In this document: positions 1 to 64,000 of the stretch, in pieces
Layout of the letters: every line of letters begins with the position of its first letter
Numbering within the stretch: the first letter of the stretch is position 1
Origin: a virus
IMG/VR virus record: IMGVR_UViG_3300006931_000029
Coordinates: 1-64,000 of that record
Direction: 5' to 3' (one strand)
Length of the DNA: 64,000 nucleotides
Translations under genes and position numbers: made by a program
The notes under the pieces: model-generated
What the model was told of the DNA's origin: nothing
The model's input: the letters and a program-made list of their open reading frames with translations, nothing else
Databases searched by the model: none

Positions 1-2
1 AA

Positions 3-1715
3 CTGATTTCGATTGGTTGCAATCCTAGCGATCCTTTCCCATTTACTCCGGACTGGAACACGCTCGTCAACGAGGAAGACTACGATCCTTTCAACGACCC
101 CCGTTACGTCGGAACCGACTATACCAGTCCTCTCGGACCCTCAGCTTCTCGGCAATCCGGTCCTGCAAATCCAAATTGGACTATGTGTCCAGACGTGGAC
201 TACTGCGACGGTCCAAACGACTTGGACGTTGTTCAGCTTGATCGCTTCAGTCGCCGCTGGAAAGTTCGACTAGTAAGTGGCAAGGTCACTTTTGGACAGG
301 TTGACGTTGCACTGATCGACGCTCCGGAAGACATGTTTCCACCTAGCTTGAGCATGGCAAACACAACGTATATCACGTTGTCGTTTGATTCTCGCTCAGC
401 GCCATACTTTGCCTACCAGGTGGGAACCAACCAAATTCGAGTTCACTTCAGACTCAATGGCGTTCCGCTGAAAGTTCAGTTTACGGGTGAAGCTCCCCGT
501 CTTTTTTCAGAAGTCATCATCAATCCGATTGCCGAGCTGTGCGACGTGGTGCTTTTCTATGTCAGAGCCGGTAAAATGTACGTTCGGTTCCAAAGAGAGA
601 ATTTTGCCATCGAGCGTTTCGTCTGCGAGCCGACAATCTACGGCGAAGAGTTGGCTGTGTTCACAAAGATCGATGCCAATCGAGACGAACAAAGAATCTA
701 TCTCTACGGCAAAACTCTAGGAGGAAAGAGGCTCCTGTTTAGGTCCGGTCTCTACCCGGGATTCCCTGATCCTAATCCTATCCACGTCGACGTCGATCCC
801 GAGTTTGGCAAAAATGCTATCACGCTCGCGTCCGGATCGTACGAACGCATCGACACTGTCGAGTTCACGGACATGGACATCACCCTGTCGTCCATCGATC
901 ATTCTCGGCAACAGGAAGACGGCGCCCATTTCGTCACGATTCTCGATGGCACGACAGCACCTGTTGCGGAGAAAGGATCGACTTCAACGTCTATCTTAGA
1001 TGGATCGACGGACAGAATCTCCGAGGCTGGAGTCGTAGCCACCGTGATCGTTGATGGAACGACCGCCAACAACACAGCTCACATTCTCAACGATGTCACG
1101 ATCGCTGGAGGCACGTATGGAAACATCGGTGAGAGAGGCACCAACGCTATTACTCTTGAAAGCATCTCTAGCTTGAAAGGTGAGGACGCCTCAAGCTCTC
1201 TTATCGCGCTGGAAAATGGAACGCACGCCGAAGGCCAGTGGAGAGCGTTGAATGACATCACGCTTAAAAGGGTCGACCACATTTTCGGAGAGCACCGATC
1301 AACCAACCAGGAAACTCTAGCTGCCGTCTTTCATCGGTCAGGAAGTCACTCGATCAACGCCCACGAGACACTCAGTTCGATTAGGCATATCCACGGACAA
1401 CACGATGTCACCCAAGCAGAGACGCTTAAGTCTGGAGCCCATGTCGTCCGCCAGTTCAAGGCCTCCAATCGGTTGACATTGGTTTCTCTCAGTCACAAGA
1501 GTGGAACTGACAAAGGGCTTATCGCTTCAACCGTCAAAAACGGCATCATGTCTAAGGGTGACATTGGACGAGCCCGTTTGTCGGATACTTTCATTGGAGG
1601 CGAATATGCGTTCGGACTCCTCACATTCGACAATACCGATAGCGATCATTTCGATTCTACCAAATTTACGTGGGACCTAAACGTCTCACCAGACGACGAG
1701 GAAATCCCACCGTGA
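3..1715 (+). CDS. Phage tail/fibre protein with C-terminal repeats (5' partial)
   Basis: The reading frame is open from the first bases of the window, so the gene begins upstream; about 570 residues are visible. No family is recognised with confidence. The second half (roughly the last 280 residues) is a series of degenerate 15-30 residue units rich in Thr, Ser, His, Gly and Asn with phrases such as ILDGTTA, VIVDGTTA, LENGTHAEG and HETLSSIRHIHGQH. Such repeats are usual for phage fibre or adhesin shafts. It ends in TGA and overlaps by four bases the next gene, which carries a phage structural-protein signature, so a virion role is likely. Function is inferred from repeats and context only. 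Confidence 0.6.
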   Translation: MISIGCNPSDPFPFTPDWNTLVNEEDYDPFNDPRYVGTDYTSPLGPSASRQSGPANPNWTMCPDVDYCDGPNDLDVVQLDRFSRRWKVRLVSGKVTFGQVDVALIDAPEDMFPPSLSMANTTYITLSFDSRSAPYFAYQVGTNQIRVHFRLNGVPLKVQFTGEAPRLFSEVIINPIAELCDVVLFYVRAGKMYVRFQRENFAIERFVCEPTIYGEELAVFTKIDANRDEQRIYLYGKTLGGKRLLFRSGLYPGFPDPNPIHVDVDPEFGKNAITLASGSYERIDTVEFTDMDITLSSIDHSRQQEDGAHFVTILDGTTAPVAEKGSTSTSILDGSTDRISEAGVVATVIVDGTTANNTAHILNDVTIAGGTYGNIGERGTNAITLESISSLKGEDASSSLIALENGTHAEGQWRALNDITLKRVDHIFGEHRSTNQETLAAVFHRSGSHSINAHETLSSIRHIHGQHDVTQAETLKSGAHVVRQFKASNRLTLVSLSHKSGTDKGLIASTVKNGIMSKGDIGRARLSDTFIGGEYAFGLLTFDNTDSDHFDSTKFTWDLNVSPDDEEIPP

Positions 1716-2332
1716 ACATTCAACTACTGAACTTAGGCACAGTCGCCAACGACCGGACAGGCGATACCATCCGAGGCGGCGGCTCTAAGATCAACAGCAA
1801 CTTTCAAGAGCTGTTTTTCTTCGGCCCAGCTCGCCATCGCCAGTGCGCTCTCGTCTATAAAACAACAGGAGGCCTAGCCGATTTCCTTGCGTTCTCTGTG
1901 TTGAACGTCACCATCACGGGACCTTTTCTTGGAGCTATCGCCGGCAAGAACGATGACCGAGGTGAACGCAATCTCTCCGTCTATATTCCTGGCGTCGTTT
2001 CAAACGCGTGGACTGCCCAAGCCAACGGCGACACCTGGTTGTTCGTCTCCAGCACGCCGAACAGCGGAGGTTATGGTTTTGGCACAACCACGTTGGAACC
2101 AGCAAATCAGCAGTCCGCGCCTACGCCGGCAGCAGGCCAATACTGGTACGACACGCTCGAAGGTTCAGTCAAGACGTGGAATGGATCGGCGTGGGTTCAG
2201 GTCTACGCGCTCTTCATTGCAAAGGTTACGGCTGCAGCTGGAACCATCACGTCTTTGACTTACTTGCTGGACAACGACGAACTTATCGCGGCTAGGGCAG
2301 AGGCGGTCAAGGCGGCGATCGTGCTCGGTTGA
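1712..2332 (+). CDS. Phage structural protein with GDTxRxxxxKINxNFxELF N-terminal motif
   Basis: About 206 residues. I chose the GTG at 1712, which overlaps the upstream stop and has a GAGGAAA Shine-Dalgarno eight bases before it. The N-terminus contains NDRTGDTIRGGGSKINSNF, a signature shared by many phage tail-fibre, neck and head-fibre proteins, where it marks a small attachment domain. The remainder is rich in Gly, Thr and Asn and includes an SAPTPAAGQYWYDT linker, as seen in fibre proteins that display short modules. It is translationally coupled to the repeat protein before it. A virion surface role is likely; the exact location on the particle is not visible. Confidence 0.7.
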   Translation: MNIQLLNLGTVANDRTGDTIRGGGSKINSNFQELFFFGPARHRQCALVYKTTGGLADFLAFSVLNVTITGPFLGAIAGKNDDRGERNLSVYIPGVVSNAWTAQANGDTWLFVSSTPNSGGYGFGTTTLEPANQQSAPTPAAGQYWYDTLEGSVKTWNGSAWVQVYALFIAKVTAAAGTITSLTYLLDNDELIAARAEAVKAAIVLG

Positions 2333-2378
2333 TTTCTGGATTTACGGCTTGTGTTCTTGGGTGTAAACATCCACCCAC

Positions 2379-4739
2379 ATGGCCAAATCAGAACGGGCTG
2401 TCCCGCGCTTTCTCCTTCCTCCAACTTACCTTGGCAGCGTCAGCAAGGTCCTCGAGACGAATGTTGATGCCAAAATCGGTATCGACTCCCTGACGGGGGC
2501 CATCACGCAAAAGCCATGGTCTCACAAAGGAGCGTGGTCTCGCCTATTGCTGTGCGCTCTCCGTGGCTTGGGTCTACCGAACGTGAAAGTTCTCGGCAAA
2601 GGAGAAAAATGGGCCGATTTCGACATCATCATCCTCGAGCATGGCATGGAATTCGACGGGACATTCAACGTCTACGGTGGCGCCAACGATGAGTTGTCCG
2701 AGCGAGTTGAACAGTTTCTGAACTACGCAGGCGAGATTCTTTCCTACGAAGTTCCGATGCCAGACATCGGGGAGTTCGTCAATTCTCGATCTTCGTCTTG
2801 CTCGGCGAGGTTCGCAACGATGGTAGCGGCTAACTCGGCTTTGACAGAAAAATGTAAAGCCATCAAGTTTTTCGATCAAGTCGATCCTCACGGTCACCTA
2901 GTCATTGGAGATTCCCACGCCCTGTCGGCGTGGACGCCGTTGAATGAGATTCGCCGCCATGATGGGAAGACTCTGTATGGCGTCCTGAAAGAAGGGCTGA
3001 TCAACTTAATCGGCGCTCCGAAGAATTATTCCAAGATAACGGTCTACTTCGGCAACATCGACGTTCGCCATCATCTTTGCCGCCAACCGAATCCAACACA
3101 GGCTGCTGAGAATCTCGCAGCTCAGTACGCAGCTCAGCTTCGACAACTGAGCGAAATGGGAATCGAGGTAGAGGCTATTTCTCTTCTTCCGATTGAGGAT
3201 GAAAGCCGAAAGCTTCCGAAGACCGGATACTACAAGGGTGAACCGTTTCACGGGTCTTGGACTGACCGAGCTGGAGTCCGGGTGCTCTTCAACTCGCTGC
3301 TCAAACAGCTGTCGGTGGACGGTGACAAGAAGATTTTCTCGGTCTATGAGTGGCCTAGCTGCTTTGTGGACGACGGCAAGTTGAGTTTCGACGTCATGGA
3401 GCGGCCAAAGTCTGTTCATATTTCTCCAGAGTGGTACCGCACCGACCTTGACACCGGTGAAGTCCGGGTATGGCCAGCGGTTCGTCCTCCTCGCAAGAAG
3501 GTAGATGACACAGACGACGAGGAACCCTCGACACCTGCGAGCACAGAACCACCGTTGCCTGGTGCAATTCCACCAAAGGTCAAACGGGAACCGAAGACCA
3601 GGACGGCGGCATTCGGCAAAACGCCGTACTATTTCGACTTGGTTGACTACTACAAGAAAGCTCTCAACCTTCAACGGCGAAACTTGGGTCTTTCGTTCGC
3701 GCCGGTCGACGACGACCTGATGAATGCCGTGTCGATCTACGACACCGTGAACCGTCGCTATGCCGGCTTCTCAAAGGTTCTGGAGGACCTTCACTACGGT
3801 CCTGAACCGATCAAGTATCGACAGGCGTTGACGAAGAAGGCCTACTCCTTCTCCCACGTCCAATGGCAGTACATCCATCTCGTTCATCGCATCACCGGTT
3901 CTGGCGCTTCGTTTGAGAAGGACCACGGTTACCGCAACACGATCGTCTTCGAGGTGGCAGACGCCATAGAGCAAGGAGGCATTGACTTAGCAAAAGAAGT
4001 GGTGCTAAAGTGGGACCACAAAGGCAAAGCAATGTTCACCTCCATCGGCAATCAGATTCCTCCGTTCAACAAGCCCACTCCGCCATTCACTCGCGGTGGT
4101 ATTGAGTATTTGGTGAACTTCGCCCCGAGGATCGCAAACGACTACGCGTCATGGTTGGTAGACCAAGCTCGAGCGGGCAATTACGTTGGCATCCGAGAAG
4201 CCGTCGATTACGTTCTCGACCTTCAGTCAAAGCTCGGCCTGAAGAGGTACGCGTTCGTCCTCACAGCATTCGTGATGGATTCAGCCGAGTATTTCCCCTA
4301 CCTGGTTGATCCGTCGTCTCACTGCTACTACGGCAAAAATTGCACCGAGTGTCTCGACCTGATCGGCGACATTGATGGTAAGAAAGAGATTGGTTATGAC
4401 CTGATCATGGAGTCTCTCTGTGCCGACTGCGAGGAAGTTCAAGCTCAGTTCGTCGCCGATCGGAAGGCGGCGGGTCAGCCCACGCCAGAGTTACTCGCGC
4501 CAGTTGTCGATGTTCCGATCAGACCCGGATCGTCCAAGCTTGCCCGGCCATACGACGTCGAAGACGTTGCGTGCGACTACATTCGTTTCATCGAGAACTA
4601 TGTGCCGGACAACAAGCTCGGCAGTTACCGCCATCTCGACTTGAAGACGCTGTTCCACAACAGTTCCGTCACTAACCATCCGAAAGGACGGCAGCGTTGG
4701 ATGATGGAAGGCGTTAAGCCGGAACCAGCAACGACCTAG
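2379..4739 (+). CDS. SGNH-hydrolase-like protein with large uncharacterised C-terminal domain
   Basis: 786 residues starting at ATG. Residues about 170-300 resemble an SGNH/GDSL hydrolase: block I is VIGDSHALSAW and a block III-like element is YFGNIDVRHH, followed by a Leu-rich region. A Pro- and Glu-rich linker (about 365-405) leads to a second, mostly helical domain of about 370 residues with no family I recognise. It contains several Cys residues (CYYGKNCTECLD, CADCEE) that could bind metal. The GNID variant of the usual GxND block is atypical, so activity is uncertain. Possible roles are esterase or deacetylase action on surface polymers; this is inference. Confidence 0.5.
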   Translation: MAKSERAVPRFLLPPTYLGSVSKVLETNVDAKIGIDSLTGAITQKPWSHKGAWSRLLLCALRGLGLPNVKVLGKGEKWADFDIIILEHGMEFDGTFNVYGGANDELSERVEQFLNYAGEILSYEVPMPDIGEFVNSRSSSCSARFATMVAANSALTEKCKAIKFFDQVDPHGHLVIGDSHALSAWTPLNEIRRHDGKTLYGVLKEGLINLIGAPKNYSKITVYFGNIDVRHHLCRQPNPTQAAENLAAQYAAQLRQLSEMGIEVEAISLLPIEDESRKLPKTGYYKGEPFHGSWTDRAGVRVLFNSLLKQLSVDGDKKIFSVYEWPSCFVDDGKLSFDVMERPKSVHISPEWYRTDLDTGEVRVWPAVRPPRKKVDDTDDEEPSTPASTEPPLPGAIPPKVKREPKTRTAAFGKTPYYFDLVDYYKKALNLQRRNLGLSFAPVDDDLMNAVSIYDTVNRRYAGFSKVLEDLHYGPEPIKYRQALTKKAYSFSHVQWQYIHLVHRITGSGASFEKDHGYRNTIVFEVADAIEQGGIDLAKEVVLKWDHKGKAMFTSIGNQIPPFNKPTPPFTRGGIEYLVNFAPRIANDYASWLVDQARAGNYVGIREAVDYVLDLQSKLGLKRYAFVLTAFVMDSAEYFPYLVDPSSHCYYGKNCTECLDLIGDIDGKKEIGYDLIMESLCADCEEVQAQFVADRKAAGQPTPELLAPVVDVPIRPGSSKLARPYDVEDVACDYIRFIENYVPDNKLGSYRHLDLKTLFHNSSVTNHPKGRQRWMMEGVKPEPATT

Positions 4740-5022
4740 TCAATCTGTCGTATTCAGAAGCGAGCATCGCGCCAGCCCGCCGAAGATTCACAAGCGGATC
4801 GGCTGACGGTTTCCATGATTCGGCCTCGAACGGCCAGCACGGAAGAAGGAGTGTCTTCACCTCATCGATTGTGTGATGTTTCGCAAGCAGCTGGTTCGCC
4901 ATGGCGTAGCAGCAAGCGCCTGCCCCGATCTCGGCGTTCGAGTGAGAATCGTCATGACTCTCGGTGAACCCGTGTTGTCGCTGATTCCCCTGTTCAGTTG
5001 CAAAAGCTTCAATTCCGCTCAT
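4714..5022 (-). CDS. Conserved phage protein, EHDDSH/WKP family, unknown function
   Basis: 102 residues. It matches the pattern of a small family common in phages and bacteria: an N-terminal GFTESHDDSHSNAEIGAGACCYA segment (two to three acidic/His residues in a helix), then LLPCWPFEAESWKP, then a C-terminal helix LRRAGAMLASEYDRL. The family's function is unknown to me; its helical acidic core recalls MazG-type nucleotide hydrolases but the catalytic set is not evident. Its 3' end overlaps the convergent gene by 26 nt. Confidence 0.75.
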   Translation of the reverse strand: MSGIEAFATEQGNQRQHGFTESHDDSHSNAEIGAGACCYAMANQLLAKHHTIDEVKTLLLPCWPFEAESWKPSADPLVNLRRAGAMLASEYDRLTRSLLVPA

Positions 5023-5064
5023 GCAATTAAGAATTGCACTAAGCCGAAATTTTTGTAAATCTCC

Positions 5065-5325
5065 TCAAGCCGAAGCCTGACGCGGTTTGTGATCGCGACC
5101 GTACATCTTGTTCAGTTGCAGACGGATTTTTTCCATCTCGCGCACGTGACACTCTGGACAAATGCCGTGAGAAATGTGACCGTCTTGCTCGGGCTCGCAG
5201 GGTTTGTCTTTGAAATGGTTTCCGCAGTTTTGACAAACGACCTTCAACCTGCCGGTGAAAGCAGGATTGTTCCTATCAGCGATGTCGGCCGCCGATTCCA
5301 TCTCGACTAGCTGCCGGCAGTTCAT
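5065..5325 (-). CDS. Small zinc-ribbon-like protein
   Basis: 86 residues with a CQNCGNHF...CEPEQDGHISHGICPECH core: two CxxC knuckles about 26 residues apart plus an extra Cys and His residues, typical of a zinc ribbon. Followed by a basic helix (EMEKIRLQLNKMYGRDHKPRQ). The start overlaps the stop of the upstream gene by four nt, so the two are probably co-translated. No specific family is recognised; nucleic-acid or protein binding is inferred. Confidence 0.65.
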   Translation of the reverse strand: MNCRQLVEMESAADIADRNNPAFTGRLKVVCQNCGNHFKDKPCEPEQDGHISHGICPECHVREMEKIRLQLNKMYGRDHKPRQASA

Positions 5326-5846
5326 GCTGGACCTGCGTCCGGAGGCGGAACTTCACCGGATGCCGGAGGTGCGGCTTCAGCGGCGCCTTCGCCACCTTCA
5401 GCACCAGGAGCAGGCGGGGCTTTCTTCGCGCCGAAGGAACTTGGACCTGCCGATTTGCGGCGACGAGGTTGAGCCTGAACATCGCCGGCAAGAGGCATCT
5501 CTTCCATCGAAGCGATCAACTTGCGCAACTGGTCACGTAGATTGGAAAAGTAGTTGGCAAGACGCCATGGGTCAACCGCCAGTTGTTCGGCAGATGCTTC
5601 CAGAACCTCGATCGTCTCACGGTTGATAGAACCAGTGATCTCGTTGTCCCGCCATGTCTGGAGGAAGGTATGAATCTTCGTGGCGTACGGTTCATTGCGG
5701 GCCGACTTGTACGTCGACTCCATAGACACGAGCTGACGCTCGATGCTCCCATACCACGAAACAGCGGACACGCCTGAGTATGCCTCAAGCAGATCGCAGT
5801 CGGTTGGGTGTTGAAACCGACCCCATGATTCGTAATCGTCGAACAT
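5322..5846 (-). CDS. Hypothetical protein with Pro/Ala-rich tail
   Basis: 174 residues. The first 120 are mixed charged and helical (RQLVSMESTYKSARNE, EVLEASAEQLAVDPWRLANYFSNLRDQLRKLI) and the last 50 are low-complexity Pro, Ala, Gly and Lys. No family is recognised. It sits in a four-gene minus-strand operon (6626 down to 5065) with nearly no spacing. Confidence 0.6.
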   Translation of the reverse strand: MFDDYESWGRFQHPTDCDLLEAYSGVSAVSWYGSIERQLVSMESTYKSARNEPYATKIHTFLQTWRDNEITGSINRETIEVLEASAEQLAVDPWRLANYFSNLRDQLRKLIASMEEMPLAGDVQAQPRRRKSAGPSSFGAKKAPPAPGAEGGEGAAEAAPPASGEVPPPDAGPA

Positions 5847-5855
5847 AGTGGCTTT

Positions 5856-6626
5856 TTACTCCTCTTCGAGAGGAGCTGACTTCGCGATCTCGTCCCAATT
5901 GCCGTATTCGCGGAAGAGGCGGACGATCGAGTGGTTGACGTCTGACGTGCCAATCTCGCTGAAACCGCTCTCTCGCAGCGTGTCGACGGCCGCCCGGCGA
6001 ATACGCTGCATGATGGCAGGGTCAAGCGACTGATACTCCGCCATGACGTTCTCGAACGACTGCTCAAAAAGTTGGGCTTCCTCGACGGAATCTTTGATGG
6101 CGGACTTGACTTTCGGCGCAGCAGGAACTTTCGTGCCTTTGTCGTCGGTCGCCGGAGCTTTCAGGTCTGACCCAATTCCCTCAGGACCATCGTCGTTGCC
6201 ATCGTTCATGTCCTTGACCAATTGCTCAAGGTCCGGCACCTTGTCGGAATCCGACGGTTCGATCTCAGAGACGTCGACAAAATTGATGATGAAGCACGCA
6301 GGATCGTTGTTTGAGTTGACGTCGTTGGCGAATGCTGCCACCCAACCCAGCTCGGCGAGTTTGACGATGTTCTCTGCTTCTTTGAGCTTCGACGCAACTT
6401 CTTGGTACTTGCAGCCGTCTTCAACGCGAACAAACGCGCCGTTGACGTCGAGCTCGATCTTCAACTCGATGTTTAAGCCAAGGTCTTTCAAGGCTTTCTC
6501 GAGGGGTTTCTTCTTGACCTCGAGGCCCTCCACTTCAGCCATGTGTTCCATCACGTCAGCAATGGCCTCGTCCGTGTCCGGTTTGAACGACTCGGCGAAG
6601 AGGAAGTTGAGAAGATTTTTGGGCAT
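5856..6626 (-). CDS. Hypothetical protein, first gene of a minus-strand operon
   Basis: 256 residues from ATG. The N-terminal half alternates helix and strand (ADVMEHMAEVEGLEVKKKPLEKALKDLGLNIELKIELD). A linker rich in Asp, Gly and Lys at about 150-190 separates a C-terminal helical domain that resembles the small four-helix modules in phage replication or regulatory proteins, but I cannot name it. A copy of the TTTTTGTTTAC element lies 81 nt upstream on the same strand. Confidence 0.6.
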   Translation of the reverse strand: MPKNLLNFLFAESFKPDTDEAIADVMEHMAEVEGLEVKKKPLEKALKDLGLNIELKIELDVNGAFVRVEDGCKYQEVASKLKEAENIVKLAELGWVAAFANDVNSNNDPACFIINFVDVSEIEPSDSDKVPDLEQLVKDMNDGNDDGPEGIGSDLKAPATDDKGTKVPAAPKVKSAIKDSVEEAQLFEQSFENVMAEYQSLDPAIMQRIRRAAVDTLRESGFSEIGTSDVNHSIVRLFREYGNWDEIAKSAPLEEE

Positions 6627-6706
6627 GGCAGGTGTGTCTTAACTATGCGGTTCTTGCTACTGAACCGGCCAGCTAAGAATTTGATTCTGTCTGTGTTCTT
6701 GGATAC

Positions 6707-6719
6707 GTAAACAAAAATT
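6707..6719 (-). promoter_or_regulatory. Candidate promoter element TTTTTGTTTAC
   Basis: On the minus strand it reads AATTTTTGTTTAC, 81 nt upstream of the ATG at 6626, in the divergent intergenic region before the helicase gene. It is one of eight matching elements in the window. Confidence 0.4.
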
Positions 6720-6720
6720 G

Positions 6721-8328
6721 ATGAGCAGCATCCTGGATTACTTCCCTCTTACGCGAATTCGCCCGAGCCAGGAGAAGAGTTTGCTCTTCATCGAGAAAAA
6801 CATTCTCAACGGTTTTCGCGACATCATCGTTCAGGCTCCCACTGGTTCTGGCAAGAGTGCCATCCTCATAGCCATCTGCAACTGGATTAAGACGAGAGAA
6901 GACATCGCCGGCGTAAAGGGCGGTTACTACCTCACCGCACAAAAACTTCTGCAAACCCAGCTGGAGAACGATCAGCCGATTCTCAAGGAAGGTCTCAACA
7001 ATCTCCGCTCGATCAAATCGTCAGTGGAATACCCGTGCCCCGTCCACAAGAACTGCGGGTTCGGCACCAGAGCAAAGGACAAATGCCCGTGTGAAGGGAT
7101 GGAATGTGCCTACAAGGCGGCTAAAGGCAGGTTCCTCGCTTCAACGATCGCCGTCACCAACTACGCTTACTTTTTCGCCGAAAGGAGATATGCTGGCAAG
7201 CTGGAGAAGCGTCAACTATTGGCGTTGGACGAATGTCACAACGTTGAGCGTCAAGTTATTCGCTTTGTTGACCTGAAAATTTCGGAATCTCAACTAGAGA
7301 AATTTGCGCCAACAATCATGGGCAACGTTCCGCCGATCGATAGTCTCGAGGAACTGCTAAGTTGGGTTGAGAACGTGTATGTCAAGGAAGCCGTGTCTCG
7401 GTTGGAAGCGCTGCTTGAACTCGCGCAGGACAACAACTCGGGAGACCAATTCGCCCGTGATGCGTTTGATTTGGATCAACACATTTGCAAAACGAACCGA
7501 GCTATCAAGGACGCGAAGGAGAGTCCTAAACAGTGGATTTTCTGGACTGAGAAAGATGCAGAAGGAAAGCAAGAGTTCATCGCTCGGCCATTGCATGCAG
7601 CTCCGTTCATGGAGGAAATGGTGAACAAAGGCGCAACAGTTCGCGTCTACACATCGGCGTATCCCGGTGAGAAAAAGATCTTTTGCCGGTCGCTAGGATT
7701 GGACCCAGAAGAGACACCGATGTGCAAATTGAAGAGTGACTTCGACCCAAAGAATCGGCGTGTAATCGTTTTTGGCGTCGGCCCGATGGGCAAGAAAAAT
7801 CAGGAACAGACGATGCCAGCCCTTTTGAAAGCGGTGAGCAAGATCGTTGACAAGCACAAGACCGAGAGAGGCATCATCCACGGTCACAGCTATGACATCT
7901 GCAACAAGATCAACAACCATCTGCTCGAAGGACCACACGGGCAGCGTGTGATTTTTCCAACCAAAGCAGACCAGCGAGAAGAAGCATTTCGGCGGCATGG
8001 CGAATTTGAAGGATCGATTCTTATCACGCCATCGATGACGGAGGGTTTCGACTTCAAGGACGATCTTGCCCGGTGGCAAATCATGCCGAAAATACCGTGG
8101 CCTTCTCTTGGCGACAGGCAGGTTAAGGCAAAAGCAGATATGGACCCAGATTGGTACAGCTGCGAAACGGTGAAGGCGGTCATTCAAACCTGCGGGCGTA
8201 TCTGCCGCAACATCAACGACTACGGCATGACGTACATCTTAGACGACGATTTTTGGTATCTCCATCGCAAGGCCGAACACATGTTTCCGAAGTGGTTCTT
8301 GGAATCTGTATCGAACCATAGAAAGTAG
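6721..8328 (+). CDS. DinG/XPD-type superfamily 2 DNA helicase
   Basis: About 535 residues. Motif I is APTGSGKSAI near residue 40. Motif II is LALDECHNVE, a DECH box as in Rad3/XPD/DinG proteins. Motif VI is QTCGRICRNINDYG near residue 490. Between motifs I and II is a Cys cluster (YPCPVHKNC, CPCEGMECAY) in the position where XPD and DinG hold an iron-sulphur cluster. Known family members unwind DNA or DNA-RNA hybrids 5' to 3'. TTG at 6718 and ATG at 6721 are both possible; ATG is preferred. It is divergent from the operon on its left. Confidence 0.85.
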   Translation: MSSILDYFPLTRIRPSQEKSLLFIEKNILNGFRDIIVQAPTGSGKSAILIAICNWIKTREDIAGVKGGYYLTAQKLLQTQLENDQPILKEGLNNLRSIKSSVEYPCPVHKNCGFGTRAKDKCPCEGMECAYKAAKGRFLASTIAVTNYAYFFAERRYAGKLEKRQLLALDECHNVERQVIRFVDLKISESQLEKFAPTIMGNVPPIDSLEELLSWVENVYVKEAVSRLEALLELAQDNNSGDQFARDAFDLDQHICKTNRAIKDAKESPKQWIFWTEKDAEGKQEFIARPLHAAPFMEEMVNKGATVRVYTSAYPGEKKIFCRSLGLDPEETPMCKLKSDFDPKNRRVIVFGVGPMGKKNQEQTMPALLKAVSKIVDKHKTERGIIHGHSYDICNKINNHLLEGPHGQRVIFPTKADQREEAFRRHGEFEGSILITPSMTEGFDFKDDLARWQIMPKIPWPSLGDRQVKAKADMDPDWYSCETVKAVIQTCGRICRNINDYGMTYILDDDFWYLHRKAEHMFPKWFLESVSNHRK

Positions 8329-8351
8329 CCAGACTATGTTCTCCAGATAAG

Positions 8352-8672
8352 ATGCTACGTCTAAGCAATTTGGACCTAACAATTGCGTACTCGGTAATTC
8401 GATCTGCCGCTGATCGAACTGTTGAACTTATTCATGGCGAAGACATTTCTCGGTTTTGGGAAACGTCCGATCGAATACAAAAATTCTGGCTATTCTCGGT
8501 TTTTCCCTATGCTCCTGGCTACGAGCAGGTGCAGGTTTCCGATGACAAATTTATTCTTTTGCGTCCCGTTCCTGGGGTCGAAGTCAAGAAAACCACGGTG
8601 GAAACTTCCATCGCTGTATTTGGAAATGTTCTCGACTTCACACCTCTCATTGAATGGCTAAGCGCAATGTAA
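8352..8672 (+). CDS. Hypothetical protein
   Basis: 106 residues, 23 nt after the helicase and probably in its operon. Mixed alpha/beta composition with aromatic residues (FWETSDRIQKFWLFSVFPYAP). No family recognised. Its last 19 nt overlap the next gene. Confidence 0.6.
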   Translation: MLRLSNLDLTIAYSVIRSAADRTVELIHGEDISRFWETSDRIQKFWLFSVFPYAPGYEQVQVSDDKFILLRPVPGVEVKKTTVETSIAVFGNVLDFTPLIEWLSAM

Positions 8673-8962
8673 ACAAGTTCCTCGAAGAGTGCATCGAATT
8701 ATGTTGGGTGTCTCAACGCACCCTGATCGACGACACTTGCGAGGAATACAAAATTCTCAGCGCTAAAGTGGAAGCTTTTCAAGAGGTTTACGCCCACTTG
8801 AACGATGGCGAAGAATACGACGGTGGTTCGGAGGTTCTTGATGATGACCGCCCAAGCCTCGACGAAGTCATAGACGGTAAGGCAAAAACAGCCCCAGTTC
8901 CGGTCGTTGACGACGAAGAAGAGGAAGAAGACGGCGAATCAGAAACCGACGAAGATGAGTAG
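8654..8962 (+). CDS. Hypothetical acidic protein
   Basis: 102 residues. The N-terminal half is helical (NKFLEECIELCWVSQRTLIDD) and the C-terminal half is strongly acidic, ending in a run of Asp and Glu. Such tails are seen in DNA-mimic and regulatory phage proteins, but nothing specific identifies it. It overlaps both neighbours, which fits translational coupling. Confidence 0.6.
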   Translation: MAKRNVNKFLEECIELCWVSQRTLIDDTCEEYKILSAKVEAFQEVYAHLNDGEEYDGGSEVLDDDRPSLDEVIDGKAKTAPVPVVDDEEEEEDGESETDEDE

Positions 8963-9245
8963 CGTAGTACCATTCACCAAAGCGTCAGAAAAAGATCGAA
9001 TCAAAGTCACAGTCTCGCTCAAAGAACTTGAGCCGGTTTTTCGTAGTGTGAACTACAAAAACCTAGCCGAGATTGTGAGAGGAACGCCGATCATCATCGA
9101 GCTTCCTGGACCTCGCAAAGTTCTCTTTGAAGTGAACCGAGAAGGAAAGACGGCTGCAACGAACGCTTGGCCTTTGATTCAACCTCAAGTCGGCAAACCG
9201 ATTCGCTACCACGTTATGCGCGTAACGGTTGCCAATTACGAGTAA
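8955..9245 (+). CDS. Hypothetical protein
   Basis: 96 residues from the ATG at 8955 (MSSVVPFTKASEKD), which overlaps the preceding stop by eight nt. A longer upstream start would lie inside the acidic tail of the previous gene and is less likely. Contains a compact beta-rich stretch (EIVRGTPIIIELPGPRKVLFEVNR). No family recognised. Confidence 0.6.
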   Translation: MSSVVPFTKASEKDRIKVTVSLKELEPVFRSVNYKNLAEIVRGTPIIIELPGPRKVLFEVNREGKTAATNAWPLIQPQVGKPIRYHVMRVTVANYE

Positions 9246-9496
9246 TGGCAACCAGAAAAGCCACGCAAGAGGTTGTCATCGAACTTTCGAATGGCGTCAA
9301 AGGTGTGTTTAGCGGGCGAGCGATTGCTTGGCCCGGCCAGTCAGAAGGCGTGAGCGTCGTCGGCGTAAAATTCTTTGCCCCGAAGGTGAAAGAAAAGAAG
9401 GCCGAAACGCCAACCGAACCACCAAAACCGCCGGTCCCGCCAGTACCGACTAGTCAATCTGCAGGGGCGCAAACTCCTGCGCCGCCTTCAAAGTAG
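9245..9496 (+). CDS. Hypothetical protein with Pro-rich tail
   Basis: 83 residues; ATG shares one base with the preceding TAA. An N-terminal beta-like domain (QEVVIELSNGVKGVFSGRAIAW) is followed by a Pro- and Lys-rich tail. It ends the helicase operon and overlaps the convergent gene by 47 nt. Confidence 0.55.
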   Translation: MATRKATQEVVIELSNGVKGVFSGRAIAWPGQSEGVSVVGVKFFAPKVKEKKAETPTEPPKPPVPPVPTSQSAGAQTPAPPSK

Positions 9497-10202
9497 TCTC
9501 GAGCTTCTCAATCTCGGCTTCGGCTTTTTCGCGTTTCGATTGATCGAGCTGAAGGTCTTTCACCGGACCAGGAAGAGCTCCGCTGAACTTAGCCAAGATT
9601 TCGCCGTAGGTGTACTTCGCCTTTGCCAGGGCGTACTTCTTGACCCAGTCAGCACCGTACACAGGTAGGCGTTCGAGAGGCCACATGGCGTATGCCAGAA
9701 TGCCACAGTGATAGCGTGCAACTGGATTATGGATGTAGAGACACGAATTGATTTCGTCCCACAGCCAGTCGGGTTGAACCGACGTCACGCGAGCCCATGT
9801 TTTTCTCCACCGCAAGAAGGTGTCGTACTCGTCGACGCCTGTTCTGAACAAAGGAGCCGGATCAATGAGATTGCCGTAGAAAATTTCTGTCGGAACTGGA
9901 TTTGGCTCAACGAACCAGACGTTGACCACGCCGAGACCCGGCATTCCACCAAAGCCCAAGTCAACCCCTTGAAGGTATTTGTTGACGTTTGTACTGAGCT
10001 TGATCGCTCCGTACCGCAGAGCTGGACGCCAGATGGAATAATAGCCGATGGCGTCTTGGATCGCGTCGAGAACGTGCTGTGTCGTCAACTCAATCTCCCA
10101 CACAGGAGCGCCAAGTTGGCGCAAAATGTAGTCTTTCAGCTGGTCGTGCGTGTAGCCGATCAGCGGCAGCGTGTCTCGAGATTGGGCAGAAGTCGTCGCC
10201 AT
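9450..10202 (-). CDS. Probable virion structural protein
   Basis: 250 residues. It contains LDAIQDAIGYYSIWRPA and GMPGLGVVNVWFVEPNP, patterns like those in neck or tail-completion proteins of large myophages, and a C-terminal coiled coil (KREKAEAEIEKLETTLKAAQEF). Assignment rests on general resemblance and on its neighbours, not on a diagnostic motif. Confidence 0.5.
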   Translation of the reverse strand: MATTSAQSRDTLPLIGYTHDQLKDYILRQLGAPVWEIELTTQHVLDAIQDAIGYYSIWRPALRYGAIKLSTNVNKYLQGVDLGFGGMPGLGVVNVWFVEPNPVPTEIFYGNLIDPAPLFRTGVDEYDTFLRWRKTWARVTSVQPDWLWDEINSCLYIHNPVARYHCGILAYAMWPLERLPVYGADWVKKYALAKAKYTYGEILAKFSGALPGPVKDLQLDQSKREKAEAEIEKLETTLKAAQEFAPLQID

Positions 10203-10221
10203 GCCCTAATTACTCGGTCGC

Positions 10222-11136
10222 TTACTCGTCAGCTTCGTTAGCGTATGGAGCCATCAGCTCCTTTTCACGAGCGGGAAAGTGTTTCTTGACATGGTTCAAG
10301 AGGTAACCTTTACGCTTGAACGAACGTCCGTCGGCTTCGCAAACGAACTTGTCAGGACGGTTGACAGGCGCTTTTGGTGCTGCCGGTTGAGGTGCTGCCG
10401 GAGGTTGAACTGGCGGAGTTGGTGTGTCCAATTCGGCGTTCAACTTCTTGAGGTGCGCCCCGACGTCAAGTACTCCGGTGTCGCCACCAACGTCAACTTC
10501 CTCCTGAGATTCGTCTGTCGGCACGATAGGGACTTGTTCCTTCTTCACCTCGACAGGTGACTCAACTCGAACAATTCCCGCTTTCGCCAACTTTCTGGCT
10601 TCGCCAGGCGTGGCATCTCTCGCGTTCATAATCGGTGGCAAATTGTCACCGCGAACTGGTTGACCATCCGTTTCCTTCGGAGCGTTTGAATCGTCCGGAA
10701 TAATGACTGGACGAAAGATGTTCCTCTTGACTGCTTCTTCGACAGTGTAGGTGGCAACTGCGTGCGACGGCGCTGTGACTCCTGTTGGAACTCCCGTGTA
10801 ACGAGAATGGACGCCGTCGAAACTGGCATCCTGCACAATTCCTCGGCTGTCCTTGACGACCTCGCTAGAGGACGACACGCCATTGTGATGAGCACTGCTG
10901 ACGAGCACCTCTGGGCGTGGAAATAAGTTGAGCTCGACTTCAGTTTTCGACGTCTCCCTGGCGAGCATGTCTGCGCCAACGAATTTCTCAAGAAGAGGAT
11001 CGTTTACTTTTTTGCCCGATCGATCGAGCACGTAACCCTTCGGAGAAACTGTTGCGCTGACGCCCACTGCCGAGATGTTGATGATGACAGGCCAGCGGTT
11101 CGGGTTGAAGTAGCCTACGGTCTTGGTTGAGCTCAT
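10222..11136 (-). CDS. Hypothetical protein with partial zinc-finger-like C-terminus
   Basis: 304 residues. The N-terminal 70 form a beta-rich region, the middle is disordered and the region 205-245 is Pro/Ala-rich. The C-terminus (FVCEADGRSFKRKGYLLNHVKKHF) resembles a C2H2 finger but has only one Cys, so it is probably not a working finger. Its ATG ends one base before the divergent RuvC-like gene. Confidence 0.55.
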   Translation of the reverse strand: MSSTKTVGYFNPNRWPVIINISAVGVSATVSPKGYVLDRSGKKVNDPLLEKFVGADMLARETSKTEVELNLFPRPEVLVSSAHHNGVSSSSEVVKDSRGIVQDASFDGVHSRYTGVPTGVTAPSHAVATYTVEEAVKRNIFRPVIIPDDSNAPKETDGQPVRGDNLPPIMNARDATPGEARKLAKAGIVRVESPVEVKKEQVPIVPTDESQEEVDVGGDTGVLDVGAHLKKLNAELDTPTPPVQPPAAPQPAAPKAPVNRPDKFVCEADGRSFKRKGYLLNHVKKHFPAREKELMAPYANEADE

Positions 11137-11820
11137 GTGCGTATGCGGAAAAAGAACACATTCTCTACTGATATGATTCTTCCCGGCTCTTCGACTTTTT
11201 ACGTGATGGGCATCGACCAGTCGTTAAACAGCACGGGGGTTTCGGTTGTGAGGGCAATCAACGGCTTGACCGAACCGATCATCAAGGAGACAATCGGCGT
11301 TTTCGGCAAAACGGGCATGGAGCGCTTAGACATCATCGTAAACCGAATTTTAGACCTGGCAGGACTGCACGCTCCTAACCTGATTTGCATGGAGGATGTC
11401 ACCAGAATGGCGTCGTCGGCCAGCATCATTCCTCTCACAGAGCTCTACGCTGTGATCAAATTCGAGCTCTGGAAAAGGAAGCTTCCATTGCGAGTTCAAA
11501 ACCAGTCCCAGATGAAGAAATTCAATTTCGGACAAGGTGATGTCTCGAAAGACTCGAACTACATGCTTAAGGTTTTCGACGCCACCGGCGAACGATTTGT
11601 TGACGATAACCAAGCGGACGCCTTCATGCACGCTAAGCTCGGCGTCGAAGTAATCAGATTTCTCCAGAAACAAAAAACCCTGAGCGACTACGAAGCTCCC
11701 CAGCAGGAAGTCCTGTTAGCTTCAGCGATGAAAGCTTCAGGACTGACCCAGGGTAAATTCAAAAAACTTACCGAGGAAGAGAAGATGAAGCTCGTGCTTC
11801 AATCGACTCTGTTATCGTAA
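11137..11820 (+). CDS. RuvC-like Holliday-junction resolvase
   Basis: Up to 227 residues. An RNase-H-fold RuvC signature is visible: GIDQSLNSTGVSVV gives the first catalytic Asp, LICMEDVTRM the catalytic Glu, and DDNQADAFMHAKLG the C-terminal acidic pair. Members of this family cut four-way junctions during recombination or packaging. The start is uncertain: GTG 11137, ATG 11143 and ATG 11206 (MGIDQ) are possible and none has a strong Shine-Dalgarno. The C-terminal extension of about 50 residues is basic. Confidence 0.8.
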   Translation: MRMRKKNTFSTDMILPGSSTFYVMGIDQSLNSTGVSVVRAINGLTEPIIKETIGVFGKTGMERLDIIVNRILDLAGLHAPNLICMEDVTRMASSASIIPLTELYAVIKFELWKRKLPLRVQNQSQMKKFNFGQGDVSKDSNYMLKVFDATGERFVDDNQADAFMHAKLGVEVIRFLQKQKTLSDYEAPQQEVLLASAMKASGLTQGKFKKLTEEEKMKLVLQSTLLS

Positions 11821-12075
11821 GTCCACGGCTGCAACGTGCAGTTGGACAAGATTATCGTTTACGAAAATCCCCAGCCTGGTTCCGTCGCCAGGTTTGACAG
11901 ATTCCGAAGCGTCAAACTCGGCGACACGGACAGGGATTCCGCGTAGAGCGGAAATCTTGAAGTCTCGTCCGGCGGCTAAGGCAACAGTCGCAGCAGGAGT
12001 AATGACGACTTCGGTTGGTGGCCGTCCGTCATGGAGAGCTGAGAACTTGTCAAGAGCCGTTTCGATTGCCAGCAT
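11812..12075 (-). CDS. Hypothetical protein
   Basis: 87 residues (MLAIETALDKFSALHDGRPPTEVVI). An alpha/beta pattern reminiscent of phage head-decoration or capsid-associated domains (EVVITPAATVALAAGRDFKISALRGIPVRV), but not identified. It overlaps the RuvC-like gene end by nine nt and the upstream gene by 26 nt. Confidence 0.55.
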   Translation of the reverse strand: MLAIETALDKFSALHDGRPPTEVVITPAATVALAAGRDFKISALRGIPVRVAEFDASESVKPGDGTRLGIFVNDNLVQLHVAAVDLR

Positions 12076-12343
12076 TTGGGGTAAATACCCGACCGGCTAG
12101 CTCCCTGATCAAAACCTGTTGCTCCTGGACGACTCTGTTGAGCTGGGCAACCAAACTAGCATCGTTTTCAGATTGCTGAACCCAGGCGCGAAGAGACGCA
12201 TTACTGTGCCCCTGCGCTAAGCTCTCGATGGATAGCCCCGAGGACTTCGAACCTTGCTGCGTCGAGGGCGACTTGCCTTGCTTCGATTCCTCGTCTGGCA
12301 AAGATTTCAAGGGAAGAGGAGTCTCGGTGGTAGGGTTTTCCAT
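12050..12343 (-). CDS. Hypothetical protein
   Basis: 97 residues; first half low complexity (Ser, Lys, Pro, Gln), second half a helix (NDASLVAQLNRVVQEQQVLIRELAGRV) that could form a coiled coil. It overlaps the deaminase gene by 143 nt in another frame, which is unusual; a later start may be used. Confidence 0.45.
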   Translation of the reverse strand: MENPTTETPLPLKSLPDEESKQGKSPSTQQGSKSSGLSIESLAQGHSNASLRAWVQQSENDASLVAQLNRVVQEQQVLIRELAGRVFTPNAGNRNGS

Positions 12344-12704
12344 AAAGAATGAGTTTCACGCCATGGTCAATAACGGCTTCCGCACAGGCGGGACACGGAA
12401 GCGTTGTGACAGCTAACGTGCGAATCTCACCTGGAGAACAAAGACTCAGTGCGTTTCGCTCTGCGTGAATGACGTGCTGAAGTCTTCCCTCTCTATCCAT
12501 CCATTGAGCGTCGGTCAACGTTTGACCCGGTTTGAGACCGTTGTAACCCGTCGCAATGACTCTGTTCGAGTGGTTTAGCGCCACGCATCCAACCCGATGA
12601 AAAGGGTCCTCGCTACGCAACGAGGCTACCCACGCCAGACACATGGCATAGAGTTCTACCGAAATCCGGTAGTCCTTCGGAAAAGTCTGGGCGGACTGGG
12701 ACAT
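12201..12704 (-). CDS. dCMP/cytidine deaminase family enzyme
   Basis: 167 residues. The zinc-dependent deaminase signature is complete: HAERNAL (zinc His and catalytic Glu) and PCPAC (two zinc Cys). The region VGCVALNHSNRVIATGYNGLKPG matches the dCMP deaminase/ComEB type rather than cytidine deaminases. The reaction would be dCMP to dUMP, feeding dTMP or modified-pyrimidine synthesis. The nearby thymidylate-synthase-fold gene supports a role in phage nucleotide supply. Confidence 0.85.
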   Translation of the reverse strand: MSQSAQTFPKDYRISVELYAMCLAWVASLRSEDPFHRVGCVALNHSNRVIATGYNGLKPGQTLTDAQWMDREGRLQHVIHAERNALSLCSPGEIRTLAVTTLPCPACAEAVIDHGVKLILYGKPYHRDSSSLEIFARRGIEARQVALDAARFEVLGAIHRELSAGAQ

Positions 12705-13077
12705 ACTTTGGGCCGATCGTCAATGAGTTTGGTTTGCGGATGCGGATCAGTTTCCCCTCTTTGCAGAGACGAGTAGCCAAGGGCATCAGTTTCTGGCGTT
12801 GAGAACGGCTCTGGTATTTGTGTGGGCCCGCCAGCTTTCCCATCCGATTCAAAAGGTCCCAAAGCTTGATCGGCTGACTAGCGGCCACAAGCTGAAGCAT
12901 GGCGATCTCTTCTTCGACCATGTCAACGGTGTCGCACGGTTTCAGCTTGCGTTGGAATCCCCACGGATTTAGTCCCTTGCCTAGGTCGACCTCGTGCGGA
13001 AGGGGCATCGTAGGTTTTGGACCACGCCCGGAATTGCTGGTGATCCTGTCGGTGTCCGGTCTTTTTCGCTTGCTCAC
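12613..13077 (-). CDS. Hypothetical basic protein
   Basis: 154 residues, strongly basic N-terminus (MSKRKRPDTDR). The middle (LWDLLNRMGKLAGPHKYQSRSQRQKLMPLATRLCKEGKLIRIRKPN) looks like a winged-helix DNA-binding domain with a beta hairpin. It overlaps the deaminase start by 92 nt. DNA binding is inferred. Confidence 0.55.
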   Translation of the reverse strand: MSKRKRPDTDRITSNSGRGPKPTMPLPHEVDLGKGLNPWGFQRKLKPCDTVDMVEEEIAMLQLVAASQPIKLWDLLNRMGKLAGPHKYQSRSQRQKLMPLATRLCKEGKLIRIRKPNSLTIGPKYVPVRPDFSEGLPDFGRTLCHVSGVGSLVA

Positions 13078-13436
13078 CTTGGCATTTGGCTAGACGGCAG
13101 AAAGACCCGCCTTGGAGCTTGGCTAGACGGGGCTCGTGTTGGCACTCGGCTTGTTGGAGGAACGAACGGTCCTTGAACCAACTTGTGAATCATCTTGTCG
13201 GCTTGTTCTTCGGTCACCTCGACCTCAACTTCGGCAGACACGACCTTTTTGACGATCTTTTTGCGTTCCGGAATCGGCAACTTGGCGTAGATTTTGTCGA
13301 CTTCTTTCGGGTCAAATGGCATGCTGGCAGGAGGAATTCCTTCGCGTAACATACGGCGAATCCTTCTCGAGTCTTTTCCAGAAGGTTTTGGTTTTTCGGC
13401 CCCGAAGGCCATTTGCCTGAATGTTGCCTCGTTCAT
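13074..13436 (-). CDS. Hypothetical protein
   Basis: About 120 residues from the ATG at 13436, which overlaps the upstream TGA as TGATG. Contains DSRRIRRMLREGIPPASMPF and a charged helix (KKVVSAEVEVEVTEEQADKMIHKLV), then a Pro/Ser/Arg-rich tail. No family recognised. Confidence 0.55.
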   Translation of the reverse strand: MNEATFRQMAFGAEKPKPSGKDSRRIRRMLREGIPPASMPFDPKEVDKIYAKLPIPERKKIVKKVVSAEVEVEVTEEQADKMIHKLVQGPFVPPTSRVPTRAPSSQAPRRVFLPSSQMPR

Positions 13437-14971
13437 TTGATTGCAAGAAATTTGTGGAGGGACTCTGGCACTTCGTCCATCTCGTCCAACGACCACTCTC
13501 TAACCAATTTCCATGGGTTATAGGGAATGTACATGTGAACGTTTTTCATGCCGGGTTTGATGTGCGGCAGGACGTTTTTGATCCAACCTTCGAAATCGTA
13601 GTTCGGATCGTCGTAGTGACCGGACTCGCGGTTTTTCTGGATGATCTCCTCCATTGTCTTTCTGGTGGCGGTGAAATGGAAAATCTTGTGGCCTTTAAGT
13701 TCGCACTTGTTGCCAAACGTTCCTCGACACTCCTGAAACTTAGCTTCGTGGTTGACGTAGATGGACGCCTTGTCGACAGCACCTTCGATTGGAAAACCAG
13801 GAAGTCCGACCACTGGAACCATGCCTGTGTAGACACACAGCGGTTTGAAGTCGTTGATGATGTCGAGAAGTTCAGCCAGTAATCCCTTGCGCCACAGTTC
13901 GTCGCCGTCGGCGATGATGATGTGCTTGAAATCATAGCTACGAACCCACTCAAGCGCTTCGTTTCTTGCGAATGTTTCGACTTGAATTCTCGAGCGTCCT
14001 GGAGCTCGATGAGGCTTGATGTCAAAGATTCTGTTGTGAACTTCGATGTCTGCGTAAGTGTTTTTAAGGCGAAACGCGACCTCCACGACCTGATCCGATT
14101 CCTCTTTTGGGACTATCCGACCTGACCAATACTCGTTCGGAATATAGAAAAAGAAAACTCTGACGCCTTCTTCGTAGAGACGTTGACAAACCTCGAACAG
14201 ACAAAAGTCGTCCTTGGTCGCCTGAATGTAGACGGCAAGGTCTTTTGGAGTCACGACTGCGCTGTCAAACATGGGCCCGGCATCAACAGGAAATCCCATT
14301 GACTGCCGATACTTGAACAACATTTCGCCGGCTATGTAGCGTTGCTTCGACGAGTGGTTCAAATCGATGTCGTCTCGCTGCCTCTTTCCGCAGTCAGGGT
14401 GTAGGTGCTCGAACGTAATGTGAGTTGCCTGAATTACAGCATTCTCCTGGTGGGCGACAAACGTGAACTCCGTGTCGCAAAACATCGACTCGTAACCAGG
14501 ATAGAAAATGTAGCCGAATCGGTTGAACCTCTTCTTCGTTAGAATAGCTAACGTGAAGATGTCGCCATTGTAGCCATCGGCCACGTGAACCGCTTTGTCT
14601 TGCAACCACCACTCTGCTTCGGACACCGTGAGAAGCTGGTCGTCCCATGCCTGTGGAGGATCGAAGTCGTCGGCGACGGCAATAATGATGTCGCCAAGGT
14701 CCGACGCGTCTTGCACAATCTGAGCGGCTAGATTCCACCCTTTAACACAGGTGCCCGGAAGGTCCGTGACCACAGCCGTGCCAACTTCGACCTTCATGCC
14801 TACGGCAACTTTCTCGATCTCGGCGTGGACGTCGGGTCGGTTTGCGTCGGTAGTGATCGCCCAGCTAATCAGCTTTGGGCGAGACGCTCGAGTCATCCAC
14901 TTGTCTACTACGGTTTGAACGTATGCCGCTCGGACCGTCGTGTAGCAGAGAGTAAATTTTGGCAGTTGCAT
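13433..14971 (-). CDS. Tandem GT-A-type glycosyltransferase
   Basis: About 512 residues. I start at ATG 14971 (MQLPKFTLCYTTVRA), which shares a base with the stop of the upstream gene. Two GT-A-like domains are visible. The first has CVKGWNLAAQIVQ followed by IIIAVADDFDPP, a DxD-type metal-nucleotide-sugar motif. The second has ETFARNEALEWV followed by HIIIADGDELW, again an acidic nucleotide-sugar motif. Gene order next to the hydroxymethylase-like enzyme suggests glycosylation of modified DNA bases, but transfer to virion or host glycans is equally possible. Confidence 0.7.
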   Translation of the reverse strand: MQLPKFTLCYTTVRAAYVQTVVDKWMTRASRPKLISWAITTDANRPDVHAEIEKVAVGMKVEVGTAVVTDLPGTCVKGWNLAAQIVQDASDLGDIIIAVADDFDPPQAWDDQLLTVSEAEWWLQDKAVHVADGYNGDIFTLAILTKKRFNRFGYIFYPGYESMFCDTEFTFVAHQENAVIQATHITFEHLHPDCGKRQRDDIDLNHSSKQRYIAGEMLFKYRQSMGFPVDAGPMFDSAVVTPKDLAVYIQATKDDFCLFEVCQRLYEEGVRVFFFYIPNEYWSGRIVPKEESDQVVEVAFRLKNTYADIEVHNRIFDIKPHRAPGRSRIQVETFARNEALEWVRSYDFKHIIIADGDELWRKGLLAELLDIINDFKPLCVYTGMVPVVGLPGFPIEGAVDKASIYVNHEAKFQECRGTFGNKCELKGHKIFHFTATRKTMEEIIQKNRESGHYDDPNYDFEGWIKNVLPHIKPGMKNVHMYIPYNPWKLVREWSLDEMDEVPESLHKFLAIK

Positions 14972-15714
14972 CAGGAAGTCATTGCTAAAGCTTTGTCGGC
15001 ATCCGTGTCGTAGACATGAAACGAATCGGCGATGTGCGTATAGCTTCCAACCTTCAGGTTGGGATATTTCTGTCTCAGCTCCGACACCATGCGCTCGATC
15101 AAATAGCAGAACCACGGCATGTCGTAGACGAGTCCTTTGACAACGTCATTCGACCGCATGTGGACGATGAGGTGCAATCGATCTTCGCGCAACAGAAAAT
15201 TGCCGTAAACCGTGCACGTCTGATCTTTGTTGCCAACCCAGAGATGCTCGTGCTTATGGAATTTGATGATCGCCTGGCGTGTGTCGGGATCGTTGAGGAG
15301 AGACAAGCGAGCCCATTCCCATGGAGTCCTCATTACCGGATTACCGCCTTCCGACTCGTATCTCGGTTCACCACACGACTTGGAAAAGAAGATGAGATGG
15401 CCGTAGGACGAGTTTATAGTACCGTCTGGATTTCCGAGCTGGAGCCAGAATTTACTGATCTTGCCGAAGTCGTCGACTGAGGTTAATCCTTTGGCGTAAA
15501 CGTCAAATTCAGCTTTCGTGTATCGAGCAATGACCTCATTCCTTTCCGGGCTTCGCGTAACAATAGGCTCAGAGCTTGGGTTCTCTACCGTGAACTGGTA
15601 GTGAAGCTTCTCTCGGATAGCCTTACCTCGTGGGGAAGACCTGAAGTCCGCATTGGTCAGGACGTCCCGCAAGACTTCCAGATATGCTTCGCTTGTGTTA
15701 GAAAATCTGCGCAT
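14971..15714 (-). CDS. Thymidylate-synthase-fold enzyme, probable dCMP hydroxymethylase
   Basis: 247 residues. The thymidylate synthase core is clear: the catalytic Cys lies in DQTCTVYGNFLLRE, followed by the phosphate-binding RSND and the segment KGLVYDMPWF. In true thymidylate synthases the last segment reads PFN; here the Asn is Asp. In T4 dCMP hydroxymethylase the equivalent residue is also Asp and selects cytosine over uracil. I infer synthesis of 5-hydroxymethyl-dCMP (or methyl-dCMP), hence modified phage DNA. It is the first gene of an operon with the tandem glycosyltransferase. Confidence 0.75.
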   Translation of the reverse strand: MRRFSNTSEAYLEVLRDVLTNADFRSSPRGKAIREKLHYQFTVENPSSEPIVTRSPERNEVIARYTKAEFDVYAKGLTSVDDFGKISKFWLQLGNPDGTINSSYGHLIFFSKSCGEPRYESEGGNPVMRTPWEWARLSLLNDPDTRQAIIKFHKHEHLWVGNKDQTCTVYGNFLLREDRLHLIVHMRSNDVVKGLVYDMPWFCYLIERMVSELRQKYPNLKVGSYTHIADSFHVYDTDADKALAMTS

Positions 15715-15754
15715 CGTGTTCTACTTACGCTGAAGAACTACCCAACCAGAAATC

Positions 15755-16345
15755 ATGTATAGCCAAAACGACGAAGAACGGGTCATCCTTGAACTGTTCG
15801 CCAATCAACCAAAAGGGCATCTCCTAGACATCGGTGCCTTTGACGGCAAAACTTTTTCGAACAGTTTAGCTCTGATTGAGCGTGGCTGGTCGGGAGTTCT
15901 GGTTGAGCCGAATCCGACGTCGCTGTGCGCGTTGATCAATCAACACGGAAAGAATCCCGACGTCCAGATCATCGGCGGGCTTATCACGCCAGACACTGGG
16001 TTGAAGAAATTTTTCACTTGCAACGATGCTGTGTCTACGACAGACGAAAGCTTTACCGAGATTTGGAAACAGGCTGGCGTGAAGTTTCAGCCTATCTGGT
16101 TGCCTCCTGTGCACCCGGCCGCAGTGTGCTACGGCCACAAGTTCGACTTTATCACGATTGACGTCGAAGACGGCACACTTCAGATCGTTCAAGCGATGCT
16201 GGGAGCGTTCGTTCAAGCCAAGGTGGTGTGCGTTGAACACAGCGTTGGTCACCACACGATCCGTGACGAGCTGCAGGAAATCTTTTTGTCTCTCGACTAC
16301 AGACTGGTTCACACAACCGGAGAAAATTACATTTTCGCGAAGTAG
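15755..16345 (+). CDS. FkbM-family SAM-dependent methyltransferase
   Basis: 196 residues. The SAM-binding motif I is HLLDIGAFDGKTFSNS and motif II is SGVLVEPNP, followed by FDFITIDVEDGT, the usual layout of FkbM methyltransferases. These enzymes commonly O-methylate sugars. The surrounding glycosyltransferases make a sugar substrate plausible; the acceptor is unknown. Confidence 0.8.
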   Translation: MYSQNDEERVILELFANQPKGHLLDIGAFDGKTFSNSLALIERGWSGVLVEPNPTSLCALINQHGKNPDVQIIGGLITPDTGLKKFFTCNDAVSTTDESFTEIWKQAGVKFQPIWLPPVHPAAVCYGHKFDFITIDVEDGTLQIVQAMLGAFVQAKVVCVEHSVGHHTIRDELQEIFLSLDYRLVHTTGENYIFAK

Positions 16346-16358
16346 TAGATAGCTTCGC

Positions 16359-16646
16359 ATGAGAACCGATTCCGAGACTGACCGTCTCGTTCGCGACAAA
16401 ATTCGTATGTCGTGGTTGAACCTACACGCTCGAGAGGTGTTGATTCAACCGCTTAACGGCTCTTGCGTCGCACTGACGTTCAGAGACCTTCGGTTTGAAG
16501 GCACAGACCTTAAGGACTGTGTGGATCAGGCGCTAGAAAAGTTGGATGGAACTGAGCAATCGCGTTTCGGAGCGCGTCACGATACAGTTTCCCATCCGCC
16601 GCAAACCGTCGTCCCCACTGGGGATGCGGGACAATCGCAGGCTTAA
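16359..16646 (+). CDS. Hypothetical protein
   Basis: 95 residues, 13 nt after the methyltransferase. The first 60 look protein-like (MRTDSETDRLVRDKIRMSW); the last 45 are antisense to the kinase gene and may not be well conserved. No family recognised. Confidence 0.45.
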   Translation: MRTDSETDRLVRDKIRMSWLNLHAREVLIQPLNGSCVALTFRDLRFEGTDLKDCVDQALEKLDGTEQSRFGARHDTVSHPPQTVVPTGDAGQSQA

Positions 16647-17586
16647 GTCCGAACGACTTGACTCTGTCAGCCGCGCTCTGACCCAGAGCGACAACCTGGA
16701 TTTTGCCCATGAGAGGACCTTGCTCAACCATCAGTTGAGCTAGCGTGTCGTGTTCTCGATCGTTGACGTTAGTCCAAATCGCAACTGTTTCGTCGAATAG
16801 AATGCGATGAAGTTGCTCTGTGAGCCACAGAGACGAATGAGCGTATTCGAAAAACGGCCACGTCCATCGGTGCTTCGGTTTAGGAGCATCGCCAGTAATC
16901 AAGATACTAGTTCTCGGTCTGATCATACCAAGAAAGTTGTCGTTGTCTAACGCGCCAAGCAGTTGAGTCGATTGGAGTTCAACTAGTCGTTTCTCGACTA
17001 AGTCACAAGTTAATTCAGTTCCGTTAGGACGGATAGTGTGTTCGATTACGTCTTGGCGGCTTCGACGATTTGCCAACTCAGCCATGTCGTCGAGATAGGT
17101 TTTGCGAGGGACCTCTGGAGGAGGGTTGTCAAAGTTGGGATTCCGACCAAGAGTTTTCAGATAGAGGTCGTTGACGTCTGCGTTTCTCACCGCATCGACA
17201 TCGGTTCGGTTAGCTCGAGTCTTTCGATACCGCTCAATGAGTACTTCCCGATCCCGCTCAACAGAGACGATTTGAACGGCACACGCTTTTAGCAGGACGC
17301 GATCGACCATTCGACCTTGATGCGGCCAAGGGGTTCCATTCCGATAGATTTGAGCGTAGATGACTTCCGACATCCAAAGGCGATCGAGAATCACCAGCCG
17401 AGTTTTGGCTAGTTCCAACGCACGGCGGAGTACGGCGGCATGGTAGGCGAAGATGTTTCTTGTAAACCTGTAGGTCTGGTGTAGAATAACAGCGTCGTGG
17501 CGCTTCTTAAGCTCTTCGGCGAGCGTTGTTTTACCGGTGGCATTCGCGCCATCGATGCAAATAACACCAGTCAATTTTCTTTCCAT
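16510..17586 (-). CDS. P-loop (deoxy)nucleotide kinase fused to a uracil-DNA-glycosylase-like domain
   Basis: 358 residues. The N-terminal 200 form a nucleotide kinase: Walker A IDGANATGKTTLAEEL, LVILDRLWMSEVIY as the Asp-Arg motif, and a basic lid. The C-terminal 130 resemble the UDG superfamily (families 4/5): SILITGDAPKPKHRW corresponds to the GEAPG motif, then VVALGQSAADRV and VPHPQWG for the HPS motif. The fusion is unusual. The kinase could phosphorylate hydroxymethylated dCMP, as T4 gp1 does, and the glycosylase-like domain may bind or excise bases. Specificities are inferred from context. Confidence 0.7.
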   Translation of the reverse strand: MERKLTGVICIDGANATGKTTLAEELKKRHDAVILHQTYRFTRNIFAYHAAVLRRALELAKTRLVILDRLWMSEVIYAQIYRNGTPWPHQGRMVDRVLLKACAVQIVSVERDREVLIERYRKTRANRTDVDAVRNADVNDLYLKTLGRNPNFDNPPPEVPRKTYLDDMAELANRRSRQDVIEHTIRPNGTELTCDLVEKRLVELQSTQLLGALDNDNFLGMIRPRTSILITGDAPKPKHRWTWPFFEYAHSSLWLTEQLHRILFDETVAIWTNVNDREHDTLAQLMVEQGPLMGKIQVVALGQSAADRVKSFGLKPAIVPHPQWGRRFAADGKLYRDALRNAIAQFHPTFLAPDPHSP

Positions 17587-17664
17587 TGGAGGTTAAGAAC
17601 AGGCAAGGTTGGCCCAAATCTAGGTAGAGGACACTCGACCAGAGTTCAGTGGTTCTTATCCTCG

Positions 17665-18375
17665 ATGAAGGATGCAATTGTGAGTTTTGCCCGTAAGGGC
17701 CGCGAAAACTATCCGAGCGCGTTTCCGCGCCTTATTTCCAGCGCGCGTGCTGCCGGGTTCACCGGTGATTTCATCATGTGTGCTCCAGAACTACCCGGTA
17801 CCGAGATTATCGAAGGGGTGCTGAATCAGCCAGACCTTTCCATTCCGTCGCACCAGGAGGTGCCGTATGGCTTCAAACCAGCGTTGATGGGTATAGCTAG
17901 GGACCGAGGTTACCAGCGGGTTCTTTGGTGCGACTCGACGATCGATTTTGTGAGAGATGTCCCCGGCATTTTCGACACAATCACATGGAAAGGACTGATG
18001 TTGTTTGACAACCCCGGTTGTCCGGAGAATCACTGGACAAGCGACGATTGCCTGGCTAAGATGGGTTGCTCCTACGAAGAATCGTGCACCATCACTCAAG
18101 CAATGGCGTGTGCGATGGGATTTGATTTTGAGAATCCAGTCGCTAGCGGAATCTTCAACGAATGGATGGAATATGGCAAGGACGGCGTCTGTTTCCAAGG
18201 GAAGTCAGGATCAAGCCGCCCCGACTTCCGAGCTCACCGGCACGACCAAAGTGTCATCAGCTACCTCGCCCACAAGCACAAAATCGAGAAGATTCCGTAC
18301 GGTGTCTTGTCGTACTGGAACGACAGGGCCCAATTCAATTCTCACCTGTGCAACCGAGGTATCGGCCAACCATAA
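17665..18375 (+). CDS. Probable glycosyltransferase
   Basis: 236 residues from the ATG at 17665 (MKDAIVSFARKGRENYPSAF); an upstream start would overlap the divergent kinase. RGYQRVLWCDSTIDF carries a D-x-T/D element in a GT-A-like setting, and the pattern YPSAFPRLISSARAAGFTGDF matches proteins that transfer sugars to glycans. Located three nt before a GT9-like gene, probably the same operon. Confidence 0.55.
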   Translation: MKDAIVSFARKGRENYPSAFPRLISSARAAGFTGDFIMCAPELPGTEIIEGVLNQPDLSIPSHQEVPYGFKPALMGIARDRGYQRVLWCDSTIDFVRDVPGIFDTITWKGLMLFDNPGCPENHWTSDDCLAKMGCSYEESCTITQAMACAMGFDFENPVASGIFNEWMEYGKDGVCFQGKSGSSRPDFRAHRHDQSVISYLAHKHKIEKIPYGVLSYWNDRAQFNSHLCNRGIGQP

Positions 18376-18377
18376 CC

Positions 18378-19643
18378 ATGTCCGTTTCAGACGTCACCAT
18401 CAAGCTTCCAAAACCCGAGTGGGTCATCGTATCGTTCAAAGAGCCCGTCCTGTGGGATCGTTCTGAAAATGAGACGTGGATGTTCAATCCGAACCGTCGC
18501 TATATCATCAACAAAGGGCAGGTTGAGAGCGTAGCCGAGAAGATCGACACGATCTCGGAGCTCAAAGGAAGCCGTCTGCACAATCCGCTGCTGGCGAATC
18601 GAAACTTAGCGAACTCCAACATCCTCGTCGAGCGACATCGTGATCGCGGATTCGGTGACTATCTCTTCCTCACCGGTCCGATGAACTACATCAAGCATGT
18701 CTCTGGTGGGAGTGCGAACATCGACGTTTACGCGTTAGCGGATAAGGGAAAGATTCTGGACCACCATCCTGCTCTTCGTTATTCATCGACGCTGTCCGGT
18801 CCAATTGAGTACGACAGCCTGCATCTTTATCACTATCACTGGTTCATCGATACGGTTACGGAGTACGACTCTGAGCCGGACCAGTTGAACGTCTATGACG
18901 CGCTTTACAAGCAGCTCGGCATCGAACACCAGTCTGTCGATCCTCGGTTCAAGCGTCCATCGATGACGTTGTCCAACCAAGACTACAAAGACCTGGACTC
19001 TCTTTACTACTTCATCTACCTGCAGAAGAAGATTGATCTTCGGCGCGTCGGCTATTATGTGGTCGCTCCAACGGCAATGGCGAATCTCCGGTCAGCCAAC
19101 TACCAGTTGTGGCTGACGACGATCATGAACATGGCGAAAGCCCGTCCAGTTGTCGTGCTAGGGTATAGCAACAACTCTCGAGCACCGGCGACCGACATGG
19201 CCTACGGTACGTTCATGCAGCATCTCGACAATCTTGGACCGAACGTAATCAATCTCACAGGCGCAACTCCAATCCGAGTCGCATGCGGTTTGATGTCTCG
19301 AGCCGTCTGTGCCGTGACTCTTGATTCCGGCCTGCTTTACGTGGCGCAGGCGTTCAGAGTTCCTGCCATCTCCATCTGGGGACCTGTGTCGCCGTGGTCT
19401 CGTATCGGCTATGACAAGGATTACATGGAGCTTGCCATCTGGAACAAGGAATCGTGTCGGTTCGCCAGTTGCCAAGCTCATGCCGATTTCCCTCGAAACA
19501 AGTGTCCTCGCGGCGAGAGTCAAGTTGTCTGCGAGCCGATTGGCACCGTAACGCCGGATCAGATCGTTGACAAGATCAGAAAGGTTGAGGCGTCGTTGAA
19601 CGGCACCAAGCCTGTCGAGCCTGATCCGCGGCGTCAAGCGTGA
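18378..19643 (+). CDS. GT9/heptosyltransferase-like glycosyltransferase
   Basis: About 421 residues from ATG 18378 (MSVSDVTIKLPKPEW). The C-terminal half has the GT9 donor-binding signature: LDSGLLYVAQAFRVPAISIWGPVSPWSRIGY, and the acceptor half has RDRGFGDYLFLTGPMNY, like the GxGD step of heptosyltransferases. A cluster FASCQAHADFPRNKCPRG follows the active site, as in the second GT9 protein of this window at 40.0-41.1 kb. Both probably transfer heptose or a similar sugar. Confidence 0.7.
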   Translation: MSVSDVTIKLPKPEWVIVSFKEPVLWDRSENETWMFNPNRRYIINKGQVESVAEKIDTISELKGSRLHNPLLANRNLANSNILVERHRDRGFGDYLFLTGPMNYIKHVSGGSANIDVYALADKGKILDHHPALRYSSTLSGPIEYDSLHLYHYHWFIDTVTEYDSEPDQLNVYDALYKQLGIEHQSVDPRFKRPSMTLSNQDYKDLDSLYYFIYLQKKIDLRRVGYYVVAPTAMANLRSANYQLWLTTIMNMAKARPVVVLGYSNNSRAPATDMAYGTFMQHLDNLGPNVINLTGATPIRVACGLMSRAVCAVTLDSGLLYVAQAFRVPAISIWGPVSPWSRIGYDKDYMELAIWNKESCRFASCQAHADFPRNKCPRGESQVVCEPIGTVTPDQIVDKIRKVEASLNGTKPVEPDPRRQA

Positions 19644-20140
19644 CCGCTTTCGATAGAATCCTGATTGCCGACTACAATGAACGCAATCCGTTCAGGTCGA
19701 TTTTCGCCGAAGAGCAGAGACATACAACGTTCGTCAACGCCCCGCTAGGAACCGCTCCAACCGTGGGAATGGCATCGCCAACTGGAGACACAGACAACGA
19801 CACGTCCACAATTGTCTACACGATTCGTCCGCAGAGAATAACGTACGCCTACACGGAGGTTTTTTCTAATTGCACTTCGTGGACGGGCGGGTGGTACACA
19901 GACAATCGCACCGAGGCGGAAAAAAGAAAAGCGTGGCAGAAGTACTGGCAAGGGCTTTATCGCAAGCCGAGAATTGCCTACGTCAAACTTCAGGATTCCA
20001 GGTTCTTTTCGTCAGTCCGTAGCGTAACGAAAATTCCAGGGATTGTTGAATCCAGAAAGAAAGCTCTCAGTCCTGCCATGCACTCCCATCGGAGATTCAT
20101 GGCAAAGATGATGAAGCCGGTCAGTCAGAGATGTTGTTGA
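19640..20140 (+). CDS. Hypothetical protein
   Basis: 166 residues; GTG start overlaps the stop of the GT9 gene by four nt. Rich in aromatic and basic residues (SWTGGWYTDNRTEAEKRKAWQKYWQG). No recognised family. Its last 20 nt overlap the convergent baseplate gene. Confidence 0.5.
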   Translation: MTAFDRILIADYNERNPFRSIFAEEQRHTTFVNAPLGTAPTVGMASPTGDTDNDTSTIVYTIRPQRITYAYTEVFSNCTSWTGGWYTDNRTEAEKRKAWQKYWQGLYRKPRIAYVKLQDSRFFSSVRSVTKIPGIVESRKKALSPAMHSHRRFMAKMMKPVSQRCC

Positions 20141-22433
20141 GGTAGATGTTGTCGAACCTTGCGAGTTCGAACTGGTCGAGGTCGATTCGAGGAGACGGGT
20201 TTGATGCCGTTTCGAATGACACGCGAGTCACCTCTACAACTCCGTTGACGTTCAACACTACATCTGTGACGTTGGAATTAGACGCTGCCACATTTGCCTG
20301 AGCTGCGGCAAAGATCGAAGCACCCGGAGGGAATCCTGAAATCCACGCGCGAAGAGCTGAACGAATTTCTCGACGCTTGAGCTGAGAGTCGCCGTCTGCG
20401 CGATAGCCGACGTAGATCGAAATGGTGCGTTCACGGGCGTAACCGGTCGCAGGATTCAGTTTCATCGTCAACGTTCCGGGAACTCCATCAACAGCAAACG
20501 TTCCGGTACCGGCAAGAAGGTTGACTTTCGACTTGATAGTCTGGGAAAGATTACCTCCCGAGATAAGCGCAAAACCTGGGACGGCGTCCGGCAGCACTTC
20601 AAGTTTCGAACCGCCCAGGAACAATTGAAAGGCCCACGGCGTTAACGGAGACACCGGGAACGACGCAGAGTAGGCATTGTCCGTCGTGTTCGACGATTGA
20701 AGAGCCAACGAGTAGACGAACTCAGGGTCGGGCGCGGTGAACAATTCGTCTTGGGTGGACGGATAAAGGTCGGCGATTGGGGTCGCGATGTTGAGCGAAT
20801 CGATACCGGGCACCTCGTCCAACGCACGAATGAAGTCGGAGAAGATAACGCCGTTGCCAGGACGCAGCTGAGCAACGATGATTTGCATCTGAGCCAACAA
20901 GCTGTCTGTCGCGTCGTTGACATCGGTACCGGCGAGAACCTTGAAGCGAATACTGACAGGCAGAGGACGCGTTGAACCGTCTGACAGAACTACGTAGTCG
21001 GTTCCCACAGCTTTCCGCTGGAGATAGTCAAGCAGCGCGGCTTTGAGCGAGCCACGGACTGGCGCTAGTGATCCATTGACACCTGATGTCCATGCGCTCA
21101 CGACAACGATATTGCGCTCAAGGAAATCGTTTTCGGCTCGAGTGAATGCCAACGCATAGCGAATCTGACCGAACTTGGGATCGGAAAATCCGGAAGCCAA
21201 CGCTTGGTAGTCGTCTAGCGTCACAGCTCGTCCACCGGCTCTGGTGAATGCAGGAATGTTGGCCCGGGCTTCTTCCAACGTTTCAGCGTCTAGACCGCCG
21301 AAGCCGGGACGAGAGTTAGAGACGTTGACGTTGATCGGATTCGAAAGAGAAGGAATTAGACCGACCAGCGTAGTGTTGATTGCGCCAGAAGCGATGTTGC
21401 CAGCGACTCCGCCACCGACTCGGTACGTCACCACTAGCGTGGCTTCGGTTGGAATTGATTGGCCGAACGTGTCGTCGCCGAATTCCACGATCGTTGACCC
21501 TGACGGAAGTGTGGTGACTTCGAAGATTTGGTCAACCGATTGGCCAGCGTACAACGAATCAACTTGATCCCACGTGTCGCCATTCACCGTCACCGTCACT
21601 GAGTTGTCGATGACAGGTGTGCGACCAAGTTTCACCATGTAATTCTTGATCGACGTCGAAGACGTGACGAACTGTTCGGTGATAGTTTGACCTTGAATCA
21701 ACGAGATGGACCGGTCGATGATTTCGGCGGTGATGACGGCGTCTGCCCCGACCCAAGGCGACGAGAAGAGGATGCGATTTTTTGCCGTCGCGTTTGGACC
21801 TGAGGTAAAGTCAGAGATTTGGTACTCTGTCACACTTGTTGGATTCGTCTTGCGAAAGAGCTGGCCGACTTCGGCGTAATCGTTAACGCTAATCGTCGTG
21901 TCGAGAAGGTCAGCGTAGGCTTTTCCGGAATACACCTGCACGAGAGTTTGTAGGATACTCGTACCGGTTTGGTTCGGATTGAATTGGATGACCGTTCGAA
22001 TCGGGGTCACCTGACCCGTCGAAATCGTGTAGTCCCTGCTAACTTCAAAAGACTGAAGGTTGTCAGCCGTTCGAACTGGAGTCCCTTTGGCAACGAGTAC
22101 GTCCGCGGCCGCGGCAGAGAACAGAGACGTATCGCACGCCACGTTCGCAGGCGCCGGGCCGCGGAGCTTATACCCGACCAACGACCCGACTCGAACTGCC
22201 GACTCGCGCAGTGTCATAGTCGAGATGAAATTCTCCGACGCGGCTCGGTTGACCAGAAAGGCCGTGGATGCCGTTGAGAAAGCGATGGTGTCTAGCAAAA
22301 GTCGACCAAAGTTTCCTGTTTGGAAGTCATTCCAAACACCGGGATAACGAGCCCGGATGCGCTGAATGACAGCGTCCAAGTGGCTATCATAGTCGAACTT
22401 GACGTAGCGTAGTGTGTCGTCGGATGAGGCCAT
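20121..22433 (-). CDS. Baseplate J / gp6-like wedge protein
   Basis: 770 residues. The N-terminus (RYVKFDYDSHLDAVIQRIRARYPG, then GRLLLDTIAFSTASTAFLVNRAASENF) is the hallmark of gp6/J-type baseplate wedge proteins. The middle contains GFGGLDAETLEEARANIPAFTRAGGRAVTLDDYQALA, the classic J-family segment (AET...R.NaP...Ra.R.vT..Dy). This protein forms the wedge of contractile-tail baseplates. Together with the gp25-like protein at 44.9 kb it shows the phage is a myovirus. Confidence 0.92.
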   Translation of the reverse strand: MASSDDTLRYVKFDYDSHLDAVIQRIRARYPGVWNDFQTGNFGRLLLDTIAFSTASTAFLVNRAASENFISTMTLRESAVRVGSLVGYKLRGPAPANVACDTSLFSAAAADVLVAKGTPVRTADNLQSFEVSRDYTISTGQVTPIRTVIQFNPNQTGTSILQTLVQVYSGKAYADLLDTTISVNDYAEVGQLFRKTNPTSVTEYQISDFTSGPNATAKNRILFSSPWVGADAVITAEIIDRSISLIQGQTITEQFVTSSTSIKNYMVKLGRTPVIDNSVTVTVNGDTWDQVDSLYAGQSVDQIFEVTTLPSGSTIVEFGDDTFGQSIPTEATLVVTYRVGGGVAGNIASGAINTTLVGLIPSLSNPINVNVSNSRPGFGGLDAETLEEARANIPAFTRAGGRAVTLDDYQALASGFSDPKFGQIRYALAFTRAENDFLERNIVVVSAWTSGVNGSLAPVRGSLKAALLDYLQRKAVGTDYVVLSDGSTRPLPVSIRFKVLAGTDVNDATDSLLAQMQIIVAQLRPGNGVIFSDFIRALDEVPGIDSLNIATPIADLYPSTQDELFTAPDPEFVYSLALQSSNTTDNAYSASFPVSPLTPWAFQLFLGGSKLEVLPDAVPGFALISGGNLSQTIKSKVNLLAGTGTFAVDGVPGTLTMKLNPATGYARERTISIYVGYRADGDSQLKRREIRSALRAWISGFPPGASIFAAAQANVAASNSNVTDVVLNVNGVVEVTRVSFETASNPSPRIDLDQFELARFDNIYLNNISD

Positions 22434-22472
22434 GGGCGTCTTCCATACCTACATCCGACGACACGGGACCCG

Positions 22473-23504
22473 TTAACGCTTCTTCTTCGTTTTGCTGGCC
22501 GGCTTGGTTGCCGCGACTGGAGGAACAACCGGCTCGCCGGCGTACTCAAAAGTCGGAGGTTGACAGAATCCGGTTCCGGTCAATCCGGTTGGAAACGAGG
22601 AGGTTTTCGGCGTGGCCGGGGCTTTGGAAACGTCGATGCCAAGTTTCTTCAGGCCCTTGGTGTCGGTGTAGTAGAGCTCCATGACGACGAGTTGCACCCC
22701 GTCTTGCCACGCGACCTCAGCCACGGAATCCTGCTGGGTAGCTCCCCAACCGGTACCGAGATTCATGATCGAAACTTCGCCGCCTCCAACAGACATCGAC
22801 GCAGTGATTGTGGTTTCGCCCGCTTCTGCGCCTTGGCTGACGAAGTTGCACGCAGACAAAAGTTGTCCGTCGGCTTTAGGTCCGGCGGCCGACCGCATCA
22901 TGTTACCTCCGAGATTCGCTGAAAACGAGTAGCTCGGTCCACCGACGCCAGCCGACGCCTCACCTGTCATGGAACTGCCCGCGGCACCTGTCGTGGTGCA
23001 GTAAATCCCAGGAGGATAGTAGTACGGGCGAGGACGCCTGTACGGCCATGGCCATGTGTCGTACCATTCGTCGTAGTGATGGTGGTCGTGATGGATGTGT
23101 TTTTCGATGATCTGCGGAGGCTGAGGTTTGACCTTCTCCGCGTGAGCGATCAGCGAGATGACACCGCACTGGGCATCTGATCCTTTAACGGCTTTCGTGT
23201 ACGATTTATCCTTCGTTTCGAACACGAAAGACGCGACATCGTTCAACGATTTTCTCCAGCCTTTTACTTCGTAGGAACTGTAGGCCTCGAGGATGTATCC
23301 TCGCAAGTCCTTCTCATTTCCTGAAACGACCCCGACGCCATCTACCAGCACCGAGACGTGAACTTTTGTCGGATGATTATTCCGAACCTTGATGGTGAAG
23401 GAAACGCCTTTTCGGCCTTCCACGATGGTTCGGCCTTCTGCGCCGAACTCACGAACTGGTCTACCTTCGACGCAGACCTGCATGTCGATTCCGTTCTGAT
23501 TCAT
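22473..23504 (-). CDS. Hypothetical structural protein with His- and Tyr-rich central segment
   Basis: About 343 residues from ATG 23504; a TTG at 23570 with an AAGG upstream is an alternative, but the interval contains a hairpin. The first 150 form a beta-rich domain (VSFTIKVRNNHPTKVHVSVLVDG). A central segment HIHHDHHHYDEWYD then PRPYYYPPG could bind metal, a feature known from tail-spike tips. The C-terminal part is Gly/Ser-rich. Location beside baseplate genes suggests a virion component. Confidence 0.6.
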   Translation of the reverse strand: MNQNGIDMQVCVEGRPVREFGAEGRTIVEGRKGVSFTIKVRNNHPTKVHVSVLVDGVGVVSGNEKDLRGYILEAYSSYEVKGWRKSLNDVASFVFETKDKSYTKAVKGSDAQCGVISLIAHAEKVKPQPPQIIEKHIHHDHHHYDEWYDTWPWPYRRPRPYYYPPGIYCTTTGAAGSSMTGEASAGVGGPSYSFSANLGGNMMRSAAGPKADGQLLSACNFVSQGAEAGETTITASMSVGGGEVSIMNLGTGWGATQQDSVAEVAWQDGVQLVVMELYYTDTKGLKKLGIDVSKAPATPKTSSFPTGLTGTGFCQPPTFEYAGEPVVPPVAATKPASKTKKKR

Positions 23505-23578
23505 TGTTGTTTGCCACCGAGGTGGACTTTTAGTGACGAGAGGTAATTCCCTCGTCGTCGCTAAGAACAACGCTGACC

Positions 23579-24460
23579 TTACGACGTCGCGGTCAACAGC
23601 ACTTGAACCCAGTCTGAAATCACCACGTCGCCGCTATCGATGTCGGTAATCGTTACGTTCACGGCGACAAGAACCGTCTCGTTAAGGCTAAGTCCAGCCG
23701 CGGAAATTGTAGTAGAATCCTGAGTAGGATTGTCAATGGAAACCCGCACGTCGTCCGACATGAGATTCCACTGGTAGGAGAAGTTTCCGCTTCCTCCAGT
23801 GATCGTTGTCGCGACCGAGTCGGTCTCGACCAGCGTTGTTGATCCTGTTGCGATTAGCTGCTGTGTGCTGAGCTCGATGTAGAACGCGTCGAATGACGCC
23901 GTGAGAAAGACCATCACCGAGGATGATGTCACGATAGTTCCATCCGCGTCTGTCACTTTGCACACCACCCGAATCCACGACGTGAATCCAGTGGATGGCG
24001 ATTCAAGTTGAGCCGAGAAAGACGTGGCAGCGCCAGTCGGGCTGCTAGGCCAGATTCCAGCGGTTGCGAAGCTGAAACCGGTGTCTGCTTCCCACGAATA
24101 CGAGTAAGGGGCGACTCCTCCGGTAGCGATTGCAGCGACTGGAGTATCGGTAACGACATCGAGTCCATAGTCCGGTCCGTATTCCGTGCCAAAAAGCCAC
24201 GGAGAGCTCAAAGAAACCGCTAAGGCTGAGGGGGACGGCGCGTTTGTAACATGAAGCGTCTTTGAGACAGAGCTCGTCCTGGAGCCGCAGGTTGTGGTCA
24301 AAACCACGGTGTAGGTTCCTGGCGTAGAGTATGTGTGGACCGGTTCACGAATGGTGGACGTTGCGGCATCGCCGAAGTTCCAGGCCCACGTCGAAGCCAC
24401 GAACGTTGTGCGGTCGAAAAACTTAACGTCAAGGCCACTGATCTCGAAGTCAAACGCCAT
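23579..24460 (-). CDS. PKD/Ig-like domain protein
   Basis: 293 residues. The first 75 are a PKD domain: WNFGDAATSTIREPVHTY followed by GTYTVVLTTTCG. Two further immunoglobulin-like repeats follow, each with a VTDADG or ITDIDSG turn and a W in strand C (YSYSWEAD, FSYQWNL). These modules decorate phage tails and bind carbohydrate or protein. It overlaps the upstream gene by 11 nt. Confidence 0.75.
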   Translation of the reverse strand: MAFDFEISGLDVKFFDRTTFVASTWAWNFGDAATSTIREPVHTYSTPGTYTVVLTTTCGSRTSSVSKTLHVTNAPSPSALAVSLSSPWLFGTEYGPDYGLDVVTDTPVAAIATGGVAPYSYSWEADTGFSFATAGIWPSSPTGAATSFSAQLESPSTGFTSWIRVVCKVTDADGTIVTSSSVMVFLTASFDAFYIELSTQQLIATGSTTLVETDSVATTITGGSGNFSYQWNLMSDDVRVSIDNPTQDSTTISAAGLSLNETVLVAVNVTITDIDSGDVVISDWVQVLLTATS

Positions 24461-24983
24461 GATAAGCAGAATCGAGAGAGATGATGTAGCGCTGAGTCGC
24501 CGCGGCCGTTGAGTAGATCGCCACGTTGAACGTGAACTCTCGACCGAAGAATTGCGGGCTATCGTTCAATTCGGGATAGAGCCCTTTCTTCACGTAAGCC
24601 AAAGTCATGTGAGGATGGTAGTCCGGGTAGTTGTTCGTCACTCGACCGGCAAAAGCTTCAACTAGTTTGGCGTTAAGTTCGAAAATCGATCCCCCTTCGA
24701 CGTCGATCTTCAGGACGTCATGTTTTTCCGACTCGAAACGAGTGATAGCACCAAGCTCAATCGTCACATCACCGAAGTTTTTGACGACGTCTTCGATCTC
24801 GGTAGGTTGGACGTCGGGATGGAATCCGTATAGGACAGTGACGTGAGGTTCCTGCTCGTAGCCGTCCTCGGCAAGGTCCTGTGCGTCAATCGTCTGCCGA
24901 CTCCACTGCAGGATTTCCTCCGAAGGTGTAACGCTCAACATGAGCATCAGACATCCGAACTTGGGAGATTCTTGCAGGAGCAT
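24450..24983 (-). CDS. 2H phosphoesterase (LigT/2'-5' RNA ligase fold)
   Basis: 177 residues. Two HxT motifs, HVTVLYG near residue 47 and HMTLAYV near residue 128, define the 2H phosphoesterase superfamily. Family members open cyclic phosphates on RNA ends or cleave 2'-5' and cyclic nucleotides; phage T4 Acb1, which destroys CBASS signals, has this fold. tRNA end repair is another possibility here because the phage has so many tRNAs. Which substrate is used cannot be told from sequence. Confidence 0.8.
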   Translation of the reverse strand: MLLQESPKFGCLMLMLSVTPSEEILQWSRQTIDAQDLAEDGYEQEPHVTVLYGFHPDVQPTEIEDVVKNFGDVTIELGAITRFESEKHDVLKIDVEGGSIFELNAKLVEAFAGRVTNNYPDYHPHMTLAYVKKGLYPELNDSPQFFGREFTFNVAIYSTAAATQRYIISLDSAYHGV

Positions 24984-25004
24984 GTCCTACCTACTAGTTA
25001 GGCC

Positions 25005-25358
25005 GTGGCAGACATTATTCGAAATCCGGACATCACCGAGGAGATGACCCAGACTTTGGCAGGTCGGGCGTGGTTTGTCTTTTCGATTAACCCAGGCGAC
25101 CGCACCGGAGTCGAGGGAATCGAAGGAAACGACTACGACGTTGCCGGAGAGGGAGTTGACGTCATGGACGAAATTCTGGCCAAGATGGCGAACTATCCGA
25201 GAGGACGTTGGCAGCTAGACTACGGCGGGATCATTCAAGACGTTCGCGAAATCGGCTCAGACAACCTTCGAGACCTGAAAACGGCCTTCATCAACATCTA
25301 CGGCACGGTGAATCGGCCAGATGTCTGGGGAAAACCAGACCAGTGGTGGTTAGGATAA
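25005..25358 (+). CDS. Hypothetical protein
   Basis: 117 residues from a GTG start; divergent from the 2H gene. Contains AGRAWFVFSINPGDRTGVEG and VMDEILAKMANYPRGRWQLDYGG. No family recognised. Ends nine nt into the convergent neighbour. Confidence 0.55.
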   Translation: MADIIRNPDITEEMTQTLAGRAWFVFSINPGDRTGVEGIEGNDYDVAGEGVDVMDEILAKMANYPRGRWQLDYGGIIQDVREIGSDNLRDLKTAFINIYGTVNRPDVWGKPDQWWLG

Positions 25359-25781
25359 GTCTCTAATTCGGCGAACCAAGGCGCTCGTTGACGGACCGTG
25401 TTCCGGCCGTGCCAGAAACGCTAGTTCGATTCCGTACCGCTCGATGACTTCCATCTCAACGGGCGGCAAAGAATTTTGCCACTCTGACCCTTTGACGTGG
25501 ATGTGTTTCCAACCCGGCGGCCGACGTTTGGCTACTGACTCAAGCCAAAGATAAGTTTCCTCCATCAGTTCGACACCGTCGACACACGACAGGTTTTCCA
25601 GCAGCTCTTTGCGTTCGGCTTCGACTACGATAGGGCGACCTGGCTTGTAGGCGGCCACGCTTTTGTCGTTGTTGAGCCCGACGAGAAGAAGAGTGCCAAG
25701 CGCCTTGGCTTCTCTCAAACCTCTGACGTGACCAACATGAAGAAGGTCGAAACAACCGTTTGTTGTGACTAGAATGCTCAC
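25350..25781 (-). CDS. HldE/RfaE2-like cytidylyltransferase-fold enzyme
   Basis: 143 residues, the size of a single nucleotidyltransferase domain. NGCFDLLHVGHVRGLREAKALG contains the HxGH motif and LLVGLNNDKSVAAYKPGRPIV matches the ADP-heptose synthase C-terminal domain (HldE/RfaE2), with ...R..LL..LSCVDGVEL after it. The reaction would be NTP plus sugar-1-phosphate to NDP-sugar, likely ADP-heptose. With the two GT9 proteins it may form a phage heptose or sugar-donor route. Confidence 0.8.
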   Translation of the reverse strand: MSILVTTNGCFDLLHVGHVRGLREAKALGTLLLVGLNNDKSVAAYKPGRPIVVEAERKELLENLSCVDGVELMEETYLWLESVAKRRPPGWKHIHVKGSEWQNSLPPVEMEVIERYGIELAFLARPEHGPSTSALVRRIRDLS

Positions 25782-26140
25782 CGGAATCTCATCCTCTTTT
25801 CAACTCGAACTTGGGCTTGGATAGAGAACCGTGCCGTAGGGAATGCCTCCAACCTTTCAGTCGAGATTGGCTGATTGGTTAATTCACAGATGCCGTAGGT
25901 TCCGCGTTGGATGCGCGTAAGCGCTGCGTCTATGTCTGCCAGTTCGGCGAACATCTTCGCCATGATAGATGACCGGCAATTCTGCTCTGTGACGACCGAA
26001 GCCTTATCGCCAAGGTCGCCGGGGTCATCAACTTCAACCGGCTCTGGTTTTACCGACATCGCCTCCCGGAGTTCGATCATCCGGTTCACGAGAGCAAATC
26101 TTTGCTTCTCGATAAATTCAGGCGTGAAAGGGGAATACAC
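25778..26140 (-). CDS. DksA/TraR-like protein lacking the zinc cysteines
   Basis: 120 residues, GTG start, overlapping the next gene by four nt. The coiled-coil and C-terminal pattern are those of DksA/TraR (IDAALTRIQRGTYGICELTNQPISTERLEAFPTARFSIQAQ), but of the four zinc Cys only one remains. Family members bind the RNA polymerase secondary channel. Regulation of host or phage transcription is inferred; loss of zinc ligands is seen directly. Confidence 0.75.
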   Translation of the reverse strand: MYSPFTPEFIEKQRFALVNRMIELREAMSVKPEPVEVDDPGDLGDKASVVTEQNCRSSIMAKMFAELADIDAALTRIQRGTYGICELTNQPISTERLEAFPTARFSIQAQVRVEKRMRFR

Positions 26141-26159
26141 GCCCTAAATACGGCGAGAC

Positions 26160-26366
26160 TTACGATTCCTTGATCAGTCTAAACTCCTCACCTCGAAGCT
26201 CATCACTCAAAGGGTACGGGAAATCTTTTAAGCATTCTCCTGAGGAGATGAATCGGATCGCTGAGTGAATTGAGTCCGCACGAACTTCGACGTGCAGCAT
26301 GTTCAGCTCTCCTACCGAGAAAAGATACGTTTTCAGCCCTGTCCCAATCGTTACGGCAGCGCTCAT
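26160..26366 (-). CDS. Small hypothetical protein
   Basis: 68 residues (MSAAVTIGTGLKTYLFSVGELN). Short alpha/beta protein with no recognised family, in line with the minus-strand operon. Confidence 0.5.
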   Translation of the reverse strand: MSAAVTIGTGLKTYLFSVGELNMLHVEVRADSIHSAIRFISSGECLKDFPYPLSDELRGEEFRLIKES

Positions 26367-26376
26367 AGGCGGCTAA

Positions 26377-26787
26377 CTATCTCAAGCTGCCGTAAATGTT
26401 TTCGGCTCGCTGCGCGTAATCTTTTTTGCCTGCGTTTAGCTTTCCAAGTCTCACATTTTCAAAACCTGCGCACCAAACCAAAGCGATGAAATAAGGTGTC
26501 TCAGCTGCTCCAATTTTAGGAAGCTGCTTGCGAATCCAGTTAACGTGAGCCGAAGCGACACGTCTCTGTTCAGCAACGCATTCGGGTCTTTTACTAGACG
26601 CCCACGAGATGTGTTCTCGTGAGTATTGACGCCAAACCGATGGTAGAATTTGCCACGGTCCTTGCTCCCCAGCCTTGCCGGTAGTCGAAGAGTTTTCGAC
26701 TACCCTGATCGTCTCGACCATCTTGGCCAAGTCGACTGAAGCGAAGGCTGAAGAGCAGAGGAACGCAAGGATAAAAACTAGCCGCAT
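26377..26787 (-). CDS. Exported lysozyme/transglycosylase-like protein
   Basis: About 136 residues from ATG 26787, which shares a base with the upstream TGA. The first 16 residues (MRLVFILAFLCSSAFA) are a signal peptide. The mature part contains VENSSTTGKAGEQGPWQIL then VWRQYSREH, the Glu and GxxGPwQi pattern of SLT-type lysozyme-like enzymes. It probably cleaves peptidoglycan from the periplasm, as an endolysin or penetration enzyme. Confidence 0.65.
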   Translation of the reverse strand: MRLVFILAFLCSSAFASVDLAKMVETIRVVENSSTTGKAGEQGPWQILPSVWRQYSREHISWASSKRPECVAEQRRVASAHVNWIRKQLPKIGAAETPYFIALVWCAGFENVRLGKLNAGKKDYAQRAENIYGSLR

Positions 26788-27527
26788 CACTTCACCGTTG
26801 CGACCGGCGTGAGAGTGACGGTGTTGGAGACAACCTCGAAGATTTGCTCCTGAGCAACGACGCTCGGGAACTTGGTCCAACGCTCGGCGTGGAAGTTGGT
26901 GAGAGGAAGGACCTTCTTCGTAACGGCGAGAGGCGTTTTGGTGCCCTCGGGCAGCATTTTCTTCGCGACCAACTCGGCGGTCACCTTTTCAATGGCCTTC
27001 GCGTACGCGTCGAACACCTTCTGGTTGAACTCGCCATTCTCGCCGGTTTGAAAGATTTTGCTGTTGAAACCAGCCGTGACGGTTTCCTGCATGAAGTTGT
27101 TGATCGACAGGCGGTCGGCTTTGGCCTTGTCGGCATTTGTCGGACGCAGCAGGTCTTCGAAGAGACTGTCGGCTGTGCTTGCATCGCACGCGGAATAGCG
27201 ATCCTGGAACGTGAGGCGTACGACTTCGCCGTCGCCAGCCATTGCGTCCTTGTCTTCGCCGGCCTCATCTTTGCCCTGATCTTGGAGCAACTGGATCGAC
27301 GTGGCGGGATTGGTCGGGTTCGCGATATTGAACGTGAAGAGCTCGGCGATACCCTTTTGCAGTAACTTGGCTCGTTCTTCTTTCTGGATCGCCTCTTGAC
27401 GTTTCAACTCCGCGGTAGCCTCGATGAACCGAGCGACCGAACGGCCTGAGATTTTGACGACCGGCGTATCTCCGCTCTTGGTAACCGGAGCCGTTTCAGC
27501 GATAGTGGATAAGCGTTTGAGTGCCAT
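26787..27527 (-). CDS. Hypothetical protein
   Basis: 246 residues from ATG 27527 (MALKRLSTIAETAPVT). Long helices rich in Lys and Glu (FIEATAELKRQEAIQKEERAKLLQKGIAELF), then an alpha/beta region. No family recognised. The TTTTTTGTTTAC element lies 34 nt upstream. Confidence 0.6.
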   Translation of the reverse strand: MALKRLSTIAETAPVTKSGDTPVVKISGRSVARFIEATAELKRQEAIQKEERAKLLQKGIAELFTFNIANPTNPATSIQLLQDQGKDEAGEDKDAMAGDGEVVRLTFQDRYSACDASTADSLFEDLLRPTNADKAKADRLSINNFMQETVTAGFNSKIFQTGENGEFNQKVFDAYAKAIEKVTAELVAKKMLPEGTKTPLAVTKKVLPLTNFHAERWTKFPSVVAQEQIFEVVSNTVTLTPVATVK

Positions 27528-27560
27528 AGTGGGAGTTACAATGTGCTTGGGTTGAAAAAT

Positions 27561-27572
27561 GTAAACAAAAAA
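27561..27572 (-). promoter_or_regulatory. Candidate promoter element TTTTTTGTTTAC
   Basis: 34 nt upstream of the ATG at 27527, immediately downstream of a hairpin terminator of the preceding gene. Confidence 0.5.
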
Positions 27573-27597
27573 GTGTAGGAAAAGCGCACTTTTTACA
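27565..27597 (-). terminator. Rho-independent-like terminator after the ligase-domain gene
   Basis: Minus strand: stem AAAAAGTG / CACTTTTT around an 11-nt loop, followed by T residues. The stop codon of the upstream gene lies in the 5' arm. Confidence 0.5.
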
Positions 27598-28177
27598 AGG
27601 CCCATTTCCGCTTAATCCACGCGTTGGATTCGCGGCCGGCTGAGCCAAGTGGGACGTACCGTGAACCGAGAAGCTTTCCCACAACTCCCTCGTACGGCGA
27701 AGAACGGAGTTCGAGGATAAAAGGCGAGGCTTCCTGCTTGAGAGTATCCTTCGAACCGTACATCCACGCGACTTTGAGCATCTTACAAACGCTCCTGGCG
27801 TGCTCCGCCCGAACAGACGGACACTTGTCGGTGAGCGATCCTTCGGGACTTTCGATCAGTTCGAATGGAAAGAATTCCTTCTTGTAGACTTCACCGTCGA
27901 ACAACCACGATCCTTTTAATTTCGACGCAAACGTCGGAGCATTTGCAACGTTGAACTTGAACCATGACCCGTGGCGGTTGGCAAAGTAAACCTGCTTGTC
28001 GACGACGCCCATGAGAGCACGATCGCCGTTTAATTTCAGCGACCAGTGATACTCAGGGTCGAGCGAGTCCATGTCCTCCAGTTTTGCGATGATCGTGCCG
28101 AGACGCGGACGCATCGGAAAAAACGGCAACGAAAATCGGTTCGAGATTTGAACCGTCTGGACAGCGGCATCACTCAT
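27593..28177 (-). CDS. Minimal ATP-dependent DNA/RNA ligase-like nucleotidyltransferase
   Basis: 194 residues from ATG 28177. Ligase motifs appear in order: motif I WSLKLNGDRALMGV (adenylated Lys, with Asn in place of the usual Asp), motif III LFDGEVYK, motif IV EGVVGKLLGSRY and motif V AWIKRKW. It is only a nucleotidyltransferase domain: no OB-fold follows. It could seal DNA nicks or RNA ends, including tRNA ends, if partnered. A strong hairpin directly abuts the start codon. Confidence 0.7.
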   Translation of the reverse strand: MSDAAVQTVQISNRFSLPFFPMRPRLGTIIAKLEDMDSLDPEYHWSLKLNGDRALMGVVDKQVYFANRHGSWFKFNVANAPTFASKLKGSWLFDGEVYKKEFFPFELIESPEGSLTDKCPSVRAEHARSVCKMLKVAWMYGSKDTLKQEASPFILELRSSPYEGVVGKLLGSRYVPLGSAGRESNAWIKRKWAL

Positions 28178-28205
28178 ACCAACCCACGCTAACAGCGGGT
28201 TGGTA
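28178..28205 (-). promoter_or_regulatory. Hairpin abutting the start codon of the ligase-like gene
   Basis: Minus strand ACCAACCCGC TGTTA GCGTGGGTTGGT, followed at once by ATG. Ten paired bases with one bulge and no free Shine-Dalgarno; it could block initiation. Confidence 0.55.
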
Positions 28206-28208
28206 TTT

Positions 28209-28220
28209 GTAAACAAAAAA
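28209..28220 (-). promoter_or_regulatory. Candidate promoter element TTTTTTGTTTAC
   Basis: 32 nt upstream of ATG 28177, right after the stop of the giant tail gene. Confidence 0.5.
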
Positions 28221-28222
28221 GA

Positions 28223-31200
28223 TTAGATCGGATTTTTGAGCTTCACGAACGGATAAACCGCCGTTGCCACTGACCTCGAAGACGTTTGTCCGGGAGGAGG
28301 CAGCGGGGCGAACGGCTGTGACGCTTCGTCCAGCAAACTAACCTCTGGAACTGCCGTTTGAGGAGACACTGAAATCGATCCATCGTCGCCTGGAATGTTA
28401 GCTCCAGACGCTGTCGAAATCGTCGTGTCACCGGACGACTGAACTTTCACGACCGCCGTTGTCGAAGCAGAAGAGCCAGAACCAACCGTCGGATCGGTTG
28501 CTGTTCCAACGCTGTTCGGATCGTAGAACGTGTAGCTCGCGGTGATCAACTCGCTAGGAGCATAGCTCGTCTTGAAGCCACGAACCTTCAGCACGACGAC
28601 GCCAGTATTTCCTTCAGGCGGCGAAATCAGGAATGGCCCGAGGTATTCCAAACCGTCGGTCGGATTGAAGACGTCCGTTCCGTCCAACGTGTATCGAATT
28701 GAAACCTCGGTATCTTGCGACGTAATTTCCTGAACAAATCCACTTTGGTAGAAACCAGGAGCAACCGAGAGTGTGATCGGCTTCAGGAACGAAGACGCGA
28801 CCGTCACGACAGGAAGAGGAGCCGTGGTCGATCCGCCGTTTCCGTCGTTCACGGTGAGCGTACCTTCGATGGTCAAACCGATGTCGCCCGCCTCTGTCTG
28901 ATATTTCACGTTGCCGCCCAGGAGTTGAGCGACTCGAGGAGAGGTGAAATTCCACACGTAGGAAACTTGGTCCAAGTCAACGTCCTGGACTTGAGCGGAG
29001 TACGGCACCAACGTTCCAGCCAAAGCTCCGGTCGCTGGCGTTGTGATTGCCACGATCGTCGGAGGAGTATTTTGGACGAGCGTAATGGTCGTTTGAACCA
29101 GCGTCGAGAATCCGTCAAGGTCCGTGACGACAACTTGCACGAGCTTCTCACCGGGTGTGCTTCCGGAAAGAGACTTGGTCGCTTGGTTGAAGTAGACGTT
29201 GCTGTTCGTGACGTGAGTTGTGACGCCGTTCGTTGCGAACGTACCGGAAATCGACTGAACGTTTAAGTATGAAGGGCCGCTTACGAGATTGACCACCCGG
29301 AAGACCAACGTGTTTTCGCCGATGACAAACGTCGTGTTTGACGGATTGATCGCGAAAGTTTTCGTCAGGCCGAAGTCAAAGCCGTGGGAAATAGCAAACA
29401 CGCCGTTTGTGTAGATGTCCGCGTACGATGACGCTTGACCTGTCACGTTCAGCGAAACCGTGCTTAGGTCTGTGCCCGCAGGAATCACGAACGACAGCTT
29501 GAAGTCGTAGAAACCAGCAGGGCGGATCGAGCTGCTGCCGTTAATGCCGGTCGCAGGAGACACAATCAATCCAGGCGAGCCTGAAAGCGTGTAGGCATCT
29601 CCGCTGTAGAGAGGGTTGACCGAGTTGCCGATGACCTCGTAGTGGAAATCCTTCACGTTGTCACCTAGAGCCGTGCCGACGTCAGTAATGCCGGTGCGGT
29701 AGAGCGACGGGATGGAGCTGTTCCAGAAAGTCCATTTGAACGTCATCAACCCGCCGGTGTTCGGGTTCAACCCGTAGACGGCGAAATCCATCTCGTTCGA
29801 TACCGAGATTCTGCCAAGGTCTGAACGAATGATCGGTGAGACGATAGGCGCTTGGCGAGGATTTCCAGAGAAGGAAACTCGGGAGTCAGTCACACCTCCA
29901 CGAGAGTCCGTAGCGCGCCCGATGAGAGTGATTTGCTCGTTCGCTTGGTAATTCAGGTTGAGACCCGTGGCAATTTGGGTACCGTTCTCGATCCACTTCA
30001 TTGCCACGCTGTCACCGTCCGGATCGGAAACCGTCGCGACGATCGAACCAAAGTACGGAAAGATGCCGACGTTTTGGGTGACTGCAAGAGAAACAACTGG
30101 AGGATGATTGATCGGGACGACTGCTGACTTTGCCGACGAGTTGCCGACTCTGTCCACGACAGTCATGGCAACAGTGCCGTTGGCAATTCCAGGTGGAGGA
30201 GTCACAACCTTTTCGATCGTGGTTCCCAAAGTGGTTTCAACTGAGTTGTCCCAGAAGCGCCAAACGTACGCCTGAGCGTTGGAGCCGTTGGAGACCGAAC
30301 CTGTGATTCGAACCGTGTCGCCGATGTTGTAGTAAGGTTTGTTGGTCCCGACAAGCTTGTCAACGAATGTCACAGCGGTGACAGTTGGCAACGTGGCGAT
30401 AGCCGGGTCCGGTTCGACCTTCGGGTTCACGACGCGAAGGTTTTGGCGGCGCATCCACGACGACGTTGTGAGAAGGTTGGAGAGCGGCCAATCAGACAGC
30501 TCAGGGAATTGGAGAGCTTCGTGGTCGATTCTAGCGATCGTGCCGTAGCTGTTGATCTTGGCGATCAATCCACCAGCGCGAACCGCGGTCGTGTCTGAGA
30601 TGTTGACCGCCGTCATGGTCAACGGATTCAGAGCGACCTGGTAGAGAGCAGGAGAGATGAGGCGGAACTCGTAGCCATAGATCGCCATCTGGCGTTTTTG
30701 TCCTTTGCGAGGAACAGCCAGGGCGTTATTCCATTCAACGGTCAGGAGCCAAGGCCCGTTGATGACCTCGTCGATGTCGAGGTTAAACGAGACTTTCGCT
30801 CGAGGATTCTCGCCTTCACCATCAACCAAGAGCACTTGAGATTCTTGGGCCACGACAGAGCCAGACCCGTTGATCAAGCTGACGATGGTTGAGAAACCCG
30901 AGAAGTTATCGTCAACGGTGCCGATATTGCCGACGTCGACCGTCATCTGGAACGTGCCGATCGGCAGAGTCTCGGGGTTCGTGAACTCCAACTCGCCGTC
31001 GCCGCTCAGTGCTGCGATGCCTAATCCTTGGCCGAACGTGTTGGGATTCGCCCAACGGCCGAATGCACTCGACAACGCGTCAACGTAGACTTTCGTCTGA
31101 CGGTACAGGTAGAGAGGAGGAGTCGTCCACGTTTGACCGGCGTCGTTCGCTTCGTAGACTTGGTAGTTCGTGCCGCTGACACTGACTGAGAGCCGCTTGC

Positions 31201-34200
31201 CGATTACCGCCAGAACCGAGTGTGCGTCGGTTGGTTGATCGACCGCAGCTTCAACGCCGCCTTCGCGGTAGCGAAGCACGCGATCCGCTTTAAGGATCGG
31301 ACCAGCTCCGATGTCGTCAGCCCAAATCTTGTAGACGTAACCGTCGTCACCTTTGATGTAGGCGCGGTCCTGAGCCGGATTGCTGAGCGTGTTGTTCGGC
31401 CATGGAGACGCGACGGTAGTCGGCGTGGTCGTAACGCCACCGTTGGTTGTGAACGGAGCCGTGACTCTGACAATCCTACCTGGAATTGTTCCCCATGCCT
31501 CGGTGTATCCAGGCAGAGGAGGATACGACCCAGAAATCAGTGTGCGACCGAATCCTTCGATGTAGGGGCCACGGAATCCAAGAGGATAAGCCGGTTGGAC
31601 TGGCGATCCTTCACCGATGCCCACATTTTTGAACCTCGGATCGCCTTCGTAAAGACCGAAGCCGTCATAGCGCTGAGCGTACGCAGGAACGTCTCGAACA
31701 GACCGAAGGTCGGATTTAGCCGGGTAAGCAAACCCGGAATCGGTCATGTTGAAGATGTAGCGGTTGTCGCGAGACAGAGATTCAACCCACGTGCTCGGGT
31801 ACGCCACAGAAGACTTGACAGGAGTTGGGTTGCGAACCAACTCAAAATCAGCGTCGGACTTTCTGGACGTCCACGCGGTAAAATCGTGAATGCCGTACGA
31901 CCGAGCACCACAAGAGAAAGTTAGCTTCGAGAGCGTCACCTCGTCTAGGTCTGTCAACGTGAAATTCTGCCACGTGATAGAGCTGACTTCCGTTCCGATG
32001 CCGAACGAGAATGATGTACCGTCGCGCCGGACGGCGATAAACTGCCAATCGTTGTCTAGAGCGAAAACGCCGATCGAAGTCAGAACGCCGGAGCGCATCG
32101 CCTTCAGGCGGATAAACGTCTGAGAAACGGAGGCGTTGTCCGTGATTTCAATGGACAAGAAACCACCAACGTCAAGAATCTGTGTGTAGGCACTTCCGGA
32201 AATCGGAGACGCAGCCGGGTTCAACCAGAAAGCCAACGAGAACAGCGTGCCGAGTCCAGTCGGGCTGTCGATCTCGACCGAGTTTCCACTGTCCATCTTC
32301 AGGTACCAGCCTCGGCCAGCGTCCCATAGGCGATTAGCGTGGTTGACTTCAGCCTCGACGCTCGACGCGTAGCGAGCGTAAGGTTCGACGTCGTCGAGCG
32401 GATGCTCGTTGAATGGAACCCATTGAATGATGTCAGACCGTTTCGCAGGCGACCAGTACTGAGTCGACACGATTGCCTTGTCGATCAGCAAGACGTGGTA
32501 CTGAAATGCGTCGTCATCTTCTGCCAACAGCAGGCGGTCGTAGGTTGTGGCTGTTGGGTCACCCGTGATCGGATCAATCTCCTGGTTTTGGATGATCTTG
32601 AACCGGAATGGCTGGATTTTCTGGACGGCGTCGAGAACTGCCACTTCGTATTGACGGCCTGAAAGCGCGAGAACTCGGTACGGGACAACGGCCTGCTTGT
32701 AGTCAAGGTCGGGAACCGCAGGAACGTAGAAATCGTCGTCGACGTGGTGACCGGCGATGAGTTGATCTCGGCGCCACGGCATCTCGTCCCAGAAACTGAC
32801 GTTGCTTCCGCTGAAGCTGCCTTGGTCTTCTGGGTTGTGGCCGTACGCAACAGTGCCATCGGCTTTCGACCGGAAGGTTGGTTCGGCACGGACGTTCGTG
32901 CCTTGGAGAGCGGTGAACGTGGCCATCATTCGACCACCGCTTGAGAAAGGACCAGGGAAAACGGCGATGCTGTAGTGGTCGTCAGCTAGGCGATAGGTGC
33001 CGTAGAAATCTCCACCTGTGATCGCAACCGTGCCTTCGGCGATCAAATCGACGTACGTCGTGGCTTCAAAATCACCGACCAGCGCTTGGAAGGAAACGGT
33101 CTTTGGACCGTCTGGAGCTTTGCCTGTCGCGTAGCCAGCGTAAGTTCCGGTAGCATTTGCTGTGAAGAGCAACGCTTGGGATGGGTAGGCCGCAAACTTG
33201 GCGTCGTCTCGAACAGAAAGTCCAACGCCTCGGGAGTGAATTCTGCGAGTGGCCGCTCGCATCGAGTCCAAGTTGTTCGAGGCGCTGAGAGCAGCGTCGA
33301 ACTCTTGGCGACTCATCTGCACCGAATTGCCAGCCGCCTGAGAACGTGCGACAACGATCGTGCTATTTCCAACGTCGACAGTTGGGTAGACGTCAACGCT
33401 TTGAGCCGTTGAACCACCAACCCACGGACGGAATGGCACGAGTGCTGTTCCATCCGGATCAAGCGATGGATTCAGCTCAAGGTCGGGCGACGACTGGATA
33501 GACTCTGTGCCGACAGAACGGATCGTCGCTTTCAGGTCGAAGTAACTCGAACGGAATTTGATGGCAGAAAGCTTCGCTGTGATTTCCAGTCCGACCGCGG
33601 TACCAGAAAAGTCAATCACGTTCAGCTTCATCCCGTTCATGGACAAGCCGGCGGCCAAACCGTCGGCGCGCAGATTGCTGACGATGCTTCCTTGGTTGAG
33701 AAGAACCGAAGGTGTGACGTTCGACTCGCCGCCGGTCAAAACGTACCGTCCGATTGCCGGGCGAACCACGTCGCCAAGCTGGATCAACTTCACGAATGGG
33801 TTGCGGTTGTTGACTGCGATCGGCCAGAAGTTTGCCGAACCGGGGTCCTCGGACATCGGTCCGGAGTTGTAAGTGTAAAACTCGCCGTCCTTGAAATCGA
33901 TCGGGTCGTACCTCTGGTCGGGCAGCGTGGCCGACGGGGTTTGCTCAGGACGCGCGTTGAAATCTTCGGCATTGACATCGTTGCCCGGATCGTTCGGCAA
34001 CCGTGGAACGAGTCTGGACCATAGTGGCGTCATTGCCACGGTGTCGAATCCGAGGACGCGGCCGAGCAGTTCGAAGCTATCGGCCGTGCCCTTGATCCTC
34101 AACCTAGGAAAGTGGGATTCGAGTAGCTGTTGGCGAGTGCGGCGAGCTGCGTCGGCCGATTCGTCATCGTTGATGCCAGGGTAGAGAATCGCGCCAACAT

Positions 34201-34615
34201 TTCCAGCGAGAAGGCTGATGGAATCAATGTCGACCAGACGCAGGACGTCTGTCCCAGCCACGGCGCTTCTCAGCTTTTCTGAGTCGTCAAGCTGAAGTTC
34301 GTTCGCCGCCCAGTTTTTTAGAGCGGTCGTATCATCAAGGCTAGGTGTGCTGTCGTTGATGTCCAGCGAACGAGTGATAACCTGGCCAACGGGACCTTCG
34401 AAGGTTGCCAGGACGACGTTGAAGCCCGACTGCGGCAGTTGAGCATCGGGCTTGACCAACTCGTTGAGGTTGCTAGCATAGCTGCGCAGGTCGCAAATGC
34501 GATCCTGGTAGCCGCCCACAACGGCCTCGATCATCTTCCGCGTGTCGAGGTTGACTACGCCTTGCGGAAGAAGGTGATAAAGGAACTGCTCTGGAATGTT
34601 CTGGGCCGGTAACAC
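28223..34615 (-). CDS. Giant tail protein: tail-protein-I-like N-terminus, LamG-like, Ig-like and chitobiase-like domains
   Basis: 2130 residues, GTG start. The N-terminal 200 resemble tail protein I (FPRLRIKGTADSFELLGRVLGFD), which links fibres to the baseplate. Around residue 800 a LamG/concanavalin-like module is visible (FSLAFWLNPAASP, FIAVRRDGTSFSFGIG). From 1400 on several Ig/PKD-type repeats occur (VVDRVGNSSAKSAVVPI, ATVSDPDGDSVAMKW). Near 1990 is a chitobiase C-terminal-like domain (VSIRYTLDGTD, ITASYTFYD). It is most likely the main receptor-binding or long fibre protein. Confidence 0.8.
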   Translation of the reverse strand: MLPAQNIPEQFLYHLLPQGVVNLDTRKMIEAVVGGYQDRICDLRSYASNLNELVKPDAQLPQSGFNVVLATFEGPVGQVITRSLDINDSTPSLDDTTALKNWAANELQLDDSEKLRSAVAGTDVLRLVDIDSISLLAGNVGAILYPGINDDESADAARRTRQQLLESHFPRLRIKGTADSFELLGRVLGFDTVAMTPLWSRLVPRLPNDPGNDVNAEDFNARPEQTPSATLPDQRYDPIDFKDGEFYTYNSGPMSEDPGSANFWPIAVNNRNPFVKLIQLGDVVRPAIGRYVLTGGESNVTPSVLLNQGSIVSNLRADGLAAGLSMNGMKLNVIDFSGTAVGLEITAKLSAIKFRSSYFDLKATIRSVGTESIQSSPDLELNPSLDPDGTALVPFRPWVGGSTAQSVDVYPTVDVGNSTIVVARSQAAGNSVQMSRQEFDAALSASNNLDSMRAATRRIHSRGVGLSVRDDAKFAAYPSQALLFTANATGTYAGYATGKAPDGPKTVSFQALVGDFEATTYVDLIAEGTVAITGGDFYGTYRLADDHYSIAVFPGPFSSGGRMMATFTALQGTNVRAEPTFRSKADGTVAYGHNPEDQGSFSGSNVSFWDEMPWRRDQLIAGHHVDDDFYVPAVPDLDYKQAVVPYRVLALSGRQYEVAVLDAVQKIQPFRFKIIQNQEIDPITGDPTATTYDRLLLAEDDDAFQYHVLLIDKAIVSTQYWSPAKRSDIIQWVPFNEHPLDDVEPYARYASSVEAEVNHANRLWDAGRGWYLKMDSGNSVEIDSPTGLGTLFSLAFWLNPAASPISGSAYTQILDVGGFLSIEITDNASVSQTFIRLKAMRSGVLTSIGVFALDNDWQFIAVRRDGTSFSFGIGTEVSSITWQNFTLTDLDEVTLSKLTFSCGARSYGIHDFTAWTSRKSDADFELVRNPTPVKSSVAYPSTWVESLSRDNRYIFNMTDSGFAYPAKSDLRSVRDVPAYAQRYDGFGLYEGDPRFKNVGIGEGSPVQPAYPLGFRGPYIEGFGRTLISGSYPPLPGYTEAWGTIPGRIVRVTAPFTTNGGVTTTPTTVASPWPNNTLSNPAQDRAYIKGDDGYVYKIWADDIGAGPILKADRVLRYREGGVEAAVDQPTDAHSVLAVIGKRLSVSVSGTNYQVYEANDAGQTWTTPPLYLYRQTKVYVDALSSAFGRWANPNTFGQGLGIAALSGDGELEFTNPETLPIGTFQMTVDVGNIGTVDDNFSGFSTIVSLINGSGSVVAQESQVLLVDGEGENPRAKVSFNLDIDEVINGPWLLTVEWNNALAVPRKGQKRQMAIYGYEFRLISPALYQVALNPLTMTAVNISDTTAVRAGGLIAKINSYGTIARIDHEALQFPELSDWPLSNLLTTSSWMRRQNLRVVNPKVEPDPAIATLPTVTAVTFVDKLVGTNKPYYNIGDTVRITGSVSNGSNAQAYVWRFWDNSVETTLGTTIEKVVTPPPGIANGTVAMTVVDRVGNSSAKSAVVPINHPPVVSLAVTQNVGIFPYFGSIVATVSDPDGDSVAMKWIENGTQIATGLNLNYQANEQITLIGRATDSRGGVTDSRVSFSGNPRQAPIVSPIIRSDLGRISVSNEMDFAVYGLNPNTGGLMTFKWTFWNSSIPSLYRTGITDVGTALGDNVKDFHYEVIGNSVNPLYSGDAYTLSGSPGLIVSPATGINGSSSIRPAGFYDFKLSFVIPAGTDLSTVSLNVTGQASSYADIYTNGVFAISHGFDFGLTKTFAINPSNTTFVIGENTLVFRVVNLVSGPSYLNVQSISGTFATNGVTTHVTNSNVYFNQATKSLSGSTPGEKLVQVVVTDLDGFSTLVQTTITLVQNTPPTIVAITTPATGALAGTLVPYSAQVQDVDLDQVSYVWNFTSPRVAQLLGGNVKYQTEAGDIGLTIEGTLTVNDGNGGSTTAPLPVVTVASSFLKPITLSVAPGFYQSGFVQEITSQDTEVSIRYTLDGTDVFNPTDGLEYLGPFLISPPEGNTGVVVLKVRGFKTSYAPSELITASYTFYDPNSVGTATDPTVGSGSSASTTAVVKVQSSGDTTISTASGANIPGDDGSISVSPQTAVPEVSLLDEASQPFAPLPPPGQTSSRSVATAVYPFVKLKNPI

Positions 34616-34646
34616 GCTCCTAAGTATTCGGAGCGTGGGGAGCGGC

Positions 34647-34955
34647 TCAGAGCACCAAGTCGATAGTCGTCTGCTCGAAGCTGTTGTTGATGTCGAACGT
34701 CGCCGGCATCATTGCCATCACCTTATTCCATTCCTCGTGGTGCTCAGCAATCCAGCGGTAGCGAGGCATGAAATAGTACTCGACCGGCTTCTTGGAACTG
34801 TCGAGAGGTTTGAAGATGAACGAGACGTAGGAGTAGGCAAGCTCCGGGTCAAAGCCCGCGCGAATCATGGGTTTGAACAACACCAGCACTTCGCGAAACG
34901 GTGAGTCCCACAACTCGACTTTCGTCATGAATTGAATTGGGATTTGAGAGTTCAC
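34647..34955 (-). CDS. Hypothetical protein
   Basis: 102 residues. I prefer GTG 34955, which has AAGG eight nt upstream and lies 31 nt after a promoter-like element, over ATG 34928 (MTKVELW), which has no Shine-Dalgarno. Compact alpha/beta sequence with many aromatics (YSYVSFIFKPL, VEYYFMPRYRWIAEHHEEW). No family recognised; gene order suggests a tail or baseplate component. Confidence 0.55.
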   Translation of the reverse strand: MNSQIPIQFMTKVELWDSPFREVLVLFKPMIRAGFDPELAYSYVSFIFKPLDSSKKPVEYYFMPRYRWIAEHHEEWNKVMAMMPATFDINNSFEQTTIDLVL

Positions 34956-34985
34956 AGCGACAACCTTGCATCGCAGTGACCCAAC

Positions 34986-34996
34986 GTAAACAAAAA
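34986..34996 (-). promoter_or_regulatory. Candidate promoter element TTTTTGTTTAC
   Basis: 31 nt upstream of GTG 34955. A second GTTTAC in the opposite orientation sits at 35007-35012, making an inverted pair (GTAAAC ... GTTTAC) that could be an operator. Confidence 0.5.
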
Positions 34997-35016
34997 TTTT
35001 GTGAACGTTTACCTTT

Positions 35017-35292
35017 TTAGGCGGGAACTTTTTCCTGAAGTTTCTTCGTCTTGGCTTTGTGTCTGGAGACTGTCGGATAAGCTTTTACTGGCATTCCGTT
35101 TATCACTTCGTCGCCCTTCAGAATGATGCCAGGAAAGGTCTTCTCAACGCAGGCCCTTGCCTGTTCGAATACGGAATGGGGAGGAAAAGAAGAGCCGGGT
35201 TCGTGGTCTTCCCCAATCAAATCCCCAGAACACTTGACCTTGTTACCGCTCGGCAAAATGCCAGAAGCGCTGAAGGTGTAGTGAGCCTTCAC
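35017..35292 (-). CDS. Small hypothetical protein
   Basis: 91 residues (MKAHYTFSASGILPSGNKVKCSGDLIGEDH). Beta-rich start and basic tail (RHKAKTKKLQEKVPA). It overlaps the vWA gene's stop by four nt, so it is probably expressed with it. Confidence 0.55.
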   Translation of the reverse strand: MKAHYTFSASGILPSGNKVKCSGDLIGEDHEPGSSFPPHSVFEQARACVEKTFPGIILKGDEVINGMPVKAYPTVSRHKAKTKKLQEKVPA

Positions 35293-36299
35293 GGATTTTT
35301 CAGAATGATGAGCGTCGTCCCGCCAATCAGCTTGCGGTTGACGGACGTGGACTGAACGAAGATGTCGAACTTCGCAAGACCTTCAGGCTTGATGCGAGCG
35401 TCCGTATCCGGCAGATTCAAGAGCTTGCGCGCCTTGTCTCCGGAGTAAACGTAGCCAGAAATCTTGTTGCGGATGCAGACCTTCTTGTAGGACTGCACCG
35501 TCTCGGGCTTTGAGAGCTGATAAAACGCGGAGCCTTTGACGTAGTCCTCTCCGGTTGCCCGCTCGACAACGTCGCGAATCGTGCCATCTTTTGTCAGGGC
35601 GACAGCGATGAACTCGTGAGACTTGAGCGAATCAAGTGAGTCGTTGACCTTCTTCGATGAAAGATTCGACGTATCGATCTTGAAGAGTGAGCGCGTGCCG
35701 CGGATACCTTTCGCCCGGTTTTGGAAGAAGGTCTCCGTGGATTCGGTCATCTTCTTTTCCATCTCGACCATGTTGCGGTCTGAGGTGTCCCACACGGCAA
35801 TGTTGTCCGCAGGGAAGCCCGCCCGCTTTGCTTCGTGCACACCAGACGCGTCCGGAACGAGAACCGCGACTGTCCAGTTGTCCGGCAAGCCATTGAGCCT
35901 CCGGGCAAGAGAATTTGCGTTCGCTGCTGAATCGTTTTCCTCCCCGTCTGTGATGGCGTAGAGGAGGAATGCGTGATCGCCGTAAATCTGAGAAGTCGTC
36001 TCGAGGTCGACAACCGCTTTGAGCGTTGCGTCGCGAAGAGCTGTATTGCCGTTCGGGGTGTAAAGGCCTGCCAACGACGGCAGACGCAAGACGTCCTTGT
36101 CGAAGATGACGCAGTGGATGGAATCAGAGTGCGAAAAGAAGTAGACAGAGACGCGCGTCTCCTGATTTACCTCTTTGGACCGGCGAGCGAGATGCTTGAT
36201 CTGAGCATCGAAGAGTTCGACGACTGTCTTGCTCTTATCCGACATCGAAGTTGAAGCGTCGACGACGAATGCGATGTGATTGATGTTGTTTTGGCTCAT
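35289..36299 (-). CDS. von Willebrand factor A domain protein
   Basis: 336 residues. The N-terminal 190 form a vWA fold with a MIDAS: AFVVDASTSMSDKS (DxSxS), GNTALRDAT (Thr) and YAITDGEEND (Asp). The C-terminal 140 (VEMEKKMTESTETFFQNRAKGIRGTRSLFKI onward) are not recognised. vWA proteins mediate metal-dependent protein contacts. It is distinct from the vWA domain of the Ro60 protein at 52.6-54.0 kb. Confidence 0.85.
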   Translation of the reverse strand: MSQNNINHIAFVVDASTSMSDKSKTVVELFDAQIKHLARRSKEVNQETRVSVYFFSHSDSIHCVIFDKDVLRLPSLAGLYTPNGNTALRDATLKAVVDLETTSQIYGDHAFLLYAITDGEENDSAANANSLARRLNGLPDNWTVAVLVPDASGVHEAKRAGFPADNIAVWDTSDRNMVEMEKKMTESTETFFQNRAKGIRGTRSLFKIDTSNLSSKKVNDSLDSLKSHEFIAVALTKDGTIRDVVERATGEDYVKGSAFYQLSKPETVQSYKKVCIRNKISGYVYSGDKARKLLNLPDTDARIKPEGLAKFDIFVQSTSVNRKLIGGTTLIILKNP

Positions 36300-36595
36300 G
36301 GAAAATAGTCGACGTCTAGGTCTTTACCGCTGCCTCTGCATTCAGGGCAAGGAACAGGATCGCCAGTGGCGTAGCAAGGATGATTCGGTGGCTCCATGTC
36401 TTCTTCGCAAGCGTATCCTTGCGCTCCGCAACGGCGGCAATCGCCTTCAGCAACTGGACCGGAACCTGTAGGATTGTTTTTCGCGATGGCTTCACGCCAC
36501 CAGCAACACACGAAATTGAGGCTTGGAATCCCTGGGTAGTAGTTCTCCCAGGGAGCCAGCCGAAACGGAACAGGATGTTGAAATCCGAATCTCAC
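36296..36595 (-). CDS. Small protein with CxxCG zinc-binding knuckles
   Basis: 99 residues. CRRCGAQGYACEED and PCPECRGSGKDLD resemble the DnaJ-type zinc repeats (CxxCxGxG). The first half has aromatic and Pro residues. ATG overlaps the vWA gene by four nt. Binding of zinc is likely; function unknown. Confidence 0.6.
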   Translation of the reverse strand: MRFGFQHPVPFRLAPWENYYPGIPSLNFVCCWWREAIAKNNPTGSGPVAEGDCRRCGAQGYACEEDMEPPNHPCYATGDPVPCPECRGSGKDLDVDYFP

Positions 36596-36825
36596 CCGCT
36601 AGGATCGTTGAGATGGCGGACCAGAGCGACATGATCCGCCCGAGGTAGCGAGTGGCCATACACGAAGCGTTCCCATACTGGGTTTGCAACCTTGATGACG
36701 ACTGTCGGAAACTTTTTGAAGGTTACCTCCAGGTCCGGGTGAGCCGTCGATCCTTTCGGAGTGAGAATCTTCAAAGTCCTCGGACAAAGTTCGTTCGCCC
36801 TAACGCCTGTGATCGTACGAATCAC
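36592..36825 (-). CDS. Small hypothetical protein
   Basis: 77 residues (MIRTITGVRANELCPRTLKILTPKG). Beta-rich, no family recognised. Overlaps both neighbours by four nt, so part of the vWA operon. Confidence 0.55.
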   Translation of the reverse strand: MIRTITGVRANELCPRTLKILTPKGSTAHPDLEVTFKKFPTVVIKVANPVWERFVYGHSLPRADHVALVRHLNDPSG

Positions 36826-37040
36826 GACACTGCAGGTTCGACAGGAGCGCGGCCGGCGTCGACCTGAGCGATGAAGTTAGTGACAGACGCATCGACAGGC
36901 GCGCCGCTCTGGCGGAGCTGCTCCTTTGCCAGGTCGATTACGGTATAGAAGGCTGCTGCGGAATCTCCTTTGACGGAGATGGTAGCGACCTTGGTTTTGG
37001 TGGTAACGGTTTTTTCTTTTGTGGAGAGTTTAAGGCTCAT
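36822..37040 (-). CDS. Small hypothetical protein
   Basis: 72 residues with a basic, Thr-rich start (MSLKLSTKEKTVTTKTKVATISVKG) and an amphipathic helix (FYTVIDLAKEQLRQSG). No family recognised. Confidence 0.55.
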   Translation of the reverse strand: MSLKLSTKEKTVTTKTKVATISVKGDSAAAFYTVIDLAKEQLRQSGAPVDASVTNFIAQVDAGRAPVEPAVS

Positions 37041-37065
37041 GAGTGGGACAGAACGTAGTCAGACT

Positions 37066-37296
37066 TCAGTATTCGTGATGGTTCGCTTTGTATCTCTGAG
37101 TGGCAGCTCTCCACCGGGCACGACGCTTTTCTACGGGCATCGCCGCATAGTACGCCGTCGTCTTTTGCAAATTGCGCTCGAGATGCTCCAAGCAGTAGAT
37201 GCTGAGACCAGTACCCCGGCGCTTCTTCGCCACCGGCTTGCTGCAAACGATGCAGAGCTTTTTCGCCTTCCTCTTTTGGTACTCTTCCCGGGTCAT
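37066..37296 (-). CDS. Small Cys-containing basic protein
   Basis: 76 residues. CIVCSKPVAKKRRGTG then YCLEHLERN gives a CxxC...CxxH zinc-binding pattern similar to the small zinc fingers near phage HNH proteins. The rest is basic helix (PVEKRRARWRAATQRYKANH). Nucleic-acid binding is plausible. Confidence 0.6.
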   Translation of the reverse strand: MTREEYQKRKAKKLCIVCSKPVAKKRRGTGLSIYCLEHLERNLQKTTAYYAAMPVEKRRARWRAATQRYKANHHEY

Positions 37297-37300
37297 GACG

Positions 37301-37528
37301 TCAACCTTCCATCAACTCTTCAAGCTGATCAACCGTCTCCATCACACCGAATCCCGTGGAGTAACCTCGAATGAAGACGAGCGATTTTGCCGGGCTGTGA
37401 GGAGGTCTTCCCGTCGGCTCAGGTGCTGCAGTGATCCACTTGATCGACCACATAGGAAAGAGAGCGACTCTCTTCGAATCCGCCAAGATGACCCTGATGG
37501 AACGCTTGCGCTTCGGTTCGTCAAACAT
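37301..37528 (-). CDS. Small hypothetical protein
   Basis: 75 residues (MFDEPKRKRSIRVILADSKRVALFPMWSIKW). Strand-rich, ends in an acidic helix. It overlaps its upstream neighbour by eight nt. No family recognised. Confidence 0.5.
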   Translation of the reverse strand: MFDEPKRKRSIRVILADSKRVALFPMWSIKWITAAPEPTGRPPHSPAKSLVFIRGYSTGFGVMETVDQLEELMEG

Positions 37529-37817
37529 GGCTACCCTCTGTTCGAGACATCGGTTCGTTTTTGTAGAGAATCACCAGGCATGTTGGCACAATCACAGTAC
37601 CAAGGGATTCAGACACGCCACTGGAGACGGAACTCGACATGCCGCAAGTGTGCGAAACCATCCAACCTGCTTTGAGCTCCTCGTTCAGTGCATCGACGGT
37701 GGCCGTGGTGACCACAAGTGCTTTCATCATGCAGACCAGAACAACGCCAGACTTCAAAGTGTTTACCTTGCCGAATGACCCTGGTCGTATGACATCTCGG
37801 TGGATGTGGGCGCGCAT
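37521..37817 (-). CDS. Small hypothetical protein
   Basis: 98 residues; an internal ATG (MKALVVTTATVDALNEELKAGW) could be the true start. The pattern of two strands and a helix with Cys resembles short phage proteins of unknown function. It is the first gene after the structured gene-free region. Confidence 0.5.
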   Translation of the reverse strand: MRAHIHRDVIRPGSFGKVNTLKSGVVLVCMMKALVVTTATVDALNEELKAGWMVSHTCGMSSSVSSGVSESLGTVIVPTCLVILYKNEPMSRTEGSHV

Positions 37818-38237
37818 AGCGGCCCCTTAATCGTGTGTGCGTGAGGGCTCGTGAGAGCGAGGGCGGGACGCACGGTCAGGGACGACCAGGGTCGTGAGGA
37901 CGGCGGGATTAACCATGGCCCGAGTCACGACTCAGCTATGGACGCAATGCATAGCTGCGAGAAGTTTAATTAGACTTCTCGTATGTTGTTGAATGTAAGC
38001 GTCTTTTCGCGGAGCTAAGCTCCGGTGTTCCAAAATGAGCGAGTAGGTTTTTGAGGCCTACTCTAAACGCCCTGAGGCGACGGGTTACTTACCGAGGGTC
38101 TCACCCCGGCGTCGCTTGAGTTGACAGTCAAGCTCGACCTATACCCGATTTGGCTCACACTTTCCACGCCATTCGCCAGGCACACCCTACGACTTAACGG
38201 GTCTCTGGAGATACGCGCTACGACCTAAGAACGTGGT
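37818..38237 (-). ncRNA. Gene-free, hairpin-rich region; candidate large structured RNA
   Basis: 420 nt without a convincing reading frame between the helicase stop and the next minus-strand gene. It holds many perfect stems in series: TTAATC/GATTAA closing 37827-37914 around GTGCGT/ACGCAC and ACGACC/GGTCGT; GAGTC/GACTC; CGAGAAGT/ACTTCTCG; CGGAGC/GCTCCG; GAGTAGG/CCTACTC; and GCGACG/CGTCGC enclosing two smaller hairpins. Strand is inferred from neighbouring genes. It may be a 5' leader or an independent ncRNA; no known RNA family is recognised. Confidence 0.5.
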
Positions 38238-39962
38238 TCACTCGTGGCCGAACGCTGGCTCGTATTTCAAGGCCAAGTCCTGGCTTCCTGGTTCAATGAC
38301 AGGGTGGTAAAACTCGTAGCCACGAATCTGCTGGAGCTTTCTGAAGAGGTTCATGCAGCCACGGCGGTAGGTGGGAACTTGGCGATCCATCACCCAAACT
38401 ATTTCAGCCGTGTTGTCTTCACCGGGCGGTTTTTTGCGGATGAACCGGCCGATCAACTGGTTGGCGGCGTCTTCAGAACCGATGTAATCGGCGATGATGC
38501 CGGCGTTAAGATGGTTGATCGACACGCCTTCTTTGACGAGTGGCGAGATGAGAACCCCACCTGGAGTGGATCGAATCCAGTCGAACGTGTCGTCACGTTC
38601 CTTCGTGTTATGCTCCGAAAAGAGGATGCGCACGAGGTCTGGATCGATCAGCTTCTCGATGCACGCCTGCAAGATCAAAACGTGGAGAGTTCGTGTAGCT
38701 ACGACTAGCGTCTTTTTCTTGCGACCCGAAAAGTACTGTGCCCACCTCGCAAGTAATTCATTGCGTTCTCGGAACCGAATGATGCCTCTGTCATTCTGCC
38801 GATGTAGCAGACACCACCGGGATTCGACGTCAAGTTCAACCGGCCCGAGTTGGAGACGGTGCATGTTCAACATCGTGACGGGATTGCCACTCTTCGTTTG
38901 GCGTGGGGTTCCGTCTCTGTGACGTTCAACCGCGGGTCCCAAGTAGATTCCCTGCTTCCATTCCGAATTCACGTAGGCCCAGGCCGGAGACTGCTCTTCG
39001 ACTTGCTGAGGAAGATCGGCAAACTTGTTTTGCCACTCGGGATTGTCGATGATGTAGATGGTCGGCTTCGCCAGTTTCTGTTGCTCGATCAACGGACCGG
39101 CCCGCACTTCCGTCAACACCGGACCTAACAGGCCGCGGATTTTGAACCCACGAATAACATCATCCTCCTTTGCGGAATCGGATGCACCAAATTTGAAGAA
39201 AGCGGGAACCGCGGGAATGATCTTCTCCAGAGTCGGCGACGATGCGTGGTGACATTCATCGACCATGAGGATCATGAAAGTCTTCAGCCACGGGAGCAAC
39301 TCGTTGAAATTCTTCCCGACAATGGCGTACGTGGAAACTACCATGTCGGCGCCGGTGTTGTCCCGTTTTCCCCCTCCGAATTGAGTGATGTGCCAATCCG
39401 GCAGGAAAGCCTTCGCGTCTTTGTACGCCTGAGAAACGAGACGTTCGGTGGAGCAAAGGTAGAGAGTGCGGCACTTGGGTGACCGACGCTTGACGACTGC
39501 GGCAGCCATGCAGAAGGTTCTGGTTTTTCCGCCGCTGACTGTGATTTCGTTGATGCCAATTCCAGCTCGCATCCACTGAACCACGGCTTCTACCTGGTGA
39601 GGATATGGCGGGTTCGGATCATTGACGATGTCATGCGGAATATCGTCCGCGACGATATTTGCGTACGGCCGAGGAATGACACCAGACAAATCCAACTCAA
39701 TGTCTAAGTCGGCCGCCTTCATCTTCAAATCTTCCAGATGGCCGCGCATGATGCGACCAACCGTCTTCGACAGAATCTCGAATGGGTACAGATACCCGTC
39801 CCAACCTCTCTCGCCTTCTGTCTGCTTGAAAAGCTGATAACGAGGACTGCGCCAGTAGTCCGGCGGTTGAAGCCGATACGCAAAGCGCAGTTTCTTTATT
39901 GCATCCCAATCCCCTTCGAGGATGAGGTAGCTAGCCGTTTCTTTGACACGGATTTTGGACAC
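38238..39962 (-). CDS. UvsW/XPB-like superfamily 2 helicase
   Basis: 574 residues, GTG start. Motif I is degenerate but complete (NEITVSGGKTRTF), motif II is LMVDECHHASS, motif III region is KFGASDSAKED, and motif VI is NQLIGRFIRKKPPG. The N-terminal 110 residues precede the helicase core, as in T4 UvsW, which remodels replication forks and R-loops and represses origin-dependent initiation. A role in replication and recombination is likely. Confidence 0.85.
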   Translation of the reverse strand: MSKIRVKETASYLILEGDWDAIKKLRFAYRLQPPDYWRSPRYQLFKQTEGERGWDGYLYPFEILSKTVGRIMRGHLEDLKMKAADLDIELDLSGVIPRPYANIVADDIPHDIVNDPNPPYPHQVEAVVQWMRAGIGINEITVSGGKTRTFCMAAAVVKRRSPKCRTLYLCSTERLVSQAYKDAKAFLPDWHITQFGGGKRDNTGADMVVSTYAIVGKNFNELLPWLKTFMILMVDECHHASSPTLEKIIPAVPAFFKFGASDSAKEDDVIRGFKIRGLLGPVLTEVRAGPLIEQQKLAKPTIYIIDNPEWQNKFADLPQQVEEQSPAWAYVNSEWKQGIYLGPAVERHRDGTPRQTKSGNPVTMLNMHRLQLGPVELDVESRWCLLHRQNDRGIIRFRERNELLARWAQYFSGRKKKTLVVATRTLHVLILQACIEKLIDPDLVRILFSEHNTKERDDTFDWIRSTPGGVLISPLVKEGVSINHLNAGIIADYIGSEDAANQLIGRFIRKKPPGEDNTAEIVWVMDRQVPTYRRGCMNLFRKLQQIRGYEFYHPVIEPGSQDLALKYEPAFGHE

Positions 39963-39992
39963 CGGACTAGACTACTGACTTAAGGTGGATTT

Positions 39993-40002
39993 GTAAACAA
40001 AA
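39993..40002 (-). promoter_or_regulatory. Candidate promoter element TTTTGTTTAC
   Basis: 31 nt upstream of GTG 39962, just after the stop codon of the upstream glycosyltransferase. Confidence 0.5.
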
Positions 40003-40004
40003 TC

Positions 40005-41129
40005 TTAGAGGAATCTTGATGCCGCTTGGCACACTTCCTCTGGCGTGATTGCACCCAATACCGCGCACTGCTTCCTCACTTCTGTCTCAGGAAGAGGTGG
40101 ACAGTACTTTGGAAAATCGTGCATGGTAGCAAAGCACGGAGAGAACTGACACGCGTTTTGGTGCCAGATCGGCAGGTGGTTTTTGTAGTAAGCAGCTCGG
40201 TTTTTCGGCCGCATCAATCCCCAAAAGCCGATCGACGGCACGTTCAAACAGCCGGCAACGTGAAGCATCATGCTATCGGGACTGACGGACAGGCTCGCCC
40301 TTGCCGCAGTCGCCCAGAGAATCCGAAGTTCAGGGAAGGTCATGACTCGAATGTTTGGCGCAGTCAACTCCTTCGCCAACTTCACCGAGTTTTCCTCTGA
40401 GAAACAATCGTAAATCGCGATCCAAACCGTGTCTTTGAACCGCTCAGCGAGACTCTGCAAAATAGAAACAGACATCTCTGGAAGAAGCGATCGAGTGGGA
40501 CTTGTTGCGGCGAGCTGGTAGATGGCGAACTTCCTGACGTCGCCGATGATTGCGCTTGCCTTGTCCATTTCGCTTTGCGTGAATACAGGTGCGACCTTCT
40601 TCAACGCAGGATCGATCGAATCAGGATCGATGCCGAACCGAATAAGTTCAGCGTCAACAGGGTGTCTTTGATCGGGATGCTCGTCAAAGTTCACCACTGA
40701 GTCCATCAAGATCATGTTTTTCCACATCTCGAGCTGACCCTGAGGAATCGGCATGGTGACGATCGACTTCACCCACGGGAAATTCCACCAGCACATTTCA
40801 AGACCTGGCTCGCAAGCGATGTGAACCTCGAACCCCATCTTGTGCAGAATCTTCGCGCATGGCCACGCCATGATTTGATCGCCGAACCCGCCTGATCCGT
40901 TGAAGTAAAGGACCCGGTCCCCTGGCTTCATGGCATGAACGTGAAACGCAGGAACCCGGTTGGTGTAATCCGTGACCTTGAACAGGAATTTCTGAACGTT
41001 GTCGTAGATTTGCCGGAAATGGGCGTTGCTCAAAACGTATGGCTGGTAGGCCTGAAAGTTCAAGCGGTATTCGCCTGACGACCGCTTGATGCCGAATGAA
41101 ATGGGTTCTTGGAGAGTAAGAAGCTTCAT
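40005..41129 (-). CDS. GT9/heptosyltransferase-like glycosyltransferase
   Basis: 374 residues. GDRVLYFNGSGGFGDQIMAWP is the GxGD motif of GT9 acceptor domains; SPDSMMLHVAGCLNVPSIGFWGLMRP is the donor-side D..xxHvA..lgvP.v.lfG motif. A C-terminal Cys segment (NACQFSPCFATMHDFPKYCPP) parallels the other GT9 protein at 18.4-19.6 kb, so the two are probably paralogues. Substrate is likely ADP-heptose or a related NDP-sugar; acceptor unknown. Confidence 0.75.
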   Translation of the reverse strand: MKLLTLQEPISFGIKRSSGEYRLNFQAYQPYVLSNAHFRQIYDNVQKFLFKVTDYTNRVPAFHVHAMKPGDRVLYFNGSGGFGDQIMAWPCAKILHKMGFEVHIACEPGLEMCWWNFPWVKSIVTMPIPQGQLEMWKNMILMDSVVNFDEHPDQRHPVDAELIRFGIDPDSIDPALKKVAPVFTQSEMDKASAIIGDVRKFAIYQLAATSPTRSLLPEMSVSILQSLAERFKDTVWIAIYDCFSEENSVKLAKELTAPNIRVMTFPELRILWATAARASLSVSPDSMMLHVAGCLNVPSIGFWGLMRPKNRAAYYKNHLPIWHQNACQFSPCFATMHDFPKYCPPLPETEVRKQCAVLGAITPEEVCQAASRFL

Positions 41130-41332
41130 GCTTGGATACCTAGAATGTCCGAACCACGTCGCGTGATTCTGAATGCTAGACCTTTTGCTTCTAGCGCTTT
41201 TGGGTAGGTATCGACCTTCTCGTTTTTCTCGTTGATGATCTCCACGAGACTTCCCAACCTGACAGCATGGCGCAAGGTTCGTTGGTCGATCCTGTCTTCG
41301 TGAATGTTTTTCAGGACTTGAGCGGGTGTCAT
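41126..41332 (-). CDS. Small hypothetical protein
   Basis: 68 residues from ATG 41332 (MTPAQVLKNIHEDRIDQRTLRHAVRLG). Likely helix-turn-helix-like beginning, basic end (FRITRRGSDILGIQA). Overlaps the GT9 gene by four nt and is divergent from the plus-strand gene at 41345. Confidence 0.5.
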   Translation of the reverse strand: MTPAQVLKNIHEDRIDQRTLRHAVRLGSLVEIINEKNEKVDTYPKALEAKGLAFRITRRGSDILGIQA

Positions 41333-41344
41333 GTATTTAGCCTC

Positions 41345-41740
41345 ATGGAGATTAAAAAGAAGAACGACGACTCCTACGACACCTACACGATGGTCGTAAG
41401 TCACCTCGAGCTCAAGACCTTTGCCGATGCTCTGACGCGCGGCGGTGTCGGTCCTGTCGCCGACGAGATGCGTCGCTCCATCGAGTGGCACATGGACCGT
41501 GTGCCAAAACCTGGTCAGACCAAGGATGAATTTGATGCCGAGAAAGAAGCCCGCAAGGCGATCGGCGAACCGGAAGGCGAAGATGGCGCTGAAGTCGACG
41601 TGAAGATCGATGAACCAGGCGCCAAGCCAGGCGAGGAAATGGTCAACGACGGCGATGCTCCTGCGTCGCCGCCCGCACCAGGACCTGAGCGCACCGACGT
41701 TGACATCGAGGCGGACAAGCTGCTACCTGAGCCAACGTAA
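41345..41740 (+). CDS. Hypothetical acidic protein
   Basis: 131 residues from ATG 41345 (MEIKKKNDDSYDTYTMVVSHLE). A short folded N-terminal domain is followed by a long acidic, Pro- and Gly-rich tail. No family recognised. Confidence 0.55.
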   Translation: MEIKKKNDDSYDTYTMVVSHLELKTFADALTRGGVGPVADEMRRSIEWHMDRVPKPGQTKDEFDAEKEARKAIGEPEGEDGAEVDVKIDEPGAKPGEEMVNDGDAPASPPAPGPERTDVDIEADKLLPEPT

Positions 41741-41746
41741 TTTGCC

Positions 41747-42016
41747 GTGGCGGATGCAATCATAACGAAGAGCGTCCAAGAAGCTGCCCCAAACGAAACA
41801 CTGTTCGGAGGAGGACCTACCTCCAAGCGCCCGACAAACCCCGCAAAGTGGTTTCATTACTTTGACACCGACCTTGGATTCACCGTCGTGTGGGATGGAT
41901 TAACTTGGCGAGACGGGGCTCAGGGTCCTCAAGGGGACGCTGCTCAAGGATCGATAGGTAATCAAGGTTTCCGTGGCGTGCAAGGAAGCGCCGGAAACTC
42001 TACCGACGGATTCTAA
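41747..42016 (+). CDS. Short fibre-like protein with collagen-like end
   Basis: 89 residues, GTG start. The core SKRPTNPAKWFHYFDTDLGFTVVWDGLTWRDG is a small repeat module found again twice in the next gene, and the C-terminus has Gly-X-Gln triplets (GPQGDAAQGS, GFRGVQGS). It looks like a truncated or accessory copy of that fibre gene. Confidence 0.65.
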   Translation: MADAIITKSVQEAAPNETLFGGGPTSKRPTNPAKWFHYFDTDLGFTVVWDGLTWRDGAQGPQGDAAQGSIGNQGFRGVQGSAGNSTDGF

Positions 42017-42017
42017 C

Positions 42018-42893
42018 ATGGCCACGCCTTCACAAACCAACGTCGCGCTCCTCACACAGGACCCGAACACAAGTAGCAATTCAGCGATCCTGAATCTTGC
42101 TGGCGGTGGTTCGACGTCTCAGCGTCCGACAAATCCTCCGCTGTGGTTCCACTACTATGACCTGGACTTGGGTCGTGACGTCATTTGGAACGGGACAGAC
42201 TGGATTATTACTGTAGGCGGACCTCAAGGATTCCAAGGCGCGCAAGGATCGCAAGGTCCTCAAGGATTTCAGGGCGTGCAAGGGTTTCAAGGTCCGGCAG
42301 GTACAGCCACTCCTATGAACTCAGGTCCCACATCCAGTCGTCCGTCAAGCCCGGGCAACTTCGAACGCTATTTCGACACCGACATCAACGCTCAAATTTG
42401 GTGGGAGCGGAGCGCTTGGCGCACGGTTGAAGGTACTCCTGGCGACGTGAAGTTCGTGCTGAGTGCAAACACTGGAGATGCAATAACTCGCAACCCAGGT
42501 TGGTCCCTTTTGCCAGACGGTTACTACGGCCGGTCGCCGATGTTCGCTGGCGCTGGACCCGGCTTGACAACGAGAGCTCCTGGCGATTCGATCGGAGCCG
42601 AAAGTCACGTGTTGGTCGCCGGAGAGATGCGCAAACACTGTCACGTTTTCGGTCGGGCGATTGTCAACAACAACGACGACTTCTGCTTCCGCATCGGCTC
42701 TGGTCCTACGTTCGGTTCCGGTCAAGCGAGAGAAAGCGATGGCGAAAAGAACGCCGGTGTTTACCGCGATCTCTCTTCGCTTCTCGGCGATTACTTCATG
42801 ACGAATCCGGCTGAAGATACCAGCTCGGCTGCGTCTGACGGTCACAACACGATCCACCCATCGATCGTGATGATTGGCATCAAGAAAGACTGA
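42018..42893 (+). CDS. Tail fibre with collagen-like repeats and collar-like C-terminus
   Basis: About 291 residues. Two copies of the SxRPTNPxxWFHYYDLDLGxxVxWNG module flank Gly-Phe/Pro-Gln triplets (GPQGFQGAQGSQGPQGFQG), a trimer-forming collagen-like shaft. The C-terminal 120 (PDGYYGRSPMFAGAG, GEMRKHCHVFGRAI, HPSIVMIGIKKD) resemble phage tail-collar/microcystin-dependent protein domains. Host binding is likely. Confidence 0.75.
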   Translation: MATPSQTNVALLTQDPNTSSNSAILNLAGGGSTSQRPTNPPLWFHYYDLDLGRDVIWNGTDWIITVGGPQGFQGAQGSQGPQGFQGVQGFQGPAGTATPMNSGPTSSRPSSPGNFERYFDTDINAQIWWERSAWRTVEGTPGDVKFVLSANTGDAITRNPGWSLLPDGYYGRSPMFAGAGPGLTTRAPGDSIGAESHVLVAGEMRKHCHVFGRAIVNNNDDFCFRIGSGPTFGSGQARESDGEKNAGVYRDLSSLLGDYFMTNPAEDTSSAASDGHNTIHPSIVMIGIKKD

Positions 42894-44513
42894 TCAGGTC
42901 GGCCACATCTTCGTGCCGATCGCAGTGATCTGAACTTGGACTGGAACGTCCGAGTTGCTGATGACAGTGAACGAACTCGTGTCGATCGACTTCACTTCCA
43001 CCGACGGCGTCGTCGTACCTTGAATCGTTCCGTGCTTCTCGATTAGCACCTCGACGTCTTCGCCATTCCATTCACGAAGAGAACCGTCAGCAGGACCAGC
43101 TGGCAAACCAACGATCAGCTCACCTTTGAAGATGGCGCGTTTCGTTCCGCGGAGCGTGCTGACGCCGTTGTAGCTGAAACCGGTAAGATTGCCGTAGGAC
43201 GACGACTCGTTCCAATTCATCGCCGGATAGTTCGATCCTGAAGCGATCGATCCGTACATTGTAGTTGGCGTGCCGGCAACGTAGTCGGCTCCTGTTACGA
43301 GGGCAGAGCGTGCAGTTTTGACGTCGAAGAAAGTGCCGCTACCTGGAGCGAGAAGTTTCTGCCATGGAGCCCCTGGAGGAGGATTGCCAGGACCCGTGTT
43401 TGCGGCAGCGGCGTACGTGATTGCCGTTGTGCCATCGGTGATGGTAACGACGTCGTTCGTGAAATATGCCTGGAACTCTGAGTAAATTCCTGCGAGATTG
43501 AACCCGACGCCGAATTGACCTTGATTTCCTTGCGAACCTTGCGAGCCTTGGAAACCCGTCGTTCCTTGGGCGCCTTGGTTACCCTGCGTTCCCGTCGGTC
43601 CGATGTTTCCTTGGAATCCTTGAAAGCCTTGAACGCCGGTACCACCTGCAGCGCCTTGAGACCCTTGGACACCTTGCGAGCCTTGGCTACCAAGCGCTGC
43701 CACCAAGTCCCACACTCCTGAGATGTCAAACGGCGAAGCAGGCGGAGCGACGTTTGTGTTTGGAGAACGGGCGAACCAGGTGCTTCCACCATACTGGACT
43801 TCGTCGCGGGTAGCGTATCCGGTCACTGACGACCACGATCCACGCCACGTCATTCCAATCGGACCCGCGGGACCTGGCAAACCGGGATTTCCTTGGTCGC
43901 CCTTGTCGCCCTTGTCGCCCTTGTCGCCACGAGGACCGACAGCACCGGGTCCGATGATGCCGCCTTTCTGGGCTGCAACTGGCCGCATTGTGAGCATGAC
44001 AGACGCGGTTGCAGTCGACGTCCTGCCACTGACATTCAATAGCTGAATGACGAACTCACCTGTGCCGTAGAATGACGATCCGGCAGTGGACTCGTCAAAA
44101 GTCGTGATCGGCTGTGTTGAGAAGGTTGTGAGTCCGTACTGGTTAGCGTTGTAGCCGATCGTCAGTTGGATTGCTCCGGAAGGGGACGAAGAAATCTTCG
44201 CGTTAAGAATACGCGCCTCGAAGCCGGGTGGAATGCGATAGTTCGAGATGATCTGCGACGCGCCACCGGGAAGCGTGGTGACCGGCAGCGGAAGATTGAT
44301 GAACTGGTCTTTATTGTTAACGACCTCGACGAGCTCGTTGACCTTCTCGGCTAAGATGACGTCGCGATAGGCAAGTTGCCTTGTCGGACCTGATAGCGAA
44401 TCGCCCTCAATAGCGTCAGCGATCGACGAGACGTGTTTAACGTCACCGCCTGCAAAGTTTTGAGCAGCAGACTGAGGGATCGAAATCGGCTGGATTAGGA
44501 AGATTCCCGACAT
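42894..44513 (-). CDS. Large collagen-like tail fibre
   Basis: 539 residues. N-terminal domain (FEARILNAKISSSPSGAIQL) of beta type, then two runs of Gly-X-Y triplets: GPRGDKGDKGDKGDQGNPG near 210 and a longer GSQGVQGSQGAAGG run near 280-340, separated by a WRGSWSSVTGYATRDEVQYGGSTWFA carbohydrate-binding-like module. The C-terminus is beta-rich. It converges on the smaller fibre gene with almost no gap, suggesting an exchange module of fibres. Confidence 0.8.
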   Translation of the reverse strand: MSGIFLIQPISIPQSAAQNFAGGDVKHVSSIADAIEGDSLSGPTRQLAYRDVILAEKVNELVEVVNNKDQFINLPLPVTTLPGGASQIISNYRIPPGFEARILNAKISSSPSGAIQLTIGYNANQYGLTTFSTQPITTFDESTAGSSFYGTGEFVIQLLNVSGRTSTATASVMLTMRPVAAQKGGIIGPGAVGPRGDKGDKGDKGDQGNPGLPGPAGPIGMTWRGSWSSVTGYATRDEVQYGGSTWFARSPNTNVAPPASPFDISGVWDLVAALGSQGSQGVQGSQGAAGGTGVQGFQGFQGNIGPTGTQGNQGAQGTTGFQGSQGSQGNQGQFGVGFNLAGIYSEFQAYFTNDVVTITDGTTAITYAAAANTGPGNPPPGAPWQKLLAPGSGTFFDVKTARSALVTGADYVAGTPTTMYGSIASGSNYPAMNWNESSSYGNLTGFSYNGVSTLRGTKRAIFKGELIVGLPAGPADGSLREWNGEDVEVLIEKHGTIQGTTTPSVEVKSIDTSSFTVISNSDVPVQVQITAIGTKMWPT

Positions 44514-44550
44514 GTCCTAATTACAGCGACGCCGGGACGACGCCATTCCT

Positions 44551-44883
44551 CTAGTCAAGCTTCCATGCAAGCGTTTTGTTGGCCATGAAACTCTTGAAGA
44601 GGATGAACTTGTATTTGATCCGACTTCCGAGGTAGTACGTCCTCGGCACTTTCTCAACTTCGTTACCAGCTAGCCGCTTGAATCCCATTTGCTGGATTCG
44701 AGGACCATACTTCACCGGCGAAATAGCTCCAACCCTTGACAGTTGAATCTTGCTTCCTGCACAGATGCCATCTTCGATCGTCTTGATGAAGCTGTCGTAG
44801 GCCGACGCCGCTTGAACGTACGTGAGGCCTTGGGTTTGGACTAGATTTCGAAGAAAATCGGCGCGTGTTACGCAGTCGCTCAT
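44551..44883 (-). CDS. HU/IHF-like DNA-binding protein
   Basis: 110 residues. TRADFLRNLVQTQGLTYVQAASAYDSF and CAGSKIQLSRVGAISPVKYGPR follow the HU/IHF helix-helix-strand layout; the C-terminal arm is unusual. Such proteins bend DNA. Unlike true HU, the DNA-binding arm residues are not obvious, so activity is uncertain. Confidence 0.65.
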   Translation of the reverse strand: MSDCVTRADFLRNLVQTQGLTYVQAASAYDSFIKTIEDGICAGSKIQLSRVGAISPVKYGPRIQQMGFKRLAGNEVEKVPRTYYLGSRIKYKFILFKSFMANKTLAWKLD

Positions 44884-45617
44884 GAATTGACAAACGTGGT
44901 GGACACCACGAACTGGCGTTGATCGAGTTTGGAAGCCAGACTCACGTTGATCCTTACCTGTTTTTCTCCGATGTGGCTCAGACTGACGGAAGTCACAGCT
45001 AACCTTGGCTCATGTATTGAGAACGCCCTAATGACTTCTTGCGAAACATCGTCTTGAAGCGAAGGTGTCGACGGCGAAAAAATGATGAGTGGCAGCTTAG
45101 TGCCATACTCAAGTTGCATCAATCTTTCACCAACTGTCGTGACCAAAAGCATCCTGGCTGACGACTCCAACAGGACAGAATCTTGCGAAGACTGGAATGC
45201 CCACTCGCTTTGGTTTGGAAATCCTTCGTCTCTTGGCAAGATCGGGCCGTAAATGATCGGTTGAAGGCCCTGTTCGATGAGCGAAGGGACTCGAGGATTT
45301 GGACTCGCGACTCTAACGTCGTGAGAATCCACAGCGATGTCCGCCAGAGGCACCTGGTAATTCTTACCGGTGACCTTGAGAATGTAATTTCCAGGTGTGT
45401 ACGTGTGCTCGAACGTCGCTGAGTACGGCGATGGAGACCGCACGACCGTTTCATTCTGCGAACCATCACCCCACTCGACCACCACGCCGACCGGTTTGTA
45501 GACGACGAACGGGCGCGTATCGATCAACGAAACGGTGAGCGTGACAGACGCTACGCGACCGGTGGTCTTTGTGACGTAGCTCTGCGTGATCGACGTCGAT
45601 AGCGTAAGGTTAGGCAT
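44880..45617 (-). CDS. gp25-like baseplate wedge protein with N-terminal PKD-like domain
   Basis: About 245 residues from ATG 45617, which overlaps the portal stop by eight nt. The first 110 form a PKD-like domain (VEWGDGSQNETVVRSP, ATFEHTYTPGNYIL). The last 110 match the gpW/gp25 family (LLVTTVGERLMQLEYGTKLP, REPxL-like HEPRLAVTSVSL). gp25 is a wedge subunit of contractile-tail baseplates; the PKD addition is unusual. Confidence 0.8.
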   Translation of the reverse strand: MPNLTLSTSITQSYVTKTTGRVASVTLTVSLIDTRPFVVYKPVGVVVEWGDGSQNETVVRSPSPYSATFEHTYTPGNYILKVTGKNYQVPLADIAVDSHDVRVASPNPRVPSLIEQGLQPIIYGPILPRDEGFPNQSEWAFQSSQDSVLLESSARMLLVTTVGERLMQLEYGTKLPLIIFSPSTPSLQDDVSQEVIRAFSIHEPRLAVTSVSLSHIGEKQVRINVSLASKLDQRQFVVSTTFVNS

Positions 45618-47448
45618 TTGAGCCAGCGCCAAAGTTGTAGCGGCGGTAGCCAGGAGCGCCTGACGCAGGAACCTTGCGGCCCTCTTCCACCGGACCAAAC
45701 GACGAAACAATGACGTCGTTCGGCTTGATCATCGATTGAGGATTGCGGAGAACGTTCTCGGTCGTGTAACGGAGCTCGCCTGGTTTGCGATCGGGCATCT
45801 TTCCGTCTGAAAGGTCCTGCAGTTCGTTGAGCATTCTCTTAGCACGAGGATGTCCGTCAAGTCGCATCTTCACTTCGTTCAACATGGCCATCGTAGACAT
45901 GGATTTCTTCTTGCTTTCCATCGGCTGTGGCTCGGCTTCTTTCGGCAACGCCGTGACGAACGCGTTAACGATGTCATCCGGCAAATGCATGTACTTTTTG
46001 AAGATAACCTCAACCCACGCTTCGCGAGGAAGAGCGTAGGTCTCCATCACGTCGCCGAGCACTTGAAGCACCTCGGCTTGCGCCTTCAGTGTTTCTAGTT
46101 TGATTTGTTCGTCGAGTTGGCCAATCTCCGACATCTTCGTGCGGACGTTGATGTTGTTGATGTCTTTGCCTTTCAGGAGAAGGTGGAAGTAACCCATCCA
46201 GCGGTAGCCCTGGGTGATTGGCCGGCGTAGCGCCTTGATTTTGCGCAAGAATCTGATGTCCTGGGCGAGCAACGCTTTACCACTGGCCATCGTGTTTTGA
46301 CTGCCTTTGTCGCCGATTCCCAACCATTCCTTCGGCATACCGATAACCGAGAAAAAGAGGTTGGTGAGCATCTCGACGTCGTAGATGTCAGGAACTGATG
46401 GTGTACCGGCAAGTTTCTCGATGGCGTGCGTGAAACCTTTCGGACGCGCAACCCAAAGGACCGAATCAAGACCGAGAGCGTTGTAGAACGACTTGAAATC
46501 GGTTGGGTCTGACATTCCCGCGCCACCACCCGAGCCACCGGAGCCGAACGAAAGCTTTGCCCGCATCGACTGCTTCCAGCGCTGAAGAGTCCGCATTTGC
46601 TCTGCAGGAGGTTGCTCGCCAGTGTCGACGTTGACGACGTACCGGTCCGGTTGAACCTGTGCCCGGTGGACAACCATCTGGTCCAAGGCGATGCGCATCT
46701 TCTTGTAGATCGACTGTGCCTCGTCGAAGATCGGCTCACCGTGTTCGGATTCTCGCATGCGGTACATGCGACGAAAATGCATGAAGTCCCACGGATACCA
46801 GAGTTTGTCCGTTGACTGTCCGACGTCGACACGCTCAATTTTTTGCTGCTGGTTGATCAGCCAGAAATTCTCCTTGTCGGGAGCCTTACCTTTCTCCCAT
46901 CGGAAGCCGACGCATTGACGATTTTTCTGAAGCCAGTAACGACGAATGTCCTGCGGATCAACAAAAGACATGCCGGTCACGCCGTCGCCTCTGGAGTATT
47001 CCAGCTTCTCGAATGCGTTACCCATCGCCGAGAGGAACCAAAACTGGTTAGGAAGAATTTCCTCGATGTTGAGGTTTTCCAACATCGAGTTCAACTCTTC
47101 CTCGATCTTTGGGTCGTCGCACTCGTACCAAATCGAACCTGGATTTAGCTCGTCCCGTTGGATAGCTTCATCGACGACTTGGACAAGGGCAGCTGCGAGC
47201 AGGTCCCATCCAGCCATCTCTCTCCAGGTCTGGAGCATGGCCGAGTAGGTCGTCGGCCTGGTCATCGCCGTGGCGTAATTCGACCAGATTTCCGAATTCG
47301 TTACCTGACCCAGGTCCGTAAACTGGGTCATCGCCAGGTTGTCGGCCGGATTGGGAATTCTTGGAGCGATGCTGCTCGTAGGTAGCGGGGTGCCGGTCAA
47401 ACCCATGAAGTTCAACACACCACCAGCAATAGAATCACGTGTAGCCAT
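45610..47448 (-). CDS. Portal protein
   Basis: 612 residues. Typical portal features: the long N-terminal clip/stem (ATAMTRPTTYSAMLQTWREMAGW), VDPQDIRRYWLQKNR, ALDQMVVHRAQVQPDRYVV and EMLTNLFFSVIGMPKEWLG. A Gly/Ser linker sits near residue 300. The portal forms the dodecameric DNA channel of the capsid vertex. Neighbouring gp25-like and HU-like genes complete a structural operon. Confidence 0.9.
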   Translation of the reverse strand: MATRDSIAGGVLNFMGLTGTPLPTSSIAPRIPNPADNLAMTQFTDLGQVTNSEIWSNYATAMTRPTTYSAMLQTWREMAGWDLLAAALVQVVDEAIQRDELNPGSIWYECDDPKIEEELNSMLENLNIEEILPNQFWFLSAMGNAFEKLEYSRGDGVTGMSFVDPQDIRRYWLQKNRQCVGFRWEKGKAPDKENFWLINQQQKIERVDVGQSTDKLWYPWDFMHFRRMYRMRESEHGEPIFDEAQSIYKKMRIALDQMVVHRAQVQPDRYVVNVDTGEQPPAEQMRTLQRWKQSMRAKLSFGSGGSGGGAGMSDPTDFKSFYNALGLDSVLWVARPKGFTHAIEKLAGTPSVPDIYDVEMLTNLFFSVIGMPKEWLGIGDKGSQNTMASGKALLAQDIRFLRKIKALRRPITQGYRWMGYFHLLLKGKDINNINVRTKMSEIGQLDEQIKLETLKAQAEVLQVLGDVMETYALPREAWVEVIFKKYMHLPDDIVNAFVTALPKEAEPQPMESKKKSMSTMAMLNEVKMRLDGHPRAKRMLNELQDLSDGKMPDRKPGELRYTTENVLRNPQSMIKPNDVIVSSFGPVEEGRKVPASGAPGYRRYNFGAGSNA

Positions 47449-47473
47449 TTTCTTCTGGTTTCAGTTTTGACCG

Positions 47474-47484
47474 TTGTTTACAAA
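47474..47484 (+). promoter_or_regulatory. Candidate promoter element TTGTTTACAAA
   Basis: Plus-strand copy, 32 nt before the ATG at 47513 and divergent from the portal operon. A TATACT lies at 47504-47509. The T-run seen in other copies is missing. Confidence 0.45.
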
Positions 47485-47512
47485 ATGCAAAAATCTTGTT
47501 CTGTATACTGAC

Positions 47513-47731
47513 ATGCCTAAGGACAACAAAACTAGCCTCGTTGTATTCCGACTACCCGAGAGCCTCGAAGGAAAACTCAACAAAGAGTTCAAGGAGCGAA
47601 GAGTGCTCGACGTAAAGTCGACGCACCAATATGCACGGAAGATCGTCACTGACTATCTATCGGGGCGCCTGATCTATGTCGACGCCGCTTCGGTAGACGG
47701 TAACGTCCTCCTGCAGACTAGGTCGGCGTAA
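47513..47731 (+). CDS. RHH-like small DNA-binding protein
   Basis: 72 residues from ATG 47513 (MPKDNKTSLVVFRLPESLEGKL). Strand-helix-helix pattern with a basic start is like ribbon-helix-helix (MetJ/Arc) repressors. A regulator of neighbouring operons is plausible. Its end overlaps the convergent gene by 14 nt. Confidence 0.55.
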   Translation: MPKDNKTSLVVFRLPESLEGKLNKEFKERRVLDVKSTHQYARKIVTDYLSGRLIYVDAASVDGNVLLQTRSA

Positions 47732-48026
47732 CGGCCGAACATTCTCCGGACTTCAAGTCGACCTTGAAGTTCACTTCGGCGTCGAAAAAACGAGGGTTCT
47801 CGTGGTCTTTGACGCGAGTTCTGCACTGGCACAAAGCGTGAGTTTCAGTAACTCCGGTGACGTGCACCAGATCGATCCCTGGCCTCTCAGGAAGTGTTGA
47901 TAGAAAGTCGTCTATCCGATCTTTGAAAGGCCCGGTCTTGAGCTCAGTCTCGACAATTGAAGCGAGCGGGTGAATCGGTGGAGGCGTCTCAACAAACGCT
48001 CCAATCAACTTCTTCACCAGGTTCAC
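47718..48026 (-). CDS. Hypothetical protein
   Basis: About 102 residues from GTG 48026, which sits in a GTGA overlap with the upstream stop and has GGAGGAA before it. Contains a LCQCRTRVKDHENPRF segment with Cys residues. No family recognised. Confidence 0.55.
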   Translation of the reverse strand: MNLVKKLIGAFVETPPPIHPLASIVETELKTGPFKDRIDDFLSTLPERPGIDLVHVTGVTETHALCQCRTRVKDHENPRFFDAEVNFKVDLKSGECSAVTPT

Positions 48027-48358
48027 AGTTCCTCCAGCGCGGCTTTTTGCGGTTTGCACCGGAAGCCGTGGTAAATGTGGTTGGATTCCTCGTTACGGAA
48101 TGTGAACACCTTCACTTCTTCCGCTCCGATCAACTGAATCACTTTGTCGATGATCTCCGGCGGCAGTTCGTTGAAGACCAGTTCGATCTCGTCATCCTCG
48201 TTGATTTTTGCGTCGAACAGATAAACCATCAGAGACGTCGACGAGTAGATGCGAATCAGCAACCTGTCAAGATAGCTCTCGAGTTCTGAGCCAGAACCTT
48301 CCTTGTTAGTCCTGGTCCGAAAGAGAAGCTTGAGGACTTTGTCTTGAGACGGTTGCAC
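48023..48358 (-). CDS. Hypothetical protein
   Basis: 111 residues, GTG start. Helix-rich beginning (LESYLDRLLIRIYSS) followed by an alpha/beta core (DDEIELVFNELPPEIIDKVIQLIGAEEVKVFTFRNEE). No family recognised. The 255 nt upstream (48359-48613) hold no convincing gene. Confidence 0.55.
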   Translation of the reverse strand: MQPSQDKVLKLLFRTRTNKEGSGSELESYLDRLLIRIYSSTSLMVYLFDAKINEDDEIELVFNELPPEIIDKVIQLIGAEEVKVFTFRNEESNHIYHGFRCKPQKAALEEL

Positions 48359-48613
48359 AAGGCTAATTATCGCCCATGGCCAAGGCCACGGAGACGAAGT
48401 ATCTCAGCCAGCAGAGTCCAGCACGAGCCTGAGGAATTACGCCCAGTCCATTGCCCTGAATCTGCACGCGGCAGATTCGTCTCCGGCCATTCCACAGTTG
48501 GTAGTCAAACTTTTTCACAGTCTAAATTTGATCGGGTTGTTGTTTGCAAAGAACGCTCCGTCACGTGCTCACAGGAAGATTGCAGATGAATTCCGCAGTT
48601 CTTGCTGTTTACC

Positions 48614-49123
48614 ATGCCCGAACTGTGGAACACCTTCAAGGAACCCCGCCCCTACGTCACCGTCTCTGGCATTGCCATTGACGACCAAGGCCGTTTTCCT
48701 CTTATCCATCGATCTGAAAACGTCCGCTCGGCTCGCAACTGTTGGAGTCTTCCTTCAGGTTTGCACGAGGTCGGCCTCACCTTGCGAGAACAGTTCGCAA
48801 CCGAGCTGAAAGAGGAGATGGGATTAGATGCGATCCCGGAAAAATCCTCCCTAGTTGGAGCCTATGAAAACATCCGACCTGACGGTCCCGACGTCTTGGG
48901 ATGGCACTGGGTCATCTTCGTCTTGGTAATGCGAGTGAAGACTCTCGATACTCTGGTGAATTCGGAACCAGAGAAACACGACAAGATCGACATCGTGAAT
49001 TTTCGTGGTCCTTGGTTTAACGGCCGAACATGGGCACCGAAGTTGGAAGATTTTCTGCGTGGGCACCACACTCTTCTACAAGGCCAGTGCGAAATGATTT
49101 CGAAAGCGACGATTAACTGGTAA
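48614..49123 (+). CDS. NUDIX hydrolase
   Basis: 169 residues. The NUDIX box is SGLHEVGLTLREQFATELKE plus EMGL, i.e. a GX5EX7xEUxEExGU pattern with the first Arg altered. NUDIX enzymes cleave nucleoside diphosphates linked to other groups, including NDP-sugars and RNA caps. Substrate unknown. The stop overlaps the next gene by one base, suggesting an operon. Confidence 0.8.
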   Translation: MPELWNTFKEPRPYVTVSGIAIDDQGRFPLIHRSENVRSARNCWSLPSGLHEVGLTLREQFATELKEEMGLDAIPEKSSLVGAYENIRPDGPDVLGWHWVIFVLVMRVKTLDTLVNSEPEKHDKIDIVNFRGPWFNGRTWAPKLEDFLRGHHTLLQGQCEMISKATINW

Positions 49124-50154
49124 TGCGTCTCCTCGTCTACACTGACCTTCAGGCGACTGAAGGAACTGAACGCTGCTTCACAGACCCGTCGCTTCCTCTG
49201 CAACGGTACCGGGTCAAGCGTTTTTACGAAATCCTAGCAAAGGTTTATCACGACGAGCAATGCGATGGCGTTATCGACCTCGGGGACACCACAGACGATC
49301 GATCCTTCATTCCCAGAGCCACGCTGGACACTATGCTTGGTGGATTGTCACAATTCGCCCCAAACTCGCTTGGTGTCAAACTGACCGGCAACCATGAGCA
49401 GCTCCTCAAATACGCGGACGTCAACTCGAAGTTTTTGTTTCAACCGTACTTTGGCGCCATCGACCCAGAGACGTTGAACGTGGACGAAGGCGTGGACGCT
49501 GTTTGCCACGCTTACCACGACAACTACGACGAAGTCAACGCTGCGATTGAAGGTCGGCTGAACCGGTTGAAACCAGGGTCTGTCAAGGTGCTACTTGCTC
49601 ACGGTGATGTCTGTGGTGTTCGCTACGATTCTGGAGAGGCGTGCAAGAAGGGCATTGATCCAAAACTGGTAGATCGGTTTGACCTTGCTCTTTTCGGTCA
49701 CGTTCATCGCCATCAGAAATTTGGCAAGAACGCGTTCTACGTTGGTTCGCCGTTTCAGCAAGACTTCGGCGAAGCGGCGCAGCGGAAGTTCGTCCTGATT
49801 CTCGAGACGCCTTCCATGGAGTTGAAATGGATTCCGATTGAAGGAATGCCGGAGTACCGAGTCGTGAATCTTGAGGATTTCTTTGCAAAAGCAAATCCGG
49901 CCGAAGAGCATCGCTACTGGGTCACGCTAAACTCCATCGAAGAAACCGAGAGATTCTACGCCGATCCACGCTCAATTCTCGGATCGGCAAAGTTAACCTA
50001 CACGGCGCAGCTCGGAGAAGCGACTAAGGCGGAAGCCGAACTACTGAGCGACCGTCAGCTTCTTGAACGCTATGCGTCTACTCGTCCGATTTCTGGCGTT
50101 CCGGAGGACGTGGCTCGAGAATTGGTAGAGATTGGGGAAATGTTGTTGGCATAG
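49123..50154 (+). CDS. SbcD/Mre11-like metallophosphoesterase
   Basis: 343 residues. Calcineurin-like motifs: YTDLQATEGT (first metal Asp), GVIDLGDTTDDR (GD), LTGNHEQLLK (GNHE), LLAHGDVCG (His) and LFGHVHRHQ (GHxH). In phages this type pairs with an SbcC-like ATPase in recombination and nuclease complexes; no SbcC partner is seen in the window. Confidence 0.8.
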   Translation: MRLLVYTDLQATEGTERCFTDPSLPLQRYRVKRFYEILAKVYHDEQCDGVIDLGDTTDDRSFIPRATLDTMLGGLSQFAPNSLGVKLTGNHEQLLKYADVNSKFLFQPYFGAIDPETLNVDEGVDAVCHAYHDNYDEVNAAIEGRLNRLKPGSVKVLLAHGDVCGVRYDSGEACKKGIDPKLVDRFDLALFGHVHRHQKFGKNAFYVGSPFQQDFGEAAQRKFVLILETPSMELKWIPIEGMPEYRVVNLEDFFAKANPAEEHRYWVTLNSIEETERFYADPRSILGSAKLTYTAQLGEATKAEAELLSDRQLLERYASTRPISGVPEDVARELVEIGEMLLA

Positions 50155-50581
50155 GAATCGAACCAGAGCTCTTGTCCTTCAGCGACTTGACCAGGTCTTT
50201 CACGGTGTATTTGAAGTCGGTGGGTCCTGCTAGGACAACCGATCTCGCCAACTTTTCTTTCTCAGCGGAAATTGCTTCACTGCTTGCCGCAATCTCGGCC
50301 ATGTGGTCCGTGAAGGTTTGACCTAGCTCTCCGAACGGATTTTCGTCGTCGAATGGCACAATCTCCAGACTTTTGGCTTCTTCCATCGAATAAGTCTTGA
50401 ACGAGCCTAGACTTTTGCTCGTGTCGATGGTCACTTTTTTGCCGTCAATTTCCACTTCGTGGAAGCCTGTGACAGAATTAGGATGACGATTGGCTATGAC
50501 GCCAAGCACGGCGTTCTCTGCCATGCGATCAAAGCGGTATGGATTGCCCGAGATAGAGTTGTCGGCAGATGGAATTTCCAT
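50078..50581 (-). CDS. Hypothetical protein
   Basis: 167 residues (MEIPSADNSISGNPYRFDRMAENAVLG). Mixed alpha/beta with a charged helix (EAISAEKEKLARSVVL) and a Pro-rich tail. Overlaps the phosphoesterase end by 77 nt. No family recognised. Confidence 0.5.
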   Translation of the reverse strand: MEIPSADNSISGNPYRFDRMAENAVLGVIANRHPNSVTGFHEVEIDGKKVTIDTSKSLGSFKTYSMEEAKSLEIVPFDDENPFGELGQTFTDHMAEIAASSEAISAEKEKLARSVVLAGPTDFKYTVKDLVKSLKDKSSGSIPMPTTFPQSLPILEPRPPERQKSDE

Positions 50582-50709
50582 AAGTAGAAAGAACGCAGGC
50601 CGAAGTCTTGCTCTTTGGGAAATTGCCCGGTGTGCGCTTCTCGCTATTTGCGCAGAATTGAGTTAGCTATTGTGTCTACTCGTTAATCTAAACTCAACCC
50701 GCCCTACGC

Positions 50710-51135
50710 ATGAACCAAGTCTCATCTATCCCGTTCGGCACGGACGCTACCCTCCTTGCAGGTTATGCGTATCGCGCCAATGACCGCCTCGGAAACGTTG
50801 ATCTCGTCCTCGAGAACACCGGTTCCAACTCGCTGTACTTCCAGCTGAAGGAACAGACCAACCCGTCCGGCGCCTTCGTCAATGTCGGCTCCGCTCAGAC
50901 CCTCGTTCCGAAGGGCGTGAAGACGGTTTCCTACAACCTGATCTCGAAGCGCGTCGGTTTCTTCGGCTCTGGCAACACCACGGCCAACGTCTCCTTCGTC
51001 ATCCGCAACAAGGGCAACCTTCGCGGAGCGCAAGTCGACATCGTGGTTACCGGCCGCCGCGGCTGGGGTTACGACGCCGGCTTCAACACGAGCGCGGAAG
51101 TCCCGAACTGGGGCAATCCCGACACCCTGAAGTAA
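50710..51135 (+). CDS. Probable abundant virion protein
   Basis: 141 residues, no clear Shine-Dalgarno. Beta-rich, Gly/Asn/Thr-rich sequence (LGNVDLVLENTGSNSLYFQLKEQ). Base composition is more G+C-rich with strong codon preference, as in highly expressed genes, and a very strong terminator follows it. A capsid decoration or sheath-like role is plausible but not shown by motif. Confidence 0.55.
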   Translation: MNQVSSIPFGTDATLLAGYAYRANDRLGNVDLVLENTGSNSLYFQLKEQTNPSGAFVNVGSAQTLVPKGVKTVSYNLISKRVGFFGSGNTTANVSFVIRNKGNLRGAQVDIVVTGRRGWGYDAGFNTSAEVPNWGNPDTLK

Positions 51136-51158
51136 AATTCAGGTTGAGTCAGAATCTC

Positions 51159-51186
51159 AAGAGCCGGACGAAAGTCCGGCTCTTTT
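51159..51186 (+). terminator. Strong rho-independent terminator
   Basis: Perfect 11-bp stem AAGAGCCGGAC / GTCCGGCTCTT with GAAA loop followed by TTTT, ending the virion-protein gene on the plus strand. Confidence 0.9.
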
Positions 51187-51198
51187 CGTATGTAGACA

Positions 51199-51486
51199 AT
51201 GAAACCTACGGAACTAGTCAGCGTGCTGTTGGAAGGGCGGCCATTACCACTAACTTGGGAACTTGCTGTTTGGGGACCTGATCTTCCTGGCTACGCCCAA
51301 GTAGACATGGTAGACGCAGAAGGCGTAAATCACGGTTCGACAGATTTCAAGAAGCTAGCGGCACAAGGATACGACATTCCTGACATATCACGATTACCCA
51401 GCGGAAAGTACACCGCCGATCTTAGGCCGATGGTCAAAGTCGACGGATACTATCAACCGGCTCGCAGCGCTGTTCCTGCATCGTAA
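51199..51486 (+). CDS. Hypothetical protein
   Basis: 95 residues (MKPTELVSVLLEGRPLPLTWELAVWGPDLP), 13 nt after the terminator. Compact beta pattern; no family recognised. Overlaps the convergent gene by 53 nt. Confidence 0.5.
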   Translation: MKPTELVSVLLEGRPLPLTWELAVWGPDLPGYAQVDMVDAEGVNHGSTDFKKLAAQGYDIPDISRLPSGKYTADLRPMVKVDGYYQPARSAVPAS

Positions 51487-51733
51487 GCTCTTTGAGGTGT
51501 CGGCGCGGATTTCCGCACATAACACAGGAGCAGGGTTGCCGGTTTTTCCACAGCCGAGAAACCATGCGATGGATTTTTTCCTCTCGTTCGGCGTGGGTTA
51601 GCCGCTTGAGGCCGATGAAATTCTTAAAGTCGAACTCATTCCATAGCCATCGATGGGTTTTGAGCTGACGATAAACCTTCCGCTTGATGCGGTCGGCGTG
51701 ATGCCTTCTGAGGGCTCGCGTATGATTTTCCAA
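51434..51733 (-). CDS. Small basic Cys-containing protein
   Basis: 99 residues, very basic (ALRRHHADRIKRKVYRQLKTHRW), with a CSCVMCGNPRR zinc-like knuckle. Likely nucleic-acid binding. A 12-bp hairpin at 51744-51773 lies in its leader. Confidence 0.6.
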   Translation of the reverse strand: MENHTRALRRHHADRIKRKVYRQLKTHRWLWNEFDFKNFIGLKRLTHAEREEKIHRMVSRLWKNRQPCSCVMCGNPRRHLKELTMQEQRCEPVDSIRRL

Positions 51734-51743
51734 TGGTTCATGA

Positions 51744-51773
51744 CGATAGCCCGGCGGAATTGCCGGGCTATCG
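51744..51773. terminator. 12-bp perfect hairpin without T-tract
   Basis: CGATAGCCCGGC GGAATT GCCGGGCTATCG; works on either strand. It separates the HNH gene from the next minus-strand gene; a terminator or processing site is possible. Confidence 0.6.
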
Positions 51774-51805
51774 CATGATTTCCATCGGAAGTTGAACGAC
51801 GAATC

Positions 51806-52462
51806 TCACTTTTTCTTCGGGATCAAGAAGTGTCTCCAAGTCGGGTGCTTAATGTCGCGCATCATTGCGCAGCGCGGCACCTTCTTCGGAGCGATCGGTG
51901 TCCTGATAAGCTTTAGACCAACCTCGTGCGGTAGCTTGTTGCTCTTTTCGCTGTTGATCTTCGGCTTGCACCAGACAAGATTCTCGAACGTGTCTTTGCC
52001 ACCCTTGTCGCGTGGAACAACGTGGTCGAGATTTCCAGCAGAACCGATGTATTCACCGGAGTACTGGCAAACGCCGCCGTCACGCTCGCGAATGCTCTTC
52101 GAGTTTGGCCTCGGAGTGTAATCCGGCATGCCAGCGTAGTTGCACGCAACTACGATCGTTGGAACGCGAATGCGTCCACCGTTTGGAGCACCGTCTCGGA
52201 GACTCGTCTGGATGAACAAGTCCCACGGACGAATCGGCAAAGCGATCCAGTCCTCCCACGCAGTCGGGTGGGCTTTGGTCAGCTTGTCCGTCGGCTCACC
52301 GTTCTCGTCGAGAACAAAGTCAAGATCGAGCGCGTAAACCGGCGGCTCGCCGTTCAAACCAGACGTGAGCGACGTGATTGCCTTCTTAACCGTGTAGTGG
52401 TTAATCGGCTGCCAGAGCTTGTTTAGAGCTAGGACGATGGTCTTGTTTAGGACTTCGCTCAT
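51806..52462 (-). CDS. HNH endonuclease
   Basis: About 218 residues from ATG 52462 (MSEVLNKTIVLALNKLWQ). The HNH core is LDHVVPRDKGGKDTFENLVW followed by CKPKIN (the usual CxxCN is incomplete). An upstream CQYSGEYIGSAGN holds the first zinc Cys. HNH nucleases cut DNA and often move as homing elements. It may act in genome packaging or as a mobile gene. Confidence 0.75.
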   Translation of the reverse strand: MSEVLNKTIVLALNKLWQPINHYTVKKAITSLTSGLNGEPPVYALDLDFVLDENGEPTDKLTKAHPTAWEDWIALPIRPWDLFIQTSLRDGAPNGGRIRVPTIVVACNYAGMPDYTPRPNSKSIRERDGGVCQYSGEYIGSAGNLDHVVPRDKGGKDTFENLVWCKPKINSEKSNKLPHEVGLKLIRTPIAPKKVPRCAMMRDIKHPTWRHFLIPKKK

Positions 52463-52507
52463 GGTGGTATGGGTGAAAGAATATGGTGCGCACCGCCTTT
52501 TGAATAA

Positions 52508-52549
52508 GAATAAAAATAGAAGAGGGCGGTCCGTTTCCAGACCGCCCTC
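52508..52549 (-). terminator. Terminator downstream of the Ro60 gene
   Basis: Minus strand stem GAGGGCGGTC / GACCGCCCTC with 8-nt loop, then TTCTATTTTTATT. Confidence 0.75.
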
Positions 52550-52565
52550 GAAGTGAACTAGGGCT

Positions 52566-54047
52566 TTACTCAGCCTTCTCGGATCGCTCCGGAAGGGTGA
52601 ACTCAACCTTCTCGATGGTGTGAACCATCGCGTCCTTGTCCTGTTCCAGGAGCGACATCATCTTGAACAGCTTGTCTCCGGCGAAACCAGCGATCGCAGC
52701 CACGCGGTCCTCCGGGAAGGCCATCGTGCCCTGACCGTTTAAGTCGAAGCTGTAGACGAACGGCTTCACGCCGAACTTGCGCGTGTAAGCCGACATTGCC
52801 GAGTTGGCGTTACCTGCTCCCATGCCGCCGACCCACGTCTGCATGTCCGAGAGGATCAGCACGCGCGAGTACTTGCGGTTCATTGCCTGGATTGCTGCTG
52901 GCATGTTCGTGCCACCACCGCTGAACTGGAACCCGCGAGACAGTGACATGGTCGAGTCCTTTCGGTTGTAGTTCACGTAGTGGGCAGAGTCGTCGAAACG
53001 GATCAGGTCCGCATCCCACGCCTTGCAGATAACAGCCGCAAAAATCGATGCGATCTGAGACGGCTTGCCGGCCATCGAACCAGAAACGTCGAGGAACACG
53101 ACAGAGTCGCCCTCTAGCTTCGGAACGTTGCCGCAGGACAGGTCGATTGCGTCGTCCAGCGCACCCATAACCTTTCGGGTAGCAGATGCGTTGAGACCGC
53201 CAACGACCTCGTATGCGGTGTGAATCTGGAACGGGAACACGAGGCTCTTGTGGATGGCGTCCGCGTTGCGAAGCTGGTCGCACACGGCATCGATCAACTC
53301 GCTGTCAGCACCCGCGAGGATGTTGCGCAGATTGCGAATCAATGCCAGATAGCCGAGCTTCTTCTCGCGAATCAGCGCGGCCCATGCGGCGGCCTTCAAC
53401 TCCGCCTTGTTCTCGTCGCTCTCAGCGGCTTGACCGGCCTGCGTGAGCTTGGTCTCCCACGTGTCGGCCGGCTGGAGCTTGCCAGTCATCAACAGCTTCA
53501 ACGCCGGAGTCTCCTTCGGGCGAAGCAAGTTGACTGCGTCGATCAGCTTGAACGGCTGGCCGTCTCGGCGATACTTTGCCAGAGCGTAGGCGTCATAGCG
53601 CTGTAGCGCCGCGCCGAGACCCTTCTTCAGGGAGTTCGGAATCGGCTTGCCGTAGGTCGCCATGTAATACGCGAGAATCTCCACCGGGTCGTCGGCACGA
53701 CGAGAAACACGGTTGAAGAAGTCCTTCGTCCATGCCTCACCCTTGACAGTCTTCGCGATCTCGCCGGCCACGATGTGGCTGATCGAGCGCATGCCGAACT
53801 CGTTACGAGCGAAGACGGCGGCCTTTGCCGCGAAGAGCGGGTCGACCTTCTGGAGGAGTTCCTTGACCCGCACGATTGTGCCGGACTCGGAACGATAAAA
53901 TTGATCCTGAACAAAAGTCGTCAGCAAAATGCTGACAAACTCGAGCTTTGAGGACTGGGAATATCCCGGTCCACCTGCTGCGTTGGTGACAACGGTCCTG
54001 CCTGGGACCTTGCGTGCCACCTTCGCGGATGATGCGAACTTAGCCAT
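52566..54047 (-). CDS. Ro60/TROVE-domain RNA-binding protein
   Basis: About 493 residues from ATG 54047 (AAAGGA Shine-Dalgarno nine nt upstream). The TROVE domain is recognisable: LEFVSILLTTFVQDQFYRSE, RRADDPVEILAYYMATYGK, IPNSLKKGLGAALQRYDAYA and LIDAVNLLRPKE. The C-terminal vWA domain keeps a full MIDAS: FLDVSGSMAG, FSGGGTNM and LILSDMQ. Ro60 rings bind misfolded RNA ends and Y RNAs; in bacteria Y RNAs include tRNA-like domains. The gene ends with its own terminator and lies directly beside the tRNA array, with two candidate structured RNAs and the TTTTTGTTTAC element upstream. Confidence 0.9.
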   Translation of the reverse strand: MAKFASSAKVARKVPGRTVVTNAAGGPGYSQSSKLEFVSILLTTFVQDQFYRSESGTIVRVKELLQKVDPLFAAKAAVFARNEFGMRSISHIVAGEIAKTVKGEAWTKDFFNRVSRRADDPVEILAYYMATYGKPIPNSLKKGLGAALQRYDAYALAKYRRDGQPFKLIDAVNLLRPKETPALKLLMTGKLQPADTWETKLTQAGQAAESDENKAELKAAAWAALIREKKLGYLALIRNLRNILAGADSELIDAVCDQLRNADAIHKSLVFPFQIHTAYEVVGGLNASATRKVMGALDDAIDLSCGNVPKLEGDSVVFLDVSGSMAGKPSQIASIFAAVICKAWDADLIRFDDSAHYVNYNRKDSTMSLSRGFQFSGGGTNMPAAIQAMNRKYSRVLILSDMQTWVGGMGAGNANSAMSAYTRKFGVKPFVYSFDLNGQGTMAFPEDRVAAIAGFAGDKLFKMMSLLEQDKDAMVHTIEKVEFTLPERSEKAE

Positions 54048-54120
54048 GGTGTTTTTCCTTTGTTTGACTGCCACGCGGAATGCGTGGAGAATAGTTGACG
54101 CTACGGACGTTTTTGAAATT

Positions 54121-54132
54121 GTAAACAAAAAT
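54121..54132 (-). promoter_or_regulatory. Candidate promoter element TTTTTGTTTAC
   Basis: 74 nt upstream of the Ro60 start. A CCACGC/GCGTGG hairpin lies between the element and the start codon at 54073-54090. Confidence 0.45.
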
Positions 54133-54189
54133 TTGGCGCTCGAAATGCGTTACAGGCTTCGCAATCCGATTACGGTGCCACACGCCAAA
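54133..54189 (-). ncRNA. Candidate Y-like RNA 1 next to Ro60
   Basis: Minus strand RNA closed by a perfect TTTGGCG / CGCCAAA stem, containing CCG(TAAT)CGG and TGCG(N10)CGCA hairpins, followed by a TTTTTG tract. About 57 nt. It is not a tRNA (no CCA, no anticodon arm) and lies between the tRNA array and the Ro60 gene. Confidence 0.45.
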
Positions 54190-54199
54190 CATTGCAAGA

Positions 54200-54275
54200 T
54201 GGAGCCCGCTGCCGGAATTGCACCGGCCATCTCTGGAGTACAAAGCCAGGGTCTCGCTCACTAAACGTAACGGGC
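54200..54275 (-). tRNA. tRNA-Thr(TGT)
   Basis: 76 nt, CCA encoded. Acceptor GCCCGTT/AGCGGGC, anticodon loop TTTGTAC. D-loop AGTGAGCGA without GG, T-loop TGCAATT (G at position 55). Confidence 0.75.
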
Positions 54276-54282
54276 AAATGAC

Positions 54283-54361
54283 ATCGCACGCGCATGTTGT
54301 TACAGCAAGCGTACCCACTGCGAAACGGTTTAGCGCTTCGATCTGCATTTCGTGCGAAGAT
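54283..54361 (-). ncRNA. Candidate Y-like RNA 2
   Basis: Between two tRNAs. Ends pair through TCGCACG / CGTGCGA plus flanking bases; internal CTTCG/CGAAG and CAG/CTG arms. No CCA or anticodon arm. Function unknown. Confidence 0.35.
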
Positions 54362-54364
54362 GAT

Positions 54365-54441
54365 TGGTGGACCCAGTGGGATTTGCACCCACGATCAAAG
54401 AATTATGAGTTCTCTGCTTTGGACTGCTAAGCTACAGGTCC
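54365..54441 (-). tRNA. tRNA-Met(CAT)
   Basis: 77 nt, CCA encoded. Anticodon loop CTCATAA. D-loop contains CAG in place of GG; T-loop TGCAAAT. Could be Met or Ile (if C34 is modified). Confidence 0.8.
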
Positions 54442-54447
54442 AACAAG

Positions 54448-54804
54448 ATGATTTCTAGCCAAAGAAAAATTGTCAAAGAAAAGTTGATATTTCATCGCGG
54501 TCATAGATGCGAAGGTTGCCAGGGCACTCAATGGCGAGGAAAACCAATCCCTTTGGAACTTCATCATGAGACTGACAGTGACGAAGAAAAGGACCTTCAG
54601 CTTCTGTGTCCTAACTGTCACGCTCAAACCCCGAACTATCGAGGGCGAAACAAGAAAGCTGGAAAGATTTGGAGCAATCTCTGCTCGTGCGGTAATCGAA
54701 AACACGTGTGTTCCCCGAGTTGCAGAAGTTGTGGCGCGAAAAGAAGATGGAATGGTGCCCTTGGAGGGAGTTGCACCCTCACGACATGCGTCACTAAGGT
54801 TTAA
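54448..54804 (+). CDS. HNH endonuclease inserted in the tRNA array
   Basis: 118 residues. HNH features: RCEGCQGTQW, LELHHETDSDEEKDLQLLCP and NCHAQ, then a second zinc knuckle CSCGNRKHVCSPSCRSCG. It lies on the opposite strand to all tRNAs, starts seven nt from tRNA-Met and its last 52 nt are antisense to tRNA-Leu(TAA), so its C-terminus is encoded by tRNA sequence. Probably a homing-type insertion. Confidence 0.8.
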   Translation: MISSQRKIVKEKLIFHRGHRCEGCQGTQWRGKPIPLELHHETDSDEEKDLQLLCPNCHAQTPNYRGRNKKAGKIWSNLCSCGNRKHVCSPSCRSCGAKRRWNGALGGSCTLTTCVTKV

Positions 54805-54836
54805 GCAAAGCGCGTCTCCTTTTCCGCCACAAGGGC
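54753..54836 (-). tRNA. tRNA-Leu(TAA)
   Basis: 84 nt, class II. Acceptor GCCCTTG/CAAGGGC, anticodon loop CTTAAAC; the anticodon stem has mismatches. T-loop TGCAACT. Overlapped antisense by the HNH gene. Confidence 0.65.
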
Positions 54837-54840
54837 AAGT

Positions 54841-54926
54841 TGGTGCCGGCGACAGGAATCGCACCTGCATGGCCCGAAGACCGCTGGATTTTGAGTTCAG
54901 TGTGTATCCTATTCCACCACGCCGGC
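54841..54926 (-). tRNA. tRNA-Leu(CAA)
   Basis: 86 nt, class II, perfect acceptor GCCGGCG/CGCCGGC. Anticodon CAA. D-loop AATAGGATA, T-loop TGCGATT. Confidence 0.75.
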
Positions 54927-54931
54927 AAAAT

Positions 54932-55008
54932 TGGTGCCCTCGGCGGGACTCGAACCCGCAACCTCGAGGTTAGAAAGCTCTTGCTCTAGTCCATTGAGCT
55001 ACGAGGAC
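54932..55008 (-). tRNA. tRNA-Arg(TCT)
   Basis: 77 nt. Canonical type: D-loop AATGGACTA with GG and T-loop TTCGAGT. Anticodon loop TTTCTAA. Confidence 0.8.
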
Positions 55009-55013
55009 AAAAT

Positions 55014-55090
55014 TGGCGCCTCAGACAGGACTCGCACCTGCAACCTGCAGTTTAGGAAACCGCCGCTCTATCTAGTTGAGCTACTGAGAC
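55014..55090 (-). tRNA. tRNA-Arg(CCT)
   Basis: 77 nt. Anticodon loop TTCCTAA. D-loop AACTAGATA differs from a canonical AACTGGATA only by G18 to A; T-loop TGCGAGT. Confidence 0.85.
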
Positions 55091-55094
55091 AAAT

Positions 55095-55180
55095 TGGTGC
55101 CCGCGACAGGAATCGCACCTGCATGGTTTTTCAACCACTAATTTCTAAGACTAGCGTGTCTACTGTTCCACCACGCGGGC
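55095..55180 (-). tRNA. tRNA-Leu(TAG)
   Basis: 86 nt, class II, acceptor GCCCGCG/CGCGGGC, anticodon loop CTTAGAA, D-loop with CAG, T-loop TGCGATT. Confidence 0.8.
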
Positions 55181-55185
55181 AAAGA

Positions 55186-55248
55186 TGGAGGGAGCGTCCG
55201 TGCTCGGCACCCTGAGCGCTCAGCCACAACCTCAAGCTGTGGACTCCC
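55186..55248 (-). ncRNA. 63-nt tRNA-like RNA without D-arm, Ser(TGA)-like loop
   Basis: Occupies a regular slot in the array and ends in CCA. Stem GGGAG/CTCCC, an arm CCACAG/TTGTGG with loop CTTGAGG (anticodon-like TGA), CTGAG/CTCAG, and GTGC/GCAC. No D-arm and no normal T-arm. Either a degraded tRNA-Ser or a specialised tRNA-like RNA. Confidence 0.5.
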
Positions 55249-55259
55249 ATTTTCAAAAT

Positions 55260-55333
55260 TGGCTCCCGACCAAGGATTCGCACCTTGGCAAAACGAGTCA
55301 GAGTCGTTTGTGCTACTGTTACACCAGTCGGGA
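55260..55333 (-). tRNA. tRNA-Gln(CTG)
   Basis: 74 nt. Anticodon loop CTCTGAC, acceptor TCCCGAC/GTCGGGA, D-loop AACAGTA, T-loop TGCGAAT. Confidence 0.85.
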
Positions 55334-55334
55334 A

Positions 55335-55429
55335 TGGCGGAGGTGAGCAGGTTCGCACTGCGCCGAGCTTTACCCCGGGCCATGTTTAGCAAACATGTGG
55401 GACTCCTAGTTGTCCACCTTTCTACCTCC
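55335..55429 (-). tRNA. tRNA-Ser(GCT)
   Basis: 95 nt, class II with long variable arm. Anticodon arm CATGT TTGCTAA ACATG. T-loop TGCGAAC, D-loop AACTAGGAG. Confidence 0.85.
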
Positions 55430-55433
55430 AAAA

Positions 55434-55508
55434 TGGTGCCCGCACCGGGAATCGCACCCGGCTCTCCGCCTTGAGAGGGCGGCGAACTAACTGATATTCG
55501 ATGCGGGC
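55434..55508 (-). tRNA. tRNA-Glu(CTC)
   Basis: 75 nt. Anticodon arm CCGCC CTCTCAA GGCGG. Acceptor GCCCGCA/TGCGGGC. D-loop ATCAGTTA, T-loop TGCGATT. Confidence 0.85.
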
Positions 55509-55513
55509 AAAAA

Positions 55514-55598
55514 TGGTCGGCATGACAGGAATCGCACCTGCACGGATTTTATCCAACGCCTTCTGAGGACGCCGTGTCTACTGTTCCACCACATGCCG
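55514..55598 (-). tRNA. tRNA-Leu(CAG)
   Basis: 85 nt, class II. Anticodon loop CTCAGAA. Acceptor CGGCATG/CATGCCG. T-loop TGCGATT. Confidence 0.8.
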
Positions 55599-55603
55599 AA
55601 AAA

Positions 55604-55679
55604 TGGTCCTCGCTGTAGGATTCGCACCCACAACTTCCTCCGTGTGAAAGAGGCACTCTAACTGTTGAGTTAAGCGAGG
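55604..55679 (-). tRNA. tRNA-Val(CAC)
   Basis: 76 nt. Anticodon arm CCTCT TTCACAC GGAGG. D-loop AACAGTTA, T-loop TGCGAAT. Confidence 0.8.
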
Positions 55680-55683
55680 AAAA

Positions 55684-55875
55684 TTATTCGACGGCTTCGC
55701 AGATGTCGCGAATGAGGGCAAAGTATGCGATGCATTCACCACCTAGTTTCGTCCCTGGAAGAGCATACTGTCCTGAGCATTGGCGCTCGAGGATAGTCCC
55801 CTTTGGGTAAGCAATGCCGACCTTCAAGTCTAGGTAGTCTTCAGTCAGTTGGACCGTTGCTGGTTTTTGAGTCAT
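55684..55875 (-). CDS. Small hypothetical protein in the tRNA array
   Basis: 63 residues from ATG 55875 (MTQKPATVQLTEDYLDLKVG). SH3-like beta pattern (GIAYPKGTILERQCSGQYAL). No family recognised. A pseudoknotted RNA structure ends 17 nt before its start, so its translation may be regulated by it. Confidence 0.5.
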   Translation of the reverse strand: MTQKPATVQLTEDYLDLKVGIAYPKGTILERQCSGQYALPGTKLGGECIAYFALIRDICEAVE

Positions 55876-55892
55876 CACTTTTAGAATAAATC

Positions 55893-55974
55893 GTGCAGAA
55901 AGCGAAGGGCTGTTCGTTGGTTAGTCGCCGTTGAACAGGTAGCATCGTTGGACCCGGACTAACGGGTTCTGCAC
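55893..55974 (-). ncRNA. Pseudoknotted RNA element upstream of the 63-residue gene
   Basis: Closed by a perfect 8-bp stem GTGCAGAA/TTCTGCAC (55893-55900 with 55967-55974). Inside, CTGTTC (55910-55915) pairs with GAACAG (55933-55938) and GTTAGTC (55920-55926) with GACTAAC (55957-55963). The two inner helices cross, forming an H-type pseudoknot. No CCA or anticodon arm. Candidate riboswitch, regulatory leader or free-standing RNA. Confidence 0.6.
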
Positions 55975-55978
55975 AAAG

Positions 55979-56071
55979 TGGCGGAGAGGTGCAGGTTCGC
56001 ACTGCGCACGATTAAACGTGTCCGAGTTTTCGAGGCTCGTGGGACTCCTGATTGTCCTCCTTACTCTCTCC
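55979..56071 (-). tRNA. tRNA-Ser(CGA)
   Basis: 93 nt, class II. Anticodon loop CTCGAAA, T-loop TGCGAAC, D-loop with CAG. Confidence 0.8.
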
Positions 56072-56072
56072 G

Positions 56073-56162
56073 TGGCGGAAGGTAAAGGAGTTGCACCCTA
56101 GCCGGTTTCCCGACTGATCCGCTTTCCAAGCGGTCCCCACTCTACAGCAGGTCCTACCTTCC
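56073..56162 (-). tRNA. tRNA-Ser(GGA)
   Basis: 90 nt, class II. Anticodon loop TTGGAAA, T-loop TGCAACT. Confidence 0.8.
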
Positions 56163-56166
56163 AAAG

Positions 56167-56244
56167 TGGTGCACGCGGAGGGATTTGAACCCCCAACCCT
56201 TCGTTCCGAAGACGAATGCTCTGGTCCAATTGAGCTACGCGTGC
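56167..56244 (-). tRNA. tRNA-Arg(TCG)
   Basis: 78 nt, canonical type: D-loop AATTGGACCA, T-loop TTCAAAT. Anticodon arm TTCGT CTTCGGA ACGAA. Confidence 0.85.
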
Positions 56245-56245
56245 A

Positions 56246-56333
56246 TGGCGGAAGGTGTAGGATTCAAACCCACGGCCGGTTTCCCGACTCCGAGGTTCAA
56301 GCTCGGTGCAATAATTCGCTCTGCCAACCTTCC
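56246..56333 (-). tRNA. tRNA-Ser(TGA)
   Basis: 88 nt, class II. Anticodon arm CCGAG CTTGAAC CTCGG. T-loop is TTTGAAT, with T in place of the invariant C56, a third loop type in this array. Confidence 0.8.
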
Positions 56334-56337
56334 AAGT

Positions 56338-56525
56338 TTTCGAACCAGTGTAGCCTGGATTCTGTTTTATCCGCACATTTCTCTAAGCCGCTACCACGAC
56401 GTTTGAACGGGAAGCACTACCCTGACGTCTTAATTTGCGTTGCACCTACCGAGGTCCGCGAGCGTTAACTCTCCCTCGTGCTGCTTTGGTGTCCTAGCTT
56501 CCTCAGGCCGATACACTTTCTCGAC
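56338..56525 (-). ncRNA. rnpB: Miniature RNase P RNA
   Basis: About 188 nt (E. coli: 377). Minus strand order matches bacterial RNase P RNA: CCTGAGGAAGCTAGGAC (5' P4 region, consensus GAGGAAAGTCC), GAGAGTTAACGCTC hairpin, GGTGCAACGCAAATTAAGACG (consensus GTGCAACAGAnAnnAnACCGCC), TAGAGAAATGTGCGGATAA (consensus TAGATGAATGAC) and ACAGAATCCAGGCTACAC (consensus ACAGAACCCGGCTTAC). AGTGTA/TACACT gives a short P1-like closure. The 5' P4 strand deviates from consensus. Lies inside the tRNA array, overlapping by about 23 nt the end of the response-regulator gene. Confidence 0.8.
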
Positions 56526-56961
56526 CCGCGTGCAGTCCTGTATTCGAAGATGGTTCTTGCGCCAATTTGATGCTAAAAACATCAAAAATGCTGCCGATTG
56601 ATTCAGGCGAAAAGTCTGACGGTTTTCGAATCATGACGGCAAAATCGATCTTGCGCACGGCATCTATCAATTTTTCGTCAATATATCCGGACACAATGCT
56701 GACCGGAGTCATTATTTTGTTGGCTCTCATTTCCCGAAAAACGTCTAAGCCGCTACCATCTGGTAGCTTCATGTCCAACAGCACCACGTGAAACTCTCGC
56801 TGCGCCAGTTGATTGATCGCTTCCTGGCACGTCTTAGCCCAGAACACGTGGCATCTGTAACTCTTTGAGGCGTTAATCAACAACTCCGCCAGTAGCTCAT
56901 CGTCCTCAACGAGAAGCACGTCTTTTATGAGATTCTTAGCGTATTCCGCAAGAGTTTTCAT
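56503..56961 (-). CDS. Single-domain response-regulator receiver protein
   Basis: About 152 residues from ATG 56961 (MKTLAEYAKNLIKDVLLVEDD). All CheY-type residues are present: VEDDE (acidic pair), VVLLDMKLPDG (phosphoacceptor Asp), SIVSG (Ser/Thr position) and MIRKPSD (Lys). There is no output domain. Its last codons lie in the RNase P RNA. A phage receiver protein may tap host phosphorelay signalling. Confidence 0.85.
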   Translation of the reverse strand: MKTLAEYAKNLIKDVLLVEDDELLAELLINASKSYRCHVFWAKTCQEAINQLAQREFHVVLLDMKLPDGSGLDVFREMRANKIMTPVSIVSGYIDEKLIDAVRKIDFAVMIRKPSDFSPESIGSIFDVFSIKLAQEPSSNTGLHAGRESVSA

Positions 56962-57006
56962 TAAAACAAATATAGACCATGGAACGACGAACCGTTCCCT
57001 GAGAAG

Positions 57007-57080
57007 TGGCACCCGCGCAAGGATTCGCACCTTGGCAAAGTGAGTCAAAGTCACTTGTGCTACTGTTACACCACACGGGT
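57007..57080 (-). tRNA. tRNA-Gln(TTG)
   Basis: 74 nt. Anticodon arm AGTGA CTTTGAC TCACT. Acceptor ACCCGTG/CGCGGGT. T-loop TGCGAAT. Confidence 0.85.
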
Positions 57081-57084
57081 AAAA

Positions 57085-57274
57085 ACCCCGTCGACGGTCC
57101 GCGATCCATCTGGCAGGCAGGCGCATTACGACTCAGCGACGATCAATCGCCTACCGTGACTCGGTCGACTACGAATCTGCGTCCCCTGAACGGAGACAAA
57201 AGCTTTGCCGGCGGCGATCGCATCCGCAGCTTGGGTTCCTCGAGCTCGCCCAAGACTTGCTACTCATCGGCAAA
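57085..57274 (-). ncRNA. Structured gene-free stretch in the tRNA array
   Basis: 190 nt. The right part (57204-57274) is closed by TTTGCCG/CGGCAAA and contains GCGG/CCGC and CTTGGG/CCCAAG arms. The left part has GTCTCC(GTTCA)GGGGAC, AGGCG/CGCCT and a CCGTCGACGG palindrome before a T-run. No CCA, no anticodon arm, no reading frame. Possibly one or two small RNAs. Confidence 0.45.
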
Positions 57275-57275
57275 A

Positions 57276-57351
57276 TGGTCCTCGCGGCAGGATTCGCACC
57301 TGCGACCTCTTCCATGTCAAGGAAGCGCGCTAACTGCTGTGCTACGCGAGG
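57276..57351 (-). tRNA. tRNA-Val(GAC)
   Basis: 76 nt. Anticodon arm CTTCC TTGACAT GGAAG. D-loop AGCAGTTA, T-loop TGCGAAT. Confidence 0.85.
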
Positions 57352-57352
57352 A

Positions 57353-57429
57353 TGGCTCCGGCAGAAGGGTTCGCACCTTCATCTTCTCGGTTAACAGCCG
57401 AGCGCTCTACTAAGTTGAGCTACACCGAA
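57353..57429 (-). tRNA. tRNA-Asn(GTT), variant type
   Basis: 77 nt. Anticodon arm CTCGG CTGTTAA CCGAG. D-loop AACTTAGTA, T-loop TGCGAAC. A second Asn(GTT) at 58530 has canonical loops. Confidence 0.8.
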
Positions 57430-57435
57430 ACAAAA

Positions 57436-57512
57436 TGGTCCTCTCAGCCGGAGTCGCACCGACAACCTCGTCCTTCGCAGAGACGCGCTCTATCTAGTTG
57501 AGCTATGAGAGG
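57436..57512 (-). tRNA. tRNA-Arg(GCG)
   Basis: 77 nt. Anticodon arm CGTCT CTGCGAA GGACG. Bacteria normally use ACG (inosine) for these codons, so GCG is unusual. D-loop AACTAGATA, T-loop TGCGACT. Confidence 0.8.
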
Positions 57513-57516
57513 AAAT

Positions 57517-57593
57517 TGGGGCGGCTAACGGGATTCGCACCCGCGGTCCTCTGATTCACAATCAGATGCTTTTACTGCTAAGCTATAGCCGCC
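57517..57593 (-). tRNA. tRNA-His(GTG)
   Basis: 77 nt including the extra 5' G(-1) opposite C73, the His identity element. Anticodon arm TCTGA TTGTGAA TCAGA. T-loop TGCGAAT. Confidence 0.85.
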
Positions 57594-57599
57594 ATAAAT

Positions 57600-57684
57600 T
57601 GGTGCGGATAGGGAGAATCGCACTCCCATGGCTGTCAACCGTTACGTTCTCAACGTAGTGTGTCTACTGTTCCACCATATCCGC
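57600..57684 (-). tRNA. tRNA-Leu(GAG)
   Basis: 85 nt, class II. Anticodon loop TTGAGAA, acceptor GCGGATA/TATCCGC, T-loop TGCGATT. Confidence 0.8.
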
Positions 57685-57689
57685 AAGAG

Positions 57690-57848
57690 CTGGGATTTGC
57701 ACCCTTTACCGCCTCGCTCAGGCGTCTTGTCCGACGATGACTTTTGCTACTCGCAACCATCGTCATTATTTTAGGTTGCTTTGGCGCACCACCGACTGAT
57801 CCTTCGAGAGCTGACGACAGCATTAAGGACCCTCTATGAACAAAATGA
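57690..57848 (-). ncRNA. Structured stretch with a T-arm-like hairpin but no acceptor
   Basis: 159 nt with no gene. GGG TGCAAAT CCC looks like the T-arm of the neighbouring tRNAs, followed upstream by CGCCT GAGCG AGGCG and a long GACGATG/CATCGTC hairpin, and GGTCCTT/AAGGATC further up. A tRNA-like module lacking an acceptor stem is a known feature of bacterial YrlA-type Y RNAs, so this is a Y-RNA candidate or a decayed tRNA. Confidence 0.4.
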
Positions 57849-57854
57849 ACAAAA

Positions 57855-57930
57855 TGGAGCCTAAGAAGGGATTTGCACCCATGACCCACGCTTTACGAAA
57901 GCGTTGCTCTACTAACTGAGCTACTTAGGC
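57855..57930 (-). tRNA. tRNA-Thr(CGT)
   Basis: 76 nt. Anticodon arm ACGCT TTCGTAA AGCGT. D-loop AGTTAGTA, T-loop TGCAAAT. Confidence 0.85.
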
Positions 57931-57934
57931 AAAG

Positions 57935-58159
57935 TTAAGCTTCACCGCCTCGAGGCGGTGCGGGACGCTTGATCCCAAAGGTTAGGTTCTCGAATGCCCT
58001 ACAGTCGTTCGAGTCAATGGACTTGAACCTGCCGTCATCTAGCTGAACCAAGAAAATTGGATTGTGGTCGATGCCGTAATCGATCATCAGGATTGCGCGT
58101 CCAGGACCGAGAGGTGTCTGCACCCATATCGGCGCTGAGAACTCGTGGGTAATGGTCAT
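57935..58159 (-). CDS. Small hypothetical protein in the tRNA array
   Basis: 74 residues from ATG 58159 (MTITHEFSAPIWVQTPLGPG). Beta-barrel-like pattern (RAILMIDYGIDHNPIFLVQLDDGRF), similar to small SH3/KOW-type folds. A longer upstream frame would run through a tRNA and is rejected. No family recognised. Confidence 0.55.
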   Translation of the reverse strand: MTITHEFSAPIWVQTPLGPGRAILMIDYGIDHNPIFLVQLDDGRFKSIDSNDCRAFENLTFGIKRPAPPRGGEA

Positions 58160-58179
58160 TCCACTACCAGAACGCAAAA

Positions 58180-58255
58180 TGGAGCTGAACATGGGACTTG
58201 CACCCATCATCACCTGCTTACCAAGCAGGGTCCGCGCTATCTCGGAGTGATCAGC
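58180..58255 (-). tRNA. tRNA-Thr(GGT)
   Basis: 76 nt. Anticodon arm CCTGC TTGGTAA GCAGG. D-loop AGATAGCG, T-loop TGCAAGT. Confidence 0.85.
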
Positions 58256-58257
58256 AA

Positions 58258-58344
58258 TGGTCCGCCTGGAAGGACTTGCACCTACGTAGACCCGAAGGTC
58301 AATGCGTTTACAGCGCATCGCAATTGCTACTCTGCCACAGGCGG
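58258..58344 (-). tRNA. tRNA-Tyr(GTA)
   Basis: 87 nt, class II variable arm. Anticodon arm ATGCG CTGTAAA CGCAT, acceptor CCGCCTG/CAGGCGG, T-loop TGCAAGT. Confidence 0.85.
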
Positions 58345-58349
58345 ATAAA

Positions 58350-58425
58350 TGGAAGCACCGACGGGATTTGCACCCGTGACCTTGGGCTTATGAGTCCCGC
58401 GCTCTACTAACTGAGCTACAGTGCC
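58350..58425 (-). tRNA. tRNA-Met(CAT), second
   Basis: 76 nt. Anticodon loop CTCATAA, D-loop AGTTAGTA, T-loop TGCAAAT. One of three CAT genes; initiator, elongator and Ile2 roles cannot be assigned firmly. Confidence 0.8.
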
Positions 58426-58433
58426 ACTGAGAA

Positions 58434-58523
58434 TGGTGGAACGGGAGGGACTTGCACCCCCGACGGTGGGTTCACCACATGGGCTTAAAAGGCCCGACCA
58501 ATCGCTGCTATGGGGACCGTTCC
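58434..58523 (-). tRNA. tRNA with long variable arm, anticodon probably TTT (Lys)
   Basis: 90 nt. Perfect acceptor GGAACGG/CCGTTCC; anticodon stem GGGC/GCCC with loop CTTTTAA, read as TTT. The long variable arm (GTGG/CCAC) is unusual for Lys, which is class I. T-loop TGCAAGT. Confidence 0.6.
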
Positions 58524-58529
58524 AAAAGT

Positions 58530-58604
58530 TGGCTGGGAAGGTTGGGATCGAACCAACGACCATCGAGTTAACAGCTCGCCGCTCTGCCACTGAGCTACAT
58601 CCCA
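58530..58604 (-). tRNA. tRNA-Asn(GTT), canonical type
   Basis: 75 nt. D-loop AGTGGCA with GG, T-loop TTCGATC. Anticodon arm CGAG CTGTTAA CTCG. Confidence 0.85.
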
Positions 58605-58612
58605 ATGAAAAA

Positions 58613-58798
58613 TTTGCCTTGGCGTGGACCTTCAGCAGTGACCGCAGTCCAACCTCGCTTTTCCCGCTGAGCTTTCTGTTTCGACCGAAGTCTTCCGCCG
58701 CGATGTCTCGAACGACCAGGCCGGTATTAGCGACCCGAAGCGGTATGAACAACCTAGCGCGCCACACTTGAGTCTCCCTCGTAGAGCTCCAAGGCAAA
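58613..58798 (-). ncRNA. 186-nt structured RNA closed by a 10-bp stem
   Basis: Perfect closing stem TTTGCCTTGG/CCAAGGCAAA followed on the minus strand by TTTTT. Inside are GAC TTCG GTC, ACC GCTTC GGGT and GGAC/GTCC hairpins. No reading frame, no CCA. Size and layout recall 6S RNA but no 6S sequence feature is evident. Unknown RNA. Confidence 0.55.
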
Positions 58799-58799
58799 A

Positions 58800-58875
58800 T
58801 GGCGGGAATGAAGGGATTCGCACCCTCGGTCTCTTGCGTGACAGGCAAGCGCTTTAACTGCTAAGCTACACCCCC
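58800..58875 (-). tRNA. tRNA-Asp(GTC)
   Basis: 76 nt. Anticodon arm CTTGC CTGTCAC GCAAG. D-loop AGCAGTTA, T-loop TGCGAAT. Confidence 0.85.
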
Positions 58876-58882
58876 GTGAAAA

Positions 58883-58990
58883 TGGTTGAGGCCCAGCTTG
58901 TCGTCTGCGCTATGCCCAGCTGGAATCGAACCGAGTCTAGTTAGGGACTTGCACCCCGCTTCGCGACAAGATCGCACCGCACGATCCTCA
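58883..58990 (-). ncRNA. 108-nt CCA-ended tRNA-like RNA
   Basis: TGAGG.../...CCTCA acceptor-like stem plus A and CCA, in a normal slot of the array. Contains GATCG/CGATC, a 7-bp CTTGTCG/CGACAAG helix, and two T-loop-like hairpins (TGCAAGT and TTCGATT). No anticodon arm is apparent. Confidence 0.5.
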
Positions 58991-58994
58991 AAAA

Positions 58995-59071
58995 TGGTCC
59001 GGACGACAGGATTCGCACCTGCGGCCTCTTGATCCCAAATCAAGCGTTCTACTAGGCTGAACTACATCCGG
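58995..59071 (-). tRNA. tRNA-Pro(TGG)
   Basis: 77 nt. Anticodon arm CTTGA TTTGGGA TCAAG. D-loop AGCCTAGTA, T-loop TGCGAAT. Confidence 0.85.
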
Positions 59072-59076
59072 ATAAA

Positions 59077-59188
59077 TTGTGCCGAAGACGTTTCTGCATT
59101 TGTAAGCCACTTGGTTCCCTGCGGGAATTGCTGGTAACAGGGAGACGGTTTCGAACCCGTGTCTTCATGACCCCCATCGCTGACACAA
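59077..59188 (-). ncRNA. Structured RNA with canonical T-arm-like hairpin
   Basis: Ends pair through TTGTG/CACAA and GAAGAC/GTCTTC. Inside are TCCCTG/CAGGGA and an ACGG TTCGAA CCGT-like arm. A CCA follows a TCCCTG strand internally. No anticodon arm. Unknown; could be a permuted or decayed tRNA. Confidence 0.4.
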
Positions 59189-59191
59189 AAG

Positions 59192-59270
59192 TGGGAGCAG
59201 GAGTTGGATTTGAACCAACGATTTCGACCTTATGAGGATCGCGAGGACGGCCATGCTCCTCTACCCTGCC
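59192..59270 (-). tRNA. tRNA-Met(CAT), third, canonical loops
   Basis: 79 nt. Anticodon arm CGATC CTCATAA GGTCG. D-loop with GG, T-loop TTCAAAT. Confidence 0.75.
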
Positions 59271-59279
59271 ACAAAAAGA

Positions 59280-59414
59280 TTATTGACACGACTCGCACGG
59301 ACCATCGTCTAAGTTGCAAGTTTTTGGCTTCTCGCCTTCAGGCGCAGGAGCATCTTGCACGAACTCGCCGATGTCGTCATCGGGAGACAGAGTCGACGGT
59401 TTTGGATCAGTCAT
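59280..59414 (-). CDS. Very small Cys-containing protein (44 residues)
   Basis: ATG 59414 to TAA: begins MTDPKPSTLSPDDDIGEF and ends CNLDDGPCESCQ. Acidic with three Cys near the C-terminus. It starts seven nt after the small membrane-protein gene, so likely co-expressed. No strong Shine-Dalgarno; too short for most gene callers. Confidence 0.45.
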   Translation of the reverse strand: MTDPKPSTLSPDDDIGEFVQDAPAPEGEKPKTCNLDDGPCESCQ

Positions 59415-59421
59415 GCGCTAT

Positions 59422-59598
59422 CTACAAGTTCAATCCGTGCAGAACTCCGATTTTGTCCAGCGCATAAACCACGAAGATCAGAGCCAAGATAGCACCGATG
59501 ATTTTCAACGGCGTACCTTGAGCGAACTGACCAGCTACCCAGAAGATCAGGTAGAGCACGAGACCGACTATGAGGATGACGATTAGTGATTCGATCAT
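59422..59598 (-). CDS. Small two-helix membrane protein
   Basis: 58 residues from ATG 59598 (MIESLIVILIVGLVLYLIFW). Two transmembrane helices: LIVILIVGLVLYLIFWVAG and LKIIGAILALIFVVYALDK, with a short loop. Compatible with a holin-like or other small membrane protein. Located in the tRNA array with the 44-residue gene. Confidence 0.65.
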   Translation of the reverse strand: MIESLIVILIVGLVLYLIFWVAGQFAQGTPLKIIGAILALIFVVYALDKIGVLHGLNL

Positions 59599-59634
59599 GG
59601 TAAACAGACATAGTCTGCCCCTCCTCGTTCCAAA

Positions 59635-59710
59635 TGGTGGGAACAGCTGGAGTTGCACCAGCGACACGCAGATTTTCAGTCTGCTGCTCTACTGACTGAG
59701 CTATGTCCCC
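59635..59710 (-). tRNA. tRNA-Phe(GAA)
   Basis: 76 nt. Anticodon arm GCAGA CTGAAAA TCTGC. D-loop AGTCAGTA, T-loop TGCAACT. Confidence 0.85.
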
Positions 59711-59714
59711 AAAG

Positions 59715-59847
59715 TGGTGGGAAGTGCAGGATTCGAACCTACTTGCTTGGCTTTTCAGGGCTTTGCTTTTCCGAAGTAACCCAGTCGGTCACTGCGATCT
59801 TGCGACCGAGAATTAGGTGACTAGGTGTTGTCTTGTTAAGACTTCCC
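59715..59847 (-). ncRNA. CCA-ended tRNA-like RNA carrying motif copy 1
   Basis: 133 nt. Acceptor GGGAAGT/ACTTCCC plus A and CCA, canonical T-arm GTAGG TTCGAAT CCTGC. The interior contains the repeated motif: P2 CCTAGTC/GACTGGG, TAATTCTC, a GCAA-capped P1, GCAGTGA and GGGTTACTTC. After removing the motif no standard D or anticodon arm is clear. Confidence 0.6.
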
Positions 59848-59851
59848 AAAG

Positions 59852-64000: not shown

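Follow-up and report, generated by a model that had tools for sequence, protein, structure and literature searches.

The window analysed here is a stretch of 64,000 nucleotides that corresponds to positions 1 to 64,000 of the 225-kb IMG/VR record IMGVR_UViG_3300006931_000029. A sequence-only reading of positions 12201-19643 had placed a dCMP deaminase, a thymidylate synthase (TS) homologue, a nucleotide kinase, a tandem GT-A enzyme, an FkbM methyltransferase and further glycosyltransferases side by side, and had taken this cluster to signify glycosylated 5-hydroxymethylcytosine (hmC) in phage DNA. All of these genes are present at the coordinates concerned, most of them with Pfam or PHROG matches, and the block recurs in an independent phage contig (L002). 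The genes of the block, together with two further genes of the window that are relevant to their interpretation, are:

12201-12704, minus strand: dCMP deaminase homologue with an HAE...PCxxC zinc motif (PF00383, 4.6e-16; PHROG dCMP deaminase, 2.3e-32; 77% identity to L002)
12613-13008, minus strand: small conserved protein, start uncertain (12613-13077 in the ORF list), without a family match in Pfam and PHROG searches (66% identity to L002)
13074-13436, minus strand: small conserved protein (53% identity to L002)
13433-14971, minus strand: tandem glycosyltransferase-like protein of 512 aa, with GT-A1 at about 14252-14971 and GT-A2 at about 13433-14251 (phrog_14945, 5e-9; PF13641, 1e-3)
14971-15714, minus strand: TS-family protein, predicted from its active-site residues to be a dCMP 5-hydroxymethylase (PF00303, 5e-12; PHROG thymidylate synthase, 7e-32)
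15755-16345, plus strand: FkbM-type methyltransferase, transcribed divergently from the TS gene (PF05050, 4.7e-8; 65% identity to L002)
16510-17586, minus strand: dNMP kinase-like P-loop protein, predicted from operon linkage to be an hm-dCMP kinase (PHROG thymidylate kinase, 1.3e-9; Pfam weak)
17665-18375, plus strand: GT-A-like protein of 236 aa with WCDS and HRHDQS motifs (71% identity to L002)
18378-19643, plus strand: GT9/heptosyltransferase-like glycosyltransferase (PF01075, 9e-7; TIGR02195, 9e-9; PDB 1psw, 6e-5 with the A8 profile)
25350-25781: HldE-like nucleotidyltransferase
40005-41129: second GT9

Two starts differ from those of the ORF list; the true start of the tandem GT-A gene is at 14971 (MQLPKF...) rather than 15115, and that of the gene for the 236-aa protein is at 17665 rather than 17497. 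The whole block is syntenic in L002, at 60-78% amino-acid identity, and comparison of the two gave pS values of 0.72-0.90, with synonymous sites saturated or nearly so, and pN values of 0.15-0.27; all genes of the block are therefore under purifying selection. A nucleotide-level search against phage records with the phage sequence returned zero matches.

The TS homologue carries the motif GLVYDMPW and thus has VYD where TS has PFN, as had been reported from the sequence. Its closest solved structures are MilA CMP hydroxymethylase (3e-21) and then T4 dCMP hydroxymethylase (2e-13), while the best thymidylate synthase scored 1e-4. In an alignment with T4, SPO1 and canonical TS, 13 of 16 functional T4 positions are identical in the homologue, including D145, T149 and D179; at these three positions, canonical TS has L, H and N, and the SPO1 dUMP hydroxymethylase (gp29) has D, N and N. 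The nucleophile C167 aligns with T4 C148 and the general Glu E69 with T4 E60. D198, which concerns the cytosine, corresponds to T4 D179 (Asn in canonical TS and SPO1), Asp164 to T4 D145, which functions in water addition (Leu143 in TS), and Thr168 to T4 T149 (His in TS), while S188 and R146 match T4 Ser169 and Arg123, the residues linked to deoxyribose selectivity (Ala and Lys in MilA). Furthermore, L93 occupies the T4 V85 site, with Trp absent, and the C-terminal tail of TS is missing, the protein stopping 12 residues past Y235 (T4 Y218). Residue roles in T4-type and MilA-type hydroxymethylases have been described previously (PMC6400193, PMC5175136), and an Asp at T4 position 145, lack of a Trp at position 85 and lack of the C-terminal tail have been tied to hydroxylation rather than hydride transfer (PMC6400193). 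Moreover, MetaGPA identified E. coli TS positions 147 and 177 as the two that discriminate best between contigs with and without modified cytosine (PMC8670742). Judged by these residues, assignment of the homologue as a dCMP 5-hydroxymethylase of the T4 gp42 type is strongly supported, and the earlier suggestion that the Asp points to a T4-type enzyme holds.

With regard to the kinase gene, relatives were found in 32 other viral contigs; two of these end right after the kinase, and each of the 30 that continue, and are hence testable, has an Asp-type TS and a dCMP deaminase after it. Related phages that lack the TS also lack the kinase. Beyond its P-loop kinase part, the protein has a conserved C-terminal domain. 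A structure predicted from a 26-sequence alignment reached a pLDDT of 84, and a PDB fold search with this full-length model found chiefly nucleotide kinases. Because this fold search gave no match for the C-terminal domain, and because PF03167 matched it weakly (in 7 of 24 members, at 1e-3 at best and, for matches with recorded coordinates, along only some 40 residues), we regard the domain only tentatively as uracil-DNA-glycosylase (UDG)-like; a sequence search of the PDB yielded no credible match for it either. The kinase substrate is predicted, from gene linkage only, to be hm-dCMP.

Together, these genes would very probably form a T4-like nucleotide pathway that replaces cytosine with hmC in phage DNA, and we infer the following reactions. 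Cys167 of the TS homologue would attack C6 of dCMP, Asp198 would recognise and protonate the cytosine, one carbon would be taken from methylene-tetrahydrofolate, and water activated by Asp164 would quench the methylene to give hm-dCMP. The P-loop kinase would then phosphorylate hm-dCMP towards hm-dCTP, which a PolA-family polymerase of the phage would incorporate, while the dCMP deaminase would convert surplus dCMP to dUMP for dTMP synthesis and thus drain unmodified dCMP. The resulting DNA would be expected to withstand cytosine-dependent host nucleases. The presence of hmC in the DNA of the 225-kb phage is likely because the diagnostic TS residues coincide with a conserved operon that is also found in Stenotrophomonas phage AXL3, a phage with restriction-resistant DNA. 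The hmC part of the sequence-only reading thus stands on active site, operon and AXL3; the part that assigned glycosylation of hmC to the tandem GT-A protein and further glycosyltransferases does not, for the reasons that follow.

Assignment of the tandem protein to GT-A is based on a PHROG glycosyltransferase match in the N half (5e-9), a PF13641 match below the cut-off in the C half (1e-3) and DDFD/DGDE motifs, and its tandem architecture is confirmed by relatives that encode the two halves as separate genes (e.g., L017). PDB profile searches with the tandem protein, with each half and with the 236-aa protein gave nothing credible. GT-A1, GT-A2 and GT9 co-occur as a triad in 11 other large-phage records, and 10 of these 11, including three of 203, 199 and 211 kb, lack any TS-family gene, so that the triad is probably independent of hmC. 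In G002, G003 and G023, which combine the triad with a second kind of Asp-type TS, it is a carbamoyltransferase that lies beside that TS, and in G002 and G003 the triad is located away from it. Tandem GT-A and GT9 thus probably serve another target, e.g., the virion. On balance, the triad probably modifies a protein of the virion or a surface polymer of the host and only happens to adjoin the hmC genes: it is kept without TS, mostly near a head-tail adaptor gene (in the window, L002 and G023 it is a baseplate gene that lies nearby), its GT9 resembles LPS heptosyltransferases, and the same window holds the HldE-like nucleotidyltransferase and the second GT9, a type of gene set that a survey of jumbo phages linked with surface polysaccharide modification (PMC7824862). 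By contrast, in both the 225-kb phage and L002 the hmC genes lie inside the triad.

Glycosylation of hmC in DNA by tandem GT-A and GT9, in the manner of the T4 alpha- and beta-glucosyltransferases, is unlikely given the TS-less triads and the carbamoyltransferases next to TS in G002 and G003, and homologues of T4 beta-glucosyltransferase and of phage G gp313 were not found in the phage genome. What speaks for it is that the tandem GT-A gene lies on the strand of TS and its ATG shares bases with the TS stop (TGATG), that the genome holds no NodU-type carbamoyltransferase (PF02543), and hence none beside the Asp-type TS, that could cap hmC otherwise, and that the kinase/deaminase/TS cluster of phage G includes a gene annotated as alpha-glucosyltransferase. 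Better candidates for base decoration than the triad are the 236-aa protein, which matched nothing in Pfam, PHROG or NCBIfam and whose GT-A likeness was judged by eye only, and FkbM, which gave a single match in TS-less triad loci (L078, 28%); either or both may decorate hmC further. A specific scheme of new decoration, in which the 236-aa enzyme adds a sugar to hmC, FkbM O-methylates that sugar and the UDG-like domain of the kinase filters certain pyrimidine nucleotides by recognition or rejection, is unlikely.

Three alternatives concern the activity of the TS homologue itself. A dCMP 5-methylase that yields 5-methylcytosine, as in Xanthomonas phage XP12, would agree with the finding that an Asn-to-Asp change alone converts canonical TS to a dCMP methylase (cited in PMC8670742); Asp164 in place of Leu143, the lack of a Trp at T4 V85 and the missing tail are features of hydroxylation and make this quite improbable. 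Slightly less probable still is a dUMP hydroxymethylase that leads to hydroxymethyluracil DNA, as in SPO1: similarity to SPO1-type enzymes is detectable and the Asp at T4 position 145 is shared with gp29, yet gp29 has Asn at both 179 and 149, positions occupied in the window enzyme by Asp and Thr. An ordinary thymidylate operon (dCMP to dUMP, dTMP and dTDP), which the dCMP deaminase and thymidylate-kinase-like gene would fit and which is how the authors read the AXL3 operon, is hardly credible, as the active site departs from TS at three diagnostic positions, the tail is missing, and AXL3 already has ThyX and its DNA resists enzymes whose sites contain G/C (PMC7504290).

For the hmC pathway, supporting functions were sought across the 225-kb record, which may be incomplete. 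No dCTP-destroying enzyme was found with dUTPase_2 (PF08761), MazG (PF03819), T4 gp56 and operon-type NTP-PPase profiles; since AXL3-type operons carry such an enzyme directly upstream, replacement of cytosine may be partial, although a dCTPase is not required for making hm-dCMP. Neither another TS nor a credible ThyX is present in the record; a candidate at 26832-27032 showed a weak match only, in a protein unlike ThyX. A PurZ/2-aminoadenine interpretation of a PurA-like gene was ruled out, as the PurA Asp is retained.

On these results, a phage lineage of 225 kb would join the viruses that replace cytosine. They also define an operon signature, widespread among environmental phages and easily annotated as thymidylate synthesis, that consists of a two-domain kinase, an Asp-type TS and a dCMP deaminase, and they caution against reading adjacent glycosyltransferases as DNA-glycosylating without a co-occurrence test.

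Phage T4 DNA contains 5-hydroxymethylcytosine in place of cytosine. The T4 system (gp42, gp1, gp56, cd and the alpha/beta-glucosyltransferases) shares with the window Asp at 145 and 179 and Thr at 149, and in both the hydroxymethylase comes with a dCMP deaminase and a dNMP-kinase-like gene; the window phage differs in that it has no match to a gp56-type dCTPase and no beta-glucosyltransferase homologue, its kinase has an extra C-terminal domain and its enzyme ends 12 residues after T4 Y218. MilA, the closest solved structure by sequence, likewise uses Asp for cytosine; it has Ala176 and Lys133 where the window enzyme has Ser188 and Arg146, which leads us to predict dCMP rather than CMP as the substrate. 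In the carbamoyltransferase and TS clusters of Xp15 and MetaGPA (5-carbamoyloxymethylcytosine), an Asp-type TS (Asp177, altered 147), a kinase-like protein and a dCMP deaminase also lie side by side; the window genome differs in lacking the carbamoyltransferase. Bacillus phage G (gp313-gp319) unites kinase gp315, which the fold search matched to the kinase of the window, with deaminase gp317, Asp-type TS gp319 and the annotated alpha-glucosyltransferase gp313, of which no relative was found in the window genome. Finally, in AXL3 and Pseudoxanthomonas phage PW916 a single operon encodes a full-length kinase homologue together with an Asp-type TS and a dCMP deaminase; upstream of these, AXL3 has an NTP-PPase and a methyltransferase as well, and it also has ThyX. 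In the window, FkbM, tandem GT-A and small genes come between the three; DNA of cultured AXL3 was cut by 2 of 37 restriction enzymes, TasI and Tru1I, both of which recognise A/T-only sites (PMC7504290).

Every gene that the sequence-only reading had placed in the cluster is present in the window, and synthesis of 5-hydroxymethylcytosine (hmC) by the window phage is probable. The genes of the cluster, with corrected calls, are:

12201-12704 (-), dCMP deaminase
13433-14971 (corrected), tandem GT-A protein (halves GT-A1 and GT-A2), 512 aa; its ATG overlaps the TS stop as TGATG
14971-15714 (-), thymidylate synthase (TS) homologue, predicted dCMP hydroxymethylase
15755-16345 (+), FkbM methyltransferase
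16510-17586 (-), P-loop dNMP-kinase-like protein
17665-18375 (+; start corrected), GT-A-like protein, 236 aa
18378-19643 (+; start corrected), GT9

The window represents the initial 64 kb of a virus record totalling 224,954 bases and also carries 36 tRNA genes, covering many specificities, with a tmRNA gene after them (54365-62830, -). No nucleotide-level relatives of the 20 kb around the cluster were found among phage records. Gene order across the block is shared with an independent contig, L002, in which the cluster proteins are 60-78% identical and synonymous sites are saturated or nearly so.

The solved proteins nearest to the TS homologue are MilA and T4 dCMP hydroxymethylase. We aligned it with T4 gp42, SPO1 gp29, the canonical TS of the related record G003, homologues from Xp15, phage G and the cultured Stenotrophomonas phage AXL3, and environmental homologues, scoring residues with published roles in T4 (PMC6400193) and MilA (PMC5175136). 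In this alignment, the window enzyme retains T4 residues E60, W82, S94, Y96, R123, D145, C148, T149, S169, D171, D179, H216, and Y218; I81 and V85 are replaced by F and L, and R124 by a Q that SPO1 and most relatives share. Positions 145, 149, and 179 are occupied by L, H, and N in the canonical TS and by D, N, and N in SPO1 gp29. Within the panel, cytosine enzymes are thus told from uracil enzymes by Asp179, and hydroxymethylases from TS by Asp145; both residues are present in the window enzyme. Its chain stops 12 residues beyond the last active-site Tyr and therefore lacks the TS tail. Independently, E. coli TS positions 147 and 177 were the top two discriminators between cytosine-modified and unmodified contigs in MetaGPA (PMC8670742).

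With the kinase gene as query, we gathered 33 viral loci, including L002; in 30 of the other 32, a TS with Asp at T4 position 179 (Asp-type) and then dCMP deaminase lie downstream of the kinase, and the remaining two contigs stop directly after it. A MazG-like pyrophosphohydrolase is directly upstream in L021, L022, and L038. Among 10 related records searched, the kinase occurred only in those that also have a window-type TS (G000, G010, and G023). Named phages with a full-length homologue are AXL3, PW916, and a spring-water phage; all of them encode TS and deaminase as well. The AXL3 operon (L057:7977-9750) has been described as thymidylate synthesis (PMC7504290); AXL3 also encodes ThyX, so its TS homologue is dispensable for dTMP. 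This homologue carries Asp145, Thr149, and Asp179 in T4 numbering, residues that would account for why AXL3 DNA withstands enzymes whose sites contain G/C: only 2 of 37 enzymes cut it, each with an A/T-only site (PMC7504290).

The initial proposal that the tandem GT-A protein or GT9 glycosylates hmC was not borne out and now appears improbable. Homologues gathered separately for GT-A1, GT-A2, and GT9 showed that this triad co-occurs in 11 further large-phage records, mostly near a head-tail adaptor gene; no TS-family gene was found in 10 of these, including records of 203, 199, and 211 kb, and the eleventh, G023, has three TS-family genes (two Asp-type), none adjoining the triad, which is thus probably not tied to hmC. 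GT9 is similar to LPS heptosyltransferases and would fit a surface or virion glycan together with:

25350-25781 (-), HldE-like sugar-phosphate nucleotidyltransferase (PHROG 4e-10, PF01467 5e-13)
40005-41129 (-), second GT9 paralogue (~71 bits to 18378-19643)

The latter two may form an ADP-heptose-type donor/transferase set in the phage. The 236-aa GT-A-like protein and FkbM have so far been seen only beside the hmC genes of the window and L002, except for one 28% FkbM match in L078. L091, a relative contig of shorter length, has the kinase continuing directly to GT9, and the 236-aa gene is thus accessory there.

Other enzymes encoded in the window phage genome are:

L010:14092-15423 (record 211092-212423, -), adenylosuccinate synthetase homologue (PF00709 3.5e-67)
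L005:12999-14300, GT2-methyltransferase fusion
L009:3834-4517, Fringe/galactosyltransferase-like protein
L004:13209-13892, 2OG-Fe(II) oxygenase

The PHROG name of the first suggested a 2-aminoadenine PurZ, which we rejected as the PurA active-site Asp is retained (GDQGKG), making it PurA-like. No dCTPase for excluding dCTP was found in this genome; cytosine replacement may therefore be partial or involve another kind of enzyme.

In relatives G002, G003, and G023, a NodU-type carbamoyltransferase adjoins an Asp-type TS, a pairing from which an enzyme was shown to make 5-carbamoyloxymethylcytosine (MetaGPA, PMC8670742). G003, where carbamoyltransferase, Asp-type TS, and nucleotide kinase adjoin (L062:775-3332 and L054:1342-2774), is a candidate for this modification. 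The three TS homologues of G023, a 230-kb phage (L104:8968-9798, L105:7540-8511, and L099), comprise a canonical type, a window-type Asp enzyme with a divergent kinase homologue ~3.5 kb away, and an Asp enzyme of a second type adjoining the carbamoyltransferase; G023 may possibly make two cytosine modifications.

An AlphaFold model of the window kinase from 26 sequences (pLDDT 84) matched thymidylate kinase folds. In its C-terminal domain, an HPSYAKRF-like motif is conserved and matches to the UDG superfamily are marginal, a likeness that may serve as a lead only. Over nearly full length, the model matched an uncultured-phage protein and next phage G gp315, whose gene cluster also encodes a deaminase, a TS, and a protein annotated as an alpha-glucosyltransferase. 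The novelty is modest: this kind of pathway is already known, and the phage lineage is new to it.
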